From the NCBI RefSeq assembly GCF_000948985.2, contig NZ_CP059734.1, positions 124,001 to 188,000 of the forward strand: a DNA stretch of 64,000 nt, given 5' to 3'. Numbering within the stretch: the first letter of the stretch is position 1; the number at the start of each line of letters is the position of its first letter. Shown piece by piece: positions 1-64,000 of the stretch. The position numbers and the translations under genes are program-made. This stretch comes from Thalassomonas viridans. Its GTDB lineage: Bacteria; Pseudomonadota; Gammaproteobacteria; Enterobacterales; Alteromonadaceae. The notes under the pieces were generated by a model. That model made no database searches and was not told where the DNA came from. It was given only the letters and a program-made list of their open reading frames with translations.

Positions 1-92
1 GCGTTCAATTAACTTTAAGTTTATGTTTCGACGGATTGAGTAACAAACTCAGAGTGAAGTCCTTTCATAGCTTGATAATTGGAGTAAACCCT

Positions 93-953
93 ATGGTAAA
101 GCATGTCTTGGTGATTGCTGATATTGAAGATGACGAAACTTTTGCACTGGAAAAGGCACGTGATCTGAGTTTACCGAGCGGCACCCAGCTGGAAATCATC
201 AGATTTATCCATAGTGGCAGTAAGCCGCACCTCACATCGGCACAGCAGATGGAACAGGCCAGGGAGTCTCTGGCCGGTGTCATTAAACGTGTATTTGACG
301 ATGAAAGCCAGGTTACCAGTAAAGTGGTAGACAGTGAGCATATTGCCGACTGGGTGCTTGAGCATTGCCGGCAAAAAACCGTAGACCTGGTGGTTAAAAG
401 CCGCCACCGCACTGAATCCCTGTTCCATACCCCCACCGACTGGCAATTGCTGCGGCAATTGCCCTGTCCTATTTTGATCGCCTCGCATATCAAGTGGAAG
501 CCCGAGGCTAATATTTTATTGCCCCTGGATCTGTCAACCGATGAAAGCCTGCACCAGCAACTGAATAAGTCGGTGCTGCAGTGGGGAAAATTCTGGGCGG
601 AAGCGAATAAACATAGGCTCCATGCCGCATACAGTATTCCCATTGCCAAACCTTTACTGGAACTGGAAATAGTGGACAGGCATGAAATCGAGCAGAAAAA
701 ATCTCCCCAGGCAAGGGAGAAAATGGCGGAGCTTCTGGCCCGTTTTGAGATGAGTGACGTGCCGGTGCATATCACCGCAGGGCCGCCGGAAAAAACCATT
801 CCCCATCTTGCCGGTGAAGTGCATTGCGACCTGGTGATTATGGGTTGCGCCGGTCACCAGGGGCTCAGCGCCTATTTACACGGTCACACGACGGAAAAGG
901 TACTGCATAACTTGCGTGCCGACTGTCTGGTTATCAAGCCGGCGCAAGATTAA
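93..953 (+). CDS. Universal stress protein, tandem UspA domains (UspE-like)
   Basis: Cytoplasmic protein of 286 residues with two consecutive UspA-type domains, as in UspE. The second domain ends with the nucleotide-binding signature of the family: DLVIMG, then GxxG and a following run of G, H and T residues, then ADCLVIKP. I start at the ATG at 93 because GGAG lies 8 bases upstream; an in-frame start at 36 would add 19 residues with no ribosome binding site. It stands about 60 bases ahead of the Mrp antiporter operon in the same direction, so co-expression under ion or pH stress is possible but not shown. UspE-like proteins bind nucleotides and protect during growth arrest; the exact role here is unknown. 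Confidence 0.9.
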   Translation: MVKHVLVIADIEDDETFALEKARDLSLPSGTQLEIIRFIHSGSKPHLTSAQQMEQARESLAGVIKRVFDDESQVTSKVVDSEHIADWVLEHCRQKTVDLVVKSRHRTESLFHTPTDWQLLRQLPCPILIASHIKWKPEANILLPLDLSTDESLHQQLNKSVLQWGKFWAEANKHRLHAAYSIPIAKPLLELEIVDRHEIEQKKSPQAREKMAELLARFEMSDVPVHITAGPPEKTIPHLAGEVHCDLVIMGCAGHQGLSAYLHGHTTEKVLHNLRADCLVIKPAQD

Positions 954-1011
954 TACTTGTTGCCGGCAGTACCTCATTTAATATCTGACAAATAATTTTG
1001 AGAGCGGATTT

Positions 1012-1482
1012 ATGCGTTATACCTTTAGCCTGTTTTTGTTGTTGCTTGCATTTTGGGCATCCAATTCCAACATCCATACCGGCTTGCTGTTTTTCTTAGG
1101 TTTGGTGTCGATTATGCTGGTGTTGCTGATTAGCCGGCGTATGCGTCTGCTTGACCGTGAAGCCCTGCCTCTGCATCTGCTTGTTCGTATTATTCCTTTT
1201 TATGCCTGGCTGTTAAAAGAAATTGTTTGTGGCAGTGTTTATGTCCTGAAACTGATCTTCCGGGGGAAAGAAGCCCTGAGCCCCATTATTATCACCGTGC
1301 CGCTGGATTTTAAAGAAGACCTCAGCAAGGTTATTTTTGCCAATTCCATCACCCTGACCCCGGGTACCCTAAGTCTGCAACTTGACCGGGATTCGGTACA
1401 GGTGCATGCCCTGACCCGTGAATTGGCAGATGAGCTATTGGCGGGGGAAATGGCCCGTCGTATCAAAGAGCTGGAAAGCTGA
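1012..1482 (+). CDS. mrpE: Mrp Na+/H+ antiporter subunit E
   Basis: Small membrane subunit (156 aa) of the hetero-oligomeric Mrp/Mnh cation/proton antiporter. Two hydrophobic segments lie in the first 40 residues and another near 60-85, followed by the soluble tail typical of MrpE (VIFANSITLTPGTLSL, about residues 107-122), which is the best-conserved family motif. It opens a run of genes whose ends overlap by 1 to 17 bases, so the complex is almost certainly made from one mRNA. The order E-F-G before B-C-D differs from the Bacillus A-to-G order and is usual in marine gammaproteobacterial mrp operons. Confidence 0.9.
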   Translation: MRYTFSLFLLLLAFWASNSNIHTGLLFFLGLVSIMLVLLISRRMRLLDREALPLHLLVRIIPFYAWLLKEIVCGSVYVLKLIFRGKEALSPIIITVPLDFKEDLSKVIFANSITLTPGTLSLQLDRDSVQVHALTRELADELLAGEMARRIKELES

Positions 1483-1766
1483 TGCTGCTGGCGGCCATCC
1501 TGGCGGTTTTCGTTATTATGCTGCTGGCATTGCTGCGGGCTTTTCTGGGGCCTGGCCTTTATGACCGGATACTGGCGGTTAACCTGTTCGGTACCAAAAC
1601 CGTGTTATTTATTGCGCTGTTGGGCTTTTTATCCGGCCATGGTTATTTTCTCGATATCGCCTTGCTTTATGCGTTACTGAATTTTGTCAGCATAGTCGGT
1701 GTGTTGCGTTTTGTTGAATACCAGCAACAAACGCAGCCAAAAGCGGACAAGGAAGAAAAGCTATGA
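1482..1766 (+). CDS. mrpF: Mrp Na+/H+ antiporter subunit F
   Basis: 94-residue protein with three hydrophobic helices and the MrpF/PhaF pattern GPGLYDRILAVNLFGTKTV (about residues 24-42), plus a conserved acidic residue in the second half (YFLDIALLYALLNF). The ATG shares a base with the stop of mrpE, and the 3' end overlaps mrpG by 4 bases, indicating translational coupling. MrpF is a small structural subunit of the antiporter in the cytoplasmic membrane; its individual role in transport is not settled for the family. Confidence 0.9.
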   Translation: MLLAAILAVFVIMLLALLRAFLGPGLYDRILAVNLFGTKTVLFIALLGFLSGHGYFLDIALLYALLNFVSIVGVLRFVEYQQQTQPKADKEEKL

Positions 1767-2116
1767 CAGATGTCCTGAGTATTTTAAGCGCTGTTTTTTT
1801 ATTGCTGGGCAGCCTTTGCAATCTCATTGCCGGTATCGGCCTGTTCCGCTTTCCTGACTTTTACAGCCGTATGCATGCCACGGGCATTACCGACAGTTTA
1901 GGCACCGGCTTTATTTTAGTGGGGCTTATGCTGTTAAGCTCCTGGGACATCAGTTTAAGCAAGCTGATTCTGATCCTGGCCTTTATCCTGCTCACCGGTC
2001 CGACTATCACCTATAGCCTGGCAAATGCCGCTAAACAGCAGGGTTTGGCGGAAAAGTTGACAGAAGAGGCGGAGGCAGCAGAAAAAAATAACGGAGAAGG
2101 CCCATCGAATCATTGA
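1763..2116 (+). CDS. mrpG: Mrp Na+/H+ antiporter subunit G
   Basis: 117-residue membrane protein with three helices and the MrpG signature GLFRFPDFYSRMHATGITDSLG (split around residues 26-47). The C-terminal tail is charged and rich in Glu, a common cytoplasmic extension. The start overlaps mrpF by ATGA and the stop overlaps the next gene through TTGA. Completes the E-F-G small-subunit block of the antiporter. Confidence 0.9.
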   Translation: MTDVLSILSAVFLLLGSLCNLIAGIGLFRFPDFYSRMHATGITDSLGTGFILVGLMLLSSWDISLSKLILILAFILLTGPTITYSLANAAKQQGLAEKLTEEAEAAEKNNGEGPSNH

Positions 2117-3117
2117 TCCATATCGTTTTATTATGCTTCTTGCTCTTTACTGTGTTTGCCATAGTACGCATGCACGACTTGTTTGCGGTCGTTATGTTAT
2201 TGAGCATTTACGGATTTTTATGTGCCAGCTTTTTTATGGTGATGGATGCGGTGGATGTTGCCTTTACCGAAGCTGCAGTGGGGATAGGCATATCGACTCT
2301 GTTGCTGCTTTCGGCATTAACCTTAACCGGACGCTATGAAAAAACCAAACGCCATAAGCCTCTGCTGGCACTGGTGACTGTGGCGGTCACCGCCGGCCTG
2401 CTGATATACGGCACCTTGGAAATGCCGCCTTTTGGCTCTGCCTATGCGCCTGCCCATCAACATATAGCACCGCATTATATTCACCAGTCTTTCGGTGAAA
2501 CCGGCATTATCAATATTGTCACCAGCGTATTAGCCAGTTACCGGGGATATGACACGTTGGGAGAGCTGATCGTTATTTTTACAGCTGGCATAGGAGTGCT
2601 GGTGCTGTTAAGCAGCCTTGCCCCTGAGGCCGGGAGCAAAGAAGGTAAAGAGCAGCACGGCAAAGGCAAGCTGCCGGCGCCGATGAAACAGCATGCGATC
2701 TTACGCATCGTCTCTAAGATGCTTATTCCGCTAATTTTATTATTCGCCCTGTATGTACAGTTTCATGCCGATTTCGGCCCCGGCGGCGGCTTCCAGGCGG
2801 GAGTGATCTTCGCGTCGGTGATCATCCTTTACCTGATGATCTTCGGGCTCAAGGCCGCGCGTAAAGTGATCAGCCTGGCCTGGCTGGAATTTTTAGCGGC
2901 GCTGGGAGTGCTGATTTTCGGCAGTGTCGGCCTGCTCTCGCTGTTATCCGGGGAAAATTTCCTGGATTATGATATGTTGTCGTCCGATCCCGTGCAGGCC
3001 CAACACCTGGGTATCTTCCTGGTTGAGATCGGAGTGGGCCTGACCGTGGCCGCCATCATTATCTTGATCTTTATGACCTTCACCGGACGTATGGCCGACC
3101 GGGGAGAGCAGCAATGA
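2113..3117 (+). CDS. Mrp antiporter fusion: MrpA C-terminal (MbhD/E-like) region joined to MrpB
   Basis: 334 aa, TTG start overlapping the mrpG stop (TTGA). Residues 1-75 are a DUF4040/MbhD-like three-helix unit (VMDAVDVAFTEAAVG). Residues 80-175 match the MbhE-like tail of classical MrpA (YRGYDTLGELIVIFTAGIGVL). From about 190 to the end it is MrpB (FHADFGPGGGFQAGVI, then IFLVEIGVGLTVAA). In Bacillus-type operons the first two parts belong to the very large MrpA; here they are detached from the NuoL-like part and welded to MrpB. The NuoL-like function must then come from the proteins at 4942 or 6796. Part of the membrane antiporter complex. Fusion and family calls are clear from the motifs. 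Confidence 0.85.
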   Translation: MIHIVLLCFLLFTVFAIVRMHDLFAVVMLLSIYGFLCASFFMVMDAVDVAFTEAAVGIGISTLLLLSALTLTGRYEKTKRHKPLLALVTVAVTAGLLIYGTLEMPPFGSAYAPAHQHIAPHYIHQSFGETGIINIVTSVLASYRGYDTLGELIVIFTAGIGVLVLLSSLAPEAGSKEGKEQHGKGKLPAPMKQHAILRIVSKMLIPLILLFALYVQFHADFGPGGGFQAGVIFASVIILYLMIFGLKAARKVISLAWLEFLAALGVLIFGSVGLLSLLSGENFLDYDMLSSDPVQAQHLGIFLVEIGVGLTVAAIIILIFMTFTGRMADRGEQQ

Positions 3118-3467
3118 ATATCTACGAGTCTTTTAACTACTGGGTGGTGATGCTGCTGATGATGAGCGGCTTGTATATCTTAATTGCCCACGGTAATTTC
3201 GTTAAAAAAATTATCGGCCTGACGATTTTCCAGACTTCCCTCTATATTTTTTACATCAGCATGGCCAAGGTCACGGGGGCAACCGCACCCATTATCAAAC
3301 AAGGGATCGAACTTTATTCTAACCCCCTGCCCCATGTGCTGATCTTAACCGCCATAGTGGTGGGTATTTCCACAACGGCCCTTGCTCTTGCTTTAGTCAT
3401 CCGCATTAAACAGGCCTACGGTACGATTGAAGAAGACGAAATACAGGCCATGGATGAAAAGCCGTGA
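3114..3467 (+). CDS. mrpC: Mrp Na+/H+ antiporter subunit C (NuoK-like)
   Basis: 117 aa with three hydrophobic helices, homologous to NuoK of complex I. Visible family pattern: GLYILIAHGNFVKKIIGL in the first third and DPLPHVLILTAIVVG-like sequence (here NPLPHVLILTAIVVGIS) near residues 70-87. It overlaps the preceding and following genes by 4 bases each (ATGA, GTGA). Acts with MrpD as the minimal complex I-like core of the antiporter. Confidence 0.93.
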   Translation: MNIYESFNYWVVMLLMMSGLYILIAHGNFVKKIIGLTIFQTSLYIFYISMAKVTGATAPIIKQGIELYSNPLPHVLILTAIVVGISTTALALALVIRIKQAYGTIEEDEIQAMDEKP

Positions 3468-4942
3468 TCGCACACCTGCCTATTTTGCAGGTGGTGTTGC
3501 CGTTGCTGGCAGCTCCCTGCTGTCTGTTAATAAACCGGAAAGCTCTGGTGTGGGCTTTTGCTGTGCTGGCAAGTATCGCGGCATTTGCCTTCAGCCTGGT
3601 GATATTACAGCAAGTGCTGCAAACCGGCACTATCACATACAGTCTTGGCGGCTGGACTGCCCCTTTTGGTATTGAATACCGCATAGACCTGCTAAATGCC
3701 TATCTGCTGCTGATTGTATCCGGCATCAGCTGCATTATTTTGCTGGCGGCCAATACCAGCCTCAGCGCCGAATTAACCGGCCATAAACACCGTTTGTTTT
3801 ATGTGGTTTTTTTATTATGTCTGGCCGGTATGCTGGGGATCATAGCGACCGGGGATGCCTTTAATTTATTCGTCTTTTTAGAAATTTCCGCCCTTTCTTC
3901 CTACACCTTGATTGCCCTGGGTAAAGAGCGCCAGGCGTTAACCGCTTCTTTCCGCTATTTGTTGGTGGGCACCCTGGGAGCCAGCTTTATCTTAATCGGT
4001 ATCGGCTTAATGTATATGGTGACGGGCACTTTGAATATGTTTGATCTGTCCGAGCGCCTGCCCCAGGTGGAGGACTCCCGTACCCTGATCACGGCTTTCT
4101 CATTTTTTATGCTCGGGGTTTGCCTGAAACTGGCCCTGTTTCCTCTGCATTGGTGGTTGCCAAATGCCTATGCCTACGCACCCTCTGTGGTCAGTGCCCT
4201 GCTTGCGGCAACCGCGACTAAGGTGGCGATTTATATTTTGCTGCGCTTTATCTTCAGCGTTTTTGGCGGGGAGTTCTCTTTTACTACCCTGCCCCTTCAG
4301 GAAATCTTGTCCGTGCTCGGTATCGCCGGGATCCTGACGGCATCGTTGATGGCCATCTACCAGCAAAATGTCAAACAACTTTTTGCCTATTCCAGCGTGG
4401 CGCAAATTGCCTATATGATGCTGGCACTTGCCATGAACAGCACTAATGGCTTGATCGCCACCCTGCTGCACCTGTTTAACCATGCCTTAATGAAAGGGGC
4501 GCTCTTTTTGGCTTTAGCGGGGGTGATGTACCGCCTTGGCAGTGTCCAGTTAACTGATTTTGCCGGGCTGGGCAGGCGTATGCCCTGGACCATGTCGGCC
4601 ATTGTTATCGGCAGTTTAAGTTTAATCGGTATTCCGCTGACAGTGGGTTTTATCAGCAAATGGTACCTGTTGCGCGCAGCATTGGAAAACGGTTGGTGGC
4701 CGCTGGCGATCTTTATTCTGTTCGGCTCTTTATTGGCCGTGGTTTATGTTTGGCGCATTGTCGAAACCGCGTATTTTACCCCGCCTAAAGACAGGCACAG
4801 CCAGATCAAAGAAGCTCCCTTAAGTTTGTTGCTGCCTGCCTGGGCCCTGGTGCTGGCCAACCTGTACTTTGGCATTGATGCTAGTTTTACCATAGGGGTG
4901 ACCGAATTGACGGCCAAGGCCCTGCTTGGGGGGACGCCCTGA
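3464..4942 (+). CDS. mrpD: Mrp Na+/H+ antiporter subunit D (NuoM/N-like)
   Basis: 492 aa, GTG start coupled to mrpC. Polytopic proton-translocating subunit of the antiporter-like family shared with NuoL/M/N. The residues used for proton transfer in the family are present: Glu140 in LFVFLEIS (helix 5), a helix-7 lysine in LKLALFPLHWWLPNAYA, and Lys253 in ATATKVAIY. A second lysine sits in NHALMKGALFL. Length and motif order are those of a full MrpD. It ends one base before the next antiporter-like gene starts. Confidence 0.92.
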   Translation: MIAHLPILQVVLPLLAAPCCLLINRKALVWAFAVLASIAAFAFSLVILQQVLQTGTITYSLGGWTAPFGIEYRIDLLNAYLLLIVSGISCIILLAANTSLSAELTGHKHRLFYVVFLLCLAGMLGIIATGDAFNLFVFLEISALSSYTLIALGKERQALTASFRYLLVGTLGASFILIGIGLMYMVTGTLNMFDLSERLPQVEDSRTLITAFSFFMLGVCLKLALFPLHWWLPNAYAYAPSVVSALLAATATKVAIYILLRFIFSVFGGEFSFTTLPLQEILSVLGIAGILTASLMAIYQQNVKQLFAYSSVAQIAYMMLALAMNSTNGLIATLLHLFNHALMKGALFLALAGVMYRLGSVQLTDFAGLGRRMPWTMSAIVIGSLSLIGIPLTVGFISKWYLLRAALENGWWPLAIFILFGSLLAVVYVWRIVETAYFTPPKDRHSQIKEAPLSLLLPAWALVLANLYFGIDASFTIGVTELTAKALLGGTP

Positions 4943-6459
4943 TGGGGAATGAAATAATGTCCGCTAGTGAATCAGCCTTTTTGCTCAGCGGCGAATTACG
5001 TATACAGCTTACTATCATCTTGCCTTTAGTCGCCACCCTGGCTATCCGCTTTGCCGATAAACGTCCCAATGTCCGTGAAGCGATCTCCCTTACCACCAGC
5101 GCCGCCCTGGTGTTGCTTACCTATAGCCTGTACCGGGATTTTACCCGGGGATTTGAGCTCGCCCTTACCTGGGTTGAAGTACTGCCAGGAATGGCGCTCA
5201 GTTTTACCACAGAACCCCTGGGGTTGTTATTTGCGTTAATGGCGAGTTTTTTATGGCTGGTAACCAGCTGTTATTCCATAGGTTATATGAGGCAGCAACA
5301 CCAGCAGGGGCAAACCCGCTTTTACCAGTTTTTTGCCGTCGCCATCGCTACCGTGATGGGGATCGCTTTTGCCGCCAATCTTTTTACCCTGTTTGTCTTT
5401 TATGAACTGTTAACCCTGTCCACTTACCCCCTGGTGACCCATGGCGGTGATGACAAAGCCAAAAAAGGCGGACGCACTTACCTGGCGCTGTTGCTTTCCA
5501 CCTCCATCATCTTTTTTATGATCGCCATTATGGCGACCTGGCTGCTTGCCGGTACCCTGGATTTCACTCCGGGGGGCATTTTTAATCACCAGGTCTCCAC
5601 GGGTATCTGTGGCGTATTGCTGATTTTTTATATTTTCGGCATCGGCAAAGCGGCAATTTTTCCTTTTCACCGCTGGCTACCTGCGGCTATGGTGGCCCCT
5701 ACCCCGGTCAGCGCGCTGTTACACGCCGTGGCTGTGGTCAAAGGCGGGGTCTTTACTGTACTGAAAGTGTGCAGTTATATTTTCGGACCGGAACTGATGA
5801 CAAAGCTTGCCAGTACCCAGGCTTTGTTGTACCTGGCTGCCGCTTCGGTTTTTCTGGCGTCTCTGGTGGCCATGCGTCAGGATAATCTTAAAAAACGCCT
5901 GGCTTATTCTACGGTCAGCCAACTGGGTTATGTCACCACTGCGGCTCTGCTGGCAAATAATGCCGGTATCCTTGCCGGCACTATGCATATGGTGATCCAC
6001 GCCTTTGGCAAGATCACCCTGTTTTTTTGTGCCGGCGCCATTCTGGTGAGAACAGGTAAGAAACATATCAGCCAGATGGTTGGGCTGGGGCATGAAATGC
6101 CCTTTACCATGGCCGCTTTTTTTATTGCCAGTTTGTCTATTATCGGGTTGCCGCCAACGGCTGGCTTATGGAGCAAATGGTTTTTATTGCAAGGGGTCTT
6201 AGATGCCGGAGAGTGGCTGCTGTTGCTGGTATTGGGCTTAAGCTCCCTGATGAGCATAGTGTATTTACTGGCGATTCCGGTGCGGGCCTTTTTTCCCGGC
6301 GATGGCGCCGGGCCTGTTATGCCGGTGCGTCAGGAGGCGCCTTTGCCGATATTAATCGCCATAGGGGTTTCGGTATCTGCCTGTTTGCTTTTATTTATCT
6401 TTCCACAGCCCCTGTTTGAGCTGGCTGCTGCCGTGATCACCACAGGGAAAGGAGGTTAG
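4942..6459 (+). CDS. Second proton-antiporter-like subunit of the Mrp complex (MrpD/MrpA-like)
   Basis: 505 aa, shares its first base with the end of mrpD. Another NuoL/M/N-family membrane protein: LFVFYELLTLSTYPLV carries the helix-5 glutamate, IGKAAIFPFHRWLPAAM the helix-7 lysine with the family's FP-H-WLP pattern, and AVVKGGVFTVLK the following lysine. The length is close to MrpD and too short for a full MrpA, whose tail is encoded separately at 2113. I infer that this protein, alone or with the one at 6796, takes the place of the MrpA N-terminal module. Operons with several such paralogues occur in marine bacteria and resemble the Mrp parts of membrane-bound hydrogenases. Confidence 0.85.
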   Translation: MGNEIMSASESAFLLSGELRIQLTIILPLVATLAIRFADKRPNVREAISLTTSAALVLLTYSLYRDFTRGFELALTWVEVLPGMALSFTTEPLGLLFALMASFLWLVTSCYSIGYMRQQHQQGQTRFYQFFAVAIATVMGIAFAANLFTLFVFYELLTLSTYPLVTHGGDDKAKKGGRTYLALLLSTSIIFFMIAIMATWLLAGTLDFTPGGIFNHQVSTGICGVLLIFYIFGIGKAAIFPFHRWLPAAMVAPTPVSALLHAVAVVKGGVFTVLKVCSYIFGPELMTKLASTQALLYLAAASVFLASLVAMRQDNLKKRLAYSTVSQLGYVTTAALLANNAGILAGTMHMVIHAFGKITLFFCAGAILVRTGKKHISQMVGLGHEMPFTMAAFFIASLSIIGLPPTAGLWSKWFLLQGVLDAGEWLLLLVLGLSSLMSIVYLLAIPVRAFFPGDGAGPVMPVRQEAPLPILIAIGVSVSACLLLFIFPQPLFELAAAVITTGKGG

Positions 6460-6461
6460 CA

Positions 6462-6809
6462 ATGAAGCCTGAAAAAACCCAATCACAGCAAAACAGTTCA
6501 CAGGAAAGGGAGCATCTTTTTGATAAACCGGAAAATGTCCGCCGGGTTATACGCCTGCTGGTGGCTGTTTGTGTACTCTTATTTGGCTTGGATTTTATTT
6601 TGCACCGTCATAGCTCCCATCCTTGGGAATATATACCGGGCTTTTATGCCTATTACGGCTTTATCGGCTGCGTATTACTGGTGGTCATCGCCAAATGGCT
6701 GCGCCTGGTTGTTAAACGCCCGGAGGATTATTATCGCCAGGAAGAACAAGATAACGGAGTAAAGCGCGAGCAGGAAAACAAGGAAGGAGGAAGTGATGTG
6801 GCTCCCTGA
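6462..6809 (+). CDS. Small two-helix membrane protein of the mrp operon
   Basis: 115 aa, GGAGG sits right before the start. Two hydrophobic helices (about residues 30-50 and 65-85) lie between a polar N terminus and a very charged C-terminal tail. The link between helices contains HRHSSHPWEYIPGFYAYYGF, a motif seen in small proteins that accompany expanded Mrp operons. No enzyme motif is visible. Its place between two antiporter-like subunits and its overlap with the next gene argue that it is an accessory subunit. I do not recognise a named family. Confidence 0.8.
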   Translation: MKPEKTQSQQNSSQEREHLFDKPENVRRVIRLLVAVCVLLFGLDFILHRHSSHPWEYIPGFYAYYGFIGCVLLVVIAKWLRLVVKRPEDYYRQEEQDNGVKREQENKEGGSDVAP

Positions 6810-8496
6810 TTTGCCGCCCTTTGTACCCTTTCTGATCATAGCCTTGCTGGTGTTTTTCAGCAGAGGCCCGCTGGTAACCGCTTTGATGCTGGTGGCTCCC
6901 GTTTGGGGAGCGCTTAACCTGTGGCAACTCGATCCGGGCCTAACCTGGCAGATGACTCTAGTTGAGTTGCCGCTGATGCCGTTAAGGGTAGATCAATTGA
7001 GTTTGTTTTTCGGTTATCTTTTCCACCTTGCCGCCTTTTTCTGCATCATATATGCGCTGCATGTGCGTGACAAAGTGCAGCAGCTGGCCTGTTTGCTATA
7101 TAGTGCTGCGGCCCTGGGAGCGGTTTTTGCCGGTGACTTGTTATCCCTGTTTATTTTCTGGGAAATGATGGCGTTATCTTCGGTTTTTCTGATCTGGGCA
7201 CGGCGCAGTCACGATGCTTTTTCCTGCGGTTTGCGTTATCTGGTGTTTCAGGTGATTTCCGGTTTGCTGCTGTTAACCGGCGCACTATTTTATTGGCACT
7301 CTCACGGCAGTTTAACCTTTTCCCAAATGCCGTTGCAGGGAGCTGCCGGCTGGCTGATTTTTCTTGCCTTTGGCATTAAATGCGCTTTTCCTATGCTGCA
7401 CAGCTGGCTTACCGACGCCTATCCGGGGGCAACGGTGACAGGTACGGTGTTTTTAAGTGCTTTTACCACTAAGGTTGCGGTTTACGCGTTGGCCAGGAGC
7501 TTTGCCGGTACTGAGCTGTTGGTTTATATCGGCGCAGTGATGACCTGTTTTCCCATCTTTTATGCGGTGATCGAAAATGACCTGCGCCGGGTGCTGGCCT
7601 ATAGCTTGATCAACCAGCTCGGTTTTATGGTGGTGGGGATTGGCATAGGCACTGAGCTGGCGATCAACGGCGCCGTCGCCCATGCCTTTAACGATGTGCT
7701 TTTTAAGGGCTTGCTGTTTATGTCTATGGGAGCGGTATTGCACATGACCGGACGTATCAACGGCTCTGAACTGGGAGGCTTGTATAAGACCATGCCGAAA
7801 ACCACCTGGCTTTGCCTTATCGGTGCGGCGTCCATTTCCGCTTTTCCCTTATTTAGCGGTTTTGTCAGCAAGTCTATGGTGATGACGGCGGTACTCAACC
7901 AGGGTTATGACTGGGTCTGGCTGGCGCTATTGTTTGCATCTGCCGGAGTCTTTCATCATGCCGGGATCAAGATCCCCTATTTTGCCTTTTTCGCCCATGA
8001 TTCGGGGATCCGCACCCAGGATCCGCCGGGTAATATGCTGCTTGCCATGGTCATCGCTGCCACCTTGTGCCTGGCAATCGGCATCTATCCCAACCTGTTG
8101 TATCAGCTGTTGCCCTTTACCAGTAATTATCAGCCTTATGATGTCTCGCATGTATTGGCACAAACCCAGCTGCTGTGCTTTGCCGCATTGGCTTTTCTCT
8201 GGCTGAATGTCAAAGGCATCTATCCGCCGGAACTAGCTTCGGTCAATCTGGATGCCGACTGGCTTTACCGGCGTCTGCTGGCAAATCTGTGGACAAACTT
8301 TATCAACAAAGTATGGCAGTTGGATCTGGCCCTTAGGCAGGGATTTCTTGATAAGCTCAAACAGGTATTAGCCTTGGTGGAAAAATATCACAGGCCCAAT
8401 GGTATCCTGGCCCGGGGGCAAACGGTAGGCAATATGACCCTTTGGATTGCCATTTTACTGGCTTGTTCTTTAGGACTAAGTTTTATCAGCAATTAG
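6796..8496 (+). CDS. Third proton-antiporter-like subunit (NuoL/MrpA N-terminal-like)
   Basis: 566 aa. I prefer the ATG at 6796 over the adjoining GTG at 6793 because GGAGG at 6786-6790 gives a 5-base spacing. Polytopic NuoL/MrpA/MrpD-family protein: LFIFWEMMALSS carries the helix-5 glutamate, IKCAFPMLHSWLTDAY the helix-7 lysine, and FTTKVAVYALARS the next lysine. The C-terminal about 80 residues form an amphipathic region that departs from MrpD. It is the last gene of the operon and its 3' end overlaps by 4 bases with a convergent gene, with no clear terminator between them. Confidence 0.85.
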   Translation: MWLPDLPPFVPFLIIALLVFFSRGPLVTALMLVAPVWGALNLWQLDPGLTWQMTLVELPLMPLRVDQLSLFFGYLFHLAAFFCIIYALHVRDKVQQLACLLYSAAALGAVFAGDLLSLFIFWEMMALSSVFLIWARRSHDAFSCGLRYLVFQVISGLLLLTGALFYWHSHGSLTFSQMPLQGAAGWLIFLAFGIKCAFPMLHSWLTDAYPGATVTGTVFLSAFTTKVAVYALARSFAGTELLVYIGAVMTCFPIFYAVIENDLRRVLAYSLINQLGFMVVGIGIGTELAINGAVAHAFNDVLFKGLLFMSMGAVLHMTGRINGSELGGLYKTMPKTTWLCLIGAASISAFPLFSGFVSKSMVMTAVLNQGYDWVWLALLFASAGVFHHAGIKIPYFAFFAHDSGIRTQDPPGNMLLAMVIAATLCLAIGIYPNLLYQLLPFTSNYQPYDVSHVLAQTQLLCFAALAFLWLNVKGIYPPELASVNLDADWLYRRLLANLWTNFINKVWQLDLALRQGFLDKLKQVLALVEKYHRPNGILARGQTVGNMTLWIAILLACSLGLSFISN

Positions 8497-9068
8497 TTGC
8501 CGGTATCAATAAAGAGCAATTCAAATCCCCTGTTGCAGGCCAGCGAGGGCAAGCATATACAGAGGTCATCTTTGCATCTGATACCTGTATTCTGCTCGGC
8601 GTGGCACTTGCCGCCGGTACAAAACTCTTTTCTGGCAAGATAATCCGTCTCGTCGGTGAAAGTTACATTGAAGTTGCTTGTCAGGTGTTTTCCTTCCTTT
8701 CGCCATTCGTTTAACAAATGCTCCCGGTCGGTTAATGCATCCGGTAGGGCCTGTTTGGTGACGATCAAAAACTCATGTCCGGCTTCCTCTTCTGCTGTTG
8801 CACCTGCCTGTGTTTTGGTGCCTGCGGCTCTGGCTGGCATAAGAAAGATTTTGGCAAGCTGGTATTTGCTTAAATTCCTGAGGCTAGATTTGATGACGTG
8901 GCTGATTACACCTCCATGGGCGTACCCGGGCAAGTCTGCGATGAGATTACCGAAAACATGGGGAATATTGAGGGCATCCAACGATTCAACATAATTTTGA
9001 TCTATGCGCTTATAGGCACGGGCATACATCGTCTCGATCATCTTCTCATACTGGGATTGATTGCTCAT
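8493..9068 (-). CDS. Hypothetical protein with Cys-rich C terminus
   Basis: 191 aa from the ATG at 9068; an in-frame TTG at 9077 would add three residues and has AGGA only 3-4 bases away, so the start is uncertain. No signal peptide or membrane helix. The last third carries a cysteine cluster (FCTGGKCHAEQNTGIRC, then DLCICLPSLAC), six Cys plus a His within 30 residues, which looks like a metal or zinc-binding module. It lies convergent to the Mrp operon and about 430 bases from the metallophore cluster, which starts in the opposite direction. Function unknown; a zinc-linked role is only a guess from position and cysteines. Confidence 0.65.
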   Translation of the reverse strand: MSNQSQYEKMIETMYARAYKRIDQNYVESLDALNIPHVFGNLIADLPGYAHGGVISHVIKSSLRNLSKYQLAKIFLMPARAAGTKTQAGATAEEEAGHEFLIVTKQALPDALTDREHLLNEWRKEGKHLTSNFNVTFTDETDYLARKEFCTGGKCHAEQNTGIRCKDDLCICLPSLACNRGFELLFIDTGN

Positions 9069-9077
9069 TGACGACAA

Positions 9078-9446
9078 TGTTCCTTTCAGGTGGCTCCCGG
9101 GATGCCTTGATTCACTTGAAGATTAGCAGATAAAGCATTTGAGATAAAAACTGATGCGCTTAAGTTCGAAGAATATAAATCCCGATTGCCTGTATCTCAG
9201 AGGAATACCAGGGCTTATCACAACTGAAAAAGCGGCTTTCGATGTGATTTTATATCAGCAATGTTCTGGGGTGACGTGCAGATAATAGCCGTATTGTTTG
9301 TTTGTTATACAGCTTATTAGTTCGTAATGTAAACAGAAACCTTTGTTTTGTATTTGAGATTAAGGTTCACACCTCTTCCCCCTCCCTTGTTTGATCATTG
9401 TTTTGTAGCGTTTTTTCTTTTATTGGTTAATTTTTTGTTATCTATT
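9078..9446. other. Non-coding stretch ahead of the metallophore cluster
   Basis: Divergent intergenic DNA, becoming AT-rich towards the right. I see no RNA gene, no convincing small ORF and no repeat. The regulatory sites for the receptor gene start after it. Confidence 0.5.
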
Positions 9447-9465
9447 TTTGCAAATAATTTTCATT
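9447..9465. promoter_or_regulatory. Fur-like box upstream of the TonB receptor
   Basis: Read on the minus strand, AATGAAAATTATTTGCAAA fits the Vibrio-type Fur pattern AATGANAATNATTNTCATT at 13 of 16 defined positions. It sits about 30 bases upstream of the predicted promoter elements. A pattern match only; the right half of the palindrome is weak. Confidence 0.4.
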
Positions 9466-9471
9466 CAGTTA

Positions 9472-9499
9472 TTGCCTGTAAATCACGAACCGTGATAAT
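9472..9499 (+). promoter_or_regulatory. Predicted sigma-70 promoter of the metallophore operon
   Basis: TTGCCT at 9472-9477 and GATAAT at 9494-9499 are separated by 16 bases. The -10 element runs into the Zur-like operator, an arrangement expected for repression. Confidence 0.4.
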
Positions 9500-9517
9500 G
9501 TGATATTATAACACTTT
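9495..9517. promoter_or_regulatory. Zur-like operator in front of the TonB receptor
   Basis: The core TGTGATATTATAACA (9499-9513) differs at one position from the palindromic core TGTTATANTATAACA of the gammaproteobacterial Zur operator. Over the full 23-base consensus I count 17 matches of 22 defined positions. An almost identical core (TGTGATAATATAACA) stands before the sbnI-like gene at the other end of the cluster, which makes chance unlikely. Confidence 0.65.
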
Positions 9518-9590
9518 AAAGGTGTTGTTTATAAAAATAGATCGAGCTGGCTGCTCGGGCCGCTCTTGCATAAACAATTTGGATTTCACG

Positions 9591-11702
9591 ATGAATAAAA
9601 CACGAGCTTTAAGCTGCGTTTCAGTATGCTTAATATCCATGAGCCAGGGGGTTGCTGCCCAGGAAGAAATAGAAAAAATAGCCGTCAAAGGCACGCGTAC
9701 GCCTTTGTATGATGCCAGGGATGTAAATGTTGCCGCCCTGGGCATTAAGGATCCCTTTACCTTGCCTATTTCGGTGCAGTCTTTTTCGGAAGAATTGATT
9801 GTCAACCAGAGGTCGCGCACCTTGGCCGAAGTGCTGGCTAATGATGCCTCAGTGCAAAATAGCGCAATCGGCAGTGTTTTTGATTTCGTCAGCTTACGGG
9901 GTTTCCAGCTGGACTGGACCAACGGTCTGCGCCGCGATGGCCTGGCGCTTGCCCCCTACCAGGACGTGCCGCTGGAAAACATTCAGCGCATTGATGTGAT
10001 TAAAGGCCCGTCGGGCCTGGTTTCGGGATTCAACAATCCGGGCGGCACCGTTAACTACGTCACCAAACGACCAACTCGCGACAGCTTTACCGAAGTAACG
10101 GCAGAAGTGCGCAGCCGGGACGGGAAATATCTGCACCTGGATACGGGGGGACAGTTAGGCGCGGCCTCTGATATGGGTTACCGCTTTAATGCTGCGGTTG
10201 AGGATACCGGAGACTTCAGCGGCGGCGATGATATGGAAAGATATTTTATCAGTGCGGCGTTTGACTGGCAGGCGTTGGATGATCTGCTGGTACGTATAGA
10301 TCTGGATTACCAGGATAAGTCTATGGTTTCCCAACCTTTGATCGGGCTGGCCACCGACAGCGAAAACGGCGGCAAAACCGTGTTGCCTCCTTATGTGGAC
10401 ACCAGTGATGTCCTGCTCGGCCAGCCCTGGGCCCGGTATGAAACAGAAACCTTTAACCTGGCCGCCAGGGTGGACTATTGGTTGTCGCAGGACTGGCAGT
10501 GGGTAACCCAGCTGGCGCATGCCGCCAATGACCGCTTTACGATTTTCCCTGATATCTACCAGGTAGATTTGCAGGGAAATGTGCTTTCCTCAGGCATTTT
10601 AGTTACTCCAGATGAAGAGTACCGTACCTTGTCGGGACACAGCTTTTTAAGCGGCAGCCTGGCCACGGGGAATATCGAGCACGAACTGGTTGCCGGATTC
10701 AGCTTTCGCGATTACGTCTCCCGTGACGGCCGCTGGTTCAGCCTGGACAATCCCGTAAGCAGTATTTTTAACCCGGTACACACGGAGAAACCTGAATTTC
10801 CCGAGTATCCGGATGCAACCCGCACCGATACCACGGAAAGTGCATTTTTTATTACAGATAAAGTGCATTTTACCGATGAGTTTTATGCCACTTTAGGCTT
10901 ACGCCACATCAACTACCAGAAAAAGCAGCAGGCGCCGGGCAGCGCCAGGATCACTTTGGATGATGAAACCTTTAATACCCCTATGGTGGGGCTTAACTAT
11001 AGCCCGAATGACAACCTGGCTTTTTATGCCAGTTATTCCGAAGGGGCCGGTGAAGGCGGGGTTGCCGTGATCGGCAGCGGCGCCGTTAACGAAGGCGAAT
11101 CTTTGGGACCGCAGGAAAGCGAGCAGCTGGAAACCGGGGTCAAGTACCGCAGCGGCAGCACTACCTATACTTTGGCCGTTTTTGAAATTGAAAAAATGCT
11201 GGAATACCACAACCGGGTGACTAACTATTTTGTTCAGGACGGGGTCCAGTCCCATCGCGGGCTTGAGCTGAACGTGAACGGGGAAATCACCGAACACCTG
11301 TCGCTGGTGGCTTCCCTGACCGCCATGAATGCCAAACTCACCGAACTTGAAGGAGAGGCGGTGCTTAATGGCAACCGTCCCGCCAATGTGCCGAAAAGAC
11401 AGGCCAGCTTATTTTTGGATTACCGCCTGCCCATGGTGGACGGCCTGAATGCCAATTTGGGGGTTTACTATGTCGGTGAGCGTGAGCAAAACGTACAGAA
11501 CACCCTGTCCCTGCCGGGCTATACCCGCTTTGATCTGGGGGCCAGGTACCAGCTTAGCGCCCTGAATACCACTTTACGCCTTAAGGTCGAAAACCTGTTT
11601 GACAAAGAGTACTGGTCGTCGGCGGGAGCCAAAGGCATTGACTGGGGGGTAAGTCCGGGCCGCGGACGTACGGTTTCTTTATCTGCCAGCGTGGCCTTTT
11701 AA
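9591..11702 (+). CDS. TonB-dependent siderophore/metallophore receptor
   Basis: 703 aa from the ATG at 9591, which opens a clean signal peptide (MNKTRALSCV to GVAA|QEE). An in-frame start at 9522 would put 23 polar residues before it. After the signal: plug domain with the TonB-box-like region (EKIAVKGTR), the plug motif IDVIKGPSGLVSGFNNPGG (about residues 135-153), then a 22-stranded barrel region with the family's C-terminal LKVENLFDKEYW and a terminal phenylalanine. It resembles the siderophore receptor branch (FpvA/FhuE type) rather than ZnuD. First gene of the putative zinc-regulated operon, so I infer import of the metal complex of the molecule made by the genes that follow. Confidence 0.9.
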   Translation: MNKTRALSCVSVCLISMSQGVAAQEEIEKIAVKGTRTPLYDARDVNVAALGIKDPFTLPISVQSFSEELIVNQRSRTLAEVLANDASVQNSAIGSVFDFVSLRGFQLDWTNGLRRDGLALAPYQDVPLENIQRIDVIKGPSGLVSGFNNPGGTVNYVTKRPTRDSFTEVTAEVRSRDGKYLHLDTGGQLGAASDMGYRFNAAVEDTGDFSGGDDMERYFISAAFDWQALDDLLVRIDLDYQDKSMVSQPLIGLATDSENGGKTVLPPYVDTSDVLLGQPWARYETETFNLAARVDYWLSQDWQWVTQLAHAANDRFTIFPDIYQVDLQGNVLSSGILVTPDEEYRTLSGHSFLSGSLATGNIEHELVAGFSFRDYVSRDGRWFSLDNPVSSIFNPVHTEKPEFPEYPDATRTDTTESAFFITDKVHFTDEFYATLGLRHINYQKKQQAPGSARITLDDETFNTPMVGLNYSPNDNLAFYASYSEGAGEGGVAVIGSGAVNEGESLGPQESEQLETGVKYRSGSTTYTLAVFEIEKMLEYHNRVTNYFVQDGVQSHRGLELNVNGEITEHLSLVASLTAMNAKLTELEGEAVLNGNRPANVPKRQASLFLDYRLPMVDGLNANLGVYYVGEREQNVQNTLSLPGYTRFDLGARYQLSALNTTLRLKVENLFDKEYWSSAGAKGIDWGVSPGRGRTVSLSASVAF

Positions 11703-11828
11703 AGAAAACGTAGCCGGCCCCTGAAATTCAGGTGTGCCTACAGCCCGTTGCACCTGCCGGGAGTACGGGCTGAGCAATTCAGGAATACACCGGCTTTTTG
11801 GGGCCGAATGTTTATAAAGGATTTATTT

Positions 11829-12566
11829 ATGAATAAAAATAATCAAACCAAAATCATCGAGGTTAGCCACCTTAGAAAAAACTTTGCCGGCTATCAGGCC
11901 GTACGGGATATCTCCTTTACGGTCAATCAGGGGGAAATCCTCGCCCTGCTCGGCCCTAACGGCGCCGGAAAAACCACCACCATAAATTGCATGCTGGGCT
12001 TTTTAAAACCCGACGGCGGAGAGGTCCATATAGACGGCATCAACCCGGCGAAAGACGTGGTCAGGGCGCGCCAGCAACTGGCTTACATTCCCGAGCAGGT
12101 AGCCCTTTACCCCAAGCTAAGCGGCCTGGAAAACCTGGTTTATATGAGCAAGATTGCCGGTGTCGATAAAAGCCGCGAACAATTCCAGCAGTTGCTGGAA
12201 AAGGTCAATTTACCCGGGCATGCCATACATAAGGCCATTGCCGGCTATTCCAAGGGTATGAAGCAAAAAGTCGGCATCGCCATTGCGCTGGCCAAAAATG
12301 CCAGGGCGCTTATTTTAGATGAGCCGACCTCGGGGTTAGATCCCAGTGCCAGCCATGAATTCAGCCAGCTGATCCGCTCGCTGGCGGGGGAAGGCGTCGC
12401 GATCTTAATGGCCACCCACGATTTGTACCGCGCCCAGGAAGATGCCCATTCGGTAGCGATCATGAATCAGGGCCGGCTGGTGCATAATATATCCGGCGAC
12501 ACCATTCAGAGCGTGCAGCTTGAGTCCCTCTATTTAGAGCATGTCAGGGTGGCAAGCACATGTTAG
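11829..12566 (+). CDS. ABC-2 type transporter ATP-binding protein (NosF-like)
   Basis: 245 aa from the ATG at 11829, which has AAAGGA 7 bases upstream; the longer frame from 11748 lacks such a site. All ATPase motifs are present: Walker A GPNGAGKTTT, Q-loop region YIPEQ, signature YSKGMKQKVG, Walker B ALILDEPTSGLDP and the switch histidine in ATHD. The short type and sequence match the ATPases of ABC-2 exporters such as NosF/CcmA. It overlaps the first permease by 7 bases. With the two permeases it would form an exporter in the inner membrane; in this cluster its cargo may be the metallophore or a precursor. Confidence 0.9.
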   Translation: MNKNNQTKIIEVSHLRKNFAGYQAVRDISFTVNQGEILALLGPNGAGKTTTINCMLGFLKPDGGEVHIDGINPAKDVVRARQQLAYIPEQVALYPKLSGLENLVYMSKIAGVDKSREQFQQLLEKVNLPGHAIHKAIAGYSKGMKQKVGIAIALAKNARALILDEPTSGLDPSASHEFSQLIRSLAGEGVAILMATHDLYRAQEDAHSVAIMNQGRLVHNISGDTIQSVQLESLYLEHVRVASTC

Positions 12567-13960
12567 CACTGACCCTGAAAAAAGAATGGCTGGAAAGCAA
12601 GCGCGAAGGCCGCAGCCTGTGGCTTGGCGGTATTATTTTATTGTTGCTGGTGTGCGCCCTGTTTTCCGGCTGGCACAACTATCAGCAGCTGCAAAGCCAA
12701 AAACACCAGGTCAGCCAGTCCGAGCGCGAACGCTGGCTCAACCAGGGAGAAAAAGACCCCCATAGCGCCGCCCATTACGGCGTTTATATCATCAAACCCG
12801 ACTCGGCGCTGGCGGTGCTGGATCCCGGCCTGTCGGATTACCTGGGATCTGTGCTGCGCCTGGAGGCCCACAAAAAAAATGATACCCTGTTCCGTCCTAT
12901 CCAGGATGCGATCCAGATGCAGCGTTTCGGCAGCCTGAATCCGGCGTTTATTTTGCAGATGCTGTTGCCGTTGCTGATTATTTTACTGGGATTTCACAGC
13001 ATAGCCGCAGAGCGCGAGTCGGGCACCCTAAAGCAATTGCTGGCCGGCGGCATCAGCGTCAGGAAGTTTTTTGTTGCCAAGGTGCTGGCCTTAACCGGTC
13101 TGGGGCTGCTGTTTTTTGCCCCTGTGGTGCTGCACCTTATCGCTTCGCTGTTGTTGAGCGAAAGCTCGGATGCGGGGCGCAGCCTGCTATTTAGCCTGAG
13201 CTACTGCGTCTATATCTTTATCTGGGCGCTGCTGACGGTGATTGTTTCCTGCTTTGCCCGCAGCGCCCGCGGCGCCTTGATTTTGCTGTTGGTGATCTGG
13301 TGCCTGGCCTGCCTGCTGGTGCCCAAATTCGCCATAGCAGATGCCGCCAGCCGCTACCCCACAGAGTCGGCGCAGGTTTTCCAGTCGAAACTGGAATCTG
13401 AGATCTATACCCCTGAGCGCCAGCAGGCGATAGAGGCGTTTAAGCAGCAAACCCTGGCGCAATACGGCGTTGATGATGTTGCTAATTTGCCTTTTGCCTG
13501 GTCCGGTGCCCAGCTGCAGTTTGCGGAAAACTATTCCGATCAGGTTTTCGATCGCCTGTACGGCCAGCGCCAGGGCCAGCTTGAAGCGCAAAGTTCGCAT
13601 TACCAGGGCAGTGCCCTGTTCAGCCCTTTTATTGCCCTGCAAAGTTTGTCGATGGCGGCTGCGGCCACAGATTTGACCCATCACCAACTGTTTGATGATG
13701 CCGGTGAAGCCCACCGCCGCCTGATGCAAAAGGCCCTTAACAACGACTTAAGGGATAACGGCCACAAGGGCGAACACGGTTATCAGGCCGACCGCGAGGT
13801 CTGGCAGAAAATTCCCGATTTTCATTATCAGTATCCGCCCGCCAGTGAATTATTCGCCAGTTACGGCTGGGCAGCCCTGGGCTTATTGCAATGGCTGCTG
13901 ACCCTGTTAGGGGTGGCATATCTGGCGATGTTGCGCCTGGAAAAGGAAGGTCAGCAATGA
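12560..13960 (+). CDS. ABC-2 type permease, DUF3526-like (first)
   Basis: 466 aa. One N-terminal helix (about residues 22-40), a periplasmic stretch, five hydrophobic helices from about 130 to 265, a long soluble region, and a last helix near the C terminus (GLLQWLLTLLGVAYLAML). The motif HSIAAERESGTLKQLLAGG after the second helix is the classical ABC-2/NosY intracellular motif. Start overlaps the ATPase gene, end overlaps the next permease gene by 4 bases (ATGA). Probably pairs with the permease at 13957. Confidence 0.85.
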   Translation: MLALTLKKEWLESKREGRSLWLGGIILLLLVCALFSGWHNYQQLQSQKHQVSQSERERWLNQGEKDPHSAAHYGVYIIKPDSALAVLDPGLSDYLGSVLRLEAHKKNDTLFRPIQDAIQMQRFGSLNPAFILQMLLPLLIILLGFHSIAAERESGTLKQLLAGGISVRKFFVAKVLALTGLGLLFFAPVVLHLIASLLLSESSDAGRSLLFSLSYCVYIFIWALLTVIVSCFARSARGALILLLVIWCLACLLVPKFAIADAASRYPTESAQVFQSKLESEIYTPERQQAIEAFKQQTLAQYGVDDVANLPFAWSGAQLQFAENYSDQVFDRLYGQRQGQLEAQSSHYQGSALFSPFIALQSLSMAAAATDLTHHQLFDDAGEAHRRLMQKALNNDLRDNGHKGEHGYQADREVWQKIPDFHYQYPPASELFASYGWAALGLLQWLLTLLGVAYLAMLRLEKEGQQ

Positions 13961-15429
13961 ATCAGCTTATTTGTTTAAACGAAATCAAAAACTTAAAACG
14001 TGAACGTTTGTTATGGCTGGTACTGGCGGTAACGGTTTGTTTCAGTGTTTTGGCCCTGTATAACGGCGCCCGCTGGGCCGAAGTGCAGAGCCAGGTGGTT
14101 GCCGCTGCCCAGCAGGAACAGCAGCAAGCGATCAGCAGTGCCCGGCAAGGTTTGGCGAAGCGGCAGGCGTTAACCAAACCCGTTAACTGGTGGGATGATG
14201 TTTACGATCTGCGCGGCCAGGCGTTTTACCTGATGGTGAATTATGCGGTGAAACCGCCGCTGCCGTCCGCCGCGATGGCGGTTGGCCAAAGCGATGTCCA
14301 GCCGTATTTTTTCAGGATGCTGGTGAGCGAAAAGCAGGCCTTTATCAACCACTACGATTTTGCCCACCCCCTGGGGTTATTGCTGGGTAAATTTGATTTG
14401 GCGTTTTTTATCATTTACATCTTGCCCGTGCTGCTCATCAGCATGAGCTATAACGCCCTGGCGGGAGAAAAGCAGACGGGTCAGCTGCGTTTGCTGATGC
14501 TGCAGGGACTCTCCCCCATGCGTTTGATTTTCAACCAGTTATGCATCCGGACAAGCGTGGTTTCGCTGCCGCTTTTGCTTGTCTGCATAACTGGTTTTTT
14601 TATTCTTTCAGACAACATCGGTCTGTTGTCGGTATCGGTTTTTACCGTTTTGGTGCTTGCCTATAGCCTGTTTTGGCTGGCGTTATGTGCTTTTGTTATC
14701 AGCTATGGCAAAACGCCTGCCTATAATGCCGCTGTGCTGATAGTAACCTGGCTGAGTTTGATCATTATCCTGCCTGCGGTGCTCAATACCCTGATCCTGA
14801 CCTCAGATCCGGCGCCGTCCCGTATCGAATATGTCGATACCCTGCGGGATAAATCCGATGAGGTGGACAAATCGTCCAGCAAGGCACTGGCGCAGTTTTT
14901 CCAGGACCACCCTGAGCTGGCAAAACCGGTGGACGATGCCAAGCCGGTGGACTATGCCACGAAAAAAATCGCCAAAATCACTGCCATCGAAGCGGCGATG
15001 CAGCCTTATGACGATGCCTTCCAGTCGGTCTTGGCGGCGCAGCAAGACAGGGCCGAGCTGCTGAAAATGATCTCGCCGGCAAGCTTGCTGCAGGGAGCCC
15101 TGTTCGATCTGTCCGGTAACGGTTTAAAACGTCACCAGGAGTTTATCGATCAGGTGCTGGCGCATCATCATGCCCTGCGCGCTTTCTATCAGCAGCGCAT
15201 CGCCGAGGCAAACAGCCGGGATGATTTTACTCCCTGTGCCGGCTGTAATGCCCGCATTACCTTGCCTGATCTGAGCCAGGTGCCTGAATTCAGCTACCGG
15301 GAAGCGCCGCTTGATGTTTCCTGGGGCAGTATCATGCTGTTGTTGCTTTTTTCCTTTGTACTGCTGTTTTCGGCAAGGCAGCGCCTGACGTTGATGAACA
15401 GCGGGCAAATGTTGGGAGAGCCGGCATGA
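13957..15429 (+). CDS. ABC-2 type permease, DUF3526-like (second)
   Basis: 490 aa from the ATG at 13957, coupled to the preceding stop. Same layout as its neighbour: an N-terminal helix, a large extracytoplasmic domain, helices from about 150 to 300 with ALAGEKQTGQLRLLMLQG as the ABC-2 motif, a second soluble part and a final helix. A CAGC pair in the second soluble part (FTPCAGCNARITLPDL) could bind metal or form a disulfide. The two permeases are paralogues and likely a heterodimer. The end overlaps the decarboxylase gene by 4 bases. Confidence 0.85.
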   Translation: MNQLICLNEIKNLKRERLLWLVLAVTVCFSVLALYNGARWAEVQSQVVAAAQQEQQQAISSARQGLAKRQALTKPVNWWDDVYDLRGQAFYLMVNYAVKPPLPSAAMAVGQSDVQPYFFRMLVSEKQAFINHYDFAHPLGLLLGKFDLAFFIIYILPVLLISMSYNALAGEKQTGQLRLLMLQGLSPMRLIFNQLCIRTSVVSLPLLLVCITGFFILSDNIGLLSVSVFTVLVLAYSLFWLALCAFVISYGKTPAYNAAVLIVTWLSLIIILPAVLNTLILTSDPAPSRIEYVDTLRDKSDEVDKSSSKALAQFFQDHPELAKPVDDAKPVDYATKKIAKITAIEAAMQPYDDAFQSVLAAQQDRAELLKMISPASLLQGALFDLSGNGLKRHQEFIDQVLAHHHALRAFYQQRIAEANSRDDFTPCAGCNARITLPDLSQVPEFSYREAPLDVSWGSIMLLLLFSFVLLFSARQRLTLMNSGQMLGEPA

Positions 15430-16772
15430 AGCAAGCATCGCTAAATGCCGTTTGCCATCCGCAAATCCAGTCCTTGCTGCGGTCAAACAAGGCCAAGTTG
15501 CAGGAATGGATTAACGGTTTAGGCTCGCCGCTGCATCTGGTTTTCCCCGAGATGTTCCAGCAAAATATTGTCAGCTTTAAGCAGGTGCTGGAGCGGCATC
15601 AGGTGGATTATCAGCTGTTGTTCGCGAAAAAAGCCAACAAGGCCAGGTGTTTTGCCGCGGTGTGCGCGCAAGAGAACATAGGCATAGACGTTGCCAGCGT
15701 GGCCGAGTTTGAACTGGCGCTGGCGGCCGGGGTGAGCGGAGCCGATATCGGGGTTTCCGGGCCGCATAAAAGCGAACCTTTGCTGCGCCTGGCCATGGCC
15801 CATAATGCTCTGATTGCCATAGACTCGGTTAACGAGTTAAGCGATCTTGCCTGCCTGGCCGCCGGCGCCGGGCAAGCACAGCCGGTGAGGATTTTGCTGA
15901 GAATACGTCCGCAAAGCCAGAAAAAAAGCCGCTTCGGTCTGGCCGGCTCCGAGCTGGAGCAGGCGCTGGCTTTTTGCCTGGAGTGGCGCCGCCATATCCA
16001 GCTGCTGGGGTTTAGTTGCCATTTATCCGGCTACTGCACCCGGCAGCGGGGCCAGGCCGGTCACCAGCTTATCGATTATATCGAACAGGCGCGCCAGCTG
16101 GGTTTAGGCTGTGACCGCATCAATATCGGCGGCGGCTTTGCCGTGTCCTATCTCGACAGCCCCGACTGGCGGCAATCCCTGGACTATGAAGCCTTTCACG
16201 CCGATAAAGCCTTCGGCGGCTTCTACCCTTACCACAACCCGGTTGCCGGCGCCGATGCCCTGCATCAGGTTTTGCTTGAGGAAAATGAGCAGCAGCTGAG
16301 CCTTGGCCGGCGTTTGCGGGAGCTGTCGTTAACTGTGCTGCTGGAGCCGGGGCGGGCTTTGCTCGACCAGGCCGGTATCAGTTTGTTTTCTGTGCAGGGC
16401 TGCAAACCTGTGTCGGGCACGTCTGACTGCCATATAGCAACGGTTAGCGGCATGAGTTTTTCCCTGTCGGAGCAGTGGTTTAATACGGAATACCTGCCTT
16501 CTCCCCTTTTGATCAGCGAGCAAAAGGATGAAGAGGACGCCCTGTACAAGGTGGCGGTGGCCGGTAATTCCTGTCTCGATGACGACATGCTCAGCTGGCG
16601 TTTTATCGCTTTTGAGCAATACCCGAAAAAACAGGACGTTATCGCCTATATTAATACCGCCGGTTACCAGATGGACTCCAACGAATCGGCTTTTCACTCA
16701 ACCGAACCTCCCCGTAAAGTTGCGGTGATGCTGACAGGGGATGTCATCACATGGCAATTAGATAATCAATAA
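15426..16772 (+). CDS. PLP-dependent decarboxylase, Y4yA family (DAP/ornithine decarboxylase fold)
   Basis: 448 aa, fold-type III PLP enzyme. The Schiff-base lysine lies in LLFAKKANKA (about residue 62), the phosphate-binding glycines in NIGGGFAVSY (about 236-245), LLEPGRALLDQAG gives the EPGR motif, and the C-terminal CLDDDM supplies the active-site Cys/Asp of the dimer interface. Related enzymes in siderophore clusters decarboxylate amino-acid-containing intermediates (SbnH acts on citryl-diaminopropionate). Here it sits directly upstream of the SbnA/SbnB pair, so a diaminopropionate-derived intermediate is a reasonable substrate, but this is inference. A short hairpin (16798-16815) without a T-tract separates it from the next gene. 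Confidence 0.85.
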   Translation: MKQASLNAVCHPQIQSLLRSNKAKLQEWINGLGSPLHLVFPEMFQQNIVSFKQVLERHQVDYQLLFAKKANKARCFAAVCAQENIGIDVASVAEFELALAAGVSGADIGVSGPHKSEPLLRLAMAHNALIAIDSVNELSDLACLAAGAGQAQPVRILLRIRPQSQKKSRFGLAGSELEQALAFCLEWRRHIQLLGFSCHLSGYCTRQRGQAGHQLIDYIEQARQLGLGCDRINIGGGFAVSYLDSPDWRQSLDYEAFHADKAFGGFYPYHNPVAGADALHQVLLEENEQQLSLGRRLRELSLTVLLEPGRALLDQAGISLFSVQGCKPVSGTSDCHIATVSGMSFSLSEQWFNTEYLPSPLLISEQKDEEDALYKVAVAGNSCLDDDMLSWRFIAFEQYPKKQDVIAYINTAGYQMDSNESAFHSTEPPRKVAVMLTGDVITWQLDNQ

Positions 16773-16844
16773 CCCCTGCTTTTTAGCAAACAAATAAGCA
16801 GCCGATCCCGGCTGCACAGTTAAAGGAAAATTAACGGAGCGCAT

Positions 16845-17894
16845 ATGACTACAGATGCACGGGCTTTTTGCGGCCAAAATTCAGGCAAACAGGCCTTAAC
16901 AAAACTTTCACAAACCATAGGCAATACCCCCCTGGTGGAATTGATCGCAACAAGCAACGGCAGCCGCCTGCTGTTAAAACTGGAGCAGTTCAACCCCACC
17001 GGCAGCGCCAAAATCCGTATGGCAAAGGCCATGCTGGATGAGGCCGAAAACCAGGACCTGCTCAAACCCGGCGGCTGGGTGGTGGAATCAACCTCGGGCA
17101 ATACCGGGGTCGGGCTGGCGATGTTGTGCGCCGAGCGCGGCTACCGCTTTACCGCCCTGGTGGATAACCATGCCGCCAAAGAAAAAATCAGCAATATGAA
17201 AGCCTTCGGCGCCGAGGTGATTTGCGTCAGCGAACAGGGCAGCGAGCAGCTGGCCACCGAAGTGCGCGATAAAATGGCGCAAACCATGGCGGCGGAACAG
17301 GGAGCCTACTGGACCGCCCAGCACAGAAACTTTGCCAACAGCCGCGGTTATACGGATCTGGCGGGGGAACTGGTGGCGGAACTCGGCTGTGATATCGATC
17401 AGCTGGTTGCCGCCGTCGGCACCGGTGGTTCCATCTGCGGTACCACCCGGGCCTTGCGGGATCTGGGTTGCCATCAGCTTAAGGTGGTCGGGGTGGAGCC
17501 CGAAGGTTCGGTGATTTTTGGCGGCCCGGGCATGCCTTACCACCAGTCCGGCACGGGTACCCCGGAAGGGGCGGAAATCGGCCCGGTGATCGAATACGGT
17601 CTGATCGATACCGGCATCAAGGTATCGGATCTCGCGGCATTCAATACCGCCCGCTACCTGGCGAAAAACCATGCCCTTATGGTGGGCGGCTCCGCCGGGG
17701 GCGTGATTTACCGGGCGCTGCAGCAACTGCAAAGCGCCCCTGCCAACAGCACTCTGGTGGCTTTGGTGTGCGACGGCGGCGAAAAATACCTGGATACGGT
17801 ATTTAACGATGACTGGATGCACAAACACCGGCTGGTGGATACCGGTATCGAGCATGAGTTAGCCGCACTTTTTCAGCAATTAACCGCAAAATAA
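16845..17894 (+). CDS. sbnA: SbnA-like N-(2-amino-2-carboxyethyl)-L-glutamate synthase
   Basis: 349 aa, fold-type II PLP enzyme of the cysteine synthase family. Lys56 in FNPTGSAKIR binds PLP, STSGNTGVG is the substrate loop, and GTGGSICGTT the phosphate loop. The family in this context condenses O-phosphoserine with glutamate to N-(2-amino-2-carboxyethyl)-glutamate (ACEGA). The call over plain cysteine synthase rests on the partner gene 10 bases downstream (SbnB-like) and on the facing SbnI-like kinase, which would supply O-phosphoserine. Cytoplasmic. Confidence 0.85.
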   Translation: MTTDARAFCGQNSGKQALTKLSQTIGNTPLVELIATSNGSRLLLKLEQFNPTGSAKIRMAKAMLDEAENQDLLKPGGWVVESTSGNTGVGLAMLCAERGYRFTALVDNHAAKEKISNMKAFGAEVICVSEQGSEQLATEVRDKMAQTMAAEQGAYWTAQHRNFANSRGYTDLAGELVAELGCDIDQLVAAVGTGGSICGTTRALRDLGCHQLKVVGVEPEGSVIFGGPGMPYHQSGTGTPEGAEIGPVIEYGLIDTGIKVSDLAAFNTARYLAKNHALMVGGSAGGVIYRALQQLQSAPANSTLVALVCDGGEKYLDTVFNDDWMHKHRLVDTGIEHELAALFQQLTAK

Positions 17895-17904
17895 GGACAA
17901 TAAT

Positions 17905-18896
17905 ATGACAACAACACAGGCGATAAGCCATCTACCTGTTTTAAATGCAGATACCATAGCAGCATTAGACTTTCCCTATGCCCGGGTGCTGCAAGTGGTG
18001 GAGCAGGCTTTTAAAGCCATAGACGATCCCGACTCGGCTAACCCGCTTAAGGTGATCATGACCCCCCAGGATGGCCGCTCTATCGCCTACAGCATGGCGG
18101 GAAGAGACGGCGGCAGCCAGACGGTGGGTTTTAAAGTGGTTTACGAGTTTGATCCGGACCGCAGCCGCGGCTCGTATCAGTTCTATTCCTTTATCTTTTT
18201 ATGCGACGACCTTACCGGACAGCCGGTGGCATTGATGGATGTCAAACAGCTTGGTCCTATGCGAACTTCGGCGACATCCGCGCTTTTTGCCAAAGCGGCG
18301 GTCAATCCCGATGCCAAAACCGCCCTGGTGCTAGGTACCGGCGTTCAGGGTCAGATTGCCCTGCCTATGCTGGTTACCGCCTTGCCGCAGCTGTCGCGCC
18401 TGATTGTCCATGGCAGCTACCGCGAGGGCATTGACGGGGTGCAGGCCAATGTTAAAAACATTTTCCGGAACGTGACGTGGAAGTCTCTGCCGATCTGGAG
18501 GCTTCGGTGCGTGAGGCGGATGTCATACTGGCGGTTACCGGTTTGTCCGCCAAGGAAAATATTCGCCATGAATGGCTAAAACCCGGTGCCGTGGTGATTT
18601 TAGTGGGTTACGGCATAGAAAAAGACGTGCTGCACAAGGCCGATCGGGTGATCACCACAGATGCCGATCAAATGAAAGTCACCGGGGATGATCTGTTAAA
18701 CGAGCAGGGGCAACTGCCTGAGGTCGCCGCTACCTTGAACGAAATCATTCACGGGCAAAAACCGGCCCGCAGCCATAAGGATGAAATCATTTTTGCCTAT
18801 AACAGCGGCATGATCATTACCGACGTTGCCCTGGGCCGTGCGGTGGCGGATTTTGCCCGGGATCAGGACAAGCTGGAGGCGGCGAAATTATGGTAA
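17905..18896 (+). pseudogene. sbnB: SbnB-like ACEGA dehydrogenase with a one-base frameshift
   Basis: Ornithine cyclodeaminase/mu-crystallin family; SbnB oxidatively splits ACEGA to L-2,3-diaminopropionate and 2-oxoglutarate with NAD+. The frame from 17905 encodes a normal N-terminal half (QLGPMRTSATSALFAKAA, then the Rossmann motif LGTGVQGQIA) and then runs out of family sequence. The other half (VEVSADLEASVREADVILAV, then NSGMIITDVALGRAVA) continues one frame away from about 18462. Adding one T to the TTTT run at 18461-18464 would restore a single 330-residue protein of normal length, with FPERDVEVSAD across the joint. Either a genuine lesion that breaks the pathway or a homopolymer reading error; the intact frames of all neighbours favour an error or a very recent mutation. 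Confidence 0.85.
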
Positions 18897-20269
18897 TGGC
18901 GGGAAAAATTTCAGATCTCAGGGAAATTGCCCGTCTCGCCGGGCCCTTGGTGTTAACCAACCTGTTGTATGTGGCCATAGCCACTATAGATCTGGCAATG
19001 CTGGGCATGCTCAGTCCGCTGGATCTGGCAGCGGGCGGTCTGGCCATTGCCGTGTTCAACCAGTTCGTGACCATAGGCAAGGGCCTGACGACGGCTACCG
19101 GCAACCTGGTCTCCCATGCCGTAGGCAAGGGTCAGCCGGAGCGCATCACTCCCCTGCTCAACGCCAGCCTGATCCTGGGCACCCTGATCGGCGTGCTGTT
19201 TTCTGTGCTTATGATGCTCAGCGAACCTTTGTTGTTATTGCTGGGCACTGTGCCCGAGGTGGCGGAAAAAACGTCGGTTTATTTGTCTGTGGTTGCCGTC
19301 GGGGTCTTGCCCTGCTTCTGGTTCCAGAGCATGCGCCATTTCAGCGTCGGCCTTAAATCCCCCGGTCCTTTGCTGCTGATCACTGCGGTGTCGGTTTTGC
19401 TGACCCTAGTGCTTAACTACGGCTTTATCTTCGGTGCGTTTGGTCTGCCGGAACTGGGCTTTACCGGTGTGGCTGTGGCCACCTGTATAGTGCTGTTTCT
19501 ATCGTTTTTCTGTCTGCTGTTTTTTGCCAGCCGTCATGAAAGCTTAAAACCCTATATCAGCTGGCGGTTATGGCAAACCGATAAGCAGGCGTTAAGCGCT
19601 ACTTGGAAAATGGGCCTGCCCATAGCCGCTACCTATGGTTCCGAAGCCGGATTTTTCACTGTCTTGTCCCTGTTTGTGGCTACTTTGGGGGTCAGTGAGC
19701 TTGCCGCCCATATGGTGATCATGCAAATCATTTATATCGTGTTTATGGTGGCGGCGGGTATATCATCTGCTTCGTCCATTTGCATCAGCGAAGCCCATGC
19801 CAAACAGGATTTTGCCCATGCAAAACGTATCGCTTATGTTTCTATCGGCGGCGCCATGAGTGTGATGCTGGTGATCATGGCGGTTTATTTAATTGCGCCT
19901 TCCTGGGTGCTGTACGGTTTTTTAAGCGCCGAGGAGCTGCAAAACTCTGATGTTGTCACCATAGCGGGCCGGCTGCTGATTATCGCCGCTTTCCTGCAAT
20001 TTTTTGATGCCGGGCAGAATATAGGCGTCGGCATTTTACGGGGGGTGGGTGATGTCAGCAGCGCCTTCTCGTTATCTGTGGTCGGTTACTGGTGTATCGG
20101 CCTGCCTTTGGCCTGGGTGATGAGTGTTGAAATGCAGTTGGGCATTGAAGGAGTATGGTACGCCTTAATGCTGGGGTTGAGCGTCACTGCTATCTCCCAG
20201 TTCTGGCTGTTTAACCGGCATATTAACAAGCTCAATAAGGAGCAGGCATTACAGGGAGGATTAGCCTGA
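18890..20269 (+). CDS. MATE family efflux transporter
   Basis: 459 aa with twelve predicted membrane helices in two homologous halves; MATE pattern visible at LAGPLVLTNLLYVAIATIDLAMLG near the N terminus (split: LAGPLVLTNL and IDLAMLGMLSP) and MGLPIAATYGSEAGFF at the start of the second half. The ATG overlaps the sbnB stop (ATGGTAA). MATE proteins export small cationic molecules using Na+ or H+ gradients. In a metallophore operon it is the natural candidate for secretion of the product, possibly sharing the task with the ABC-2 system. Confidence 0.88.
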   Translation: MVMAGKISDLREIARLAGPLVLTNLLYVAIATIDLAMLGMLSPLDLAAGGLAIAVFNQFVTIGKGLTTATGNLVSHAVGKGQPERITPLLNASLILGTLIGVLFSVLMMLSEPLLLLLGTVPEVAEKTSVYLSVVAVGVLPCFWFQSMRHFSVGLKSPGPLLLITAVSVLLTLVLNYGFIFGAFGLPELGFTGVAVATCIVLFLSFFCLLFFASRHESLKPYISWRLWQTDKQALSATWKMGLPIAATYGSEAGFFTVLSLFVATLGVSELAAHMVIMQIIYIVFMVAAGISSASSICISEAHAKQDFAHAKRIAYVSIGGAMSVMLVIMAVYLIAPSWVLYGFLSAEELQNSDVVTIAGRLLIIAAFLQFFDAGQNIGVGILRGVGDVSSAFSLSVVGYWCIGLPLAWVMSVEMQLGIEGVWYALMLGLSVTAISQFWLFNRHINKLNKEQALQGGLA

Positions 20270-21417
20270 TGGCAGCCAATACTAAATTAACAGAGACATT
20301 AAAAATCAATGCTCTGGTGAGGCCGGAAGTGGCCGGCCTGCCCGCTTACGGCGCGGGGCAGACCTTAAGCCAGGCGCAGATGGCTAGGCCCAGTGTGGAT
20401 ATGGTCAACCTGTCGGTAAACGAGAATCCGTTTGGCATCAGTGACCGGGCCAAACAAGCGCTGGAGCAGGCGTTTGCGGATGCCGCCTGTTACCCTGACA
20501 GCCAGTGCCTGGAATTGCGCGAGGTACTGGCAGAGCAATTGCCTTTTGAGCTGGAGCGCATAGTGGTAGGCAATGGCTCGGAAGACATTCTGTCTATGCT
20601 GTGCAAGGCTTTTATCAAACCCGGCGATCAGGTAATGGTTGCCAAACCGACTTTCAGCTTACACCCCATCTACGCCAATATGATGGGGGCCGAGGTGATT
20701 GCCGTGCCTATGTCGGCAGATATGCACTATGATGTCGAAGACTGGCTCAGGCATATCAGGCAGGCTCCCGAGCTGAAAGTACTGATGCTGGCGAACCCGT
20801 CAAACCCTGTGGGCTGTACTTTAGATCATCAGGGCTTAACCGCCTGCATTGCCGCATGCCCTCTAGATACCCTTATTGTGATAGATGAGGCCTATTTTGA
20901 ATTTGCCCAACAGGATGAGACTTTTGCCGACAGCCTGGCAATATTAGGCGCACAGTCCCACCCCTGGATAGTGCTGCGGACATTTTCAAAAGCTTATGGC
21001 CTGGCGGGTTTAAGGGTGGGCTACGGCCTGGTCTCAGACAGCAGCATTATCGACTACCTTGACCGGGTGCGCACTCCCTATAATGTCAACCGGGCGGCAC
21101 AAAGTGCGGCAATTGCTGTACTAAAGGATCCTGGTTATTTGCAGAAAACCTGTGCCCTGGTAAGCGAGCAGGCTTTATGGGTGAGAGCGGAACTTAAAAG
21201 CTTAGGTTTATTTGTTGCGCCGTCGCAGGCCAACTTTCTTTTTATCGATTGCGGCAGAGACGCCTGCCAGGTTGCCGGGCAATTGCTTGAGGCCGGGATC
21301 ATGGTTAAACCCTGGCGGGAACCGGGTTATGAACACTATATCCGAATGACCATAGGGCTGGAGCAGCAAAATAAACGCTTTGTCAGGGCGCTGGCACAGA
21401 TACTACAAGGAGATTAA
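20269..21417 (+). CDS. PLP-dependent aminotransferase, HisC-like (class I/II)
   Basis: 382 aa, fold-type I. Motifs: NENPFG near residue 45, GNGSEDIL for PLP phosphate, NPSNPVG, VIDEAYFEF (Asp and Tyr contacts with PLP), and the lysine in RTFSKAYGLAGLRVGYG. It resembles histidinol-phosphate aminotransferase but lies outside a his operon and is the last gene of the metallophore cluster, sharing one base with the MATE gene. Likely transaminates a building block or intermediate of the product; the substrate cannot be told from sequence. A strong terminator follows. Confidence 0.85.
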   Translation: MAANTKLTETLKINALVRPEVAGLPAYGAGQTLSQAQMARPSVDMVNLSVNENPFGISDRAKQALEQAFADAACYPDSQCLELREVLAEQLPFELERIVVGNGSEDILSMLCKAFIKPGDQVMVAKPTFSLHPIYANMMGAEVIAVPMSADMHYDVEDWLRHIRQAPELKVLMLANPSNPVGCTLDHQGLTACIAACPLDTLIVIDEAYFEFAQQDETFADSLAILGAQSHPWIVLRTFSKAYGLAGLRVGYGLVSDSSIIDYLDRVRTPYNVNRAAQSAAIAVLKDPGYLQKTCALVSEQALWVRAELKSLGLFVAPSQANFLFIDCGRDACQVAGQLLEAGIMVKPWREPGYEHYIRMTIGLEQQNKRFVRALAQILQGD

Positions 21418-21434
21418 GACCAAAGGATTAACCG

Positions 21435-21463
21435 GGCCTGTCAACTAAGTGACAGGCCTTTTT
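21435..21463 (+). terminator. Rho-independent terminator of the metallophore operon
   Basis: GGCCTGTCA and TGACAGGCC form a perfect 9-bp stem with a 6-base loop, followed by TTTTT. It lies 18 bases after the aminotransferase stop. Confidence 0.9.
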
Positions 21464-21470
21464 ATATTTA

Positions 21471-21623
21471 GGACGAATGGTATGCCATGGGCACATGGAT
21501 GTGCAGGAATGGCGATATTCAGGACGAATGGTATGCCATGGGCACATGGATGTGCAGAAATGGCGATATTCAGGACGAATAGTATGCCATGAATACATGG
21601 ATGCGAAGAAATGCCGGAAATCA
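21471..21623. repeat. Three tandem 51-bp repeats with internal palindrome
   Basis: Units begin at 21471, 21522 and 21573, each starting GGACGAAT. The first two differ at a single base that I can see; the third has diverged. Each of the first two holds the perfect hairpin GCACAT-GG-ATGTGC, nested in GCCAT...ATGGC. The array lies between the operon terminator and the end of the convergent sbnI-like gene; the third unit just reaches its stop. Looks like a palindromic intergenic repeat family rather than coding DNA. Confidence 0.8.
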
Positions 21624-22520
21624 ACAGGCAGCGCTTAACTCATTCAGTACACGGGCGCAGGTTTTATGGGGGAAATAAGTGGATTTTTCCGGAAAGTAAT
21701 GTCCTTTTTTGGCCGCATCGATAATGTCGCTGATCCTTGGCGCTGTCAATTCAATTAACAGCGTATCGGCACTCCTGGCTAAAGCAGGCAATTGCTTTTG
21801 CGGCACCGGACTCAGGTTGGCGACATTTTCTATCTGTTTCAGTGCCGTACGGATCTGGTGCTGTATTTTATATGAATCCCCCCGGGCGGCAGAATAACAA
21901 TAGCTGGTTTGCTGCCGGCGGTAGCTGAAAACATAATGGGCGTCGGACGGGCTGCAAGCCACTATGGCGAAGTTTTTAAGTTGTTGCTGCAATGCATGCC
22001 AGTCAAAGCCAGCTTTTGTCTTCAGGCTGAGTGCAAAACTGTTTACCGCAACCGAAGTGGAAGTTAACCAAACCGGCATAGTCGCCAGAGGAGCATGCGG
22101 CAGGCTCGACGCGAAGGCGCGGTGGTGGCCGTCGGCGATTAACAGCGCTTCCTGCCGTGCCAGTTGCTCCGCCAGCGCCTGGGTATTGTCATCTCCCTTT
22201 AACCGGTATAAATAATGCTCACTGTGATTTTTGTTATCGTACCAGCGGCTGATTTGTTCGCTGTTTTCCTGCCAGTTCAGTACCGAAAAATCCAGCTCGG
22301 CAATCAGGGCACAGGGAGGCAGTGTTATGGTCTCAGTCTGCAACAGTTTTTTAATCTTCATTGCATGGGACATAGATATTTGTTCGTGGGGCAATAAAAC
22401 CAGATTTTCGCTACCCTGCCGGCAGTAATTAAGTAAAACGCCGAGCGCTTCACTGCTTTCTTTGATGATTCTGTATAAGTAAAACGGCCTGTTATGAATT
22501 TGCCCTAGGGTATTGAGCAT
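21621..22520 (-). CDS. SbnI-like / DUF1015-related free serine kinase candidate
   Basis: 299 aa, cytoplasmic. The central motif LLIADGHHRAFASS (about residues 137-150) is the DUF1015/ParB-like signature shared with SbnI, which phosphorylates free L-serine to O-phospho-L-serine for the SbnA reaction and, in staphylococci, also responds to heme. Flanking elements of the family (an early ...RPFYLYRI segment and a C-terminal stretch of hydrophobic strands) are present. AAGGA lies 7 bases before the ATG. It is convergent to the biosynthetic operon and has its own promoter overlapped by a Zur-like site. The assignment depends on the DUF1015 motif together with the neighbouring sbnA/sbnB homologues; kinase activity is inferred. 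Confidence 0.7.
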   Translation of the reverse strand: MLNTLGQIHNRPFYLYRIIKESSEALGVLLNYCRQGSENLVLLPHEQISMSHAMKIKKLLQTETITLPPCALIAELDFSVLNWQENSEQISRWYDNKNHSEHYLYRLKGDDNTQALAEQLARQEALLIADGHHRAFASSLPHAPLATMPVWLTSTSVAVNSFALSLKTKAGFDWHALQQQLKNFAIVACSPSDAHYVFSYRRQQTSYCYSAARGDSYKIQHQIRTALKQIENVANLSPVPQKQLPALARSADTLLIELTAPRISDIIDAAKKGHYFPEKSTYFPHKTCARVLNELSAAC

Positions 22521-22546
22521 TTTGGGATCCTTAAATAACTATTTTT

Positions 22547-22569
22547 ATATTGTGATAATATAACAAGTC
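22547..22569. promoter_or_regulatory. Zur-like operator in front of the sbnI-like gene
   Basis: Core TGTGATAATATAACA (22551-22565) has one mismatch to TGTTATANTATAACA; 16 of 22 defined positions of the 23-base consensus match. It lies 27 bases upstream of the start codon and covers the predicted -10 box. Confidence 0.65.
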
Positions 22570-22583
22570 TGTTGCGCTGTCAT
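22555..22583 (-). promoter_or_regulatory. Predicted promoter of the sbnI-like gene
   Basis: Read on the minus strand: ATGACA (22583-22578), 17-base spacer, TATTAT (22560-22555). Both hexamers are 5 of 6 to consensus. The -10 lies inside the Zur-like operator. Confidence 0.5.
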
Positions 22584-22866
22584 ATCCAGATTTATTCACT
22601 ACAAGCCTTATCTTTTCATACCCTGCAGTATCTTACATATTTGTTATGACGCTTTTGTGTCTGTTGCTACTTCTTTACTGTGTAACTTTATATCAATTAT
22701 GCCGTTGGTGCGGGTGAGAGAGTATTATTGTTTGATCCCCTAAATGTTCCCTTTAATGCCCCCTAAAATTGAACGTTATTTATACTTGTGTTACATAAAA
22801 TTAACATATAGTATTTCGCCGTTGGTTATTTTTGGATATTGAATAAAAAACTATAAAAGGATCATT

Positions 22867-25026
22867 ATGTTTAAAACTTTATTCTATCGCGGGCTGCTGC
22901 CGCTTTTACTGGCGGCGCCCCTGGTTTCTCAGGCAGCGGTATCGCGCCTGCAGCAGGTAATATCGGCGGACTTTGATAGCGGCTTTACCGGGCACGCCAT
23001 GGCTATGGGGGATTTTGACGGCGACGGCATTGATGAGTATGCCTTTTACGATAAAGTCTCCAAAACCTTGAAAATAAAAAGCTCGCCCCATGAGCGCATC
23101 AGTGACGATAAAGAAGGACAAACAGGAAAAGTAACCAGTTTTGTGCTGTCGGATATGCAGGATTTTGTCGCCATTACCGCGGGTAACCTGGCAACGGAAG
23201 GAGCCTCATGTGGTATAGCCAAAGGTGACAGCGCTTTATGTAAAGATGAAATTGCCATCTTGCGGAATTCTACCGACGGCAGCTCCCCGAATATTGTCGT
23301 TTACCAATATGAGGATAATCAGCTTAACCAGGTCAGTGCTTTAAAAATAGGCGGCGGTAATTACCCCTGGGTGGATATTACCGCCGGGGATTTTAACGGC
23401 AACGGCATGGACGAGCTGGTGGTGGTGAAAACTTCCTGGTCGCAGTTTATCTTGCTGGCAATGGATACCGCCACCAATACCCTAAGAATCAAATCATCCA
23501 AGAATATCAGCGAGGTTGCCGCCGAGAATGACTGGCGCAGCATAACAACCGGCGATTACAACAATGACGGTCGCGATGAAGTGCTGGCGGTAAGGCAAGC
23601 TATTGGCGACATGAAAGATGTGATGATCTGGGATATTTACAGCGACAACAGCTGGGATTTCGATGAAATCGCTGCTTATAACCACGCCTACGGCAGCTAT
23701 CATTATAGTTGGCTGGATGCAGCCTCAGGAGAATTTGACGGTAACCCGAATAACGGTGAAGAGTTTGTATTGTTTAAAAACAGCCACAGCTATTTCATTT
23801 ATTACGGCTTTGACAAGGGCCAGGTGTCCGTGCTCTACGGCGACAATTATACCAGCAACAGCCAGTATCCCTGGAACGGTATTGCGGCGGGCAATGCCAT
23901 TTTAAATAATGACCGTGATGAACTTGTCTCTTTCAGAAGCGCCAGTCCTGGCGATGGGGAGGATATTGCGGTATATGCCAATAAAGACGTTTTTAGCCAA
24001 AAGAAAAACCGGTTGCAAAAGAACGGTTATGCCTGGGGCAGTTATGCCCAAAGCAATGGTTTTCTACGCACGCCAGCAACCAATGGCAGCCTGTTAGAGC
24101 CGGCCTTATTGCAAAAATACATTGAAGACACTGACCATCATTTTTATAACTATTTACTTTCCGATTTCTTTATCAACGGAATCAATCCATGGCAAAGCAA
24201 TATTCAGGGGCGGGAATATCTGAGCCTGGTGGAATTTCTGGAGTTAACCAAAAATACCGATATTAAGGTGTTCGTTACCCTGATCAACCCGCAACAGGCT
24301 TACGGGGAAGAGGGAGCAGGCCCGTATAAAGGCTCGATGCCCGCAAACTCAAGTTTGACTCCCTGGGATGAAACCGCCTTGTTCAGCCGTTTTACCGATT
24401 ATGGCATTAATGAGGCCAACCCCGAGGATTATATCGCCTGGTTTACCTTACTTGGCAAGCTGGCGAACCAGTATCCCAATCTGAGCGGCATTAATGTTGA
24501 TGACTTCTCCCATAATCCCGATGTCTTTGACGAGCAATATCTGGGTCAGATGATCTCGGCTTTGCGCCATGAAAACCAGGAGCTGCTATTCATGCCAACA
24601 GCCTATTACGACATTATCCAGCACAATGTTACACAGGAGAGTAAGACCAAGGCTTATACCCGCAATTATGTCGATGGTTTTATTTTTTACTACCGCAATC
24701 AAAAGCACGGGAAGTATTGTAATGTTCCAAAGAAAACCTGGAATATGCACGGCGAAGGTACCGAAGATAATTACGGTGAAGAACTCAGCGATTTTAAAAA
24801 CTGGTTGTGGCCTGATGGCAATAAAGCCACGGATAAATTATTGATGACGGGCATTTATGCATCCGGGCATTCAACGAGCTGCGAGGCGCCCAATGCCACC
24901 ACCACAGGTGCATTGATGGATCAGGCAAAAGCCGGCAGCGACGGGGTGATGATATACACGTCACAGACCGAAGGTACTGACATAGGCAATGCGGTACATC
25001 AGCGTTTTCAAAACTGGAATTATTGA
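22867..25026 (+). CDS. Secreted FG-GAP/VCBS repeat protein with C-terminal TIM-barrel-like glycosidase region
   Basis: 719 aa with a signal peptide (LLPLLLAAPLVSQA|AVS). Residues 30-390 hold FG-GAP/VCBS-type repeats with calcium-loop motifs DFDGDGIDEY, DFNGNGMDEL, DYNNDGRDEV and NDRDELVSF, which form a beta-propeller. Residues 400-719 are a different domain with alternating hydrophobic strands and acidic ends such as LSGINVDDFSHNPDVF, DTDHHFYNYLLSDFFING and SDGVMIYTSQTEG, as in TIM-barrel glycoside hydrolases; NVDD is a plausible catalytic acid pair. I cannot assign a GH family. Probably secreted and acting on polysaccharides, like the next gene. ATG preceded by AAAAGGA. Confidence 0.75.
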   Translation: MFKTLFYRGLLPLLLAAPLVSQAAVSRLQQVISADFDSGFTGHAMAMGDFDGDGIDEYAFYDKVSKTLKIKSSPHERISDDKEGQTGKVTSFVLSDMQDFVAITAGNLATEGASCGIAKGDSALCKDEIAILRNSTDGSSPNIVVYQYEDNQLNQVSALKIGGGNYPWVDITAGDFNGNGMDELVVVKTSWSQFILLAMDTATNTLRIKSSKNISEVAAENDWRSITTGDYNNDGRDEVLAVRQAIGDMKDVMIWDIYSDNSWDFDEIAAYNHAYGSYHYSWLDAASGEFDGNPNNGEEFVLFKNSHSYFIYYGFDKGQVSVLYGDNYTSNSQYPWNGIAAGNAILNNDRDELVSFRSASPGDGEDIAVYANKDVFSQKKNRLQKNGYAWGSYAQSNGFLRTPATNGSLLEPALLQKYIEDTDHHFYNYLLSDFFINGINPWQSNIQGREYLSLVEFLELTKNTDIKVFVTLINPQQAYGEEGAGPYKGSMPANSSLTPWDETALFSRFTDYGINEANPEDYIAWFTLLGKLANQYPNLSGINVDDFSHNPDVFDEQYLGQMISALRHENQELLFMPTAYYDIIQHNVTQESKTKAYTRNYVDGFIFYYRNQKHGKYCNVPKKTWNMHGEGTEDNYGEELSDFKNWLWPDGNKATDKLLMTGIYASGHSTSCEAPNATTTGALMDQAKAGSDGVMIYTSQTEGTDIGNAVHQRFQNWNY

Positions 25027-25232
25027 TTAACGCGTATGAGCTCCCTCGCCAGTAAAAGTTTCTGATGATATTTGCATAAACAGGTGTCATCTTCTTGTGT
25101 GCTGGCGGGCGTAATATGAGCTTGCATTAAATTTAATCGCAATAGTGATTAAAGACCACGGTGGTTACAGGAAGTTAATTGAAAGATAAATTGCCTGTAG
25201 CCATTTTTTAATTATTAGGAGTAAGGATTTCC

Positions 25233-26162
25233 ATGAAGTTAAACCGGTCGAATAAAAGTAAAATAACCGCAATGTTTTGTGGCTTGTTAGTCTCAGCCAA
25301 TGCCATGGCTATTGAATACTTTCAAAACGGCAACCTCGAAGCCAGCCTGTCCGGCACTTATACCGTTCAAGATTGCAACGGTACCATAAAAACGTCTACT
25401 GCTTATGGTTTTATCGGTAAAGGTGCTGAATTTGTCCGGGATGGAAATGTCAGTAATACCTGCGCCAATCTTGGCTGGAACAACCGGGTAGAGCTCTATG
25501 CCTATCCCCTGCCCGATATTACCCAGGGCACTTCCCGCTGGTCGGCGTTTAGTTTCAGGGTAACGGATGATGAAGCCCTGGGAAATAAAGGTTCAACCAC
25601 AATACAACAATGGTGGTCGTCCAGGGGCATAGGTCCGAAAATACAATTTTATGTGGGTAAAAATAATGGTGTGCTGTCGTTGAATTTGCTACATACCATT
25701 CGTTGTACTTACCCGCAAGCTTCGCAGTTTATTAACTCAGAAGGCGAATATTTGTGCGATCCTGCAAAAACCGAGTTTAACAGTAAAACCGGGGAAGAAT
25801 TCAGGAAGGTCAGGTTTGAGTCCTACCCTATCTCGAAAAATCAGTGGTACCACGTAAGAATGGGCATTGCTGCGGATGCGCCACAGGCAAATGATCTGGT
25901 GGCCAATGGTGATATCCGGGCAGCGGTAAGGCCAGCCGGCGGTACCTGGAAAGCATTTTCTTATTTCGGTGCAAATGGCAGGCAGAATTACTTTAAAACC
26001 TTCACCCATGAAGTTTCTGAAGATTTAACCACCTGGTATGGCAATCACTTTAAGTTTGGCTGGTATGGCAGTGCCGCTGCCGGTACCAAGGGGGTGATCC
26101 AGTTCGACGAACTCTATTCCAACAGCTATTACTCGGCACTTCCGGCGCAGTACCTGGATTAG
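25233..26162 (+). CDS. Secreted polysaccharide lyase-like protein (beta-jelly roll)
   Basis: 309 aa, signal peptide ending at ANAMA|IEY, preceded by an AGGAG site. The body has the features of the heparin-lyase-I/PL20-like jelly-roll family: RVELYAYPLPD, RWSAFSFRV, NQWYHVRMG, FKFGWYGS and the C-terminal KGVIQFDELY. Four cysteines suit a periplasmic or extracellular protein. Substrate unknown; glucuronan- or glycosaminoglycan-type lyases share this fold. It follows the FG-GAP protein in the same direction with a 206-base gap, and a terminator follows. Confidence 0.7.
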   Translation: MKLNRSNKSKITAMFCGLLVSANAMAIEYFQNGNLEASLSGTYTVQDCNGTIKTSTAYGFIGKGAEFVRDGNVSNTCANLGWNNRVELYAYPLPDITQGTSRWSAFSFRVTDDEALGNKGSTTIQQWWSSRGIGPKIQFYVGKNNGVLSLNLLHTIRCTYPQASQFINSEGEYLCDPAKTEFNSKTGEEFRKVRFESYPISKNQWYHVRMGIAADAPQANDLVANGDIRAAVRPAGGTWKAFSYFGANGRQNYFKTFTHEVSEDLTTWYGNHFKFGWYGSAAAGTKGVIQFDELYSNSYYSALPAQYLD

Positions 26163-26183
26163 AGTAAACTGTTTTACGTTTTG

Positions 26184-26210
26184 GCAAGGGGCTTAGCCTC
26201 TTGCTTTTTT
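26184..26210 (+). terminator. Rho-independent terminator, target of a group IIC intron
   Basis: GCAAGGGGC pairs with GCCTCTTGC over a TTA loop (one G-U pair), followed by TTTTTT. The intron begins 4 bases after the T-tract. Confidence 0.88.
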
Positions 26211-26214
26211 GTTA

Positions 26215-26862
26215 GTGTGCCAGGCATGGCGCATAGCGCCTTGACAGGCGCTGTTCCGGAAGTTGTGGTGGCAACCGGATGACTTGGCGGTGAAAGTCCG
26301 CTACTGGCCCGGCAAGGGGAACAGTTAGCCGAACGGCAAGGGTGCCCGTCGCGAGGCGGGATCTGAAGGAAGCCGAAGGCAAAACACTGGCCTGACGAAC
26401 AGAAATCACATACGAGGCGGCCGTATCGGGTAAGAAGGCTAATATCTTCAAAGCCCAATACTTGCACGGAAGGTGCGGTCGTAAATGTGGCAGGTATAAG
26501 TGGGAAGGTCGTGCGCATTACCCTGGGAGGTCTGCCATCCTGCCTCGGGCTACTGATACCGTGAGGTAACAGGATGGGATGGCAGAAGTCAGCAGAGGTC
26601 ATAGTAGGTTTAGAAACCGTAAACTAAAGGACCGAACTTATGAGCAAAGCAAAGAGTGCGCTCTCTGAGCAGCTAGAGCAGATGCCCGAAAGGGGCCGTA
26701 ACTGGAAGTAATGGACGGAATCCATGAGGTAAAGTGAGGCGCTTAATAGCTGGCAGGCGACGTGATTCAATAAACGTGGAGTTCATAGGAACCGCCGTGG
26801 TACGGAACCGTATGCCCGGTGGTGTGAGAGGACGGCGGGGGTAACCCCGCCTCCTACTCGAT
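26215..26862 (+). mobile_element. Group IIC intron with deleted reverse transcriptase ORF
   Basis: The 5' end GTGTGCCAGGCATGG is the class C intron start. Further along are the conserved blocks CTGAAGGAAGC and GGCAAAAC, the segment GGGAGGTCTG, and CAGAAGTCAGCAGAGGTC before the ORF. Domain V is at about 26789-26826 (GAACCGCCGTGG ... CGGTGGTGTGAG, with the CCG triad of class C). Domain VI (GGCGGGG-GTAA-CCCCGCC, bulged A in CTCCTACTCGAT) ends at 26862. The maturase gene begins normally at 26640 but stops after 23 codons, so more than 1 kb has been deleted. The RNA core looks complete, so splicing or mobility with a helper maturase is conceivable. Location right behind a terminator is the hallmark of class C insertion. 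Confidence 0.88.
26640..26711 (+). pseudogene. Remnant of the intron-encoded reverse transcriptase/maturase
   Basis: Only the first 23 codons remain (MSKAKSALSEQLEQMPERGR and three more) before a TAA. The start of an IIC-type maturase is recognisable; palm, thumb and HNH parts are absent. The deletion rejoins directly to the domain IV/V sequence. Confidence 0.75.
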
Positions 26863-27016
26863 TGCAAACCTTGCCGTTATCTCATGTAAACAGATATAAC
26901 CATTCGCTGAAATACTGCCCCTCAGTATTTATCTTGTTAATTTAGTTCGTTATTCTTGTCTGTCTTGAAGAGCTCTTTTGAAGTATTCAGGGGCCGTTTA
27001 AAAAATCTTAAACCTG

Positions 27017-28135
27017 ATGAGTAAACCCATGATCTATTTAGACCATAATTCGACAACGCCAATAGATAAAGCGGTTGCCGATGCCATGTTGCCCTATATC
27101 TATGAAAATTTCGGTAACCCTTCCAGCAGCCACCCTATGGGCCGTGCGGCCAAACAAGCGACAGATTTGGCAAGAAGTCAGGTGGCAAACCTGCTCAACT
27201 GTAGTGCGGATGAAATTGTTTTTACCGGTTCTGGCAGTGAAGCCAACAACACTATTATCAAAGGTGTGGCCGAAGCATACCGGCATAAAGGTCGTCACAT
27301 TATCACCTCGCGGATCGAGCATCCTTCAGTGATGGAAACCTGCAAATACCTGGAAAAATCCGGTTATCTGGTAACTTACCTGCCGGTAAACCGCTACGGC
27401 GAGGTGGAAATTGAGCAGGTAAAAAATGCCATTACCGGGGATACCATTCTGGTGACCGTTATGCACTCCAATAACGAAACCGGCACCCTGCAACCCATTA
27501 AGGCTATTGCCGGACTTTGCCGTCAGGAGAATGTGCTGTTGCATACCGATGCTTCCCAGTCGATCGGCAAGGTGCCGGTGGATATACAGGATTTAGGCGT
27601 TGATTTTTTAACTCTGGCCGGACCTAAACTCTATGCTCCTAAGGGGATAGGGGCTTTTTATTGTAAAAATGGTGTTGCCCTGCCTTCGCTTATTCACGGA
27701 GCAGGCCATGAAGGCGGCAGACGGGCTGGTACGGAAAATGTTATTTTTATCGTTGGTCTGGGTAAAGCCTGTGAAATTGCGGTTGAGACATTAAAGTCAT
27801 CGCATGTATTGGAACTAAGTCAGTATTTTTATCAGGGGTTACAGCAACTGTTTCAGGATAAAGTTCAGCTCAATGGCCATTTCGAACAGCGTTTGCCCAA
27901 TACTTTGAATATCAGCTTTTTAGGCTATAGCTCTGCACAGGTAATGGAAAAATTAACCGATGTGGCGGTTTCGGCCGGGTCTGCTTGTCATGCCGGTTCG
28001 ACAGAAATATCGCCGGTATTAAAAGCTATGGGAGTTTCCCTTGAGGTGGGTATGGGGGCTATCCGTTTTAGCTTGGGGAAAGATAGCACCCGGGCTGAAA
28101 TAGACCAGGTGCTGGAGAAGTTGAAACAGCTTTAA
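27017..28135 (+). CDS. Cysteine desulfurase, NifS/IscS family
   Basis: 372 aa, fold-type I PLP enzyme that takes sulfur from cysteine for Fe-S clusters, thiolation or selenium transfer. Motifs: YLDHNSTTP at the N terminus, FTGSGSEANN, HSNNETGTLQ, HTDASQSIGK (Asp and Gln that hold PLP), the Schiff-base lysine in AGPKLYAPKG and the catalytic cysteine in SAGSACHAGS. The usual His before the PLP lysine (HK) is replaced by Pro (GPKLYAPKG), a deviation shared with some NifS-like paralogues. It is not next to iscU/sufE genes. Start could also be the ATG at 27029; neither has a strong ribosome binding site. Confidence 0.88.
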   Translation: MSKPMIYLDHNSTTPIDKAVADAMLPYIYENFGNPSSSHPMGRAAKQATDLARSQVANLLNCSADEIVFTGSGSEANNTIIKGVAEAYRHKGRHIITSRIEHPSVMETCKYLEKSGYLVTYLPVNRYGEVEIEQVKNAITGDTILVTVMHSNNETGTLQPIKAIAGLCRQENVLLHTDASQSIGKVPVDIQDLGVDFLTLAGPKLYAPKGIGAFYCKNGVALPSLIHGAGHEGGRRAGTENVIFIVGLGKACEIAVETLKSSHVLELSQYFYQGLQQLFQDKVQLNGHFEQRLPNTLNISFLGYSSAQVMEKLTDVAVSAGSACHAGSTEISPVLKAMGVSLEVGMGAIRFSLGKDSTRAEIDQVLEKLKQL

Positions 28136-28202
28136 AACTGCTGGATAACAGGCAGCGATAGTATGCGGCCTGTCGTTCTTACATGGCAGAGCTTGCCGGA
28201 AA

Positions 28203-28859
28203 CTAATTATCTACTTCACTTTGGGCCAGCCCCAATATCAGTCCCTTTTCCGACCATAATTCCACTTTTACCCCGGCATCGTAACCTAAATGTGTATCGC
28301 CAATAGCGGGAGAATACTGCGGCAGCTTAGTCTGGTAAAGGGTCATTACTTTACCTGTTTGCGTATTTCTGATGCGCAGCTGAGCGGCCAGGCTGCCTTG
28401 TATCGAGCAGTAGCGCCCGCCAAGTAACTGCCATTCGGGCGAAGCAAAACGCTCGGAATTAATCAGGCTAAAATCCAGTTTGCTCAGGTAATTGCTGACA
28501 TCGGACAAGGCGGCTGACTTTACTTCCATTGCTGCCTGTTTATTATGGTTATAGGCAATTTCGCTGACGACCTTTTCATCCTGAGAAGGCGCGAGACCGG
28601 CTCGAATGCCGAGCACCAATACAAAGCCTACCGCCAGGGCGCTGATTGACCAGGAAAGCTTTAATGAGCTGGCTTTGTCGCCTTCATAAAAGCGGTCCAG
28701 GAATTTAGATAGCCTCTGTAACCAAGAAGCTTTGCCCTGCCCTGTCATATGCGCTTTACCCGCGTTAGCCTGTAGCCGGTGTAGCTTCTCCAATTGTTCC
28801 CCGGAAAGCTGTTTATCCCGGTAATGGTTCGATAACTCTTGTTTAAGTGGCTTTTTCAT
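28203..28859 (-). CDS. Putative anti-sigma factor, single-pass membrane protein
   Basis: 218 aa. A polar, basic N-terminal cytoplasmic part (1-65), one membrane helix (about 68-90, LSWSISALAVGFVLVLGIRAG) and a periplasmic domain with a cysteine (GGRYCSIQGSLAAQLRI) and YQTKLPQYSPAIGD. It overlaps the ECF sigma gene by 4 bases, the normal arrangement of a sigma/anti-sigma pair. No ZAS motif is seen. The call rests on topology and context. Confidence 0.7.
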   Translation of the reverse strand: MKKPLKQELSNHYRDKQLSGEQLEKLHRLQANAGKAHMTGQGKASWLQRLSKFLDRFYEGDKASSLKLSWSISALAVGFVLVLGIRAGLAPSQDEKVVSEIAYNHNKQAAMEVKSAALSDVSNYLSKLDFSLINSERFASPEWQLLGGRYCSIQGSLAAQLRIRNTQTGKVMTLYQTKLPQYSPAIGDTHLGYDAGVKVELWSEKGLILGLAQSEVDN

Positions 28860-29338
28860 AATGAAGTCTCCGACTTAATTTCAAGAAAGTTCGAAAACTT
28901 GGCCGTTAACCTTTGTTTAAGACGGTGAATCTTCGACAGCAAAGTGCCTTTAGGTTTGCCCTGCATATTGGCAACCTCCTGAACCGAATATTCTTCTACC
29001 GCCCATAAAAACATCAACTCTCTTTCTTCGTCATCCAATGCCTGTAACAGCTGACCTATCTGCTCCTGTTCGATATAAACATCTTCCAGGGATTTAAAAG
29101 CATCCTCTGCCTCTTTCAGCTCATCCTGCTTTACCAGCTGTAGTTTCCGGTGGCGCTGTTCATCAAAATAGCGGTTGCGCATCATGGTACGCAGGTAGGC
29201 TACGGGATGCTCGATGGAAAGATCTTTACTTAGATATTTCTCCAATGATGATTGCAGTAAATCATATGCCCGATCTTCATTTTGGCACAGGGACAGCCCA
29301 TATTGGTATAGCCTGTTTAACTCTTCGTTATTCAGCAT
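28856..29338 (-). CDS. ECF-type RNA polymerase sigma factor
   Basis: 160 aa. Region 2 is seen as YDLLQSSLEKYLSKDLSIEHPVAYLRTMMRNRYFDEQR (residues about 25-62, in parts), region 4 as LDDEERELMFLWAVEEYSVQEVANMQGKPKGTLLSKIHRLKQRL. Short and lacking sigma regions 1 and 3, as in ECF factors. It begins inside the 3' end of the TlpA gene (11-base overlap), so it is produced with the redox proteins and probably tunes them in response to an envelope signal passed by the membrane protein downstream. Confidence 0.85.
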   Translation of the reverse strand: MLNNEELNRLYQYGLSLCQNEDRAYDLLQSSLEKYLSKDLSIEHPVAYLRTMMRNRYFDEQRHRKLQLVKQDELKEAEDAFKSLEDVYIEQEQIGQLLQALDDEERELMFLWAVEEYSVQEVANMQGKPKGTLLSKIHRLKQRLTAKFSNFLEIKSETSL

Positions 29339-29831
29339 GCGTAGTGTCGCTTTTCACGGTTAATAAACGCTCCAGGTGCTCGGCCAGATCATCCGGCACT
29401 TCTGCCGAGCGGTATTGGATCACGCCGTTAATATCAATTACCAACTGGGTTGGCGTACCCATTACATTATAAAGTTTAGTTACTTCACGGCCGGTATCAT
29501 AGGCCACCGGGTAGGTTAATTGGTGTTTGTCTATGTAGTGTTTTACTTTCTTAAGCGAGTCGTTGACACTGGTATTAATGGCCAGCACTTTAATGTCCTT
29601 ACCGTAGTTGGCATAGATCTCTTTCAGTTTGGGTATTTCCCGTTTGCAGTTAGGACACCAGGTTGCCCAAAAAACGAGATACACCGCCTGCTTGCCCTTA
29701 AAATCGGCCAGCTGGAAGGTTTTTCCGTTGATTTCTTTGATGGAAAAGTCAGCGGCAATATCATCTTTATAAGCAGCTGCCGCCGGCAGGCTGACAAATA
29801 AGCAAAACCATAAAGTCAGTAAAATTTTCAT
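29328..29831 (-). CDS. TlpA-like thiol:disulfide oxidoreductase
   Basis: 167 aa from the ATG at 29831, which has GAGG upstream; the longer frame would start with a TTG. Signal peptide (ILLTLWFCLFVSLPAAAA), then a thioredoxin fold with the active site WATWCPNCKREIP and the cis-proline in VMGTPTQLVID. It acts in the periplasm, reducing disulfides, and would receive electrons from the CcdA-like protein encoded immediately upstream. Confidence 0.9.
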   Translation of the reverse strand: MKILLTLWFCLFVSLPAAAAYKDDIAADFSIKEINGKTFQLADFKGKQAVYLVFWATWCPNCKREIPKLKEIYANYGKDIKVLAINTSVNDSLKKVKHYIDKHQLTYPVAYDTGREVTKLYNVMGTPTQLVIDINGVIQYRSAEVPDDLAEHLERLLTVKSDTTHAE

Positions 29832-29868
29832 CGTGCTAATCCTCAAATAAAGTCCTCAAAAAAAGTCT

Positions 29869-30573
29869 TTAAAACAGTAATATGCCCATTTGTACGAAAA
29901 AGTATTCTGCCGCCCCCAGCATCAAAAGCGCCAGCAAGCGCTTAGTCCATAACATCCAGGCGCCGGACTTCGGTATCCTGGCAGCGATGGAGGAAAAGGT
30001 GCCGATAAGGATCAACAGCGCCCCCAGGCCAAAAGCAAAGACGAATAACAGCAGCCCCCCGTAGATCAGTTCACCGCTGGTGGCAACAAAAGTTAGCAGG
30101 GTCGCCAGCACTGGTGCGGTACAAGGGCCGGCAACCAGCCCTGATGCCATGCCGGTGAGGAATATTTTTCCCTTGCCCAGCGAGCCGGTATGGCCGGTAT
30201 GGCTCATAAAACCCAGCTGGGGAACATTCACCCAGCCCACCATCCACACGGCAAAAAACAGGCATAAGTTCGCCACAAAAAAGTAGCCCCAGGGACTGGT
30301 AGATATTTCCCCGAATAAACTGCCGGTTGCTGCGGCAATAACTCCCAGGCCGCCATATACCAGGGCTAACCCGGTAACATAGACAAGGGAATTGAAAAAG
30401 CCGGTAAAACGGCTGCCCCGGCTATTACCGCCGACCACGCCGATGGTAATGGGGATCATGGGATAAACGCAGGGAGTAGCACTGGTGAGCAGGCCGCCGA
30501 GAAAAGCCAGGGCGATTGCCGTAACCGCACCGCCTTGCAAGCTGGCTGTTAACAGCTCATTGATATTGTCCAT
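29869..30573 (-). CDS. CcdA/DsbD-type transmembrane electron carrier
   Basis: 234 aa with six to seven membrane helices. The two redox cysteines are in SATPCVYPMIP and AGPCTAPVLA, the pair used by CcdA and the DsbD beta domain to move electrons from cytoplasmic thioredoxin to periplasmic thiol proteins. The neighbour TlpA-like protein 38 bases downstream is the probable acceptor. Same operon as sigma and anti-sigma. Confidence 0.9.
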   Translation of the reverse strand: MDNINELLTASLQGGAVTAIALAFLGGLLTSATPCVYPMIPITIGVVGGNSRGSRFTGFFNSLVYVTGLALVYGGLGVIAAATGSLFGEISTSPWGYFFVANLCLFFAVWMVGWVNVPQLGFMSHTGHTGSLGKGKIFLTGMASGLVAGPCTAPVLATLLTFVATSGELIYGGLLLFVFAFGLGALLILIGTFSSIAARIPKSGAWMLWTKRLLALLMLGAAEYFFVQMGILLF

Positions 30574-30612
30574 GTTACCCCCGTATAACTTTGATAAAAC
30601 ATAAGGCGGTAA

Positions 30613-31089
30613 TTAATGGTGGTCTTTACCGTGATCATGCTCGGGTGCCTGTCCTACCTTGCGGCTGGCAAGGGCTTTGGCTATTTTTTGATCCTCAAGC
30701 CATGCCGCTTTGGCAATGTCCTTGGCACTGACTCCTTCCACCGTGATCTCTGCTATCTCTATCTGATGGGCATTGGGATATAACCAGCCGCTGATATCGG
30801 CTTTTTTATTCAGTACCGTATGATGTGCCCGGATGATGTCATGGCCTTTTTCGTTATTAACAAAGGTCCATAGGGTGCCATCTGCCAGCTTCAGGCCGAT
30901 ATCATGCAGGCTGTATAAAGAGCACTGGGCATTAGCCCCCGACAGTTTTTTTAAGCTGCATCCGGTACAAACCAGCTCTCCCTTAATTTTCATGCGGTCC
31001 ATGCCTTTACTGGTGTCAAAACTGCCGGCATGTGCTGTACCGGCCAGGCATAAGCTTGTGGTGAGTAAAAACGCTGTTAGGTATTTCAT
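30613..31089 (-). CDS. Small periplasmic Cys protein of the redox operon
   Basis: 158 aa with signal peptide (LTAFLLTTSLCLAGTAHA|GSF). Core motif GELVCTGCSLKKLSGANAQCS carries a CxxC and a third cysteine; the C terminus ends in a His-rich tail (HDHGKDHH) that could bind metal. It starts the operon, 39 bases before the CcdA gene. The CxxC suggests it is a substrate or partner of the CcdA-TlpA pair. I know similar proteins only as uncharacterised. Confidence 0.75.
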   Translation of the reverse strand: MKYLTAFLLTTSLCLAGTAHAGSFDTSKGMDRMKIKGELVCTGCSLKKLSGANAQCSLYSLHDIGLKLADGTLWTFVNNEKGHDIIRAHHTVLNKKADISGWLYPNAHQIEIAEITVEGVSAKDIAKAAWLEDQKIAKALASRKVGQAPEHDHGKDHH

Positions 31090-31301
31090 GGCAATTTCTC
31101 TTTTTGACTTAATGACAACCTAATAACGAATGAGCCGGGCGTTTGATTGCAAAAACATCGAAATGACCCGACAGACAGATGAGAAAGGGGTTATTTATGG
31201 GAAAGGTGGCGGGGAGTAGCGGAGATGAAACAGCAACCGAGGCAATAAAAGTTGGAAAAACGGGAGTCAGGGCCCGTCGGCCCTGCTTGGGGGGAGATTA
31301 A

Positions 31302-31904
31302 TCAGCCGTTTTGCCGAGCTGCCAGGGCTTCTTCGATAAAATCTAACCTGTCCTGGCCGAAATACATGTCATTACCAATAAACATGGTCGGGACACCAAA
31401 CAGGCCCCTGCTGACAGCCTCATTGGTTAGTTGAATAAGAGATTGCTTTATCCCTGCCCCCTGGCTTAAGGCCATTAAAGTATTAACATCTATATCTCCG
31501 GCAGTCAGTTCCCGGGCGAGAATATCCATATCCCCCAGGTTTAAGCCCTTGACCCAGATGGCGGTAAAAATCAGCTGACAATAGCGGTCGAAACAGCTCA
31601 ATTCCTTTGCCGCCAGCGCACCGCGCATCAGGGGTAAGGTATTGATGGGGAAAAACGGGTTAAGTTTAAATTCAAGATCATAGCGCTTGGCGAACCTGGG
31701 CAGATCATGTTGCATCATATAGCGGGCCTTTGCCGGGATCATTGCCGGTGAGGCATTTTCTGTTTGTTTAAAAATGCCACCCAGGAGCACAGGTTTATAA
31801 TTTATAGAGACTTTATACTGCTGGCAGATTTGTTGCAGCCTGAAGTAGGCCAGATAGGCGGTTGGGCTGCCGAAGTCAAAATAAAAATCAATTGTTGTAC
31901 TCAT
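31302..31904 (-). CDS. DsbA-fold 2-hydroxychromene-2-carboxylate isomerase-like protein
   Basis: 200 aa from the ATG at 31904 (AAAGGG 8 bases upstream); the frame is open for 29 more residues without support. DsbA/kappa-GST family: FYFDFGSPTAYLAYFRL at the N terminus (the catalytic Ser of HCCA isomerases lies in DFGSP), PVLLGGIFKQT, and RGLFGVPTMFIGNDMYFGQDRLDFIEEAL at the C terminus (split). Cytoplasmic, glutathione-dependent isomerase or transferase; true substrate unknown. Confidence 0.85.
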   Translation of the reverse strand: MSTTIDFYFDFGSPTAYLAYFRLQQICQQYKVSINYKPVLLGGIFKQTENASPAMIPAKARYMMQHDLPRFAKRYDLEFKLNPFFPINTLPLMRGALAAKELSCFDRYCQLIFTAIWVKGLNLGDMDILARELTAGDIDVNTLMALSQGAGIKQSLIQLTNEAVSRGLFGVPTMFIGNDMYFGQDRLDFIEEALAARQNG

Positions 31905-32246
31905 AAGTTTTCCCTTTAATTTAATAGGATTGTCCATAGGCTTTAGTCTGCTCTTTTTCTGAGAATACAGAGTTGAACTAAGCAATGTCAAGATTGAGTG
32001 CGTGAACTAGAAAGAAGTTTTATTGCTGGATTATCAAGTTAAACATAAATTAACTTTTTGCATACTTAAAATTAACTTTATGATTTTTAACTAATTTATT
32101 ATATAACATGGCTTTAGGTGGAAACGAGGGGTTAAATCAGTCAAATCAGTTGTTTGATTTATGATCAGTAACGCGTTAGTTTTATTGGGCATTGATAAGA
32201 TCAATGACTAGTATGTAAACAAATTAATAACAATATGGATACTAAA

Positions 32247-32435
32247 ATGAAACTAAAACTAAATAAAAACAAGCTTAAAAACCTGTCTAAAGACCACAAA
32301 GCATTACCGGCTGAAATGACGCCTAATGTTGCTGGCGGCAAACATATAGAAGTAACTGATCCTAAAAAGTATTGTGGTGGCAATACTGATAATTTTGGTT
32401 GCTCAGGCACCGGTTGTGCCAGTGAGCTCTGCTAA
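32247..32435 (+). CDS. Class I lanthipeptide-like RiPP precursor, orphan
   Basis: 62 aa from the ATG at 32247, chosen because GGA lies 7 bases upstream and the leader then begins MKLKLNKNKLKNLS, the usual start in this family; an ATG at 32235 would add four residues. The leader is Lys/Leu-rich with ALPAEMTPNVAGG closing in a double-glycine. The 32-residue core (KHIEVTDPKKYCGGNTDNFG then CSGTGCASELC) has four Cys plus Thr and Ser residues suited to lanthionine formation. No LanB, LanC, LanM or peptidase-transporter gene is in the window, so modification enzymes would have to be encoded elsewhere. AT-rich, isolated, and preceded by a 340-base AT-rich gap. Confidence 0.7.
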   Translation: MKLKLNKNKLKNLSKDHKALPAEMTPNVAGGKHIEVTDPKKYCGGNTDNFGCSGTGCASELC

Positions 32436-32520
32436 GTTATAAGTACAGTTATTTTAACTCATTAATTGATGAGTGACTGAGCTGTTGATAAAGGTGTGAT
32501 AACTTCTTTCGCGCCTTATC

Positions 32521-32560
32521 AGTACTATAATCCAGCTATTAGATACTGGGTTATAGTACT
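32521..32560. repeat. Long inverted repeat after the RiPP precursor gene
   Basis: AGTACTATAATCCAG (32521-32535) and CTGGGTTATAGTACT (32546-32560) pair over all 15 positions with one G-U pair and a 10-base loop. No T-tract follows, so it is not a standard terminator; it could stabilise the precursor mRNA or be a protein site. Confidence 0.7.
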
Positions 32561-32636
32561 GTGCTCGCTGGATCTTGCTAAAACAAAACAATAATCACAG
32601 CTTTATTACCTTCCCGCTTCTGCTTCTTTACATGCT

Positions 32637-33158
32637 TTGCTACACTTCGAAAAAATCCTCTCTCGTACCGAAAAAGTGAAAACAGGGAAAAATCTTAAAA
32701 GCAGTATTGTCAGCGGTCTTAGCCTGCTTGCCAACTCAGTTGGTGTCTCTATTGATAAAATTGTCAGAGAAACCGGTGTGAGCCTTACCAGTTTATTAGA
32801 CAATGACGCCCGAGTGTCAGAGTTAGGTTTACACAGGCTATTAACGCTTATCGATAAAGCTTTGCCAGGAAAAGCGGGTATACTTGAGCTGGCCAAGCGG
32901 ATCCCGCCGAGCTTATTCGGCAAAGAAGTGGCGTTGATCTTTCAGGCGTCAACCTTAGAGCAGGCCATGCTGTTATGGGCAAATTATTACGACTTGCTTT
33001 CTGACAGCATTGAAGTTGAACTGATTGACAGCAAAAATCACCTGGCCGTGCGTATCCACCATCCCCTGGACGAGACAGATCAAGGTATAGGAGGCGATCT
33101 GGCGCTGGCGGTGAAATACCGTTTTATTTGTGACTATTTCGGTGCTCAGGCAGTTTAG
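32637..33158 (+). pseudogene. Truncated AraC-family regulator (ligand-binding half only)
   Basis: 173 codons with the N-terminal domain of AraC-type regulators of the arabinose-binding-like class: SIVSGLSLLANSVGVSIDKI, DARVSELGLHRLLTLIDKAL, FGKEVALIFQASTLEQAM and LAVRIHHPLDE. The C-terminal pair of helix-turn-helix motifs needed for DNA binding is missing; the frame ends just after FICDYFGAQAV. Start is a TTG at 32637 or the in-frame GTG at 32676, neither well supported. The sequence beyond the break belongs to an unrelated protein, so a deletion has joined two gene remnants. Confidence 0.65.
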
Positions 33159-33176
33159 GAAAGTCAGAGCAGCTAA

Positions 33177-34290
33177 CCAACAGCAAACTGGTTCCAGTTC
33201 CAGTGTGATACCGACACGGGCCACCTTACCATACGCCATCAGGGTGAGTATTTGAATGCCTACAGCGGTGATAACTGGACGGTGGACTTTTCCAAAGCCC
33301 CTAAAGCAGAGAGTTACTGGCGTGTTGAATACGATCAAGAGACTGGAACATACAGTTTTAATAATGTAGAGGCAGAAGATAAATGGCTGACGCAATCCAG
33401 CAACAGTTATCACCCCTACTACGGCAAGATTGTGAGCGTCTCTGATGATAACCCATATTACAAACGCGCCTTTGAGCTTATTTCTCCTGATACGCCTGCA
33501 TTTGACGTGTGCGACCAACACGATGAGCAAGTGGTAAAACTCCATACTTACAGGGACACTTATGTGACTATGCCGGAAGATGGCCGACGAGGACAAAGTG
33601 CGGATATTCGGGAGGCAAGAAACTACCAGCTAAAATGCAGCGGTATAATCGGTTCGGATGATGTTAATGTGAGTTTAATAGCTCAGGATGAGAATGCGTT
33701 GTCCAGCGGTTATGACGATGGTTATGTACGGGAAGCCGCCACATCTCTGGATGCTTTTTGGGAGGTTACTTCAGCCCCTTCCCGCGTATTTAAGTTTTGG
33801 TCCCGCTACAATGACCTGTGGTTAACCACCTCGCGTACTGCGGGCTGGGATTATAAGGTGGTCAGCATCCCGGAAAATTTGGACTACAAAGCCGAATATA
33901 GCCCTGATACGCGGCGACAGTTTCTGTTATCACTATGAAGGTAAAGAGCTTGGGCTGAACAGTAACAATGGTTTGGGTTTATCTTATGATGCAAGCGCAA
34001 ATCGTTATCACGAAGGAGATAACCCGGAAACCTTTACTTTAAGCTGTCAGCAGGGGCAAGCGATACTGCAAACGCAGGATAACGAATTTGTCGGCGTTTC
34101 CAGTCAAATGGTTGTTAAGTCTGCCAGTGCGCAAAACTGGACGGCCGAAGTACAAAGCAATGGCCGTTGGGCTTTCCATAACGGCGAAGCCGGTATAGCC
34201 AAAAAATGGCTCACCCTTAATAGTGCCGGCTACTTCGTATTGTCCAGCCATAACGGTGGGGACAGCCAATTTAGTGTAGCACTGCATTAA
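33177..34290 (+). pseudogene. Broken gene for a fascin-like beta-trefoil repeat protein
   Basis: After an in-frame stop at 33174-33176 the reading frame contains repeat-like segments (HLTIRHQGEYLNAYSG, then EDKWLTQSSNSY) up to 33938. It then shifts by one base near 33920 and continues to 34290 with the same repeat style (FVGVSSQMVVKSASAQNWTA, KKWLTLNSAGYFVLSS). The pattern of a W-containing strand, G-rich turn and KWLT fits fascin/actin-cross-linking-like beta-trefoil domains, though I hold this loosely. There is no start codon with a signal sequence: the 5' end was lost where the AraC fragment was joined. The best start for the surviving piece is a TTG at 33252. Confidence 0.55.
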
Positions 34291-34312
34291 CCTTTCCTTT
34301 CTCGGTAAAATT

Positions 34313-34342
34313 CCCGGTTCGTGAATATATCCACGAACCGGG
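34313..34342. terminator. Strong hairpin after the broken trefoil gene
   Basis: CCCGGTTCGTG and CACGAACCGGG form a perfect 11-bp stem with an 8-base loop, 22 bases after the stop. The T-tract is poor (GATTATCG), so it may act as a weak terminator or 3' stabiliser. Confidence 0.55.
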
Positions 34343-34532
34343 GATTATCGCTTATTCGCCTCGATTTCACCATCGGCCGTGACCATTACCAAGCTGTCGC
34401 AACTCTCTTTTCTATAACTGGTTCAAAGGTTAATTTTCTTGCTTGTTCTATTCTTACGAGGCACTTGAAATAGATTGTTTTAGCAAAGCATTTACGTAAT
34501 ACTTGGCATGAGAAATATTTTTCAGAGGTGCC

Positions 34533-35444
34533 ATGAAAGCCTGCCTGATACCTGCCCCAAAGAACTTATTGAGTTTTCCAGCCATAGTCATTTTGTTGAC
34601 TTTAACTTGTGGAGCTATCTCCTTTTCGCATGCCAATGAAATTGAAATCTATGTTGACGATCAGCAAGATCTCAATGTGTACCTAAAACAAAAAACACCC
34701 TCGAATATTGCCAACCATACAAACCTTTTGCTCTTTAACCAGCTAAACAGGAAACTGAATTTTAATTTAGCCAGTATCAAGCGCACGGTTAAAATTATGC
34801 GCGAAAGTAAAAAGGCCATTTGTGTTACCAACAAGATTAAAACCCCCACCAGGGAGCAAGATTTTATCTTTAGCCATCCGATTAACCTCTATTTAAACAG
34901 GCTATTATATCAGCATAAAGAACAGCCCCAACTCAACTCCAGCGTGCTAAATGCCAAGGGGGAGCTGGTGTCTTTAAATAGGCTTTTTCAGGAATACAGC
35001 GATAAGCTAATCATTATTTCCGGTTCGCTTTCATATGGTAATTTTTTAGACGAGCAAATTGCGGCTATAAGCAGCGACAATAAAATGATTTTGGACGGCA
35101 GTAACCCTTATGACAGGGCTTATTATATGTTCAGTTTAAAAAGAGGTGATTTTTTGCTTGCCTATCCCGCCGAAATGTACAGACATTACCATAAAGACAG
35201 TAAGCACTATCAAGCTTACCGGGTGTCGGGCGCACCCAAATATGTGCTGGGACATCTTATGTGCAACAACACCCGGGCAAGTGTCGCCTTTCTCAAAAGC
35301 GTCAATAACGTTCTAAATAAGCTTTACCGGCAGCAAGATTTTATTTCGGCCCACACGCAATGGCTACCGCAAACGGCGCATGAATTAACTTTGGATTATC
35401 TTGGGGAACTGACCGGCCAACCTCCATCTGCCGAGCCAAAATGA
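34533..35444 (+). CDS. Periplasmic substrate-binding-like protein (SBP_bac_3 type)
   Basis: 303 aa with signal peptide (FPAIVILLTLTCGAISFSHA|NEI). The order of strands and helices (EIEIYVDDQQDLNVYL, then RTVKIMRESKKAICVTNKIK, FIFSHPINLYLNRLLY, LLAYPAEMYRHY) resembles the family-3 solute-binding proteins that occur as stand-alone genes in Alteromonadales. Not next to a permease. These orphans often sense or bind amino acids or are fused to signalling proteins elsewhere; ligand unknown. A single Cys pair (ICVTNK, LMCNNT) is compatible with the periplasm. Confidence 0.7.
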   Translation: MKACLIPAPKNLLSFPAIVILLTLTCGAISFSHANEIEIYVDDQQDLNVYLKQKTPSNIANHTNLLLFNQLNRKLNFNLASIKRTVKIMRESKKAICVTNKIKTPTREQDFIFSHPINLYLNRLLYQHKEQPQLNSSVLNAKGELVSLNRLFQEYSDKLIIISGSLSYGNFLDEQIAAISSDNKMILDGSNPYDRAYYMFSLKRGDFLLAYPAEMYRHYHKDSKHYQAYRVSGAPKYVLGHLMCNNTRASVAFLKSVNNVLNKLYRQQDFISAHTQWLPQTAHELTLDYLGELTGQPPSAEPK

Positions 35445-35509
35445 ACAGAGGATGTTTTGTTCCCCTGTTTGTTTGGTTTTGATGCGGTTAAGCCGGTTCC
35501 ATTCAAATT

Positions 35510-36415
35510 TTATGGCCTGTGTTTTAATCTGCGCATCATTAGGCCAAAAGCGCCTAAGATGAAAATAGCAAACGCTGGCGGCTCTGAAACGGATGAGGCC
35601 GGTGGTTCTAAATCAAAGGGGGTGCCGTCCGAAACTGAGAAAGGCGTATCATTGTCAAGTAAACTGATTTGAAAAGCATCTGCAAATTCATAACTTGGAT
35701 CTATGTAAACCAACGGATCCGCAATGGCTTGCCCGTAGCCAAATGCACCGCTTCCATAAGCCCTGCCGAAGGTGGATGTTTGCAGGCGCACACTGAATAT
35801 GCTTCTGGGATTAATATTGATTGTAACTTTGCCTGTTTTTGTTTCCCTTGCCCTGTCATCGCGAAAACTATAGTTTTGCACCGAGACAGAATCGGAAAAT
35901 AATCCTATACCGATTGATGCAGTAGCATTAGCCTGGGCAAAGTTTGAATTTTTTGATGTGGAAGCACTTGCCGCTAAAACATATTCAAAGGTAATAGGAA
36001 TGGTTGGCGCATATACCGAGCTCAGGGTAATCGAATAGTTACGGGTAAATTCGCTGCTTGTTGAAGCGGTACTTTCCCCGTTATCTTCGTCGCCTACGCC
36101 CCATGAACGGGAAAGCAAAACGTCTCCGAAAAACTCGTCGATCTCATCAATGTCGCCGTTAATTTCCTCAATATTGTCGTCATTGCCGAGAAAGTTATAA
36201 CCACCGGCGCTGGCAGCATTCTTTTCGGTCGTTGTCAACAGAGTTGCTCTCCAACCTACCTGATAAGGTGCATATGCTTCGTTTTGCAGGCCAACGGTAT
36301 GTGTGATGCCGTAGTTGCCTGTCGTATAGCTGTCTTCCGTCACTATTATTGAGGAATAAGCATTAAAACTTAGCAGCAGAAGGCCAAATAATACTTTTTT
36401 AGGACTTATCATCAT
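35510..36415 (-). CDS. PEP-CTERM-like exported protein
   Basis: 301 aa. Signal peptide (KVLFGLLLLSFNAYS|SII), then a Ser/Thr/Asn-rich beta-type body with an acidic patch (DDNIEEINGDIDEIDEFFGD). The C terminus has the tripartite sorting tag of PEP-CTERM proteins: SVSEPPAFA, hydrophobic helix IFILGAFGLMM, and basic end RRLKHRP. Such proteins are cut by an exosortase (EpsH) and linked to exopolysaccharide export; no exosortase gene is in the window. Function of the body unknown. Confidence 0.75.
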   Translation of the reverse strand: MMISPKKVLFGLLLLSFNAYSSIIVTEDSYTTGNYGITHTVGLQNEAYAPYQVGWRATLLTTTEKNAASAGGYNFLGNDDNIEEINGDIDEIDEFFGDVLLSRSWGVGDEDNGESTASTSSEFTRNYSITLSSVYAPTIPITFEYVLAASASTSKNSNFAQANATASIGIGLFSDSVSVQNYSFRDDRARETKTGKVTININPRSIFSVRLQTSTFGRAYGSGAFGYGQAIADPLVYIDPSYEFADAFQISLLDNDTPFSVSDGTPFDLEPPASSVSEPPAFAIFILGAFGLMMRRLKHRP

Positions 36416-36931
36416 TAATTACCAAATAGGAACAAATATGCCCGTATGGCAAAAAAACAAGCCAAAAACACAAGCTGTTGTTTTACAGTAATTTTACATT
36501 ATTTAAACATGTTGTAATAAGGTAATTGTAAAGATATCTGACATGTGGGTATAGGCAACCAGCTGAATTTTATATGAGTATCTTATGTAACAAGGTTAAA
36601 TAATTAACAGGTACATAAATTAAGATGAAAACTTCATTTATACTAGTTTACTGGCGGTAGAACAGGTATTTATGACCATAATAATGCCATTAAAGCTGCT
36701 GCATTAAGAGAAAGTGATTTACTATCGCCGCTGAGAGTACCGGTAATGCGGTTATTTCAGTGTCCTTTATGTAAAGCTTTTAGCTGGTTTTGAAGGATGT
36801 GTTTAAGTTTGTTAAGTAATGGCCTAAATCATAGAAAAGTTGAAAAAATAAAGGGGCAGATTAAATTGGCTAAAAAGCACCTGCCCCACTAATTTTAGTT
36901 AAAAAATAGGCTTGTAAACAATAAACTCCGG
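36416..36931. other. Non-coding gap between two exported-protein genes
   Basis: AT-rich stretch without convincing ORFs. Its right part holds the inverted pair GGGGCAG (36853-36859) and CTGCCCC (36881-36887), which could end transcription of the gene to the right. I see no RNA gene. Confidence 0.45.
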
Positions 36932-38053
36932 CTACAAAGCGTGGCAGGATTCCAGCGTAGATCTGCGGTTAAAAAAGTCTAAACCGGCAAATTGTGCGCC
37001 GAAAAGTCCCACCAGGGTGCCGTCTGTAGTTACCTTAATACCCGCTGCGCCATCAGCGCCGCGAGACTCGCCACCGGCAGAAAAGCCAACCCATTCTTCT
37101 ACCGTGGTCGTTACATTTCGTCCGATATTAAAATGTAAATTTGTGCTGTTAAAAGAGGCTGGGTATGCTTTAACCACATTGTTGCCCAGATTATCCCCGC
37201 ATGCCGCTGAGTCACTGAAGGTATGTACCACATACCAATCTCCGCGAGAATCTCTGACCAACTGAGCGTTTTGACCCAGGCTTTTCCCGCATCCCGTATC
37301 TAGCGGAGAGTCATAATCGTTTACATGAGTGATATAGGATGACGAAAAGTCAGATCTAAGACGCTCTGAGCCGTTTGCAAAGGAGCCTGAATTAATCGTA
37401 TAAACCTTACCTCTGGCATTATTCATATCGTGAACAATCATATACCTTATAGCATTATTAGCCTGACCATTCGGACTATAGGCGGCAAACCATACATCGG
37501 TAATAGAGCTGATGTTGCTGGGTTTGAAGTTAAAAACTGTACCGGTTGAACGGCCGTTTTTAAACTCACGGAATTGTATATTCCTGGTATATTCATTGGC
37601 GGCAACCGAGTAGGCATAAGTTACCCCGTTCCTGCTGCCTGAATATTTATCAAACCAGGTTATACCCGACGGGTGCTGCTCGGAGGTTTTTATTACTTCG
37701 GAAAGTGAATATATCCTGTCTTCGTCAACCAGGCTTTTGCTGTCGAGATCACCGTTAGGTATGTTAGCGAATAAAAACTCTCCCTTTTCGCCCGAGTCTG
37801 TTTCCGAGTGAGATACAGAAACAGTTACACCGCCGGTACTCCATCTCGGTGAGATATCTTGTGATTGGTGATGATCACTGGGTTCAGTGGCATGCCTTTC
37901 TTCGGTATCAATGGAGTAATTTTGACAGGTATCCTCCATATTATTCACCGCAGTATAAATGTCGGTTTTCAGCTGGGGCCAGTTCGGCACGCCAACTTCG
38001 GCATATGTGAATGAAGATACCAACAGAGGCAAAATTCCAATTATTTTTTTCAT
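36932..38053 (-). CDS. Secreted protein of unknown function
   Basis: 373 aa from the ATG at 38053, the first that gives a signal peptide (MKKIIGILPLLVSSFTYA|EVG); the frame is open for 34 more codons without meaning. The body is rich in aromatic residues and short strands (WSTGGVTVSVSHSETDSG, ITDVWFAAYSPNGQANNA, SRGDWYVVHTFSDSAACG), as in beta-propeller or lectin-like exported proteins, with five cysteines. I do not recognise a family. It is separated by 500 bases from the PEP-CTERM-like gene in the same direction. Confidence 0.65.
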   Translation of the reverse strand: MKKIIGILPLLVSSFTYAEVGVPNWPQLKTDIYTAVNNMEDTCQNYSIDTEERHATEPSDHHQSQDISPRWSTGGVTVSVSHSETDSGEKGEFLFANIPNGDLDSKSLVDEDRIYSLSEVIKTSEQHPSGITWFDKYSGSRNGVTYAYSVAANEYTRNIQFREFKNGRSTGTVFNFKPSNISSITDVWFAAYSPNGQANNAIRYMIVHDMNNARGKVYTINSGSFANGSERLRSDFSSSYITHVNDYDSPLDTGCGKSLGQNAQLVRDSRGDWYVVHTFSDSAACGDNLGNNVVKAYPASFNSTNLHFNIGRNVTTTVEEWVGFSAGGESRGADGAAGIKVTTDGTLVGLFGAQFAGLDFFNRRSTLESCHAL

Positions 38054-38559
38054 ACTTAAATTCCGTATTAAATTAAAAACATTATCTATTACGGGTAATT
38101 TCCTTACCCGCATAAAAAAGCCACAAGTCCGCCGAACGAATAAAAAGCAAACCAAATGAGTGACTTGCCCATCATTAGACTGCAGTTATGACTCTTTAAG
38201 TCGGGATTTTTCCAATCCCGGCTATTAGACGAATGGAGAACATTTTTTATTCTTTCCCCTGGCATGCTCCCGCATGTAGTGCCTAAACTGGCGCAAGGCC
38301 CATATTAACTGGTATGCAATCAGTTATTTGCTGTTGACGTCTTTGCATTTCTTTACATTTTCCATCACTTTCTTAAAGATTCCCGGATTACAATAAATGA
38401 CGTTTTCTAATGAAGCTGACTTCAACTCTTGTACCGAAAGCAGTATAAAAAGAGCGTGGTTGAGCCGGTTAAAGATATAGGGCCGGGGAATACCCGTGAA
38501 GAAAACGGCTATATTGAAAGGAAAAGTAAGCAAAGCTTGCTTATGTTGTGAAAGATAAA
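38054..38559. other. Gap left of the first IS3 copy
   Basis: Non-coding. Contains a GC-rich hairpin at 38201-38221 (TCGGGATT/AATCCCGG) and, on the minus strand at 38342-38356, GTAAA-N5-GCAAA, one mismatch from the CpxR pattern GTAAA-N5-GTAAA. A 69-codon minus ORF crosses the area but begins with TTG and has no homology I recognise. Confidence 0.4.
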
Positions 38560-38624
38560 TGAAGTGGTCTAATACAACCGGACACCTCTAATGACATAAA
38601 GTATAATGTTCCGTAGAGGTAAAT

Positions 38625-38930
38625 ATGAGTAATAAATTTAAACGTCCAAAGTATTCAGTAGAGTTTAAACAAGATGCTGTAAAGCTGGTAACCGAGCAGG
38701 GTTATACTCAACAAGAAGCAGCTGATAGTTTAGGGATTTCACTTAGTGCCATCGGTCGCTGGGTTCGAACTGAACAAGGCTATCGCTCACCAAGTTCAGG
38801 TAAACAAACTAACACTAACTTGGCTGAACGGGCAGAATTAGAAAAGCTACGCAAAGAAGTAGCTAAATTGAAAATGGAGCGAGATATTTTAAAAAAGGCC
38901 GCAGTCTTCTTTGCGAAGGAAAACGAATAA
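38625..38930 (+). CDS. IS3-family transposase OrfA (copy 1)
   Basis: 101 aa, DNA-binding part: helix-turn-helix at EAADSLGISLSAIGRWVRTEQG and a C-terminal leucine zipper-like helix ELEKLRKEVAKLKMERDILKKA. A slippery AAAAAAG lies at 38891-38897. After a -1 shift the frame reads GRSLLCEGKRIRFQFICENK straight into OrfB, so a fused OrfAB transposase is predicted, as in other IS3 elements. Confidence 0.93.
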   Translation: MSNKFKRPKYSVEFKQDAVKLVTEQGYTQQEAADSLGISLSAIGRWVRTEQGYRSPSSGKQTNTNLAERAELEKLRKEVAKLKMERDILKKAAVFFAKENE

Positions 38931-38977
38931 GGTTTCAATTTATTTGTGAGAATAAGAAGACTTGGCCAGTTCTTCAA

Positions 38978-39790
38978 ATGTGCAGGGTAATGGAAGTGAG
39001 CTCCAGTGCTTTTTATGATTGGTGTAATAGACCTATAGCGCCTGATAATCGGCAAAATCGTTTAGATGAAGATGCCCGTAAACTTTTCACAGAGCACAGG
39101 CAAACACTTGGCTCTAGACGTATGGTGAAAGCATTAATTAAGCTTGGCCATCAAGTAGGACGATTTAAAGTTCGTCGTATGATGGCAAGGTTAGGTTTGA
39201 TAGCACGTTATCCCAAAAAATTTAAGGTAACAACTGACAGCGCTCATCACTATGGCATAGCGCCCAACATACTCGATCGGCAGTTTGATGTTAATCAGCC
39301 TAATCAGGTTTGGACAACAGATATCACCTGTGTTTGGACCCTTCAAGGTTGGGTGTACCTGGCGGCCATAATGGATCTTTCCAACCGGCAAATTGTTGGT
39401 TGGGCAATTGATGATCACATGCGTACCGAATTATGTGTTAAAGCCCTGCAAATGGCCTACTGGCGTAGAAAACCAGGTAAAGGGCTTATCCATCATTCAG
39501 ATCGAGGAAGCCAATATGCTAGCGATAAATACCGAAAGCATTTAAGAACGATGGGGATGCAAGCGAGCATGAGCGGTAAAGGGGATTGCTGGGACAACGC
39601 CCCAACAGAGCGTTTTTTCAGAAGTTTAAAATATGAGCAGTTAAATTATCAAAGCTTTCGAACTAAGTCAGAAGCTAAGCTCAGTATTTTAGATTATTTG
39701 GCGTATTACAACAGCAAACGGCCTCATTCTAAATTGGGTTATGTTTCACCAATGGAATACGAACAAATAGAATTAGCCGATGTAGCTTAA
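38978..39790 (+). CDS. IS3-family transposase OrfB, DDE integrase (copy 1)
   Basis: 270 aa from the first ATG; as an OrfAB product it would begin about 27 codons earlier. HTH_21 region near the N terminus, then the DDE core: D in VWTTDITCV, D in HHSDRGSQYAS, E in PTERFFRSLKYE, and the usual YNSKRPHSKLGY end. Intact. Confidence 0.93.
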   Translation: MCRVMEVSSSAFYDWCNRPIAPDNRQNRLDEDARKLFTEHRQTLGSRRMVKALIKLGHQVGRFKVRRMMARLGLIARYPKKFKVTTDSAHHYGIAPNILDRQFDVNQPNQVWTTDITCVWTLQGWVYLAAIMDLSNRQIVGWAIDDHMRTELCVKALQMAYWRRKPGKGLIHHSDRGSQYASDKYRKHLRTMGMQASMSGKGDCWDNAPTERFFRSLKYEQLNYQSFRTKSEAKLSILDYLAYYNSKRPHSKLGYVSPMEYEQIELADVA

Positions 39791-39835
39791 CCAGGTGTCC
39801 GGTTTGGCTTGACCACTACAAAAGCCGCTCTGAAT

Positions 39836-39850
39836 GTAAAGAAAGGTTTA
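39836..39850 (+). promoter_or_regulatory. CpxR-like box before the response regulator
   Basis: GTAAA-GAAAG-GTTTA, a degenerate GTAAA-N5-GTAAA, 67 bases upstream of the regulator start and 15 bases after the IS end. A related site is found at 38342-38356 on the other side of the IS. Suggests autoregulation; pattern evidence only. Confidence 0.35.
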
Positions 39851-39917
39851 TAAGCAGCTCAGCCAAAACAGTGACACATGAACTTTCCATTAACCCCTGG
39901 CGGGAAGAGTTACCCAG

Positions 39918-40619
39918 ATGACAAATAGTGCGCCGATAAAAGTATTAATGATTGATGATGACAAGGAGTTCTCGTCACTGGTTAAAGAGTTCTTAACCGA
40001 CGAAAAGGAATTTGATGTCACCACCATTTTTAAAAGTATTGAAGGGGTTGAGTGGGCGAACAGGAATATTTTCGACATCATTATTTTAGATGTTGGCATG
40101 CCGGAGCTAAATGGTTTTCAGGCCCTGAAACGCATACGGGAAACCTGTGATACACCTGTGATTATGCTCACGGCCCGTGGTGACCACATCGACCGGGTTA
40201 TCGGCCTTGAATTTGGCGCCGACGACTACGTGCCTAAACCTTGTGATCTCAGGGAGCTGGCCGCCAGGTTAAGGGCTATCCACCGCAGGTTCAAGCAGAG
40301 CCAGGCCAATGTGCCGGTTAAAGAAATTGTTATCGACAACTTAAAGCTGGTGCAAAAATCTCACTCGGTATTTGTTAACGACGAGCTGGTTTCCATGACC
40401 GGAACCGAATACCTGGTGCTTGAAGTACTGGTGATGTCGGCCGGGGAAATTGTCGATAAAAACAATATCGCCATGCATGCCCTTAACCGCAAAATCACCG
40501 CTTTTGACCGGAGCGTTGATGTACATGTTGGCAACCTGAGGAAGAAACTCGGTCCGCAATCCGATGGCCAGCAAAGAATTAAAACCATCCGCGGCCGAGG
40601 CTATTTATACGTAAAATAA
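39918..40619 (+). CDS. Response regulator, OmpR/CpxR-like
   Basis: 233 aa. Receiver domain with acidic pocket MIDDDKEF, phosphorylation site Asp58 in ILDVGMPELNG, Thr in MLTARGD and Lys in YVPKPCDLREL. The C-terminal winged helix has FDRSVDVHVGNLRKKLG and IKTIRGRGYLY. PKPCDLREL and AIHRR recall CpxR. Its stop is followed without gap by the kinase start. Probably controls an envelope response; the lipoprotein gene downstream may be a target. Confidence 0.9.
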   Translation: MTNSAPIKVLMIDDDKEFSSLVKEFLTDEKEFDVTTIFKSIEGVEWANRNIFDIIILDVGMPELNGFQALKRIRETCDTPVIMLTARGDHIDRVIGLEFGADDYVPKPCDLRELAARLRAIHRRFKQSQANVPVKEIVIDNLKLVQKSHSVFVNDELVSMTGTEYLVLEVLVMSAGEIVDKNNIAMHALNRKITAFDRSVDVHVGNLRKKLGPQSDGQQRIKTIRGRGYLYVK

Positions 40620-42023
40620 ATGAATCATTTTTTTAAACGCATTTTTATTTCCGTTTGGATCGTTATTATCTTTACCGGCATTTGCACCCTGCTTGTCGCC
40701 TATGCACTGAAATCCATGGGGATCGTCAAAGAAACGCAAGATTATGAGCTGGCCCTGGTCAATAAAGCTTATGACGACCTGGCGGATATGCTTGTCCGCC
40801 AGCCCGGCGACATATCCCTGCTCCCGAAAAGACATGTGCTGGACATGGGCCGACAATTGCAAATTTATATCATTGATGACAACGGCAGGGATATCCTAAA
40901 CCGCATGCTGCCCCGCGATGTTGCCAGCATAGCACTGCCGACATCAGCCGCCGGGCCGGTAAAACCTTACCGCTTGAGAAAAGTGATTTTTAATAAGACA
41001 CTGCCGGGTTATAAGGTGATAGGCTACCGGGATTTGTACGCCATCAGCCGTTTGGCGATGAGACCCAATGCCAGGCTGCTATTGCTTGCCGTTGCCATTG
41101 TTATCAGCGTTTCCATATCCCTTTGGCTGTCATCCTATATTGTACGGCCTTTGCGCAAGCTTAGGGCGGCAAGTCAACAAGTTGCCGAAGGGGATTTTAA
41201 TCTTGTAATATCCGACGAGTTTGTCAAACGCAAAGACGAAATCGCCATGCTTGCCCGCGACTTTGATGTTATGACGGCAAAAGTGGAGCAGCTGATCACC
41301 AACCAGCAACAGCTAATGCGGGATGTGTCTCATGAACTGCGCTCGCCGCTGGCAAGAATGCAGGCGTTGTTATCGCTCGCCTCGCAAAAACCGGCTGAAG
41401 ATGCCCGGATGAATATCGCCAGAATTGAACAGGAACTGGCAAACCTGAATCAGCTGATTGATGAAATACTGTCTTTTGCCCGGCTTGATACCCTGCAAAG
41501 CTTAAAGAAAGTACGCGTGAACCTGAAAGAGCTGTTGGAAGTGATTGCCGAAAGTGCTGAAATTGAAGGTGCAATGGAAAACAAGCAGGTTCAGGTAGAG
41601 GCGGAAAGTCACTGGTTTATGTATTTAGACGCCGAGCTTATCAGCAGCGCCATCGAAAATATCGTCCGAAATGCCCTTAAATATTCTCCCGCAAACTCGG
41701 TTATCGCCATTAAAGCGGCCGTTGAAGCTGACTTCCTGACCATTTCAATAGCAGACACTGGTCCGGGTGTTCCCGAAGCGTTTTTAAGCGAGCTGTTCGA
41801 GCCCTTTTACCAGGTGGGTAACCGCTCGGGGAGTCAGGCATCGGGAAGCGGTGTTGGTTTAGCCATTGCTGAGAAATGCGTGCACTTGCACGGCGGGAAA
41901 ATAACCGCAGCGAACCGTGTCCCCACCGGCTTAGTGATGACAATATTTTTGCCTTTGTCTTTAGGTAAGGAGCCTTTATGTAAAGAACCTTTAAGTAAGG
42001 AGTCTTCACACCAAGAGCCCTAA
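40620..42023 (+). CDS. Sensor histidine kinase, CpxA-like
   Basis: 467 aa: helix at about 8-30, periplasmic sensor of roughly 125 residues, second helix at about 157-176 (LLLLAVAIVISVSISLWLSS), HAMP, H-box with His238 in DVSHELRSPLARM, N-box ENIVRNALKYS, G1 ADTGPGVP and G2 GSGVGLAIAEK. Kinase partner of the regulator encoded just before. The C-terminal tail has a short Lys/Glu/Pro/Leu repeat (GKEPLCKEPLSKESSHQEP), which arises from a reiterated 18-base unit in the DNA. Confidence 0.9.
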   Translation: MNHFFKRIFISVWIVIIFTGICTLLVAYALKSMGIVKETQDYELALVNKAYDDLADMLVRQPGDISLLPKRHVLDMGRQLQIYIIDDNGRDILNRMLPRDVASIALPTSAAGPVKPYRLRKVIFNKTLPGYKVIGYRDLYAISRLAMRPNARLLLLAVAIVISVSISLWLSSYIVRPLRKLRAASQQVAEGDFNLVISDEFVKRKDEIAMLARDFDVMTAKVEQLITNQQQLMRDVSHELRSPLARMQALLSLASQKPAEDARMNIARIEQELANLNQLIDEILSFARLDTLQSLKKVRVNLKELLEVIAESAEIEGAMENKQVQVEAESHWFMYLDAELISSAIENIVRNALKYSPANSVIAIKAAVEADFLTISIADTGPGVPEAFLSELFEPFYQVGNRSGSQASGSGVGLAIAEKCVHLHGGKITAANRVPTGLVMTIFLPLSLGKEPLCKEPLSKESSHQEP

Positions 42024-42055
42024 TGTAAAGAAAGCTGAGCCAGCTTCTTTACATT
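42022..42055. repeat. Inverted repeat after the kinase gene
   Basis: AATGTAAAGAA (42022-42032) and TTCTTTACATT (42045-42055) are perfect complements separated by 12 bases, with extra pairing GCT/AGC inside. May be a terminator-like hairpin or a two-site regulator operator, since each arm contains the GTAAA half site. Confidence 0.5.
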
Positions 42056-42196
42056 TCATTGCATTGGCGGCGATCATCCTTACACTCATCGCCCTACAAT
42101 TTCCAACCAGTAATTAAGCATATTTGCTTGCATAAATAACCCATGAATACCGGCACCAAACGGCATCGGTATTCAAAGCTGATTGGAGAAAACTCA

Positions 42197-42610
42197 ATGC
42201 CCTTTTTTAAGTTAGCCTTACCCGTGCTGGCCGCACTAACGCTTGCCGCCTGTTCAGAATCAGACTCAGGTTCATCGAAAGTAACCGACGGTGAAATTAA
42301 GTTTTACAATACTTCGTACAACTCCGGCCTGGTGAGTTTAGAAGTAACAGATGAAGAGGAACAATCGTTTATCCTGCCTTCTACCCACTATGGTGACGTA
42401 ACGCCGACGTATTTGGCAAAAACCGGACAATATGACTTAGTGATAGAGCATCCTATAGCCATGACAGACAATACCGTAGGCGTGCTCGAAACCAGTTTTG
42501 ATATCCATAACGATGAAATGTCACTGCTGATCTTAAGCGGCGATATTAATGAACCCAAATTCATTTCGTATCATTATGATTTAACCAGCTACTACGAGTT
42601 AGAAACCCCC
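42197..42610 (+). pseudogene. DUF4397-like lipoprotein, 5' part (split by an IS)
   Basis: Start at the ATG at 42197 (GGAG 8 bases upstream) gives a lipoprotein signal: MPFFKLALPVLAALTLAAC|SES. The beta-rich sequence after the lipobox (GEIKFYNTSYNSGLVSLEV, PTYLAKTGQYDLVIEH) matches the DUF4397 style. The native frame runs to about 42610 (YELETP) and is then cut by an inserted element, ending 11 codons into it. The rest of the gene resumes near 44259 in frame as (T)PEKEDEENDLSRFQLYVAN. Downstream of a CpxRA-like pair, so probably an envelope protein under its control before disruption. Confidence 0.75.
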
Positions 42611-42681
42611 TGTGGCAGGATTGTTGTCACCCCTTTGATTTAAGTTGTTAGCATTATTAGGGGGCGGAAATAAGGTTTGAA

Positions 42682-43179
42682 ATGCCCAAATATTCAGCAG
42701 AAAGAAAAGAAGCTATTCTCCGTAAGGTCCTCCCGCCACTAAGTCGGTCAGTGAGAGAGGTCGCCCTGGAGCAAGACATCCATTATCAAACCATATATGC
42801 TTGGATGAAAGAAGTCAGAGAAAAAGGTTTTACAGTGCCAGATAAGCCTACACCACCTGCTCAGTGGTCAGATGCCGAGAAGTTTTCAGTAGTCGTTGAA
42901 ACGGCTTCATTCTCTGAAGCTGAGTTAAGTCAATACTGTCGGGAAAAAGGCTTATATGTCGAACAGGTTCACACCTGGAAAGCTGAGTGTATGCAGGGGT
43001 TTAAAAACAGCAAAACCCAGCAGCAAGAAGCGCGCAAGCAGGCTCAGGCGGATAAAAAAGCCATTAAACAACTCAAGCGTGAACTCAGACAAAAAGAAAA
43101 GGCGCTTGCCGAGACTGCCGCGCTGCTTGTTTTGCGAAAAAAGCTCAATGCGCTTTGGGAAGAAGACGAGGAGCATTAA
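42682..43179 (+). CDS. Transposase OrfA of the second IS
   Basis: 165 aa with two helix-turn-helix units (SRSVREVALEQDIHYQTIYAWM and SEAELSQYCREKGLYVEQVHTW) and a long basic coiled coil (KQAQADKKAIKQLKRELRQK). Contains the A6G slippery site close to its 3' end, from which a -1 shift leads directly into OrfB. Confidence 0.85.
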   Translation: MPKYSAERKEAILRKVLPPLSRSVREVALEQDIHYQTIYAWMKEVREKGFTVPDKPTPPAQWSDAEKFSVVVETASFSEAELSQYCREKGLYVEQVHTWKAECMQGFKNSKTQQQEARKQAQADKKAIKQLKRELRQKEKALAETAALLVLRKKLNALWEEDEEH

Positions 43180-44222
43180 CCCCTTTATCAGAGCGCAAAA
43201 AGCTGGTGGGGTTCATTGATGAAGCTTACCAGCAAGGTGCCCGCCGGGAGATGGCGTGCCTTGAGGTGGGCATAAGTTTACGTACTTATCGCCGCTGGAC
43301 CCCGGCGGGTCGATTACAGGAAGATAAGCGCCCGACAGCGATAAGGCCGGCACCACCAAATAAATTAACCGAGCAAGAGCGGGAGCAAATTATTGAAGTC
43401 TGCAATAGCCCTAAATATGCCAGCCTACCGCCGTCTCAGATAGTACCGGCATTGTTGGATGAAGGGCGTTATATTGCCTCGGTATCCACTTATTACCGGG
43501 TATTAAAACAGGCTAACCAGTTGCACCATAGAGGAAGAAGCCGGGCACCAGGCAAGGTAAATAAACCAACGACTTATACCGCAGAAAATCCGAATGAGGT
43601 GTGGTCTTGGGATATAACCTATTGTGCTTCAACAGTCAGAGGACAATATTTTTACTTATACATGATTGTAGATATTTACAGCCGGAAAATCGTCGGCTAT
43701 GAAGTGCATGAGCAAGAGTGTGGACAGAAGGCTGCCGAATTGCTTCAGCGCACCTGTTGGCGAGAGCATACCGTAAAAAGTCTGCTGGTACTACATTCTG
43801 ATAACGGAGCGCCGATGAAATCAGTGACGATGAAAGCCAAAATGGAAGAGCTGGGTGTTACCCCTTCGTATAACCGGCCAAGGGTAAGTAACGACAACCC
43901 GTTTTCAGAGTCAACCTTCCGTACCCTGAAATACCGCCCTGACTGGCCTTCACATGGTTTTAAAAATCTCGACGAGGCACGCAGCTGGGTACAGACGTTT
44001 GTTGGCTGGTATAACGAAGAACATAAGCATAGCCGGATTAAGTTTGTAACGCCTTCACAACGTCATCAGGGATTGGATGGGACGATCCTAGCGGATCGAC
44101 GAAAAGTACTGGAAGCAGCGAGAACCAAAAGACCTCAACGTTGGTCAGGAGAGATACAAAATCTAGATCAGGTTGGAGCAGTAACCTTGAATCCCGAACG
44201 GGAAGTCAAGGAAGCAGCATAA
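43155..44222 (+). CDS. Transposase OrfB of the second IS (DDE integrase core)
   Basis: 355 aa. N-terminal HTH, then the rve core: D in WSWDITYCA, D in LHSDNGAPMKS, E in NPFSESTFRTLKYR, followed by YNEEHKHSRIKFVTPSQRH. Start at 43155 is a TTG; synthesis by -1 frameshifting from OrfA is more likely. Appears intact and potentially active. Confidence 0.85.
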   Translation: MGRRRGALTPLSERKKLVGFIDEAYQQGARREMACLEVGISLRTYRRWTPAGRLQEDKRPTAIRPAPPNKLTEQEREQIIEVCNSPKYASLPPSQIVPALLDEGRYIASVSTYYRVLKQANQLHHRGRSRAPGKVNKPTTYTAENPNEVWSWDITYCASTVRGQYFYLYMIVDIYSRKIVGYEVHEQECGQKAAELLQRTCWREHTVKSLLVLHSDNGAPMKSVTMKAKMEELGVTPSYNRPRVSNDNPFSESTFRTLKYRPDWPSHGFKNLDEARSWVQTFVGWYNEEHKHSRIKFVTPSQRHQGLDGTILADRRKVLEAARTKRPQRWSGEIQNLDQVGAVTLNPEREVKEAA

Positions 44223-44258
44223 GAATTAATCAAGTGGTGACAACTGTCTTGAAAAACG

Positions 44259-45251
44259 CCGGAAAAAGAAGACGAGGAAAACGACCTGTCCCGTTTTCAA
44301 CTTTATGTTGCGAACATCTCTGATCAGCATACCGTGGTTGATGTTTATATTTCAGCGCCGGAGCAGTCATTTGAACAAGCCAAGTTAATATTGTCAGACC
44401 AAGGTATGGCGTTATCTGACTTAACCATATTAGATCAGGGGGAATGGATTTTTTACCTGACCGCGCCGGGAGAAAGCGCAATATTATTCGAGTCAAACGT
44501 GATCACCATAGACTACCGGGACACTGTGATTTTCGCCATTGACGACGACCCGGCCAGTGAAGATCTCGTTATCGACCAGATTAATACCATATATACAGAT
44601 CAGGTTCACCTTGATAAAAATACCCAAGCCAATCTGAGGTTTTACCAAAGCACCGACAGTTTTGAGTATCTCGACGTATACGCCAATAACATGCTGGAAA
44701 TGCCTGTGGTTGACAACCTTGCGCCGGGTTCATTCTCTGAGCCGGTATTCTTTTCGCCGGGTGACCATACTTTTTCTGTAACCCATGCCGAAGACAGCAC
44801 CGAGGCTTATTTGTCTAACCTGTTGATGCCGCTTACTGCCGGTGAAGCAAAGAATGTCATCCTGTATCAAAATGCCCAGGGAGAAATGCAGACGTTGTCG
44901 GTGCCACAGCAAAACCTGCCTCTGGCCTTTGAGAACCAGCTGACCATAGCCAATTTAACGGAAGAAGAGCAAGGCATTGATGTGTATGCGATTAATTCAA
45001 CATACTCAATCAGCGATACGCCAATGTCCATTAAATCTTTGGCGTACGGAACCGCGGGCAGTATGCTGATTGGTGAGCCGCAATTTCAAATTGTAGTTAC
45101 AAATACCCAGCAGGAAGATCAACAAGACACATACATTTTAGCCGAGTCGGAAGTGATGACCTACGAACCGGAAGCCAGCTATCTTATTCTGGTTGAGCCT
45201 GATGCCGACAATATTGGTGGCTTTACTATAACAACCAGCCGGGAATTTTAA
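44259..45251 (+). pseudogene. DUF4397-like lipoprotein, 3' part
   Basis: Continuation of the gene begun at 42197, open from the IS edge; a GTG at 44334 would be the first internal start. About 330 residues with repeated beta-sandwich segments: TVVDVYISAPEQSFEQAKL, SFEYLDVYANNMLEM, GSFSEPVFFSPGDHTFSV, ENQLTIANLTEEEQGIDVYAI. Rejoining the two parts would give a lipoprotein of roughly 470 residues with two or three DUF4397-like units. Terminator follows. Confidence 0.75.
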
Positions 45252-45339
45252 TTTCCTCTTGATAAATGTTTGCCTACGGAGGGATTTATTGGAGTAAGAG
45301 GCCAGAACCGACTGACATTAACCTCATTCGTAATTTAGA

Positions 45340-45365
45340 AGCCCGATCACAAGAATCGGGCTTTT
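45340..45365 (+). terminator. Rho-independent terminator
   Basis: AGCCCGAT and ATCGGGCT (8-bp stem, 7-base loop) followed by TTT. It lies 89 bases after the split lipoprotein gene and just before the convergent gene ends. Confidence 0.8.
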
Positions 45366-45382
45366 GCTGGTAACGGGTGAAG

Positions 45383-45748
45383 TTAATACCCTATTTCCTT
45401 TTGCCAACGGGCATGAATGTTCGCTATGCGGTAATAAAAATCCTCAACCTGCTTTTTAAGCTTGTAGCTGGAAAGCCCCAGACCGGAAGCCGTCATTTCT
45501 CCTATACATGCAGGTTCACTGACAACCGCAGCATAAGCATCACAGAGAAAAGCACATTCATCGCTGAAACGGGCAAAGTCATCACATAAGTGCAAAACTT
45601 CATGCCCCAGCGATGTTTCTTCATCTGCCTCAAGGTCTTCGGTTTCAAAGTCTTCTGTGCTTGCTTCAAGTTCCATATGCTCGCAGCTGGTTTCATCTGT
45701 TTTATCACCAGTTGCCTCGTTTTCAGGGGATGGGTTATGTTCAGACAT
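45383..45748 (-). CDS. Small acidic hypothetical protein
   Basis: 121 aa with a very strong ribosome binding site (AGGAGGG, 7 bases before ATG). The N-terminal half is almost all Glu, Asp, Ser and Thr. The C-terminal half is a predicted helical domain with five cysteines (VLHLCDDFARFSDECAFLCDAYAAVV, EPACIGEM in parts). No signal peptide. No family recognised. Confidence 0.6.
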   Translation of the reverse strand: MSEHNPSPENEATGDKTDETSCEHMELEASTEDFETEDLEADEETSLGHEVLHLCDDFARFSDECAFLCDAYAAVVSEPACIGEMTASGLGLSSYKLKKQVEDFYYRIANIHARWQKEIGY

Positions 45749-46022
45749 AGCACTGCCCTCCTCTGTTAGTAATATTCACCCCAGTGACTAAGTTGCCTGC
45801 TACGCCCCGCCTTGTATGCTTTATTGCACCATTGTTGCGGGCTGCCAACTTGGTGGTGCTGCTTACTTGAGTGAAGTGGCGGTATAAACAGGGAAACCTC
45901 TTTTGGGCTGAAAATATACGGTTGCCAAGGACTGGCTGGTGTAAATCATTGAAGGAATTGTAGTTTTTTGTAGAAAGTTCTTTAGCCGAGTTAAACTCTG
46001 GCATATGATTGTATTTAGCCAT
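45741..46022 (-). CDS. Possible small protein upstream of the acidic protein
   Basis: 93 codons. AGAGG stands 8 bases before the ATG (MAKYNHMPEFNSAKEL), and the end overlaps the next start by 8 bases, which would suit a two-gene unit. The composition of the second half (KHTRRGVAGNLVTGVNITNRGG) is not convincing and there is no recognisable domain. Could be a short gene that has drifted, or a chance ORF. Confidence 0.3.
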   Translation of the reverse strand: MAKYNHMPEFNSAKELSTKNYNSFNDLHQPVLGNRIFSAQKRFPCLYRHFTQVSSTTKLAARNNGAIKHTRRGVAGNLVTGVNITNRGGQCYV

Positions 46023-46541
46023 AATTGATACCTCTTGCGTATCGGTTTTGGTCAGCTGCCTCTGGGTGTCCCACCACTCAGGGGTAGCGCCTGTTTCTTC
46101 TAAATTGGTTTATTTAGAACTTAGCTTTTGAATGAATAGATTCTCTTGAAGGCACCTCGCTTGGTTTTTGAGGGGGATACTTAGGTATAGTAAAGGATGC
46201 TAGATAAATCCACGGATTTGGAGAGCTTGTAACTTATATTTGTGATTTTTAAATCAGGCAATTCTACCGTTGAAAATAAAATAGCTTTAGCTATCTGATT
46301 TTTATCTAGTGCTCAATTTTAAATAGAATAATTATCAATGTCATTCTCTATAAAACTTTTTGATTCTTCTCCTTTTGGCTTGGGTGCCGTGAAGTTTAAT
46401 TTGTTTCAAGCACATAATAAGAGAAATATTGATTAGTTGTTACACGTTTAGCCATTATTTTTTCTATTATGAAGATACATATACTCCTTTTTGCCTGGCA
46501 ATACTATAGTGGCATAACTTAAGCACATGGAATAAATTAGA
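46023..46541. other. AT-rich non-coding gap before the phosphoesterase-ATPase gene
   Basis: Base composition falls sharply here compared with the DNA to the left. No ORF, tRNA or repeat seen. It must contain the promoter of the following gene, but none stands out among the many A/T hexamers. Confidence 0.45.
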
Positions 46542-49500
46542 ATGTCGAATGAAAAACGTCCCATCATATATTGGCACTTCTCGGATATTCATTGGTCAAA
46601 AGAACAATCTAGCGAACGCTCAATATTTGTAAGAGCATTTCTTGAACATTTAAAAGAAATGAAAAGAGAATTAGGGGCGCCAGACTTTATATGTTTGACA
46701 GGAGATATAACCAATTCTGGTAAGTTAGAGGATTTTAAAGATTTTGAAGATAACTTGTTAAAAAGAATATTGGACATATCTGGCGAAATACCATTATTTG
46801 CAGTTCCTGGAAATCATGATTTAAATAGAGAACTAGTGGTAAAGGAGCCTTTTGACGACAAAATTCCACCACGACAATTAGCTGAACAGATATATGACAC
46901 TTCTCGTTATCTGTTATACGCTCTTGCATTTAAAGATTATATGGAGTGGTGGAATAAAGTAGATCCAGGGGTAAGGTATGATGATAAAAAGGATTCAAGT
47001 TTATTTGCATGGACATACATGCTAGAAGTAAAAGGCAAAAAAATAAATATAAGTGGGATTAATACAGCTTGGACATGCTATACACAAAGAAATGAAAAAA
47101 ATGAGGCTCTTGATGAGGGAAATCTACTAGTAGCCAGAGGGCAGCTAGATTCTGGATTTCATAACATAGATAGTGAAAATATCTCATTATTACTATTCCA
47201 CCACCCTACAGACTGGTTAAAAGGAGCAATAAGAACACAAATTAGAAATTTAATGCAAGCAAATTTTGATTTGTTATTACATGGACACACTCATAATACT
47301 GATGATTTATTTTCGTTATCTGCGCCTGCAGGACATAGTGTTTACCTTCCTAGTTTCGCACTTTACAACAGGCAAGACTCTGGCACTACAAAGTATTCTA
47401 GAGGGTACAATATTGGTATTATAAATACGATTTCTAAAGAAGTATCCGTTAATTATTATCGATATACAGAAGAGCATCGTGAAAAATTTATAAAGTTTGG
47501 TGATATTGGAGATGATGGTGTTTGTTCATTTAATCTCTCTAGTCATGAGAGATCTAAACCGTCACCTAAAAACAAAGAGGTAGATTGGTATAGTGTTTTA
47601 GAAACAGAACAACGTTTTAAGAAAATAGATAACGACCTAATAAATACGCTTCCAATAAGTTCTTTATCTTTGATGACATTGGATAAATTTATAAATTTAT
47701 CCTGTTCTATTTTAAATAAATCTTCTTTAGTATCAAATAATAACGAAGAGGATTGTTGGGAAGCACTGCTAAGTATTATAATTTTACTTAGATGTCAGCT
47801 TCATCATGAAAGTGAATCATTAAGTCGAAATGTTCCTGCCACACAGAAATATTTAGATATCATTAAGGGATACAAACAAGAAAAGCTCTTAGATATTTCA
47901 ATGTTAGCTTACTCTGATATTTCTGATATGTCTTTGGAAGAAAACAGCTTTTCTGAAATAAATGCAAACTCGAATGATGATTTTTCCTGTTTTGTATCCT
48001 TATTTTTCTCACTTGCTCAGTTAATTTTCCTATCTGATAACTGCGCTTTAATCCCCTTTGCCTTTCCGACAGATTCTCGTTTGTCTCATATTGATTTTAA
48101 TAATTGGAACATAGAGTCGTCCAATATAGCTTCTCTGAAATATGATCATTCAAATTCAAAGATCATATTAAGTTTACGGGTAAAAGATCGAACAGGTTTT
48201 TTTGCTGTTTGTACGTTAAAACATCACTTTGATAATGCTATTAAGTTAGTAGCTGGTGCTTGGCGTGATTGTCATAAATTATTACCGCCATTAAATCTAG
48301 AAATAGATTATCCATTTTGGGATGGGTGTTCCATGAGAGAAAGTTATTTGCAGGTGGATACTACGCCTATTGTACAGCTACTCATGGGAAGGACTATGTA
48401 TGGTGATTCACATCACGTTTGGTTTAGAGAGATTGTACAAAATGCCTTAGATGCAAATACTTCAAGAAGATCAGTTGAAGGAGAGCAATTTGAGACTGAG
48501 CTTACAATAAGGCTTGAACGTGGAAACATAGTGAAAATCCGAGACAATGGCATCGGAATGTCGTATCAACATATTATTCGATACTTAACTACCTTGGGAC
48601 GTTCAATTTGGAGTTCAGATGAATTAAAAGAAATTGGTAAGAAGGATAAAGATGAAACAATAGGAAAATTTGGTATTGGTTTTGTTTCGATATTCCAAGA
48701 AGCAGAGAGGGTCAGAGTTTATACGAAATATTTCCGCGATATTGGTGAACCAGGCTGGCTAGTCGATTTTAGTTCTATTGATCGTCCCTTTGTTATTGAA
48801 GAAGTAGACTGTGATATAGGCACAGTAATAGAAGCTACTTTGCGTAATCCATTAGACTCTAAGGACTTTTTTGAACTGGTTAGTCAATACTTCTTGTATT
48901 TAGATGATAACATGATTATTAAGCCAAGGTATGACATTGTTAAGAGTCTCGAAGAAGTTTCTCTTATTAGTAAAAAGCCGGAAAGTAGAGGTTGTTTTAT
49001 TGAAGGAATAATACCCGGTAACATAGCTGGATATCGCTTCAGATTAAAGGCATTATTTCTTTACCATTCTTCCTTGCAAGACAATACACACAGGCGATTA
49101 TCTTCGACTGGAAAAACCAGAGAAATATTAGATTCATCATATTTGTTAGTTTCAAATGGTGGTGTACGAGCATTTCAGCAAACTTCTGAATACTTAAGAC
49201 CGGGAAAACATAAGTTTTGGTCTGTTAATGATGAAAAATATTGTCGAGACTCCATAATCAATAATTACTGGATTGTGCTTGACTTTGATAAAGGATCTAG
49301 CCCAGTTTTGCCGTCTAGGGTTGAATTAGATATAGAACCTGATTTCGCGGATGAGGTTAATGAATTAGTTCATAAAGCATACTCTGAAGGTTTAATTAGT
49401 GCGGTAAATAAAGCAGTACAATCAATTAAGGACTTAAAAAATTTAAGAAAAATGCTACTTGGTCATTTCTTTGCTTCTATTAAGCCAAGTGCTTTTTGGT

Positions 49501-49766
49501 ATGGAACAAAAAACTCACCTCCTGCTCAGATATGCGATTCTGATATTATTAGCAATAATATTATTAATTTATTTGAATTATTTTGTCCGATAAGAATTGA
49601 TAACATTTATAGTAAGAGGCCAGAATACGTATCAATAGATTCTATAGAAGATTGGGAGTTCCCAATTGTGGTAAGAAGTGAACTTTCTAAATCACCTTTG
49701 TTTTCTGTGATGGTGAGATGTAGTGGTCAAGCCAAACCGGACACCTGGTTAAGCTACATCGGCTAA
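46542..49766 (+). pseudogene. Metallophosphoesterase fused to Hsp90-like ATPase, 5' part (cut by IS3 copy 2)
   Basis: 1074 codons, of which the last 15 come from the IS. Residues 1-260: calcineurin-like phosphoesterase with all metal motifs, Asp15 and His17 in SDIHW, Asp55 in TGDIT, GNHD at 90-93, His220/221 in FHHPTDW and HGHTH at 247-251. Residues 330-600: helical linker, no motif. From 615: GHKL/Bergerat ATPase with Glu630, Asn634 and Asp637 in FREIVQNALDA, Asp668 in RDNGIGMS, and glycines 708-713 in GKFGIGF, as in Hsp90/sacsin-type proteins. Cytoplasmic. AT-rich codon use unlike the neighbours, so acquired. Both catalytic domains survive, so the truncated product could retain activity. 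I know no named system with this fusion; architecture and island setting suggest phage defence (inference). Confidence 0.85.
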
Positions 49767-50561
49767 TTCTATTTGTTCGTATTCCATTGGTGAAACATAA
49801 CCCAATTTAGAATGAGGCCGTTTGCTGTTGTAATACGCCAAATAATCTAAAATACTGAGCTTAGCTTCTGACTTAGTTCGAAAGCTTTGATAATTTAACT
49901 GCTCATATTTTAAACTTCTGAAAAAACGCTCTGTTGGGGCGTTGTCCCAGCAATCCCCTTTACCGCTCATGCTCGCTTGCATCCCCATCGTTCTTAAATG
50001 CTTTCGGTATTTATCGCTAGCATATTGGCTTCCTCGATCTGAATGATGGATAAGCCCTTTACCTGGTTTTCTACGCCAGTAGGCCATTTGCAGGGCTTTA
50101 ACACATAATTCGGTACGCATGTGATCATCAATTGCCCAACCAACAATTTGCCGGTTGGAAAGATCCATTATGGCCGCCAGGTACACCCAACCTTGAAGGG
50201 TCCAAACACAGGTGATATCTGTTGTCCAAACCTGATTAGGCTGATTAACATCAAACTGCCGATCGAGTATGTTGGGCGCTATGCCATAGTGATGAGCGCT
50301 GTCAGTTGTTACCTTAAATTTTTTGGGATAACGTGCTATCAAACCTAACCTTGCCATCATACGACGAACTTTAAATCGTCCTACTTGATGGCCAAGCTTA
50401 ATTAATGCTTTCACCATACGTCTAGAGCCAAGTGTTTGCCTGTGCTCTGTGAAAAGTTTACGGGCATCTTCATCTAAACGATTTTGCCGATTATCAGGCG
50501 CTATAGGTCTATTACACCAATCATAAAAAGCACTGGAGCTCACTTCCATTACCCTGCACAT
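49749..50561 (-). CDS. IS3-family transposase OrfB (copy 2)
   Basis: 270 aa, identical to the copy at 38978, with intact DDE residues. Confidence 0.93.
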   Translation of the reverse strand: MCRVMEVSSSAFYDWCNRPIAPDNRQNRLDEDARKLFTEHRQTLGSRRMVKALIKLGHQVGRFKVRRMMARLGLIARYPKKFKVTTDSAHHYGIAPNILDRQFDVNQPNQVWTTDITCVWTLQGWVYLAAIMDLSNRQIVGWAIDDHMRTELCVKALQMAYWRRKPGKGLIHHSDRGSQYASDKYRKHLRTMGMQASMSGKGDCWDNAPTERFFRSLKYEQLNYQSFRTKSEAKLSILDYLAYYNSKRPHSKLGYVSPMEYEQIELADVA

Positions 50562-50608
50562 TTGAAGAACTGGCCAAGTCTTCTTATTCTCACAAATAAA
50601 TTGAAACC

Positions 50609-50914
50609 TTATTCGTTTTCCTTCGCAAAGAAGACTGCGGCCTTTTTTAAAATATCTCGCTCCATTTTCAATTTAGCTACTTCTTTGCGTAGCTTTTCTA
50701 ATTCTGCCCGTTCAGCCAAGTTAGTGTTAGTTTGTTTACCTGAACTTGGTGAGCGATAGCCTTGTTCAGTTCGAACCCAGCGACCGATGGCACTAAGTGA
50801 AATCCCTAAACTATCAGCTGCTTCTTGTTGAGTATAACCCTGCTCGGTTACCAGCTTTACAGCATCTTGTTTAAACTCTACTGAATACTTTGGACGTTTA
50901 AATTTATTACTCAT
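50609..50914 (-). CDS. IS3-family transposase OrfA (copy 2)
   Basis: 101 aa, identical to the copy at 38625, including the A6G frameshift site. Confidence 0.93.
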   Translation of the reverse strand: MSNKFKRPKYSVEFKQDAVKLVTEQGYTQQEAADSLGISLSAIGRWVRTEQGYRSPSSGKQTNTNLAERAELEKLRKEVAKLKMERDILKKAAVFFAKENE

Positions 50915-50982
50915 ATTTACCTCTACGGAACATTATACTTTATGTCATTAGAGGTGTCCGGTTGTATTAGACCACTTCAAGA

Positions 50983-51522
50983 TCTGAAGAGTTGGAAAGA
51001 TGGATATGTACTGATGATGATAGGGAGTTTGTAATTCTTAAAGAGCTTATTCCGAATGCCGACTTCTTTTTTTCACCGAAAGATGTCCTAGCTAAAGCTG
51101 GTCATCAAGTGTTCGATGAGCAAGTTGATTCAAAAATAAACAGTATTCTTCGAGGAGATTATGCGCTAGTTAATAGCTCAATACTTGGAGATAGCTTATT
51201 TATGGTGTTGCCTAGTGACATGGTTGGTAGAAGAGATTTGCAAGCGCATACAGCAACTCGAAATAAAATGTTCGATAAAAACCCTCGTATTCTGATCAAC
51301 TTCAGACATGATTTGATGCAGTCTATTGAATTATACATGAAAAATGATAACTTTGATGAAGAAAAATTAAAACTTACTATTGATTTGTTAGCAGATAGTG
51401 TATTCGAAGAGAAGGCTAAAGGACGTGCAGAAGCTAGATGGAAAAGAGTTCGTGAACAATTTGGAAACTTGTTAAAACAAAATTTTTCGAATATCCCATA
51501 TAGTAAATTAAAAGTTGAATAG
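50983..51522 (+). pseudogene. 3' part of the phosphoesterase-ATPase gene
   Basis: 179 codons that continue the frame broken at 49718. Across the repaired joint the protein reads VMVRSEELERWICTDDD. The full ancestral protein would be 1238 residues. This tail is charged and mostly helical (FRHDLMQSIELYMKNDNFDE, RAEARWKRVREQFGNLL), has no known motif, and lacks its own ribosome binding site; the first usable start inside would be the TTG at 50992. Same AT-rich composition as the 5' part. Confidence 0.85.
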
Positions 51523-51659
51523 GAAATGTATTTGCATAACAAATCTGAACCTAATTTTTATAACGAAAGTCATTTGACAATAGTTTTATGTCACAGCAAT
51601 AGCTATTGACTTGCTTATCTGCTTAACTGGTTGATATAAAGCATAAATCACGTGTTAGG

Positions 51660-51790
51660 AAGGTGGTAGGAATCTTGCCTCTATGGCTAAGTCTTCACGT
51701 TTAAAGTCGTCAATCACATCAAATAAATGGTAAGAAAGCTCATAAGTCAGCTGGTCGCACATAAAGTAAACCGACTTTGGCAAAGGGGTC
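51660..51790 (-). pseudogene. Fragment of another IS3-family transposase (IS407/IS51-like OrfB)
   Basis: On the minus strand the frame reads YFMCDQLTYELSYHLF followed by DVIDDFKREDLAIEARFLPP. This matches the first-aspartate region of the IS407-type OrfB integrase core (consensus like DFMSD...NVIDDFNREALAIE). Only about 40 codons remain and no ends are visible. It marks the right edge of the AT-rich block as an old insertion hot spot. Confidence 0.6.
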
Positions 51791-51906
51791 GTGTTTAGTG
51801 TTTTTCACACTAAGTTAATTTGCGCATATTGTATTCAATATCTCTATAGCCAGTTTTCATTACCTTGTGTTAATCTCAGTCAATTGTTAAATGATCACGG
51901 AACTTT

Positions 51907-53313
51907 ATGATGTTAAAAGTTTTTCGAGCCGGAGCTATTGCACTGACAATATCCACATTATTGTTACCTGAAAGTGTGATAGCAGCTAAAGACTTGCTCC
52001 GGGTGCCTCCGGGAGAGCAACCAATTCTGAGGAGCATTCAAGCAGAGGTTAGTGCTGAGCATATTAAACGAACGGTGACTAAATTAGTTGGTTTTGGCAC
52101 CCGTCATACCCTGTCGGAAACTGAATCGGATACGCGCGGTATAGGTGCTGCAAGACGCTGGATAAAAAGTGAGTTTGAGCAGATTTCGGCTCAGTGTGGT
52201 GGTTGTTTGCAAGTGATCGAGCAGAAACAAACTTTTTCCGGTCATAAACGTATTCCGCAGCCAACAGAAGTCGTTAATATTGTTGCTATTCAGCGGGGCA
52301 CTTTAGACCCTAACCGTTATGTCATCATGAGCGGTGATATAGATTCAAGGGTAACAGATCCCTTAGACGCAACCAGTGATTCCCCTGGTGCGAATGATAA
52401 TGCGTCAGGTGTCGCCGGAGTGCTTGAAGCTGCCCGCGTACTTTCTCAGCATAAATTCGCGGGTAGTATTGTTTATGCAGCCCTATCGGGAGAAGAACAG
52501 GGGTTGTTCGGGGGAAAAATTATGGCGAGCATAGCGAAGAAAGAAGGCTGGCGTGTTGAAGCGGTTATTAATAACGACATGATAGGTAATATTTCCGGTA
52601 TCAATGGTGTGATTAATAATGCTACGGCGCGGGTCTTTTCTGAAGGCACCCGTTTTGTCGAAACGGCTGAGGAAGCACGTAAACGCCGTTTTACCGGTGG
52701 GGAGGTAGACTCTCCTTCTCGTAACGTCGCCCGATATATTGACAAAATTGCCGATAATTATATCCCCAACCTTGATGTGATGATGGTTTACCGGCTTGAT
52801 CGCTTTGGCCGTGGCGGCCATCACCGGCCTTTTAATGAAGAAGGCTTCCCCGGGGTGCGGATAATGGAAACAAATGAACATTACGATCGCCAACATCAAG
52901 ATTTGCGCAGTGAAAACGGCCGTCAATTCGGTGATGTGCTTTCCGGGGTCGACTTTGCCTATAACGCCAAGCTGACGTCATTAAATGCCGTTACCCTGGC
53001 ATCTATGGCATGGGCGCCGCCGCCACCGGCTGAAACGAGCATTTCCGGTGCAGTAAGAGCTTCAACAACACTGAGTTGGCAACGGCCGCAAGGTAAAATG
53101 GCTGATAATTTGGCCGGCTATCGGCTTTATTGGCGTTTAACTACAGAGCCAACCTGGACCCGCAGCCAATATGTTGGTGATGTGACTGAATTTGAACTGA
53201 AGAATATCGTTATCGACAATTATTTCTTTGGCGTCAGCAGTGTTTCCAAAGATGGTTTTGAAAGCCCGGTTGTTTTCCCTGGTCCTGCCGGGTCTTTTGG
53301 TGGTTATCAGTAA
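51907..53313 (+). CDS. Secreted M28-family metallopeptidase with C-terminal fibronectin-like domain
   Basis: 468 aa, signal peptide (AGAIALTISTLLLPESVIA|AKD). Zinc-peptidase motifs: PGANDNASG (bridging Asp), LSGEEQGLFGG (catalytic Glu-Glu), INNDMIGN (Asp ligand) and TNEHYDRQHQ (His ligand). The first ligand position, normally H-x-D in a GHxD motif, is Asp144 in SGDIDSR. Residues about 375-468 form a beta-sandwich (GYRLYWRLTTEPTWTRSQYV) like FnIII. Probably cleaves peptides or removes N-terminal residues in the periplasm or outside the cell. Followed by a strong terminator. Confidence 0.88.
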   Translation: MMLKVFRAGAIALTISTLLLPESVIAAKDLLRVPPGEQPILRSIQAEVSAEHIKRTVTKLVGFGTRHTLSETESDTRGIGAARRWIKSEFEQISAQCGGCLQVIEQKQTFSGHKRIPQPTEVVNIVAIQRGTLDPNRYVIMSGDIDSRVTDPLDATSDSPGANDNASGVAGVLEAARVLSQHKFAGSIVYAALSGEEQGLFGGKIMASIAKKEGWRVEAVINNDMIGNISGINGVINNATARVFSEGTRFVETAEEARKRRFTGGEVDSPSRNVARYIDKIADNYIPNLDVMMVYRLDRFGRGGHHRPFNEEGFPGVRIMETNEHYDRQHQDLRSENGRQFGDVLSGVDFAYNAKLTSLNAVTLASMAWAPPPPAETSISGAVRASTTLSWQRPQGKMADNLAGYRLYWRLTTEPTWTRSQYVGDVTEFELKNIVIDNYFFGVSSVSKDGFESPVVFPGPAGSFGGYQ

Positions 53314-53372
53314 TAGTTTGAAATGTTCTGTTTGTTGATGAAAAGTGCTCACAGGCGCTTCAGGTTAGTGAC

Positions 53373-53408
53373 AAACCCCGCTTTTTTAAGCGGGGTTTTC
53401 TTTTTAAA
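53373..53408 (+). terminator. Rho-independent terminator after the M28 peptidase
   Basis: AAACCCCGCTT and AAGCGGGGTTT pair perfectly (11 bp, 4-base loop), followed by a T-rich run (TTTTCTTTTT overall). Confidence 0.92.
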
Positions 53409-53511
53409 GCATCCGAAGGTTGTGATTGCGACTTTTGACCTGTTTTTATCCATATTGGCTCAAAATGGGAAGTCTATACCGGCATAAAACCTATACTCGA
53501 ACGTTATTTAA

Positions 53512-53530
53512 AAAAATGATGACAATTATC
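53512..53530. promoter_or_regulatory. Fur-like box before the second TonB receptor
   Basis: AAAAATGATGACAATTATC matches GATAATGATAATCATTATC at 14 of 19 positions. It lies 63 bases before the receptor start. No Zur-like core is seen here, unlike at the first receptor. Confidence 0.45.
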
Positions 53531-53592
53531 CTGAAAAAACAACTAGGATAAAAAAGGAACAAAGGAAGGGAGTGTAATAAAGGAATATAGTA

Positions 53593-55647
53593 ATGAACAA
53601 AACCAAGCTATCAGCTCTAGTGCTTCTCGCCATTGGCGACGCCGTTCAAGCGCATGAAAGAAACAAGCAAGCAGAGGTTGAGGAGCATGAAAATATCATC
53701 GTATATGGTCGTCAGATGGACCAGTTCGGTGAAACCATTTCCATTTCTCAAGGTTCAATTTCTCAGGGAGAGATCGAACAGCGCCCGGTGTTGCGCTCAG
53801 GTGAAATATTAGAGTTTGTCCCGGGAATGGTTGTTACCCAACACAGTGGTTCGGGTAAAGCCAATCAGTATTTTTTACGCGGTTTCAACCTGGATCACGG
53901 TACCGATTTTAAAACCACTATCGACAACATGCCGGTGAATATGCGTACTCACGGCCACGGGCAGGGTTACACTGATCTGAGCTTTATTACCCCGGAGTTT
54001 GTCCAGCGCATTGATTACCAAAAAGGCCCCTATCACGCCGAAGACGGTGACTTCTCTACCGCAGGTTCAGCCAATTTTGTTGTTGCCGACGTATTTAACA
54101 AGTCCCTGATACAGCTTGAAGCGGGAGAAGATAATTATTTCCGCAGCGTTTTTGCCCATAACATCAGGCTTGGTGACAATAATCTGTTATTGGGCTGGGA
54201 ACATCATAAATATCATGGCCCCTGGACCGATATCAATGAAGATGCCGGAAAAGACAACCTGCTAATAAAGTATGCCGGTAAAAATAACCAGGCACGTTAT
54301 TCCGTTACCTTTATGGGATACGACAACGAATGGAATGCAGCCGATCAAATCCCGGACAGGGCAGTTAAACAAGGCTTGATAGATGCTTTGGGTTCACTGG
54401 ACACCGGCACCGGCGGCGAAGTCAGCCGATACAGCTTGTCATTCCAGTATGACAATGGCGATTGGATGCTGGATGGCTATACCATTACCTCCAAGTTGGA
54501 TCTATTCTCAAATTTCACCTATTTCCTCGACGATCCGGTAAACGGCGACCAATTTCAGCAGGTCGATGACAGGAAAATATACGGCGGTCAGCTCGGTCGT
54601 CGATTTGACACCGCCCAGGGTAACAACCACATTCACCATAATGTTGGCGTTCAGGTACGCTACGACGATATAGATACCGTAGGTTTATATAAAACCGTCA
54701 ACAGACAACAAATTGCCACAACCAGGCAAGACAGTGTTGAAGAATATTCCATCAGCCTGTTTTGGGAGGGCGAAATGGACTTAACCAATGCCCTGTCTGT
54801 TAATCTGGGCGCCCGTTATGATTTCCTGGACGTCGATGTCGACAGTAATGTCCAGGTTAATAGCGGCACAGACAATGACGGGCTGTTCAGCCTCAAGGGC
54901 GGATTACAGTACCTGGTTGACAACAGCTGGATGGGTTATTTCAACATTGGCCAGTCTTTCCACTCAAACGATGCCCGCGGCGCAACTATCACTGTAGATC
55001 CCAATAACGGTGAAGCAGCGGATCCTGTCGACCTCATGGTTAGGGGTGAAGGGGCTGAACTGGGCCTGCGTTTTATTGATACCGGCCGCATGAATTTGTC
55101 CTTTGGCTTATGGATATTGGAGCTGGACTCAGAGTTGTTGTTCGTCGGTGATGCGGGCAATACGGAAGCCGGCAGGGCTTCGCGCCGTAAAGGTGTAGAG
55201 TTTACCGGCTATTACTGGTTTGACGATGCCTTCAGCGCAGACCTTGAGCTGGCCTGGTCAAGAGCCAGATTCACCCAAGATGCAATAGGCGAAGGTGATC
55301 GCGTCGAAGGCGCCCTGCCCTTTGTCGCCAGCCTCGGGTTAACCTGGAGCCCGAACCAACACTGGCGCACCAGCTTTAGGTTAAGACACTTCGGTAAACG
55401 CACCCTTGACAGTTTCGACCAGATGAAATCTGGCACCTTTACCGTGGCGAATGCCTCAGTTACCTATAGCGTCGGCAAGTGGCAGGCGGATATTGAAGTG
55501 TTAAACCTGTTCGACAGCAAGGATCACGATATTGATTACTTTTATGAGTCAAGGCTAGCAGACGAGCCTGCCGAAGGTATTGAAGACAACCACTATCACC
55601 CGATTGAGCCAAGAACCATGCGTTTCCAGCTCCGTTACACATTCTAA
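53593..55647 (+). CDS. TonB-dependent receptor
   Basis: 684 aa, signal peptide MNKTKLSALVLLAIGDAVQA. TonB-box-like ENIIVYGRQ, plug motifs RSGEILEFVPGMVV, YFLRGFNLDHGTD and RIDYQKGPYHAEDGDFSTAG, then a 22-strand barrel with the C-terminal VEVLNLFDSKDHDIDYFYES (in parts) and final Phe. The plug has the His-rich loop NMRTHGHGQGYTDLS. Ligand unknown: the loop and the Fur-like box allow iron, copper or another chelate. It stands alone, with no transport partner next to it. Confidence 0.88.
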   Translation: MNKTKLSALVLLAIGDAVQAHERNKQAEVEEHENIIVYGRQMDQFGETISISQGSISQGEIEQRPVLRSGEILEFVPGMVVTQHSGSGKANQYFLRGFNLDHGTDFKTTIDNMPVNMRTHGHGQGYTDLSFITPEFVQRIDYQKGPYHAEDGDFSTAGSANFVVADVFNKSLIQLEAGEDNYFRSVFAHNIRLGDNNLLLGWEHHKYHGPWTDINEDAGKDNLLIKYAGKNNQARYSVTFMGYDNEWNAADQIPDRAVKQGLIDALGSLDTGTGGEVSRYSLSFQYDNGDWMLDGYTITSKLDLFSNFTYFLDDPVNGDQFQQVDDRKIYGGQLGRRFDTAQGNNHIHHNVGVQVRYDDIDTVGLYKTVNRQQIATTRQDSVEEYSISLFWEGEMDLTNALSVNLGARYDFLDVDVDSNVQVNSGTDNDGLFSLKGGLQYLVDNSWMGYFNIGQSFHSNDARGATITVDPNNGEAADPVDLMVRGEGAELGLRFIDTGRMNLSFGLWILELDSELLFVGDAGNTEAGRASRRKGVEFTGYYWFDDAFSADLELAWSRARFTQDAIGEGDRVEGALPFVASLGLTWSPNQHWRTSFRLRHFGKRTLDSFDQMKSGTFTVANASVTYSVGKWQADIEVLNLFDSKDHDIDYFYESRLADEPAEGIEDNHYHPIEPRTMRFQLRYTF

Positions 55648-55812
55648 CCGGGATATAGTTTTTCTCGGGTATTTATTCTTTCTAGTCACCCTGCAGCGCC
55701 CACGGGCGCCTTTATGCTCAGGGTGAGGGGGAACTCAGTCAAAGAACCCAGCAAAGCTGGGTTAGATCTAGCCGCAGGCAAGAGGTTTAGATTCACCGAT
55801 GACACTTCTTCG

Positions 55813-57096
55813 TTAATTTTCAGGACAAAAATCAATTTCAATGGTAAAGGTTTTATCTGCCGGTTGTATTTGTAGTTTCCAGCCATATAGCCCGGTTAAG
55901 TTTTTTATCAGTTTCAGCCCGAGGCCAAAACCTAAGTCATTGTTGCCTGTTTCGCAATTAGTGTTGGCATCGGAGCTGATATGAGTGCTATTGACCACTT
56001 TGACCTTAGTGCCTGACTGCACAATAGACACTTTCCCTTCGTAGGTGTGTTGAAAAGCGTTGCGGATCAGGTTCATGATCACCACCCGGGCCGGGGTAAG
56101 AGGTAAGCCGGTTGTCATCTCTTGCGTCTGTATGTTTAATTCGATATCCCTGCCCTGGATCAAATAATTCAGGTCATCGGTAATATCCTGCACCAGGCGG
56201 GTTAAATTCACCTGCTCTAGGGGAATATCGCCGGTTTCATTCTGGCTTAACCATAAAAAAGTCTCAGTTAATTCGGTCATGGTTTTTACCGCTTCGTCAA
56301 TTCTGCCAACCACTTGTTGTGGACGGCTGTCAACGCCGGCAAGCAGGCGTTTAAGCAGGTCGATATTACTGCGGCATACCGCAATAGGCGTGCGCAATTC
56401 ATGGCTGGCATGTTGTAAAAACTCCTGCTCTTTAACCAGGGCTTGCCTATGTTTGGCTATACTGGTTGCCAGGGTATTTGATATTTCATTTAGCTCGCTA
56501 TATTTGTATTTGGGAAAATTGGCAATATCGTTTTTTTCCGCTATTTCCAATGCCCATTTTCTCAGGCGTTCTATTGGCCTTACCATAGTATTGAGGACGA
56601 TATACATCAGCAGGGCAACGGTTATTGCTACCAGCGAGCCGCCGATCAGGCCCCACCAGTACATTCTTAATTGCAAACCGAAGATGGCTAAGCCTTTATG
56701 GCGTTTGTCTAGCTTTTTGGCGACGTACAACTGGCTGTTTGCGGCATTTTCTGTTTTTAGCACGAAATAAACGGCGGGTGGTGCTTTAAATCTTTTGTGC
56801 CTTACCGCCTTTCTGGTCATTTCGCCACTTTCCTGGGGCCAGCGCTTCATGGTTTTTAGGAACACTTCGGGCAATAACGCTTTTGTCGGGCAAACAATAA
56901 TATCTAAGGTTGTGGTGCAAGTATTGGCCAGATGCGGCGTTGTCCGGGCAGCGTCTGTCAGCAGTGTGCTCATGGTGGTATGAATGCCGCTGCGGTAAAA
57001 ATTTACCGACAGTTTAAACACCAATGAGGCTATCACCAGGCCGACGATAATGCTGGCGGCCATAAAGTAGAGCTTGAGGTTAGATCTAATTTTCAT
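55813..57096 (-). CDS. Sensor histidine kinase of the RND operon
   Basis: 427 aa: helix near 10-30, periplasmic part of about 110 residues with two Cys (NTCTTTLDIIVCPTKA), second helix near 148-170, HAMP, H-box ASHELRTPIAVCRS, N-box NLIRNAFQHTYEG, and glycine box GFGLGLKLIKNLTG. The D-box is unusual: no DxGxG is evident, the sequence passing from a short beta region to NCETGNNDLGFGLGLK. It overlaps the regulator gene by 11 bases and is the last gene of the efflux operon. Confidence 0.87.
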   Translation of the reverse strand: MKIRSNLKLYFMAASIIVGLVIASLVFKLSVNFYRSGIHTTMSTLLTDAARTTPHLANTCTTTLDIIVCPTKALLPEVFLKTMKRWPQESGEMTRKAVRHKRFKAPPAVYFVLKTENAANSQLYVAKKLDKRHKGLAIFGLQLRMYWWGLIGGSLVAITVALLMYIVLNTMVRPIERLRKWALEIAEKNDIANFPKYKYSELNEISNTLATSIAKHRQALVKEQEFLQHASHELRTPIAVCRSNIDLLKRLLAGVDSRPQQVVGRIDEAVKTMTELTETFLWLSQNETGDIPLEQVNLTRLVQDITDDLNYLIQGRDIELNIQTQEMTTGLPLTPARVVIMNLIRNAFQHTYEGKVSIVQSGTKVKVVNSTHISSDANTNCETGNNDLGFGLGLKLIKNLTGLYGWKLQIQPADKTFTIEIDFCPEN

Positions 57097-57760
57097 CCGG
57101 TTCTCTTATCACATATCCCAGGGCCGGAATAGTGTGCAGCAGGGCATCTGCCCCTTTGTCTTTGATTTCTTTGCGCAGGTTATGGATATGCACTTTTAAA
57201 CTGTTTAACTCGGGAATATTGTCTCCCCAAACCTGTTCCATCAGGCAGCTTCTTTCTACCGGCGCGGGGCTGGCTTTCATCAGGCAGCTGAGCAGTTTAA
57301 AGCTCAAGGGAGACAGCTTTAATACCTGACCGTCTCTTTTGACAATATGGCTGTTGATGTCTATTTCCAAACCGGCCACCCGATACCGGGTGGCCTGGCT
57401 GCTTACCCTGCCCGACAGGGCTTTTACCCGAGCCACCAGTTCGTCCATGGCAAAGGGTTTTACCAGGTAATCGTCTGCGCCCATTTCAAAGCCGGTCAGC
57501 TTTTCTTCCAGGCGGCCTTTGGCGGTGAGCATAATTACCGGGATCTTGTTGCCCTGCTGGCGCAGTTGTTTGCACACCTCATAACCGCTGAGTTTGGGCA
57601 GGTTAATGTCCAGCACCAGTACCTGGTAATGGTTGGCGGCAAGCAGGTTCAGGGCGGCGACACCATTGTCTATGTGGTCGCATATTATTCCGTCCAGCTC
57701 TAAATAATCGACTATCGCCGCTGCCAGGTTTTTGTCGTCTTCAACCAGGAGTATTTTCAT
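57086..57760 (-). CDS. Response regulator of the RND operon (OmpR family)
   Basis: 224 aa. Receiver with Glu7/Asp8/Asp9, phosphorylation site Asp51 in VLDINLPKLSG, MLTAKGR and YLVKPF; winged-helix DNA-binding part ending LNSLKVHIHNLRKEI and IPALGYVIR. Lies 15 bases downstream of the pump gene and overlaps the kinase gene, so efflux and its regulation are in one transcript. Probably activates the operon in response to a compound met in the periplasm. Confidence 0.9.
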   Translation of the reverse strand: MKILLVEDDKNLAAAIVDYLELDGIICDHIDNGVAALNLLAANHYQVLVLDINLPKLSGYEVCKQLRQQGNKIPVIMLTAKGRLEEKLTGFEMGADDYLVKPFAMDELVARVKALSGRVSSQATRYRVAGLEIDINSHIVKRDGQVLKLSPLSFKLLSCLMKASPAPVERSCLMEQVWGDNIPELNSLKVHIHNLRKEIKDKGADALLHTIPALGYVIREPDEN

Positions 57761-57775
57761 TACAGGTTACAACCG

Positions 57776-60700
57776 TTAATTTAATTGCAGTTCAGCATGT
57801 TTTTGTCCGCCTTGCAAAAACCTTGTTACTTTTTCTGCCAGCAGGTAATTCACCGGCACTAAAAACAGGGTGATGAAGGTGGCGAACAGAATGCCAAAAC
57901 CGAGGGATACCGCCATAGGGATCATAAACTGGGCCTGGGTGGACTGCTCAAACAATAACGGCATTAAACCGATAAAGGTGGTTAAGCTGGTCAGCATTAC
58001 CGGCCGGAAACGGGCTGCGCCTGCGGTTAATACCGCTTCCATCAGGCCGTTGTTGTCGTCACGTTTTTTGTTGATAAAATCCACCAGCACCAGGGAGTCA
58101 TTTACCACTACGCCGATCAGCGCCAGCATGCCCAGCAGGCTCATAATGGTTAATTCCATGCCCATCAGCCAATGTCCGGCAACACTGCCGATCATGCCGA
58201 AAGGGATCACGCTCATAACAATAAGCGGCTGGCTATAAGATTTAAAGGGAATGGCAAGCAAGCCATAAATGACAAAAAGTACCAGCAATAGCGCCCATGA
58301 CAGTGAGCCCATAGATTCACGCTGCTCTTTCATTTCCCCTTCCAGAGTGAAGCTTACGCCGGGGTATTTCGTCATAATTTCTTGCAGGTTTTGCTGCAAG
58401 TCGCGCTGGAACACCGTCATGTTCACTTTATCTTTTTCGATATCTGCAGTCACGTTTACGGTGCGGTAGCGGTCGATGCGGCGTATGGTTGACGGGCTTT
58501 TGCCGGGAATTAAGCTTGCCACATGGGATAAAGGCACCAGGTTGCCGTTATTGGTCTGGATCAGCTGGCTTTTAAGCTCCGCCAGAGATTGCCTTTCTTC
58601 AAGGGGCAGGCGCACGATGACACGGACATCGTCCCGGCCACGCTGGATACGCTGCACGTCAACGCCGAAATAGGCGCTTCTTACCTGGCGTGAAACCTCC
58701 AGCCGGGTCAGCCCCAGGGCCTTGCCGCTGCTGGTAAGTTCTATCTGCAATTCTTCTTTGCCGTCGGAAAGGGAGTCGGTCACGTCGAATACCGACTCGA
58801 ACGAGTTCAGGTAGTCTTTAACGGCGATAGAAGCAGCATCCAAACGTTCAAGGGAGGTGGCCGAGAGCTGCACATCGATAGGGTCTGACGAGCGCCCTAT
58901 TTCTGCCCGGTAACTTAAGGCTTCTGCGCCGGGCACAGGTCCGATTAAACGCCGCCATTCCTGCACTAACTGTCGGGAGGAAACATCTATTTTTCTGTCC
59001 TGGGGCGGGGTTAATTCAATACGCACGCCGCCGAGATGGGATACCCCGCTGCGGCCGCCGGTAAAGGCAAGCACGTTTTGTACTACGCTTTGCCCGCTTT
59101 CTGTATCGGTATATTTCTCCCTCAATAACTCGGCTTTGTCCGCCATATCTATGATGACTTTATTGGTTACGTCAAAGGGCGTACCTGTTGGCATGGTTAA
59201 GTTTAGCCTGATGGTTTCGCTTGGAATGCGCGGGAAAAAGATAAACTTGGTCCAGCCGGAAGCGATCAGCGCTATCATAATGGCAAAGATGCAGATAAAG
59301 GTGCTGACTACTGTCAGTTTATGGTTTAACGCCACCCTAAGCGCCGGTTGATAATACTTTAAAATCGCCCGCTCGAAGCCGTCGGCAAAGTTTTGCTGAA
59401 AGCGCTCAAACTTGCCCTGTGTGCTTTTTTCGCCGCGCAGTTTTAAGTATTTCAGGTGGGCGGGTAAGACAAATTTAGACTCCACCAAAGAGAATAACAA
59501 TACCGGGATTACGACAATCGGGATTTGCAGGAACAGATTACTCCTGGCCCCTTCGATAAAGGCCAGCGGTAAAAATGCGGCTACTGTGGTGAGAATGCCG
59601 AAGGTCACCGGGGTTGCCACTTCCCGGGTGCCGTTGATTGCCGCCTGCTCTCCCGACTCGGCGGTTTTTAAATGGCTGTAGACATTCTCTCCCGTAACTA
59701 TGGCATCGTCTACCACTATGCCCAGCACCAGGATAAAACCAAACAGGCTTAAAATATTGATGGTGGCGCCGAATAAAGGCATGGCCAGGAAGGCGCCCAT
59801 AAAGGATATCGGAATACCGATAAACACCCACAGGGCAATGGAAGGACGCAAGAAAAGCGTTAACAGCGCCAGCACCAATACGCCCCCCTGAATGGCATTG
59901 GTGGTTAAAATTGCCAGGCGGTCTTTAACGATTTGCGAGTCGTCGTCCCAATAGCTGAGCTTGTAGCCGTCAGGCAAGCCGGCCTGTTTGCCCTGGATAT
60001 AGTTTCTGACTTTCTCTGCCACTTCTATGGCGCTTTGCTGGCCGATGCGGTAAACGTCGATAAACACCGCAGGCTCGCCGTTAAAGCGGGTGCGCACGGG
60101 ATTTTCTTCAAAGGCATCACGGATTTCGGCGATATCTTTTAGCAGCACGAACGAACCGTCATGGTTCTGCCGGATCACTATGTGGGTAAAGTCATCCTTG
60201 CGGTAGCCCTGCCCTTTGGAGCGGATTAAAATATCTCCCCCCTGCGTCCTGAGATTGCCGGAAGAAACGTCAACACTGCTGCGGTTGATAATGGCGGCGA
60301 CTTCATCCAGGGTAATGCCGTACTGGCGCAGTTTGTCGCGGGAGATTTCTACGGTGATTTCATAATCCCGGGTGCCGCTCAGCTCTAGCTGGGTGATGCC
60401 GGGAATACGCAGCAGGTCATTCCGGATCTGCTCGGCAAATTCCCGGGTTTCTTTTTCCGGGTGGATGCTGGAAACCGTTACCGCAATCACTTCGCGTATT
60501 CTTTGCGCCAGGGCGACCACAGGTTTTTCCGCATCGGCGGGAAAGGTATTGATGGCATCTACCCGGCTTTTGATGTCCGAGAGCAGCTGCCTGGGGTCAT
60601 AGCCGGTTTCCGCATAAACGGAAACCGAGGCGCTGCCTTCGGAAGAATTGCTGACGATTTTTTCTATGCCTTCAAGGTCTTGTACCGCCTCTTCAATTCT

Positions 60701-60892
60701 TATCGCTACCCCCTGCTCGACGTCTTCCGGGGTCGCGCCCCTTAAACTGACGGAAATGCTGATGCGGTCCGACTCGGTGGAAGGAAAAACTTCTACCGGG
60801 ATTTTACTGCTCAGGGAAAAGAGGCCGGCAATAACGATAGATATCATCAACAGATTCGCGGCAACGTGATTTTTGGTAAACCAGGCGATCAT
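57776..60892 (-). CDS. RND efflux pump, inner membrane permease (AcrB-like)
   Basis: 1038 aa, full length for the family. Twelve helices with two large periplasmic loops. Features: first-helix region MIAWFTKNHVAANLLMISIV, porter-domain motif PEDVEQGVAIRIEEAVQDL, and the helix-4 proton-relay aspartates in GIVVDDAIVTGENV. Uses the proton gradient to expel drugs, detergents or metals through the adaptor and channel encoded just upstream. Overlaps the adaptor gene by 4 bases. Confidence 0.93.
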   Translation of the reverse strand: MIAWFTKNHVAANLLMISIVIAGLFSLSSKIPVEVFPSTESDRISISVSLRGATPEDVEQGVAIRIEEAVQDLEGIEKIVSNSSEGSASVSVYAETGYDPRQLLSDIKSRVDAINTFPADAEKPVVALAQRIREVIAVTVSSIHPEKETREFAEQIRNDLLRIPGITQLELSGTRDYEITVEISRDKLRQYGITLDEVAAIINRSSVDVSSGNLRTQGGDILIRSKGQGYRKDDFTHIVIRQNHDGSFVLLKDIAEIRDAFEENPVRTRFNGEPAVFIDVYRIGQQSAIEVAEKVRNYIQGKQAGLPDGYKLSYWDDDSQIVKDRLAILTTNAIQGGVLVLALLTLFLRPSIALWVFIGIPISFMGAFLAMPLFGATINILSLFGFILVLGIVVDDAIVTGENVYSHLKTAESGEQAAINGTREVATPVTFGILTTVAAFLPLAFIEGARSNLFLQIPIVVIPVLLFSLVESKFVLPAHLKYLKLRGEKSTQGKFERFQQNFADGFERAILKYYQPALRVALNHKLTVVSTFICIFAIMIALIASGWTKFIFFPRIPSETIRLNLTMPTGTPFDVTNKVIIDMADKAELLREKYTDTESGQSVVQNVLAFTGGRSGVSHLGGVRIELTPPQDRKIDVSSRQLVQEWRRLIGPVPGAEALSYRAEIGRSSDPIDVQLSATSLERLDAASIAVKDYLNSFESVFDVTDSLSDGKEELQIELTSSGKALGLTRLEVSRQVRSAYFGVDVQRIQRGRDDVRVIVRLPLEERQSLAELKSQLIQTNNGNLVPLSHVASLIPGKSPSTIRRIDRYRTVNVTADIEKDKVNMTVFQRDLQQNLQEIMTKYPGVSFTLEGEMKEQRESMGSLSWALLLVLFVIYGLLAIPFKSYSQPLIVMSVIPFGMIGSVAGHWLMGMELTIMSLLGMLALIGVVVNDSLVLVDFINKKRDDNNGLMEAVLTAGAARFRPVMLTSLTTFIGLMPLLFEQSTQAQFMIPMAVSLGFGILFATFITLFLVPVNYLLAEKVTRFLQGGQKHAELQLN

Positions 60893-62154
60893 GACTTGGC
60901 TCCCCCGGCCCGGGCGGCGGCTATCGACTCTTGTTTATCTTTGTTTTTGCCTTTGCCTCTGTCTTTACCGGGGCGCTTTTTCGGCGAGCCGTCGGCATTT
61001 ACCAGGTTTACCCGGGTGCCCGAACTTACCATGCCCAGCGGCGTAGACACTAACATGCTGTTTACGGATAGCCCCCGGTCGATAATGGCCAGGTTGTCGT
61101 TTTGCCAGCGGATATGGATGTCGGTGCGCTTTAAGGCGTCATTCACCAGGGTATAGACATAACTTTCCTGGTAGATGGTATTTTTGTCTATTACTATGGC
61201 ATCGGTTAGCAACTTGCCGAAAATGGTGGCATTAACATACTGGCCTATTTTCACCGGTGACTGGTCTTTGCTGATGCTGAAGGGATCTTTAATCTCTGCG
61301 ACTACATAAAGCTGCTGGGAGTTTTGATCTATCGCCCCTTCGGTCCTGACAATTTGTCCTTGCCAGGTTTGGCTTTTGTATATGTCAGAGGTGAAGTTCA
61401 CCCGGATGTTTTGCTGCGAATAGCTGCCTTCGCGGAATTCTTCCGGCAAATCCAGCAAGGTCAGATCTTCGTTATTTACCGGCAGGCGAACCTCAACCAC
61501 GTCGGTGGCGTATATTTCCCCAAGCAGGCTATTGCCGGCAATCACCTGGCCGATATCCACCTGTTTTGACAATACCCGGCCATTATAGGGCGCTTTAATT
61601 TCGGTGCGCTCTAACGCAAGCAAAGCCTTGTTAAGCTCGGCCCTGGCAGCAGCCAGGTTGGCGGTGGCGTAGGCCAGCTGGGGTTTGCGCATTGCCAGTT
61701 CGTCGGGTTTTTCATCTTTGCGTAGCCGTTGCCAGTCTTCCAGAGCCTGCGTTCCCCTGGCCTGCTCTTCCTTAAGGGCCAGATCGGCGGCGGCAAGGGC
61801 TGCCCTGGCTATATCGACATTGGCCTGATAATCGCGGGCATCTACCGCCAGCAGGCGCTCGCCTTTATTAAAAAAGCCGCCTTCACGAAATTTCTCCGAA
61901 AGGTATACTACTTCTCCCGATACCTGGCTGATCAGGCTGGTTTGGGTTTTAGGCTGCACTACGCCGTAGCTGGCGAGCTTCACCTGAAAATCCTGGGGCG
62001 TGATTTGCGCCGCCGCCACGTTCATTTTGTTTTCCTGTCCCCGGTTGCGGCCCTCGGATTTCGGCGGATTATTGATAATGGCCATCACGGCCGCACTGGC
62101 AGCGAGCATAAGCACCGCCGGGATGATAATTTTTTTAAGCTTTTTCATATCCAT
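60889..62154 (-). CDS. RND efflux periplasmic adaptor (HlyD/MFP family)
   Basis: 421 aa, N-terminal anchor (IIIPAVLMLAASAAVMAII), lipoyl half motifs (VQPKTQTSLISQVSGEVVYL and IKAPYNGRVLSKQVDIGQVI, each in parts), an alpha-hairpin rich in Ala, Leu and Glu between them, and a beta-barrel with RLPVNNEDLTLLDLP. The C-terminal tail is strongly basic (KKRPGKDRGKGKNKDKQ), unusual for the family. Connects pump and outer membrane channel. Confidence 0.9.
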   Translation of the reverse strand: MDMKKLKKIIIPAVLMLAASAAVMAIINNPPKSEGRNRGQENKMNVAAAQITPQDFQVKLASYGVVQPKTQTSLISQVSGEVVYLSEKFREGGFFNKGERLLAVDARDYQANVDIARAALAAADLALKEEQARGTQALEDWQRLRKDEKPDELAMRKPQLAYATANLAAARAELNKALLALERTEIKAPYNGRVLSKQVDIGQVIAGNSLLGEIYATDVVEVRLPVNNEDLTLLDLPEEFREGSYSQQNIRVNFTSDIYKSQTWQGQIVRTEGAIDQNSQQLYVVAEIKDPFSISKDQSPVKIGQYVNATIFGKLLTDAIVIDKNTIYQESYVYTLVNDALKRTDIHIRWQNDNLAIIDRGLSVNSMLVSTPLGMVSSGTRVNLVNADGSPKKRPGKDRGKGKNKDKQESIAAARAGGAKS

Positions 62155-62162
62155 TTTTTATC

Positions 62163-63545
62163 TTAAGGCCTTGAACTTATGGTAGAAATAAGGGGAAGAT
62201 CTTTGCCGCCGAGCGCCAGCATAAGATCTATGCGGTTGCTTGCCAGCTGGGTTTTTAACTGGATAACGCTGCTTTGCGCTTCCAGCGAGCGCTGCTGCGA
62301 CACCAATACCGTGGCATAATTCACCAGTCCTTTCTGGTATTGTTCAAAGGACAGGGTTTCCGCCTCAATGGCATTAAATTCGGCTTCAAGCGCCGTGGTT
62401 AATGTTTTTTTGGTGCTGGCATCTAAGGTCAGGGCATTTTCCACTGCGGTAAAGCTGTCGTAAATTTCAGCAACATAAACCTGTTCTGCCTGCCTTAAGT
62501 TCAGCCGGGCTATGTCTTCATTGGCTTTTAAACGTCCGGCGTTGAAAACCGGCGCCGTGACCCCGCCCAGCAGCGACCAGGCCAGGGAGGAAGAATCCAG
62601 CAGGTTCTCAACCTTAGGGGCCGACTGGCCGAGGGAGGCGGAGATATTCAGGCTGGGAAACCTTTGCTTATGGCTAAAAGCGAGATTGGCATCCGATGCC
62701 AGTAAGGATAGCCAGGCGGATTGAATCGAAGGCTTTTGCGCAACCAAGTCGGACGGGATCACCTGGCTGATATCTTCCAGCCACAGCGGAATTTCCCGGC
62801 TAAAATCAACCGAACCGCCGGGATATTGTCCCATTAAGCGTTCAAAGGTTCGGGTGGCGGTGACAACGACACTTTCCTGGGAGGCTACCCTAGATTGTTC
62901 GCTGGTGTATTCGTTGCGGGTAAGATAAACGTCAAGAGCTTCATTCAGGCCAAGTTTGTGTCCGCGCTCGACGATCAGCAGGTTATTTTTCGCTGCTTCC
63001 CGGCGGCTTTTATACAATTGCAGCAGCTGTTTTGCCTGGATAATTTCCAGGTAGGATTTGATTACCTCTGCCGCCAGGGTCTGTTTGCTTTGAATAAATG
63101 CCTGCTCAGCCGCCAGATAACTCAGGGTAGCGTTTTGTTCCGCTGCGGATAGTTTGCCCCATAAATCAAGCTCGTATGAAATATCCAGGGAAAGCTCGCT
63201 GTCGTTGCTGAAAGTATCGCTTGTGGTCTTGCGCCGCTGGCTGGTCAGCCCGGCGGTAATTTGCGGCCATAGTTCACTTTGGCTGACGGTAACCTTAAGC
63301 TTGTCCGCCGCCAGGGCATAAGCCTGCTGCTTTAATTGCTGATTGTTTTGTAAGGCAAAACTGACCATATCAGCGATAGAGTCATAATTTGGATTATCGC
63401 CGATCGCCTGTATTTCGGACCAGCCGGGAGGCAAGGTGATATTGAGTTTATCATGCAGATCGGCGCGCTCCGGCCCGTTATTGGCAGAGCAGGCGGTCAG
63501 GCTGATAACCAGCATACATATCAGGATTTTTTTCGAAAATTTCAA
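62163..63545 (-). CDS. Outer membrane efflux lipoprotein (TolC/NodT family)
   Basis: 460 aa with lipobox (ICMLVISLTAC|SAN). Two repeated outer-membrane-efflux domains of coiled-coil helices; markers are ISYELDLWGKLSAAEQNA (the DLWG motif of NodT proteins), LNISASLGQSAP and LLGGVTAPVFNAGRLKANE. First gene of the operon channel-adaptor-pump-regulator-kinase. The short gap to the adaptor gene (8 bases) implies one transcript. Confidence 0.92.
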   Translation of the reverse strand: MKFSKKILICMLVISLTACSANNGPERADLHDKLNITLPPGWSEIQAIGDNPNYDSIADMVSFALQNNQQLKQQAYALAADKLKVTVSQSELWPQITAGLTSQRRKTTSDTFSNDSELSLDISYELDLWGKLSAAEQNATLSYLAAEQAFIQSKQTLAAEVIKSYLEIIQAKQLLQLYKSRREAAKNNLLIVERGHKLGLNEALDVYLTRNEYTSEQSRVASQESVVVTATRTFERLMGQYPGGSVDFSREIPLWLEDISQVIPSDLVAQKPSIQSAWLSLLASDANLAFSHKQRFPSLNISASLGQSAPKVENLLDSSSLAWSLLGGVTAPVFNAGRLKANEDIARLNLRQAEQVYVAEIYDSFTAVENALTLDASTKKTLTTALEAEFNAIEAETLSFEQYQKGLVNYATVLVSQQRSLEAQSSVIQLKTQLASNRIDLMLALGGKDLPLISTISSRP

Positions 63546-63663
63546 AGCTAGCTGCCATGTTACTTTTTATTGGCAGCTAGCTTAACAAATGGCCGGTTAA
63601 TAAACGGTTATCAAAAAATAGAGGTGATAACTTTTTGTTCCGTTTATGTTTTATTTACTGCTA

Positions 63664-63999
63664 TTACCAGATTTCCCGGTATAGGTTGATCAAGTTTTTC
63701 CCTAATATTTTCTCTATCCGCAGGTCGGTAAAACCGGCTTTTTTCAGGTGCCAGGCAATAAGCTCCATGCGCCGCTCGCTGTTAAGATCTGGAATAAACG
63801 GCGGCCGTTCCGGCGTCTCCCCCGGTGCCGAAATGCCTGCGGCTATGCGCCTTTTTACCTCCTGGCGGATCATTTCCCGGTATTGCGGCGTATCGTTCAC
63901 GGGAATTATTCCCTGGTCGCTGCCGATGGAAACATAGTCTTCGCCGCAAACCTTTACCGCGTGCCTGATATGTTTGATCACTGTCTCGGCTTTGATTTC
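63664..63999 (-). CDS. M19 membrane dipeptidase, C-terminal part (runs off the window)
   Basis: The reading frame is open to the right edge, so the gene starts beyond 64000. The visible 112 codons give the end of a renal-dipeptidase-type enzyme: HAVKVCGEDYVSIGSDQG (zinc-site Asp), RPPFIPDLNSERRMELIAWHL and the closing KILGKNLINLYREIW. Zinc enzyme that splits dipeptides. Its direction is the same as the efflux operon with a gap of 118 bases. Confidence 0.88.
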   Translation of the reverse strand, partial: EIKAETVIKHIRHAVKVCGEDYVSIGSDQGIIPVNDTPQYREMIRQEVKRRIAAGISAPGETPERPPFIPDLNSERRMELIAWHLKKAGFTDLRIEKILGKNLINLYREIW

Positions 64000-64000
64000 G

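What the first reader, a model, noticed from the sequence alone, without database searches (positions are those of the whole stretch)
9447..22583. A diaminopropionate-based metallophore locus under probable Zur control
Seen: near-identical palindromes (TGTGATATTATAACA at 9499, TGTGATAATATAACA at 22551), each one mismatch from the Zur core, overlap predicted -10 boxes at both ends of one gene set. Known families: SbnI (serine kinase), SbnA and SbnB make L-2,3-diaminopropionate, usually for iron siderophores. Inference: here the pathway is tied to zinc limitation, with TonB uptake, MATE and ABC-2 export, a PLP decarboxylase and an aminotransferase. A zincophore built on diaminopropionate, or on the ACEGA intermediate (an aminopolycarboxylate like EDDS), would be new for this group.
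Basis: partly seen in the sequence, partly recalled or inferred. Interest (0 to 1): 0.87.

Follow-up and report, generated by a model that had tools for sequence, protein, structure and literature searches.

The report
Zinc-controlled aminopolycarboxylate metallophore gene cluster
A marine bacterium carries a set of genes, apparently switched on by zinc shortage, that should make, export and re-import a small EDTA-like zinc-grabbing molecule; the same design recurs in several other bacteria, next to a sister design that is reported to serve iron.

Summary
Exact matches to a Zur-type palindrome occur at 3 places in the 7.95 Mb genome (about 0.055 expected): both promoters of this locus and the zur/zrg zinc-uptake locus. 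Of three one-mismatch sites, one precedes a ZnuD-like receptor and one a MerC gene. A zur gene is present; no ZnuA-family gene was found.

Gene content points to an aminopolycarboxylate rather than plain diaminopropionate. Decarboxylase, SbnA-, SbnB- and MATE-like genes occur together in 73 of 80 related loci, including species with described EDHA clusters (iron). EDDS (zinc) is the closest known product type. The genome has no NIS synthetase, but many NRPS genes elsewhere.

New here is a split. Of 23 loci with a HisC-like aminotransferase, 20 have a TonB gene; all 20 have a Zur-like box near its start, 13 significant singly. Among 14 loci of the other type none is significant. Fur boxes do not separate the types clearly (4 of 14 vs 3 of 20). 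Type-specific residues concentrate in SbnB, so the product may differ from EDHA.

Against: sbnB is frame-broken in this assembly; no expression or chemistry data. Best read as a new Gram-negative variant of the aminopolycarboxylate zincophore.

The parts
9499..9513 (.). Zur-type palindrome TGTGATATTATAACA; begins 92 bp before the TonB receptor start codon
   Evidence: similar place in L025 (4073) and Pseudoalteromonas loci
9591..11702 (+). TonB-dependent receptor (siderophore receptor subfamily TIGR01783, 360.8 bits, cut-off 223.5)
11826..12566 (+). ABC transporter ATPase, start approximate (best NCBIfam drrA, below cut-off)
12560..13960 (+). ABC-2 permease with DUF3526
13951..15429 (+). second ABC-2 permease with DUF3526
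15426..16772 (+). PLP decarboxylase of the Orn/DAP/Arg type (PF02784); some close relatives are named Y4yA family; core enzyme
16845..17894 (+). SbnA-like PLP beta-substitution enzyme (best NCBIfam TIGR03945 SbnA, 247.3 bits, below cut-off 349.95)
17905..18896 (+). SbnB-like dehydrogenase, frame-broken in this assembly (pieces 17905-18579 and 18477-18896; TIGR03944 47.7 and 45.2 bits, cut-off 326.9); intact relatives exist
18890..20269 (+). MATE exporter (PF01554)
20269..21417 (+). HisC-like class I aminotransferase (TIGR01141 304.5 bits, over its cut-off); a second gene over the cut-off lies at C1:4371158
21434..21459 (+). terminator-like hairpin (10 pairs) after the last operon gene
   Evidence: 3 such sites in the stretch, 1.8 expected
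21621..22520 (-). SbnI / free serine kinase-like protein (DUF1015, 36.9 bits, cut-off 25.8)
22551..22565 (.). Zur-type palindrome TGTGATAATATAACA; begins 45 bp before the sbnI-like start codon; a minus-strand -10-like hexamer lies inside it
   Evidence: similar place in L025 (17069)

Best explanation
The locus is a zinc-starvation unit that makes, exports and re-imports an ethylenediamine-type aminopolycarboxylate metallophore. SHOWN by sequence: Zur-type boxes at both promoters, a zur gene, the same box at the zrg zinc-uptake locus and (one mismatch) before a ZnuD-like receptor, a conserved enzyme core, no NIS synthetase in the genome. INFERRED steps: (1) Zn-Zur leaves both promoters when zinc is scarce. 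(2) The SbnI-like kinase makes O-phosphoserine. (3) The SbnA-like enzyme joins it to an amino acid (aspartate by EDDS logic, glutamate as in staphyloferrin B). (4) The decarboxylase removes the former serine carboxylate, leaving an N-(2-aminoethyl) amino acid. (5) The SbnB-like dehydrogenase couples the new amine reductively to a 2-oxo acid supplied by the HisC-like aminotransferase, giving two amino acids bridged by ethylenediamine. (6) MATE and/or the ABC-2 system exports it. (7) The TonB receptor takes the zinc complex back.
For: 3 exact Zur-type places in the genome vs 0.055 expected: this locus (two) and zur/zrg. One-mismatch places include a ZnuD-like receptor (417.4 bits, cut-off 950) and a MerC gene. 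Zur-like box (up to 4 mismatches) near the TonB start in 20 of 20 HisC-type loci having a TonB gene; in the start-anchored shuffle test 13 of 20 have p<=0.05 against 0 of 14 loci of the other type, Fisher p=0.00016. All four core genes in 73 of 80 loci. 0 IucA/IucC genes in the own genome. The HisC-like gene is a second copy, so it is free for a special role. The SbnI model's best structural matches are SbnI and free serine kinase. The intact SbnB relative's best PDB sequence match is 4m54 (75.7 bits), which I recall as S. aureus SbnB. EDDS is Zur-controlled and described as made by neither NRPS nor NIS logic (PMC4993170, passages).
Against: sbnB is frame-broken in this assembly. The TonB receptor scores as an iron-siderophore-type receptor. 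No expression, binding or metabolite data. 7 of 20 boxes are not significant singly. SbnA's best PDB matches are cystathionine and cysteine synthases, with S. aureus SbnA lower (178 vs 144 bits). The HisC-like gene passes the ordinary hisC cut-off. The genome is rich in NRPS genes (62 condensation-domain matches, none in this locus), so diaminopropionate could serve one of them. Reductive coupling by SbnB is inferred only.
Confidence: 0.72

Rival explanations
1. The locus makes free L-2,3-diaminopropionate (SbnI, SbnA, SbnB as in staphyloferrin B), which a synthetase elsewhere, such as one of the genome's NRPSs, builds into a metallophore or other peptide.
For: SbnA-, SbnB- and SbnI-like genes all present; 62 condensation-domain matches in the genome, the nearest on the same contig about 168 kb away.
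Against: No ligase gene in the locus; no IucA/IucC in the genome; the decarboxylase is in the conserved core and has no role in making diaminopropionate itself; no open frame over 1,030 aa in the 23 HisC-type loci, so no large NRPS travels with them.
Confidence: 0.15
2. It is an iron siderophore locus of the EDHA kind under Fur, and the Zur-like palindromes are incidental.
For: EDHA is described as iron-responsive (PMC10702961, passages); the TonB receptor scores as a siderophore receptor; 4 of 14 loci of the other type and 3 of 20 HisC-type loci pass the Fur-box test.
Against: Best Fur-box match before the TonB gene has 7 of 19 mismatches (p=0.53) and before sbnI 8 (p=0.97), while both Zur boxes have 1 (p=0.003, the lowest that 300 shuffles allow). 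The box is shared with zrg and a ZnuD-like gene.
Confidence: 0.06
3. The locus is decaying in this strain: the broken sbnB makes it a non-producer that at most keeps the receptor for uptake of metallophores made by others. (Compatible with the best explanation for the locus type.)
For: Frame break in sbnB; no decarboxylase match in 2 of 3 other genomes of the genus searched.
Against: The other locus genes are open and both operators are intact. The break could be an assembly error. The congener L025 has an unbroken sbnB frame.
Confidence: 0.3

Closest known systems
[S,S]-EDDS zincophore cluster of Amycolatopsis japonicum
   Same: Zur-controlled; aminopolycarboxylate described as made by neither NRPS nor NIS logic (PMC4993170, PMC6103462, PMC9252823: passages only)
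   Different: Actinomycete, so no TonB uptake; its gene sequences were not obtained or compared here; primary paper not held
EDHA siderophore clusters (Streptomyces scabiei, Burkholderia anthina)
   Same: Decarboxylase, SbnA-, SbnB- and MATE-like genes side by side in L064 and L041, loci of those species; a four-gene AesA-D core is described (PMC10702961, passages)
   Different: Iron-linked in print; no HisC-like or SbnI-like match in the L064 and L041 stretches; 8 positions in SbnB differ by type
Staphyloferrin B (sbn) locus
   Same: SbnA-, SbnB- and SbnI-like proteins; a decarboxylase of the same broad type (SbnH, recalled)
   Different: No IucA/IucC synthetase in the genome; Zur rather than Fur signals at this locus
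Opine-like zincophores (staphylopine, pseudopaline)
   Same: Zur control (pseudopaline) and export/TonB logic; a dehydrogenase plausibly makes the last bond
   Different: No nicotianamine-synthase-like match among the locus genes; the dehydrogenase is of the OCD/mu-crystallin family

Membership tests
Zur regulon member | zur gene in the genome | tested here: met
   3 FUR-family genes; the one at C1:6334346 hits the Zur model best (90.6 bits, below its cut-off of 167) and lies beside zrgA
Zur regulon member | operator shared with zinc-uptake genes and rare elsewhere | tested here: met
   6 places with <=1 mismatch: 2 here, zur/zrg, ZnuD-like, MerC, 1 without zinc link
Zur regulon member | zinc- and Zur-dependent transcription | not testable with these tools
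   needs bench work
Aminopolycarboxylic acid metallophore cluster (EDDS/EDHA type) | SbnA-like, SbnB-like, decarboxylase and MATE genes together | tested here: met
   sbnB is broken here. That these four correspond to AesA-D is inferred from L041 and L064
Aminopolycarboxylic acid metallophore cluster (EDDS/EDHA type) | no NRPS or NIS synthetase in the cluster | tested here: met
   nearest condensation domain about 168 kb away; 0 IucA/IucC in the genome
Aminopolycarboxylic acid metallophore cluster (EDDS/EDHA type) | sequence kinship to the A. japonicum EDDS genes | not tested
   sequences not obtained
Aminopolycarboxylic acid metallophore cluster (EDDS/EDHA type) | aminopolycarboxylate product | not testable with these tools
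   needs mass spectrometry
Staphyloferrin B (sbn) locus | NIS synthetases (IucA/IucC family) | tested here: not met
SbnI / free serine kinase | same fold | tested here: met
SbnI / free serine kinase | serine kinase activity | not testable with these tools
   HE and DGHHR conserved in 6 of 6 sequences, the window's included
Opine-like zincophore cluster | nicotianamine-synthase-like gene in the cluster | tested here: not met
   none among the locus genes scanned

The most novel reading that the evidence does not exclude
A previously undescribed zincophore, neither EDDS nor EDHA: an ethylenediamine core joining aspartate or glutamate to a second amino acid whose 2-oxo acid comes from the HisC-like aminotransferase (perhaps an imidazole-bearing one). 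It would be shared by marine Thalassomonas/Pseudoalteromonas and by Pseudomonas, Acinetobacter, Microbulbifer and others, and form the zinc branch of an enzyme family whose sister branch serves iron.
Probability: 0.43. Interest if true: 0.72.

Novelty: new variant of a known kind. Interest (0 to 1): 0.63.

Why it matters
Few bacterial zincophores are known; in the passages that I read, pseudopaline (opine type) is the one Gram-negative example named as Zur-controlled. This gives a concrete, testable branch (decarboxylase + SbnA + SbnB + HisC-like + TonB, Zur boxes) next to relatives reported to serve iron (EDHA). One can then ask how one short pathway was retuned between metals by changing its operator and, as the residue pattern suggests, its last enzyme. 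In genomes with no ZnuA found, such as these Thalassomonas, it may be an important route for scarce zinc (inference).

Tried and rejected
Rejected or unproductive: (a) Chance palindromes (0.055 expected exact places). (b) Fur control of this locus. (c) ZnuABC as the co-regulated system: no ZnuA match in the genome. The absence also holds in two congeners without the locus, in G095 and in three Pseudoalteromonas (7 of 21 genomes), so it looks like a lineage trait, not one tied to the locus. (d) A 23-base E. coli-style Zur consensus (recalled) found nothing at up to 3 mismatches. (e) A recalled actinobacterial Zur box, sought on one strand of 39 actinobacterial loci, gave one weak match each in 3 of 39 (L071, L090, L091), so no zinc link was shown there. 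(f) An Rfam scan of 8400-23000 gave no match. (g) The HisC type is not one clade on the decarboxylase tree (3 changes, at least 2 forced); the printed output was cut in the middle, so the SbnA tree was seen in part. (h) 'Fur boxes mark the other type' is not borne out as a contrast: 4 of 14 against 3 of 20. (i) In the genomes with IucA/IucC genes (9 of 33, eight of them HisC-type) I did not check whether these lie near the locus. (j) The EDDS gene sequences could not be obtained.
Full report
SETTING. The window is C2:124001-188000 of a 7.95 Mb, two-contig genome. A genome of the same genus, G095, has the locus, and its decarboxylase hit has the same coordinates as that of Thalassomonas sp. RHCl1, so the organism is most likely a Thalassomonas (inference).

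OBSERVATION. Both palindromes are at the stated places and one mismatch from TGTTATAWTATAACA (core recalled). The degenerate form TGTKATAWTATMACA occurs exactly at three places in the genome; 0.055 were expected from a Markov model trained on the window and four stretches. Two of the three are here. The third (C1:6336047) lies between a DUF3299 gene and an ABC ATPase + FtsX permease pair, next to DUF1826, ZrgA (PF10986, 141.9 bits), a FUR-family gene whose best NCBIfam hit is Zur (90.6 bits; cut-off 167) and MerC. zrgABC(DE) is listed in the V. cholerae Zur regulon (PMC6103462, passages). Three places have one mismatch: before a 99-aa protein without Pfam match that is followed by a ZnuD-like receptor (417.4 bits, cut-off 950); 100 bp before a MerC gene (92.5 bits); and C1:4771926, with no evident zinc link. 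At up to two mismatches the pattern is hardly above its reversed control (35 vs 29). No ZnuA-family gene was found (the control rang in 11 of 14 known genomes).

RELATIVES. Some close relatives of the decarboxylase are named Y4yA family, others alanine racemase or diaminopimelate decarboxylase. A scan of genome contigs found 326 relatives; the best 80 were kept. Of these 80, 78 have an SbnA-like match (100 bits or more), 79 an SbnB-like (60 or more), 74 a MATE match (100 or more) and 73 all of these; several that lack one are short contigs. 23 of 80 have a HisC-like match over 250 bits. Thalassomonas RHCl1 and six Pseudoalteromonas loci share the whole gene order including three ABC genes and the opposite sbnI-like gene; no other of the 80 has an SbnI-like match. 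IucA/IucC genes are absent from the own genome and from 24 of 33 genomes searched (own and 32 of the loci's genomes); of the 9 with such genes eight are HisC-type, and whether they lie near the locus was not checked. The own genome has 62 NRPS condensation-domain matches, the nearest about 168 kb from the locus on the same contig.

REGULATORY SPLIT. Of the 23 HisC-type loci, 20 have a TonB match over 300 bits. All 20 have a Zur-like box with at most 4 mismatches in the stretch around the start. In 19 it lies upstream of the first ATG; in L033 it lies just inside the longest frame, whose true start is probably later. In the start-anchored test (300 bp upstream, 300 shuffles) 13 of 20 have p<=0.05; L026, L027, L028, L029, L033, L049 and L050 do not. 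In the window, L025 and five Pseudoalteromonas loci the box begins 88-99 bp before the start; in L030 the best hit is at 256 bp, with a weaker one nearer. Of 16 other loci with a TonB match, L043 and L054 have Zur-type boxes (p 0.03 and 0.003) and group with the HisC type on the decarboxylase tree; I counted them apart. Of the remaining 14, none has p<=0.05 for Zur. Fisher for 13/20 vs 0/14: p=0.00016. In some of these 14 the TonB gene is not adjacent to the core (for example L034, L040). For Fur boxes, 4 of 14 (L038, L052, L065, L075) and 3 of 20 (L030, L031, L037) have p<=0.05: not a clear contrast, and double control in some HisC-type loci is possible. The HisC type falls into two clades on the decarboxylase tree (9 rows, support 97; 18 rows with L043, L051 and L054, support 99), mostly with different gene order, so the Zur/HisC link either is old or arose more than once.

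PRODUCT LOGIC. SbnA of S. aureus joins O-phosphoserine to glutamate to give ACEGA (PMC12414870, passages). Positions fixed differently in the two types (90% rule) number 2 in SbnA, 0 in the decarboxylase and 8 in SbnB; five of the eight lie 2 to 18 residues behind the GFK lysine (a catalytic role of that lysine is recalled). HisC-type rows were 24, 24 and 23, other rows 51, 52 and 50, with L043, L051, L054, L088 and L090 left out. This suggests that the types share the first steps and differ in the last, in line with a different 2-oxo acid partner and an aminotransferase in one type only. Step order and partners are inference.

KNOWN. EDDS of A. japonicum is Zur-controlled, called a zincophore, and described as made by neither NRPS nor NIS logic (PMC4993170, PMC6103462, PMC9252823: passages). 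EDHA is described with a four-gene AesA-D core and as iron-responsive, and was predicted in B. anthina (PMC10702961, passages) and placed in S. scabiei at scab_5231-5311 (PMC8914351, passages). L041 and L064 lie in those species; that L064 is that very cluster is inferred from locus-tag order. antiSMASH 7 lists aminopolycarboxylic acid metallophores as a class (PMC10320115, passages). Paper searches listed no paper whose title or shown abstract start describes a Zur-linked aminopolycarboxylate in Gram-negative bacteria; the primary EDDS and EDHA papers are not held.

VERDICT. The finding is real and its interpretation largely supported: a new variant (Gram-negative, TonB-coupled, HisC-containing, Zur-linked) of a known kind. 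The broken sbnB leaves open whether this very strain makes the compound, and the product itself is not known.

Noticed in passing
window 9243-9257: A third, weaker palindrome (TGTGATTTTATATCA, 2 mismatches) 256 bp before the main box; L025 has a weak one (3834) 239 bp before its box. Possible second operator.
   Followed up: partly
G000, G013, G061, G095 and Pseudoalteromonas G099-G101: No ZnuA-family match in these 7 of 21 genomes searched; the other 14 have one.
   Followed up: partly
L019 6802-7224 and L005 1023-1415: Two MerC-family genes, one in the zur cluster and one 100 bp from a one-mismatch Zur-type site: a hint of a zinc role for MerC-like proteins here.
   Followed up: partly
L031, L032, L037, L044, L049 upstream of the TonB gene: GATAACGATTCTCA-like sequences, as in Fur boxes, besides the Zur-type box in Pseudomonas loci: possible double zinc/iron control.
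   Followed up: no
window 39639-39653 (-) and 49886-49900 (+): The same 15-mer TTTGATAATTTAACT on opposite strands about 10 kb apart, perhaps parts of an inverted repeat.
   Followed up: no
C1:4771926 (in L020): One-mismatch Zur-type site with no evident zinc gene nearby (nuo genes and a PEP-CTERM protein).
   Followed up: partly
G000 C2:314094-583866: Dense NRPS region (most of the 62 condensation-domain matches), with a cysteine-synthase-like gene at C2:516275 (30% identical to the SbnA here).
   Followed up: no
window 22867-26162 and 4942-8496: FG-GAP repeat protein and a polysaccharide lyase (PF14099) right after the locus; Mrp-antiporter-type gene before it.
   Followed up: partly
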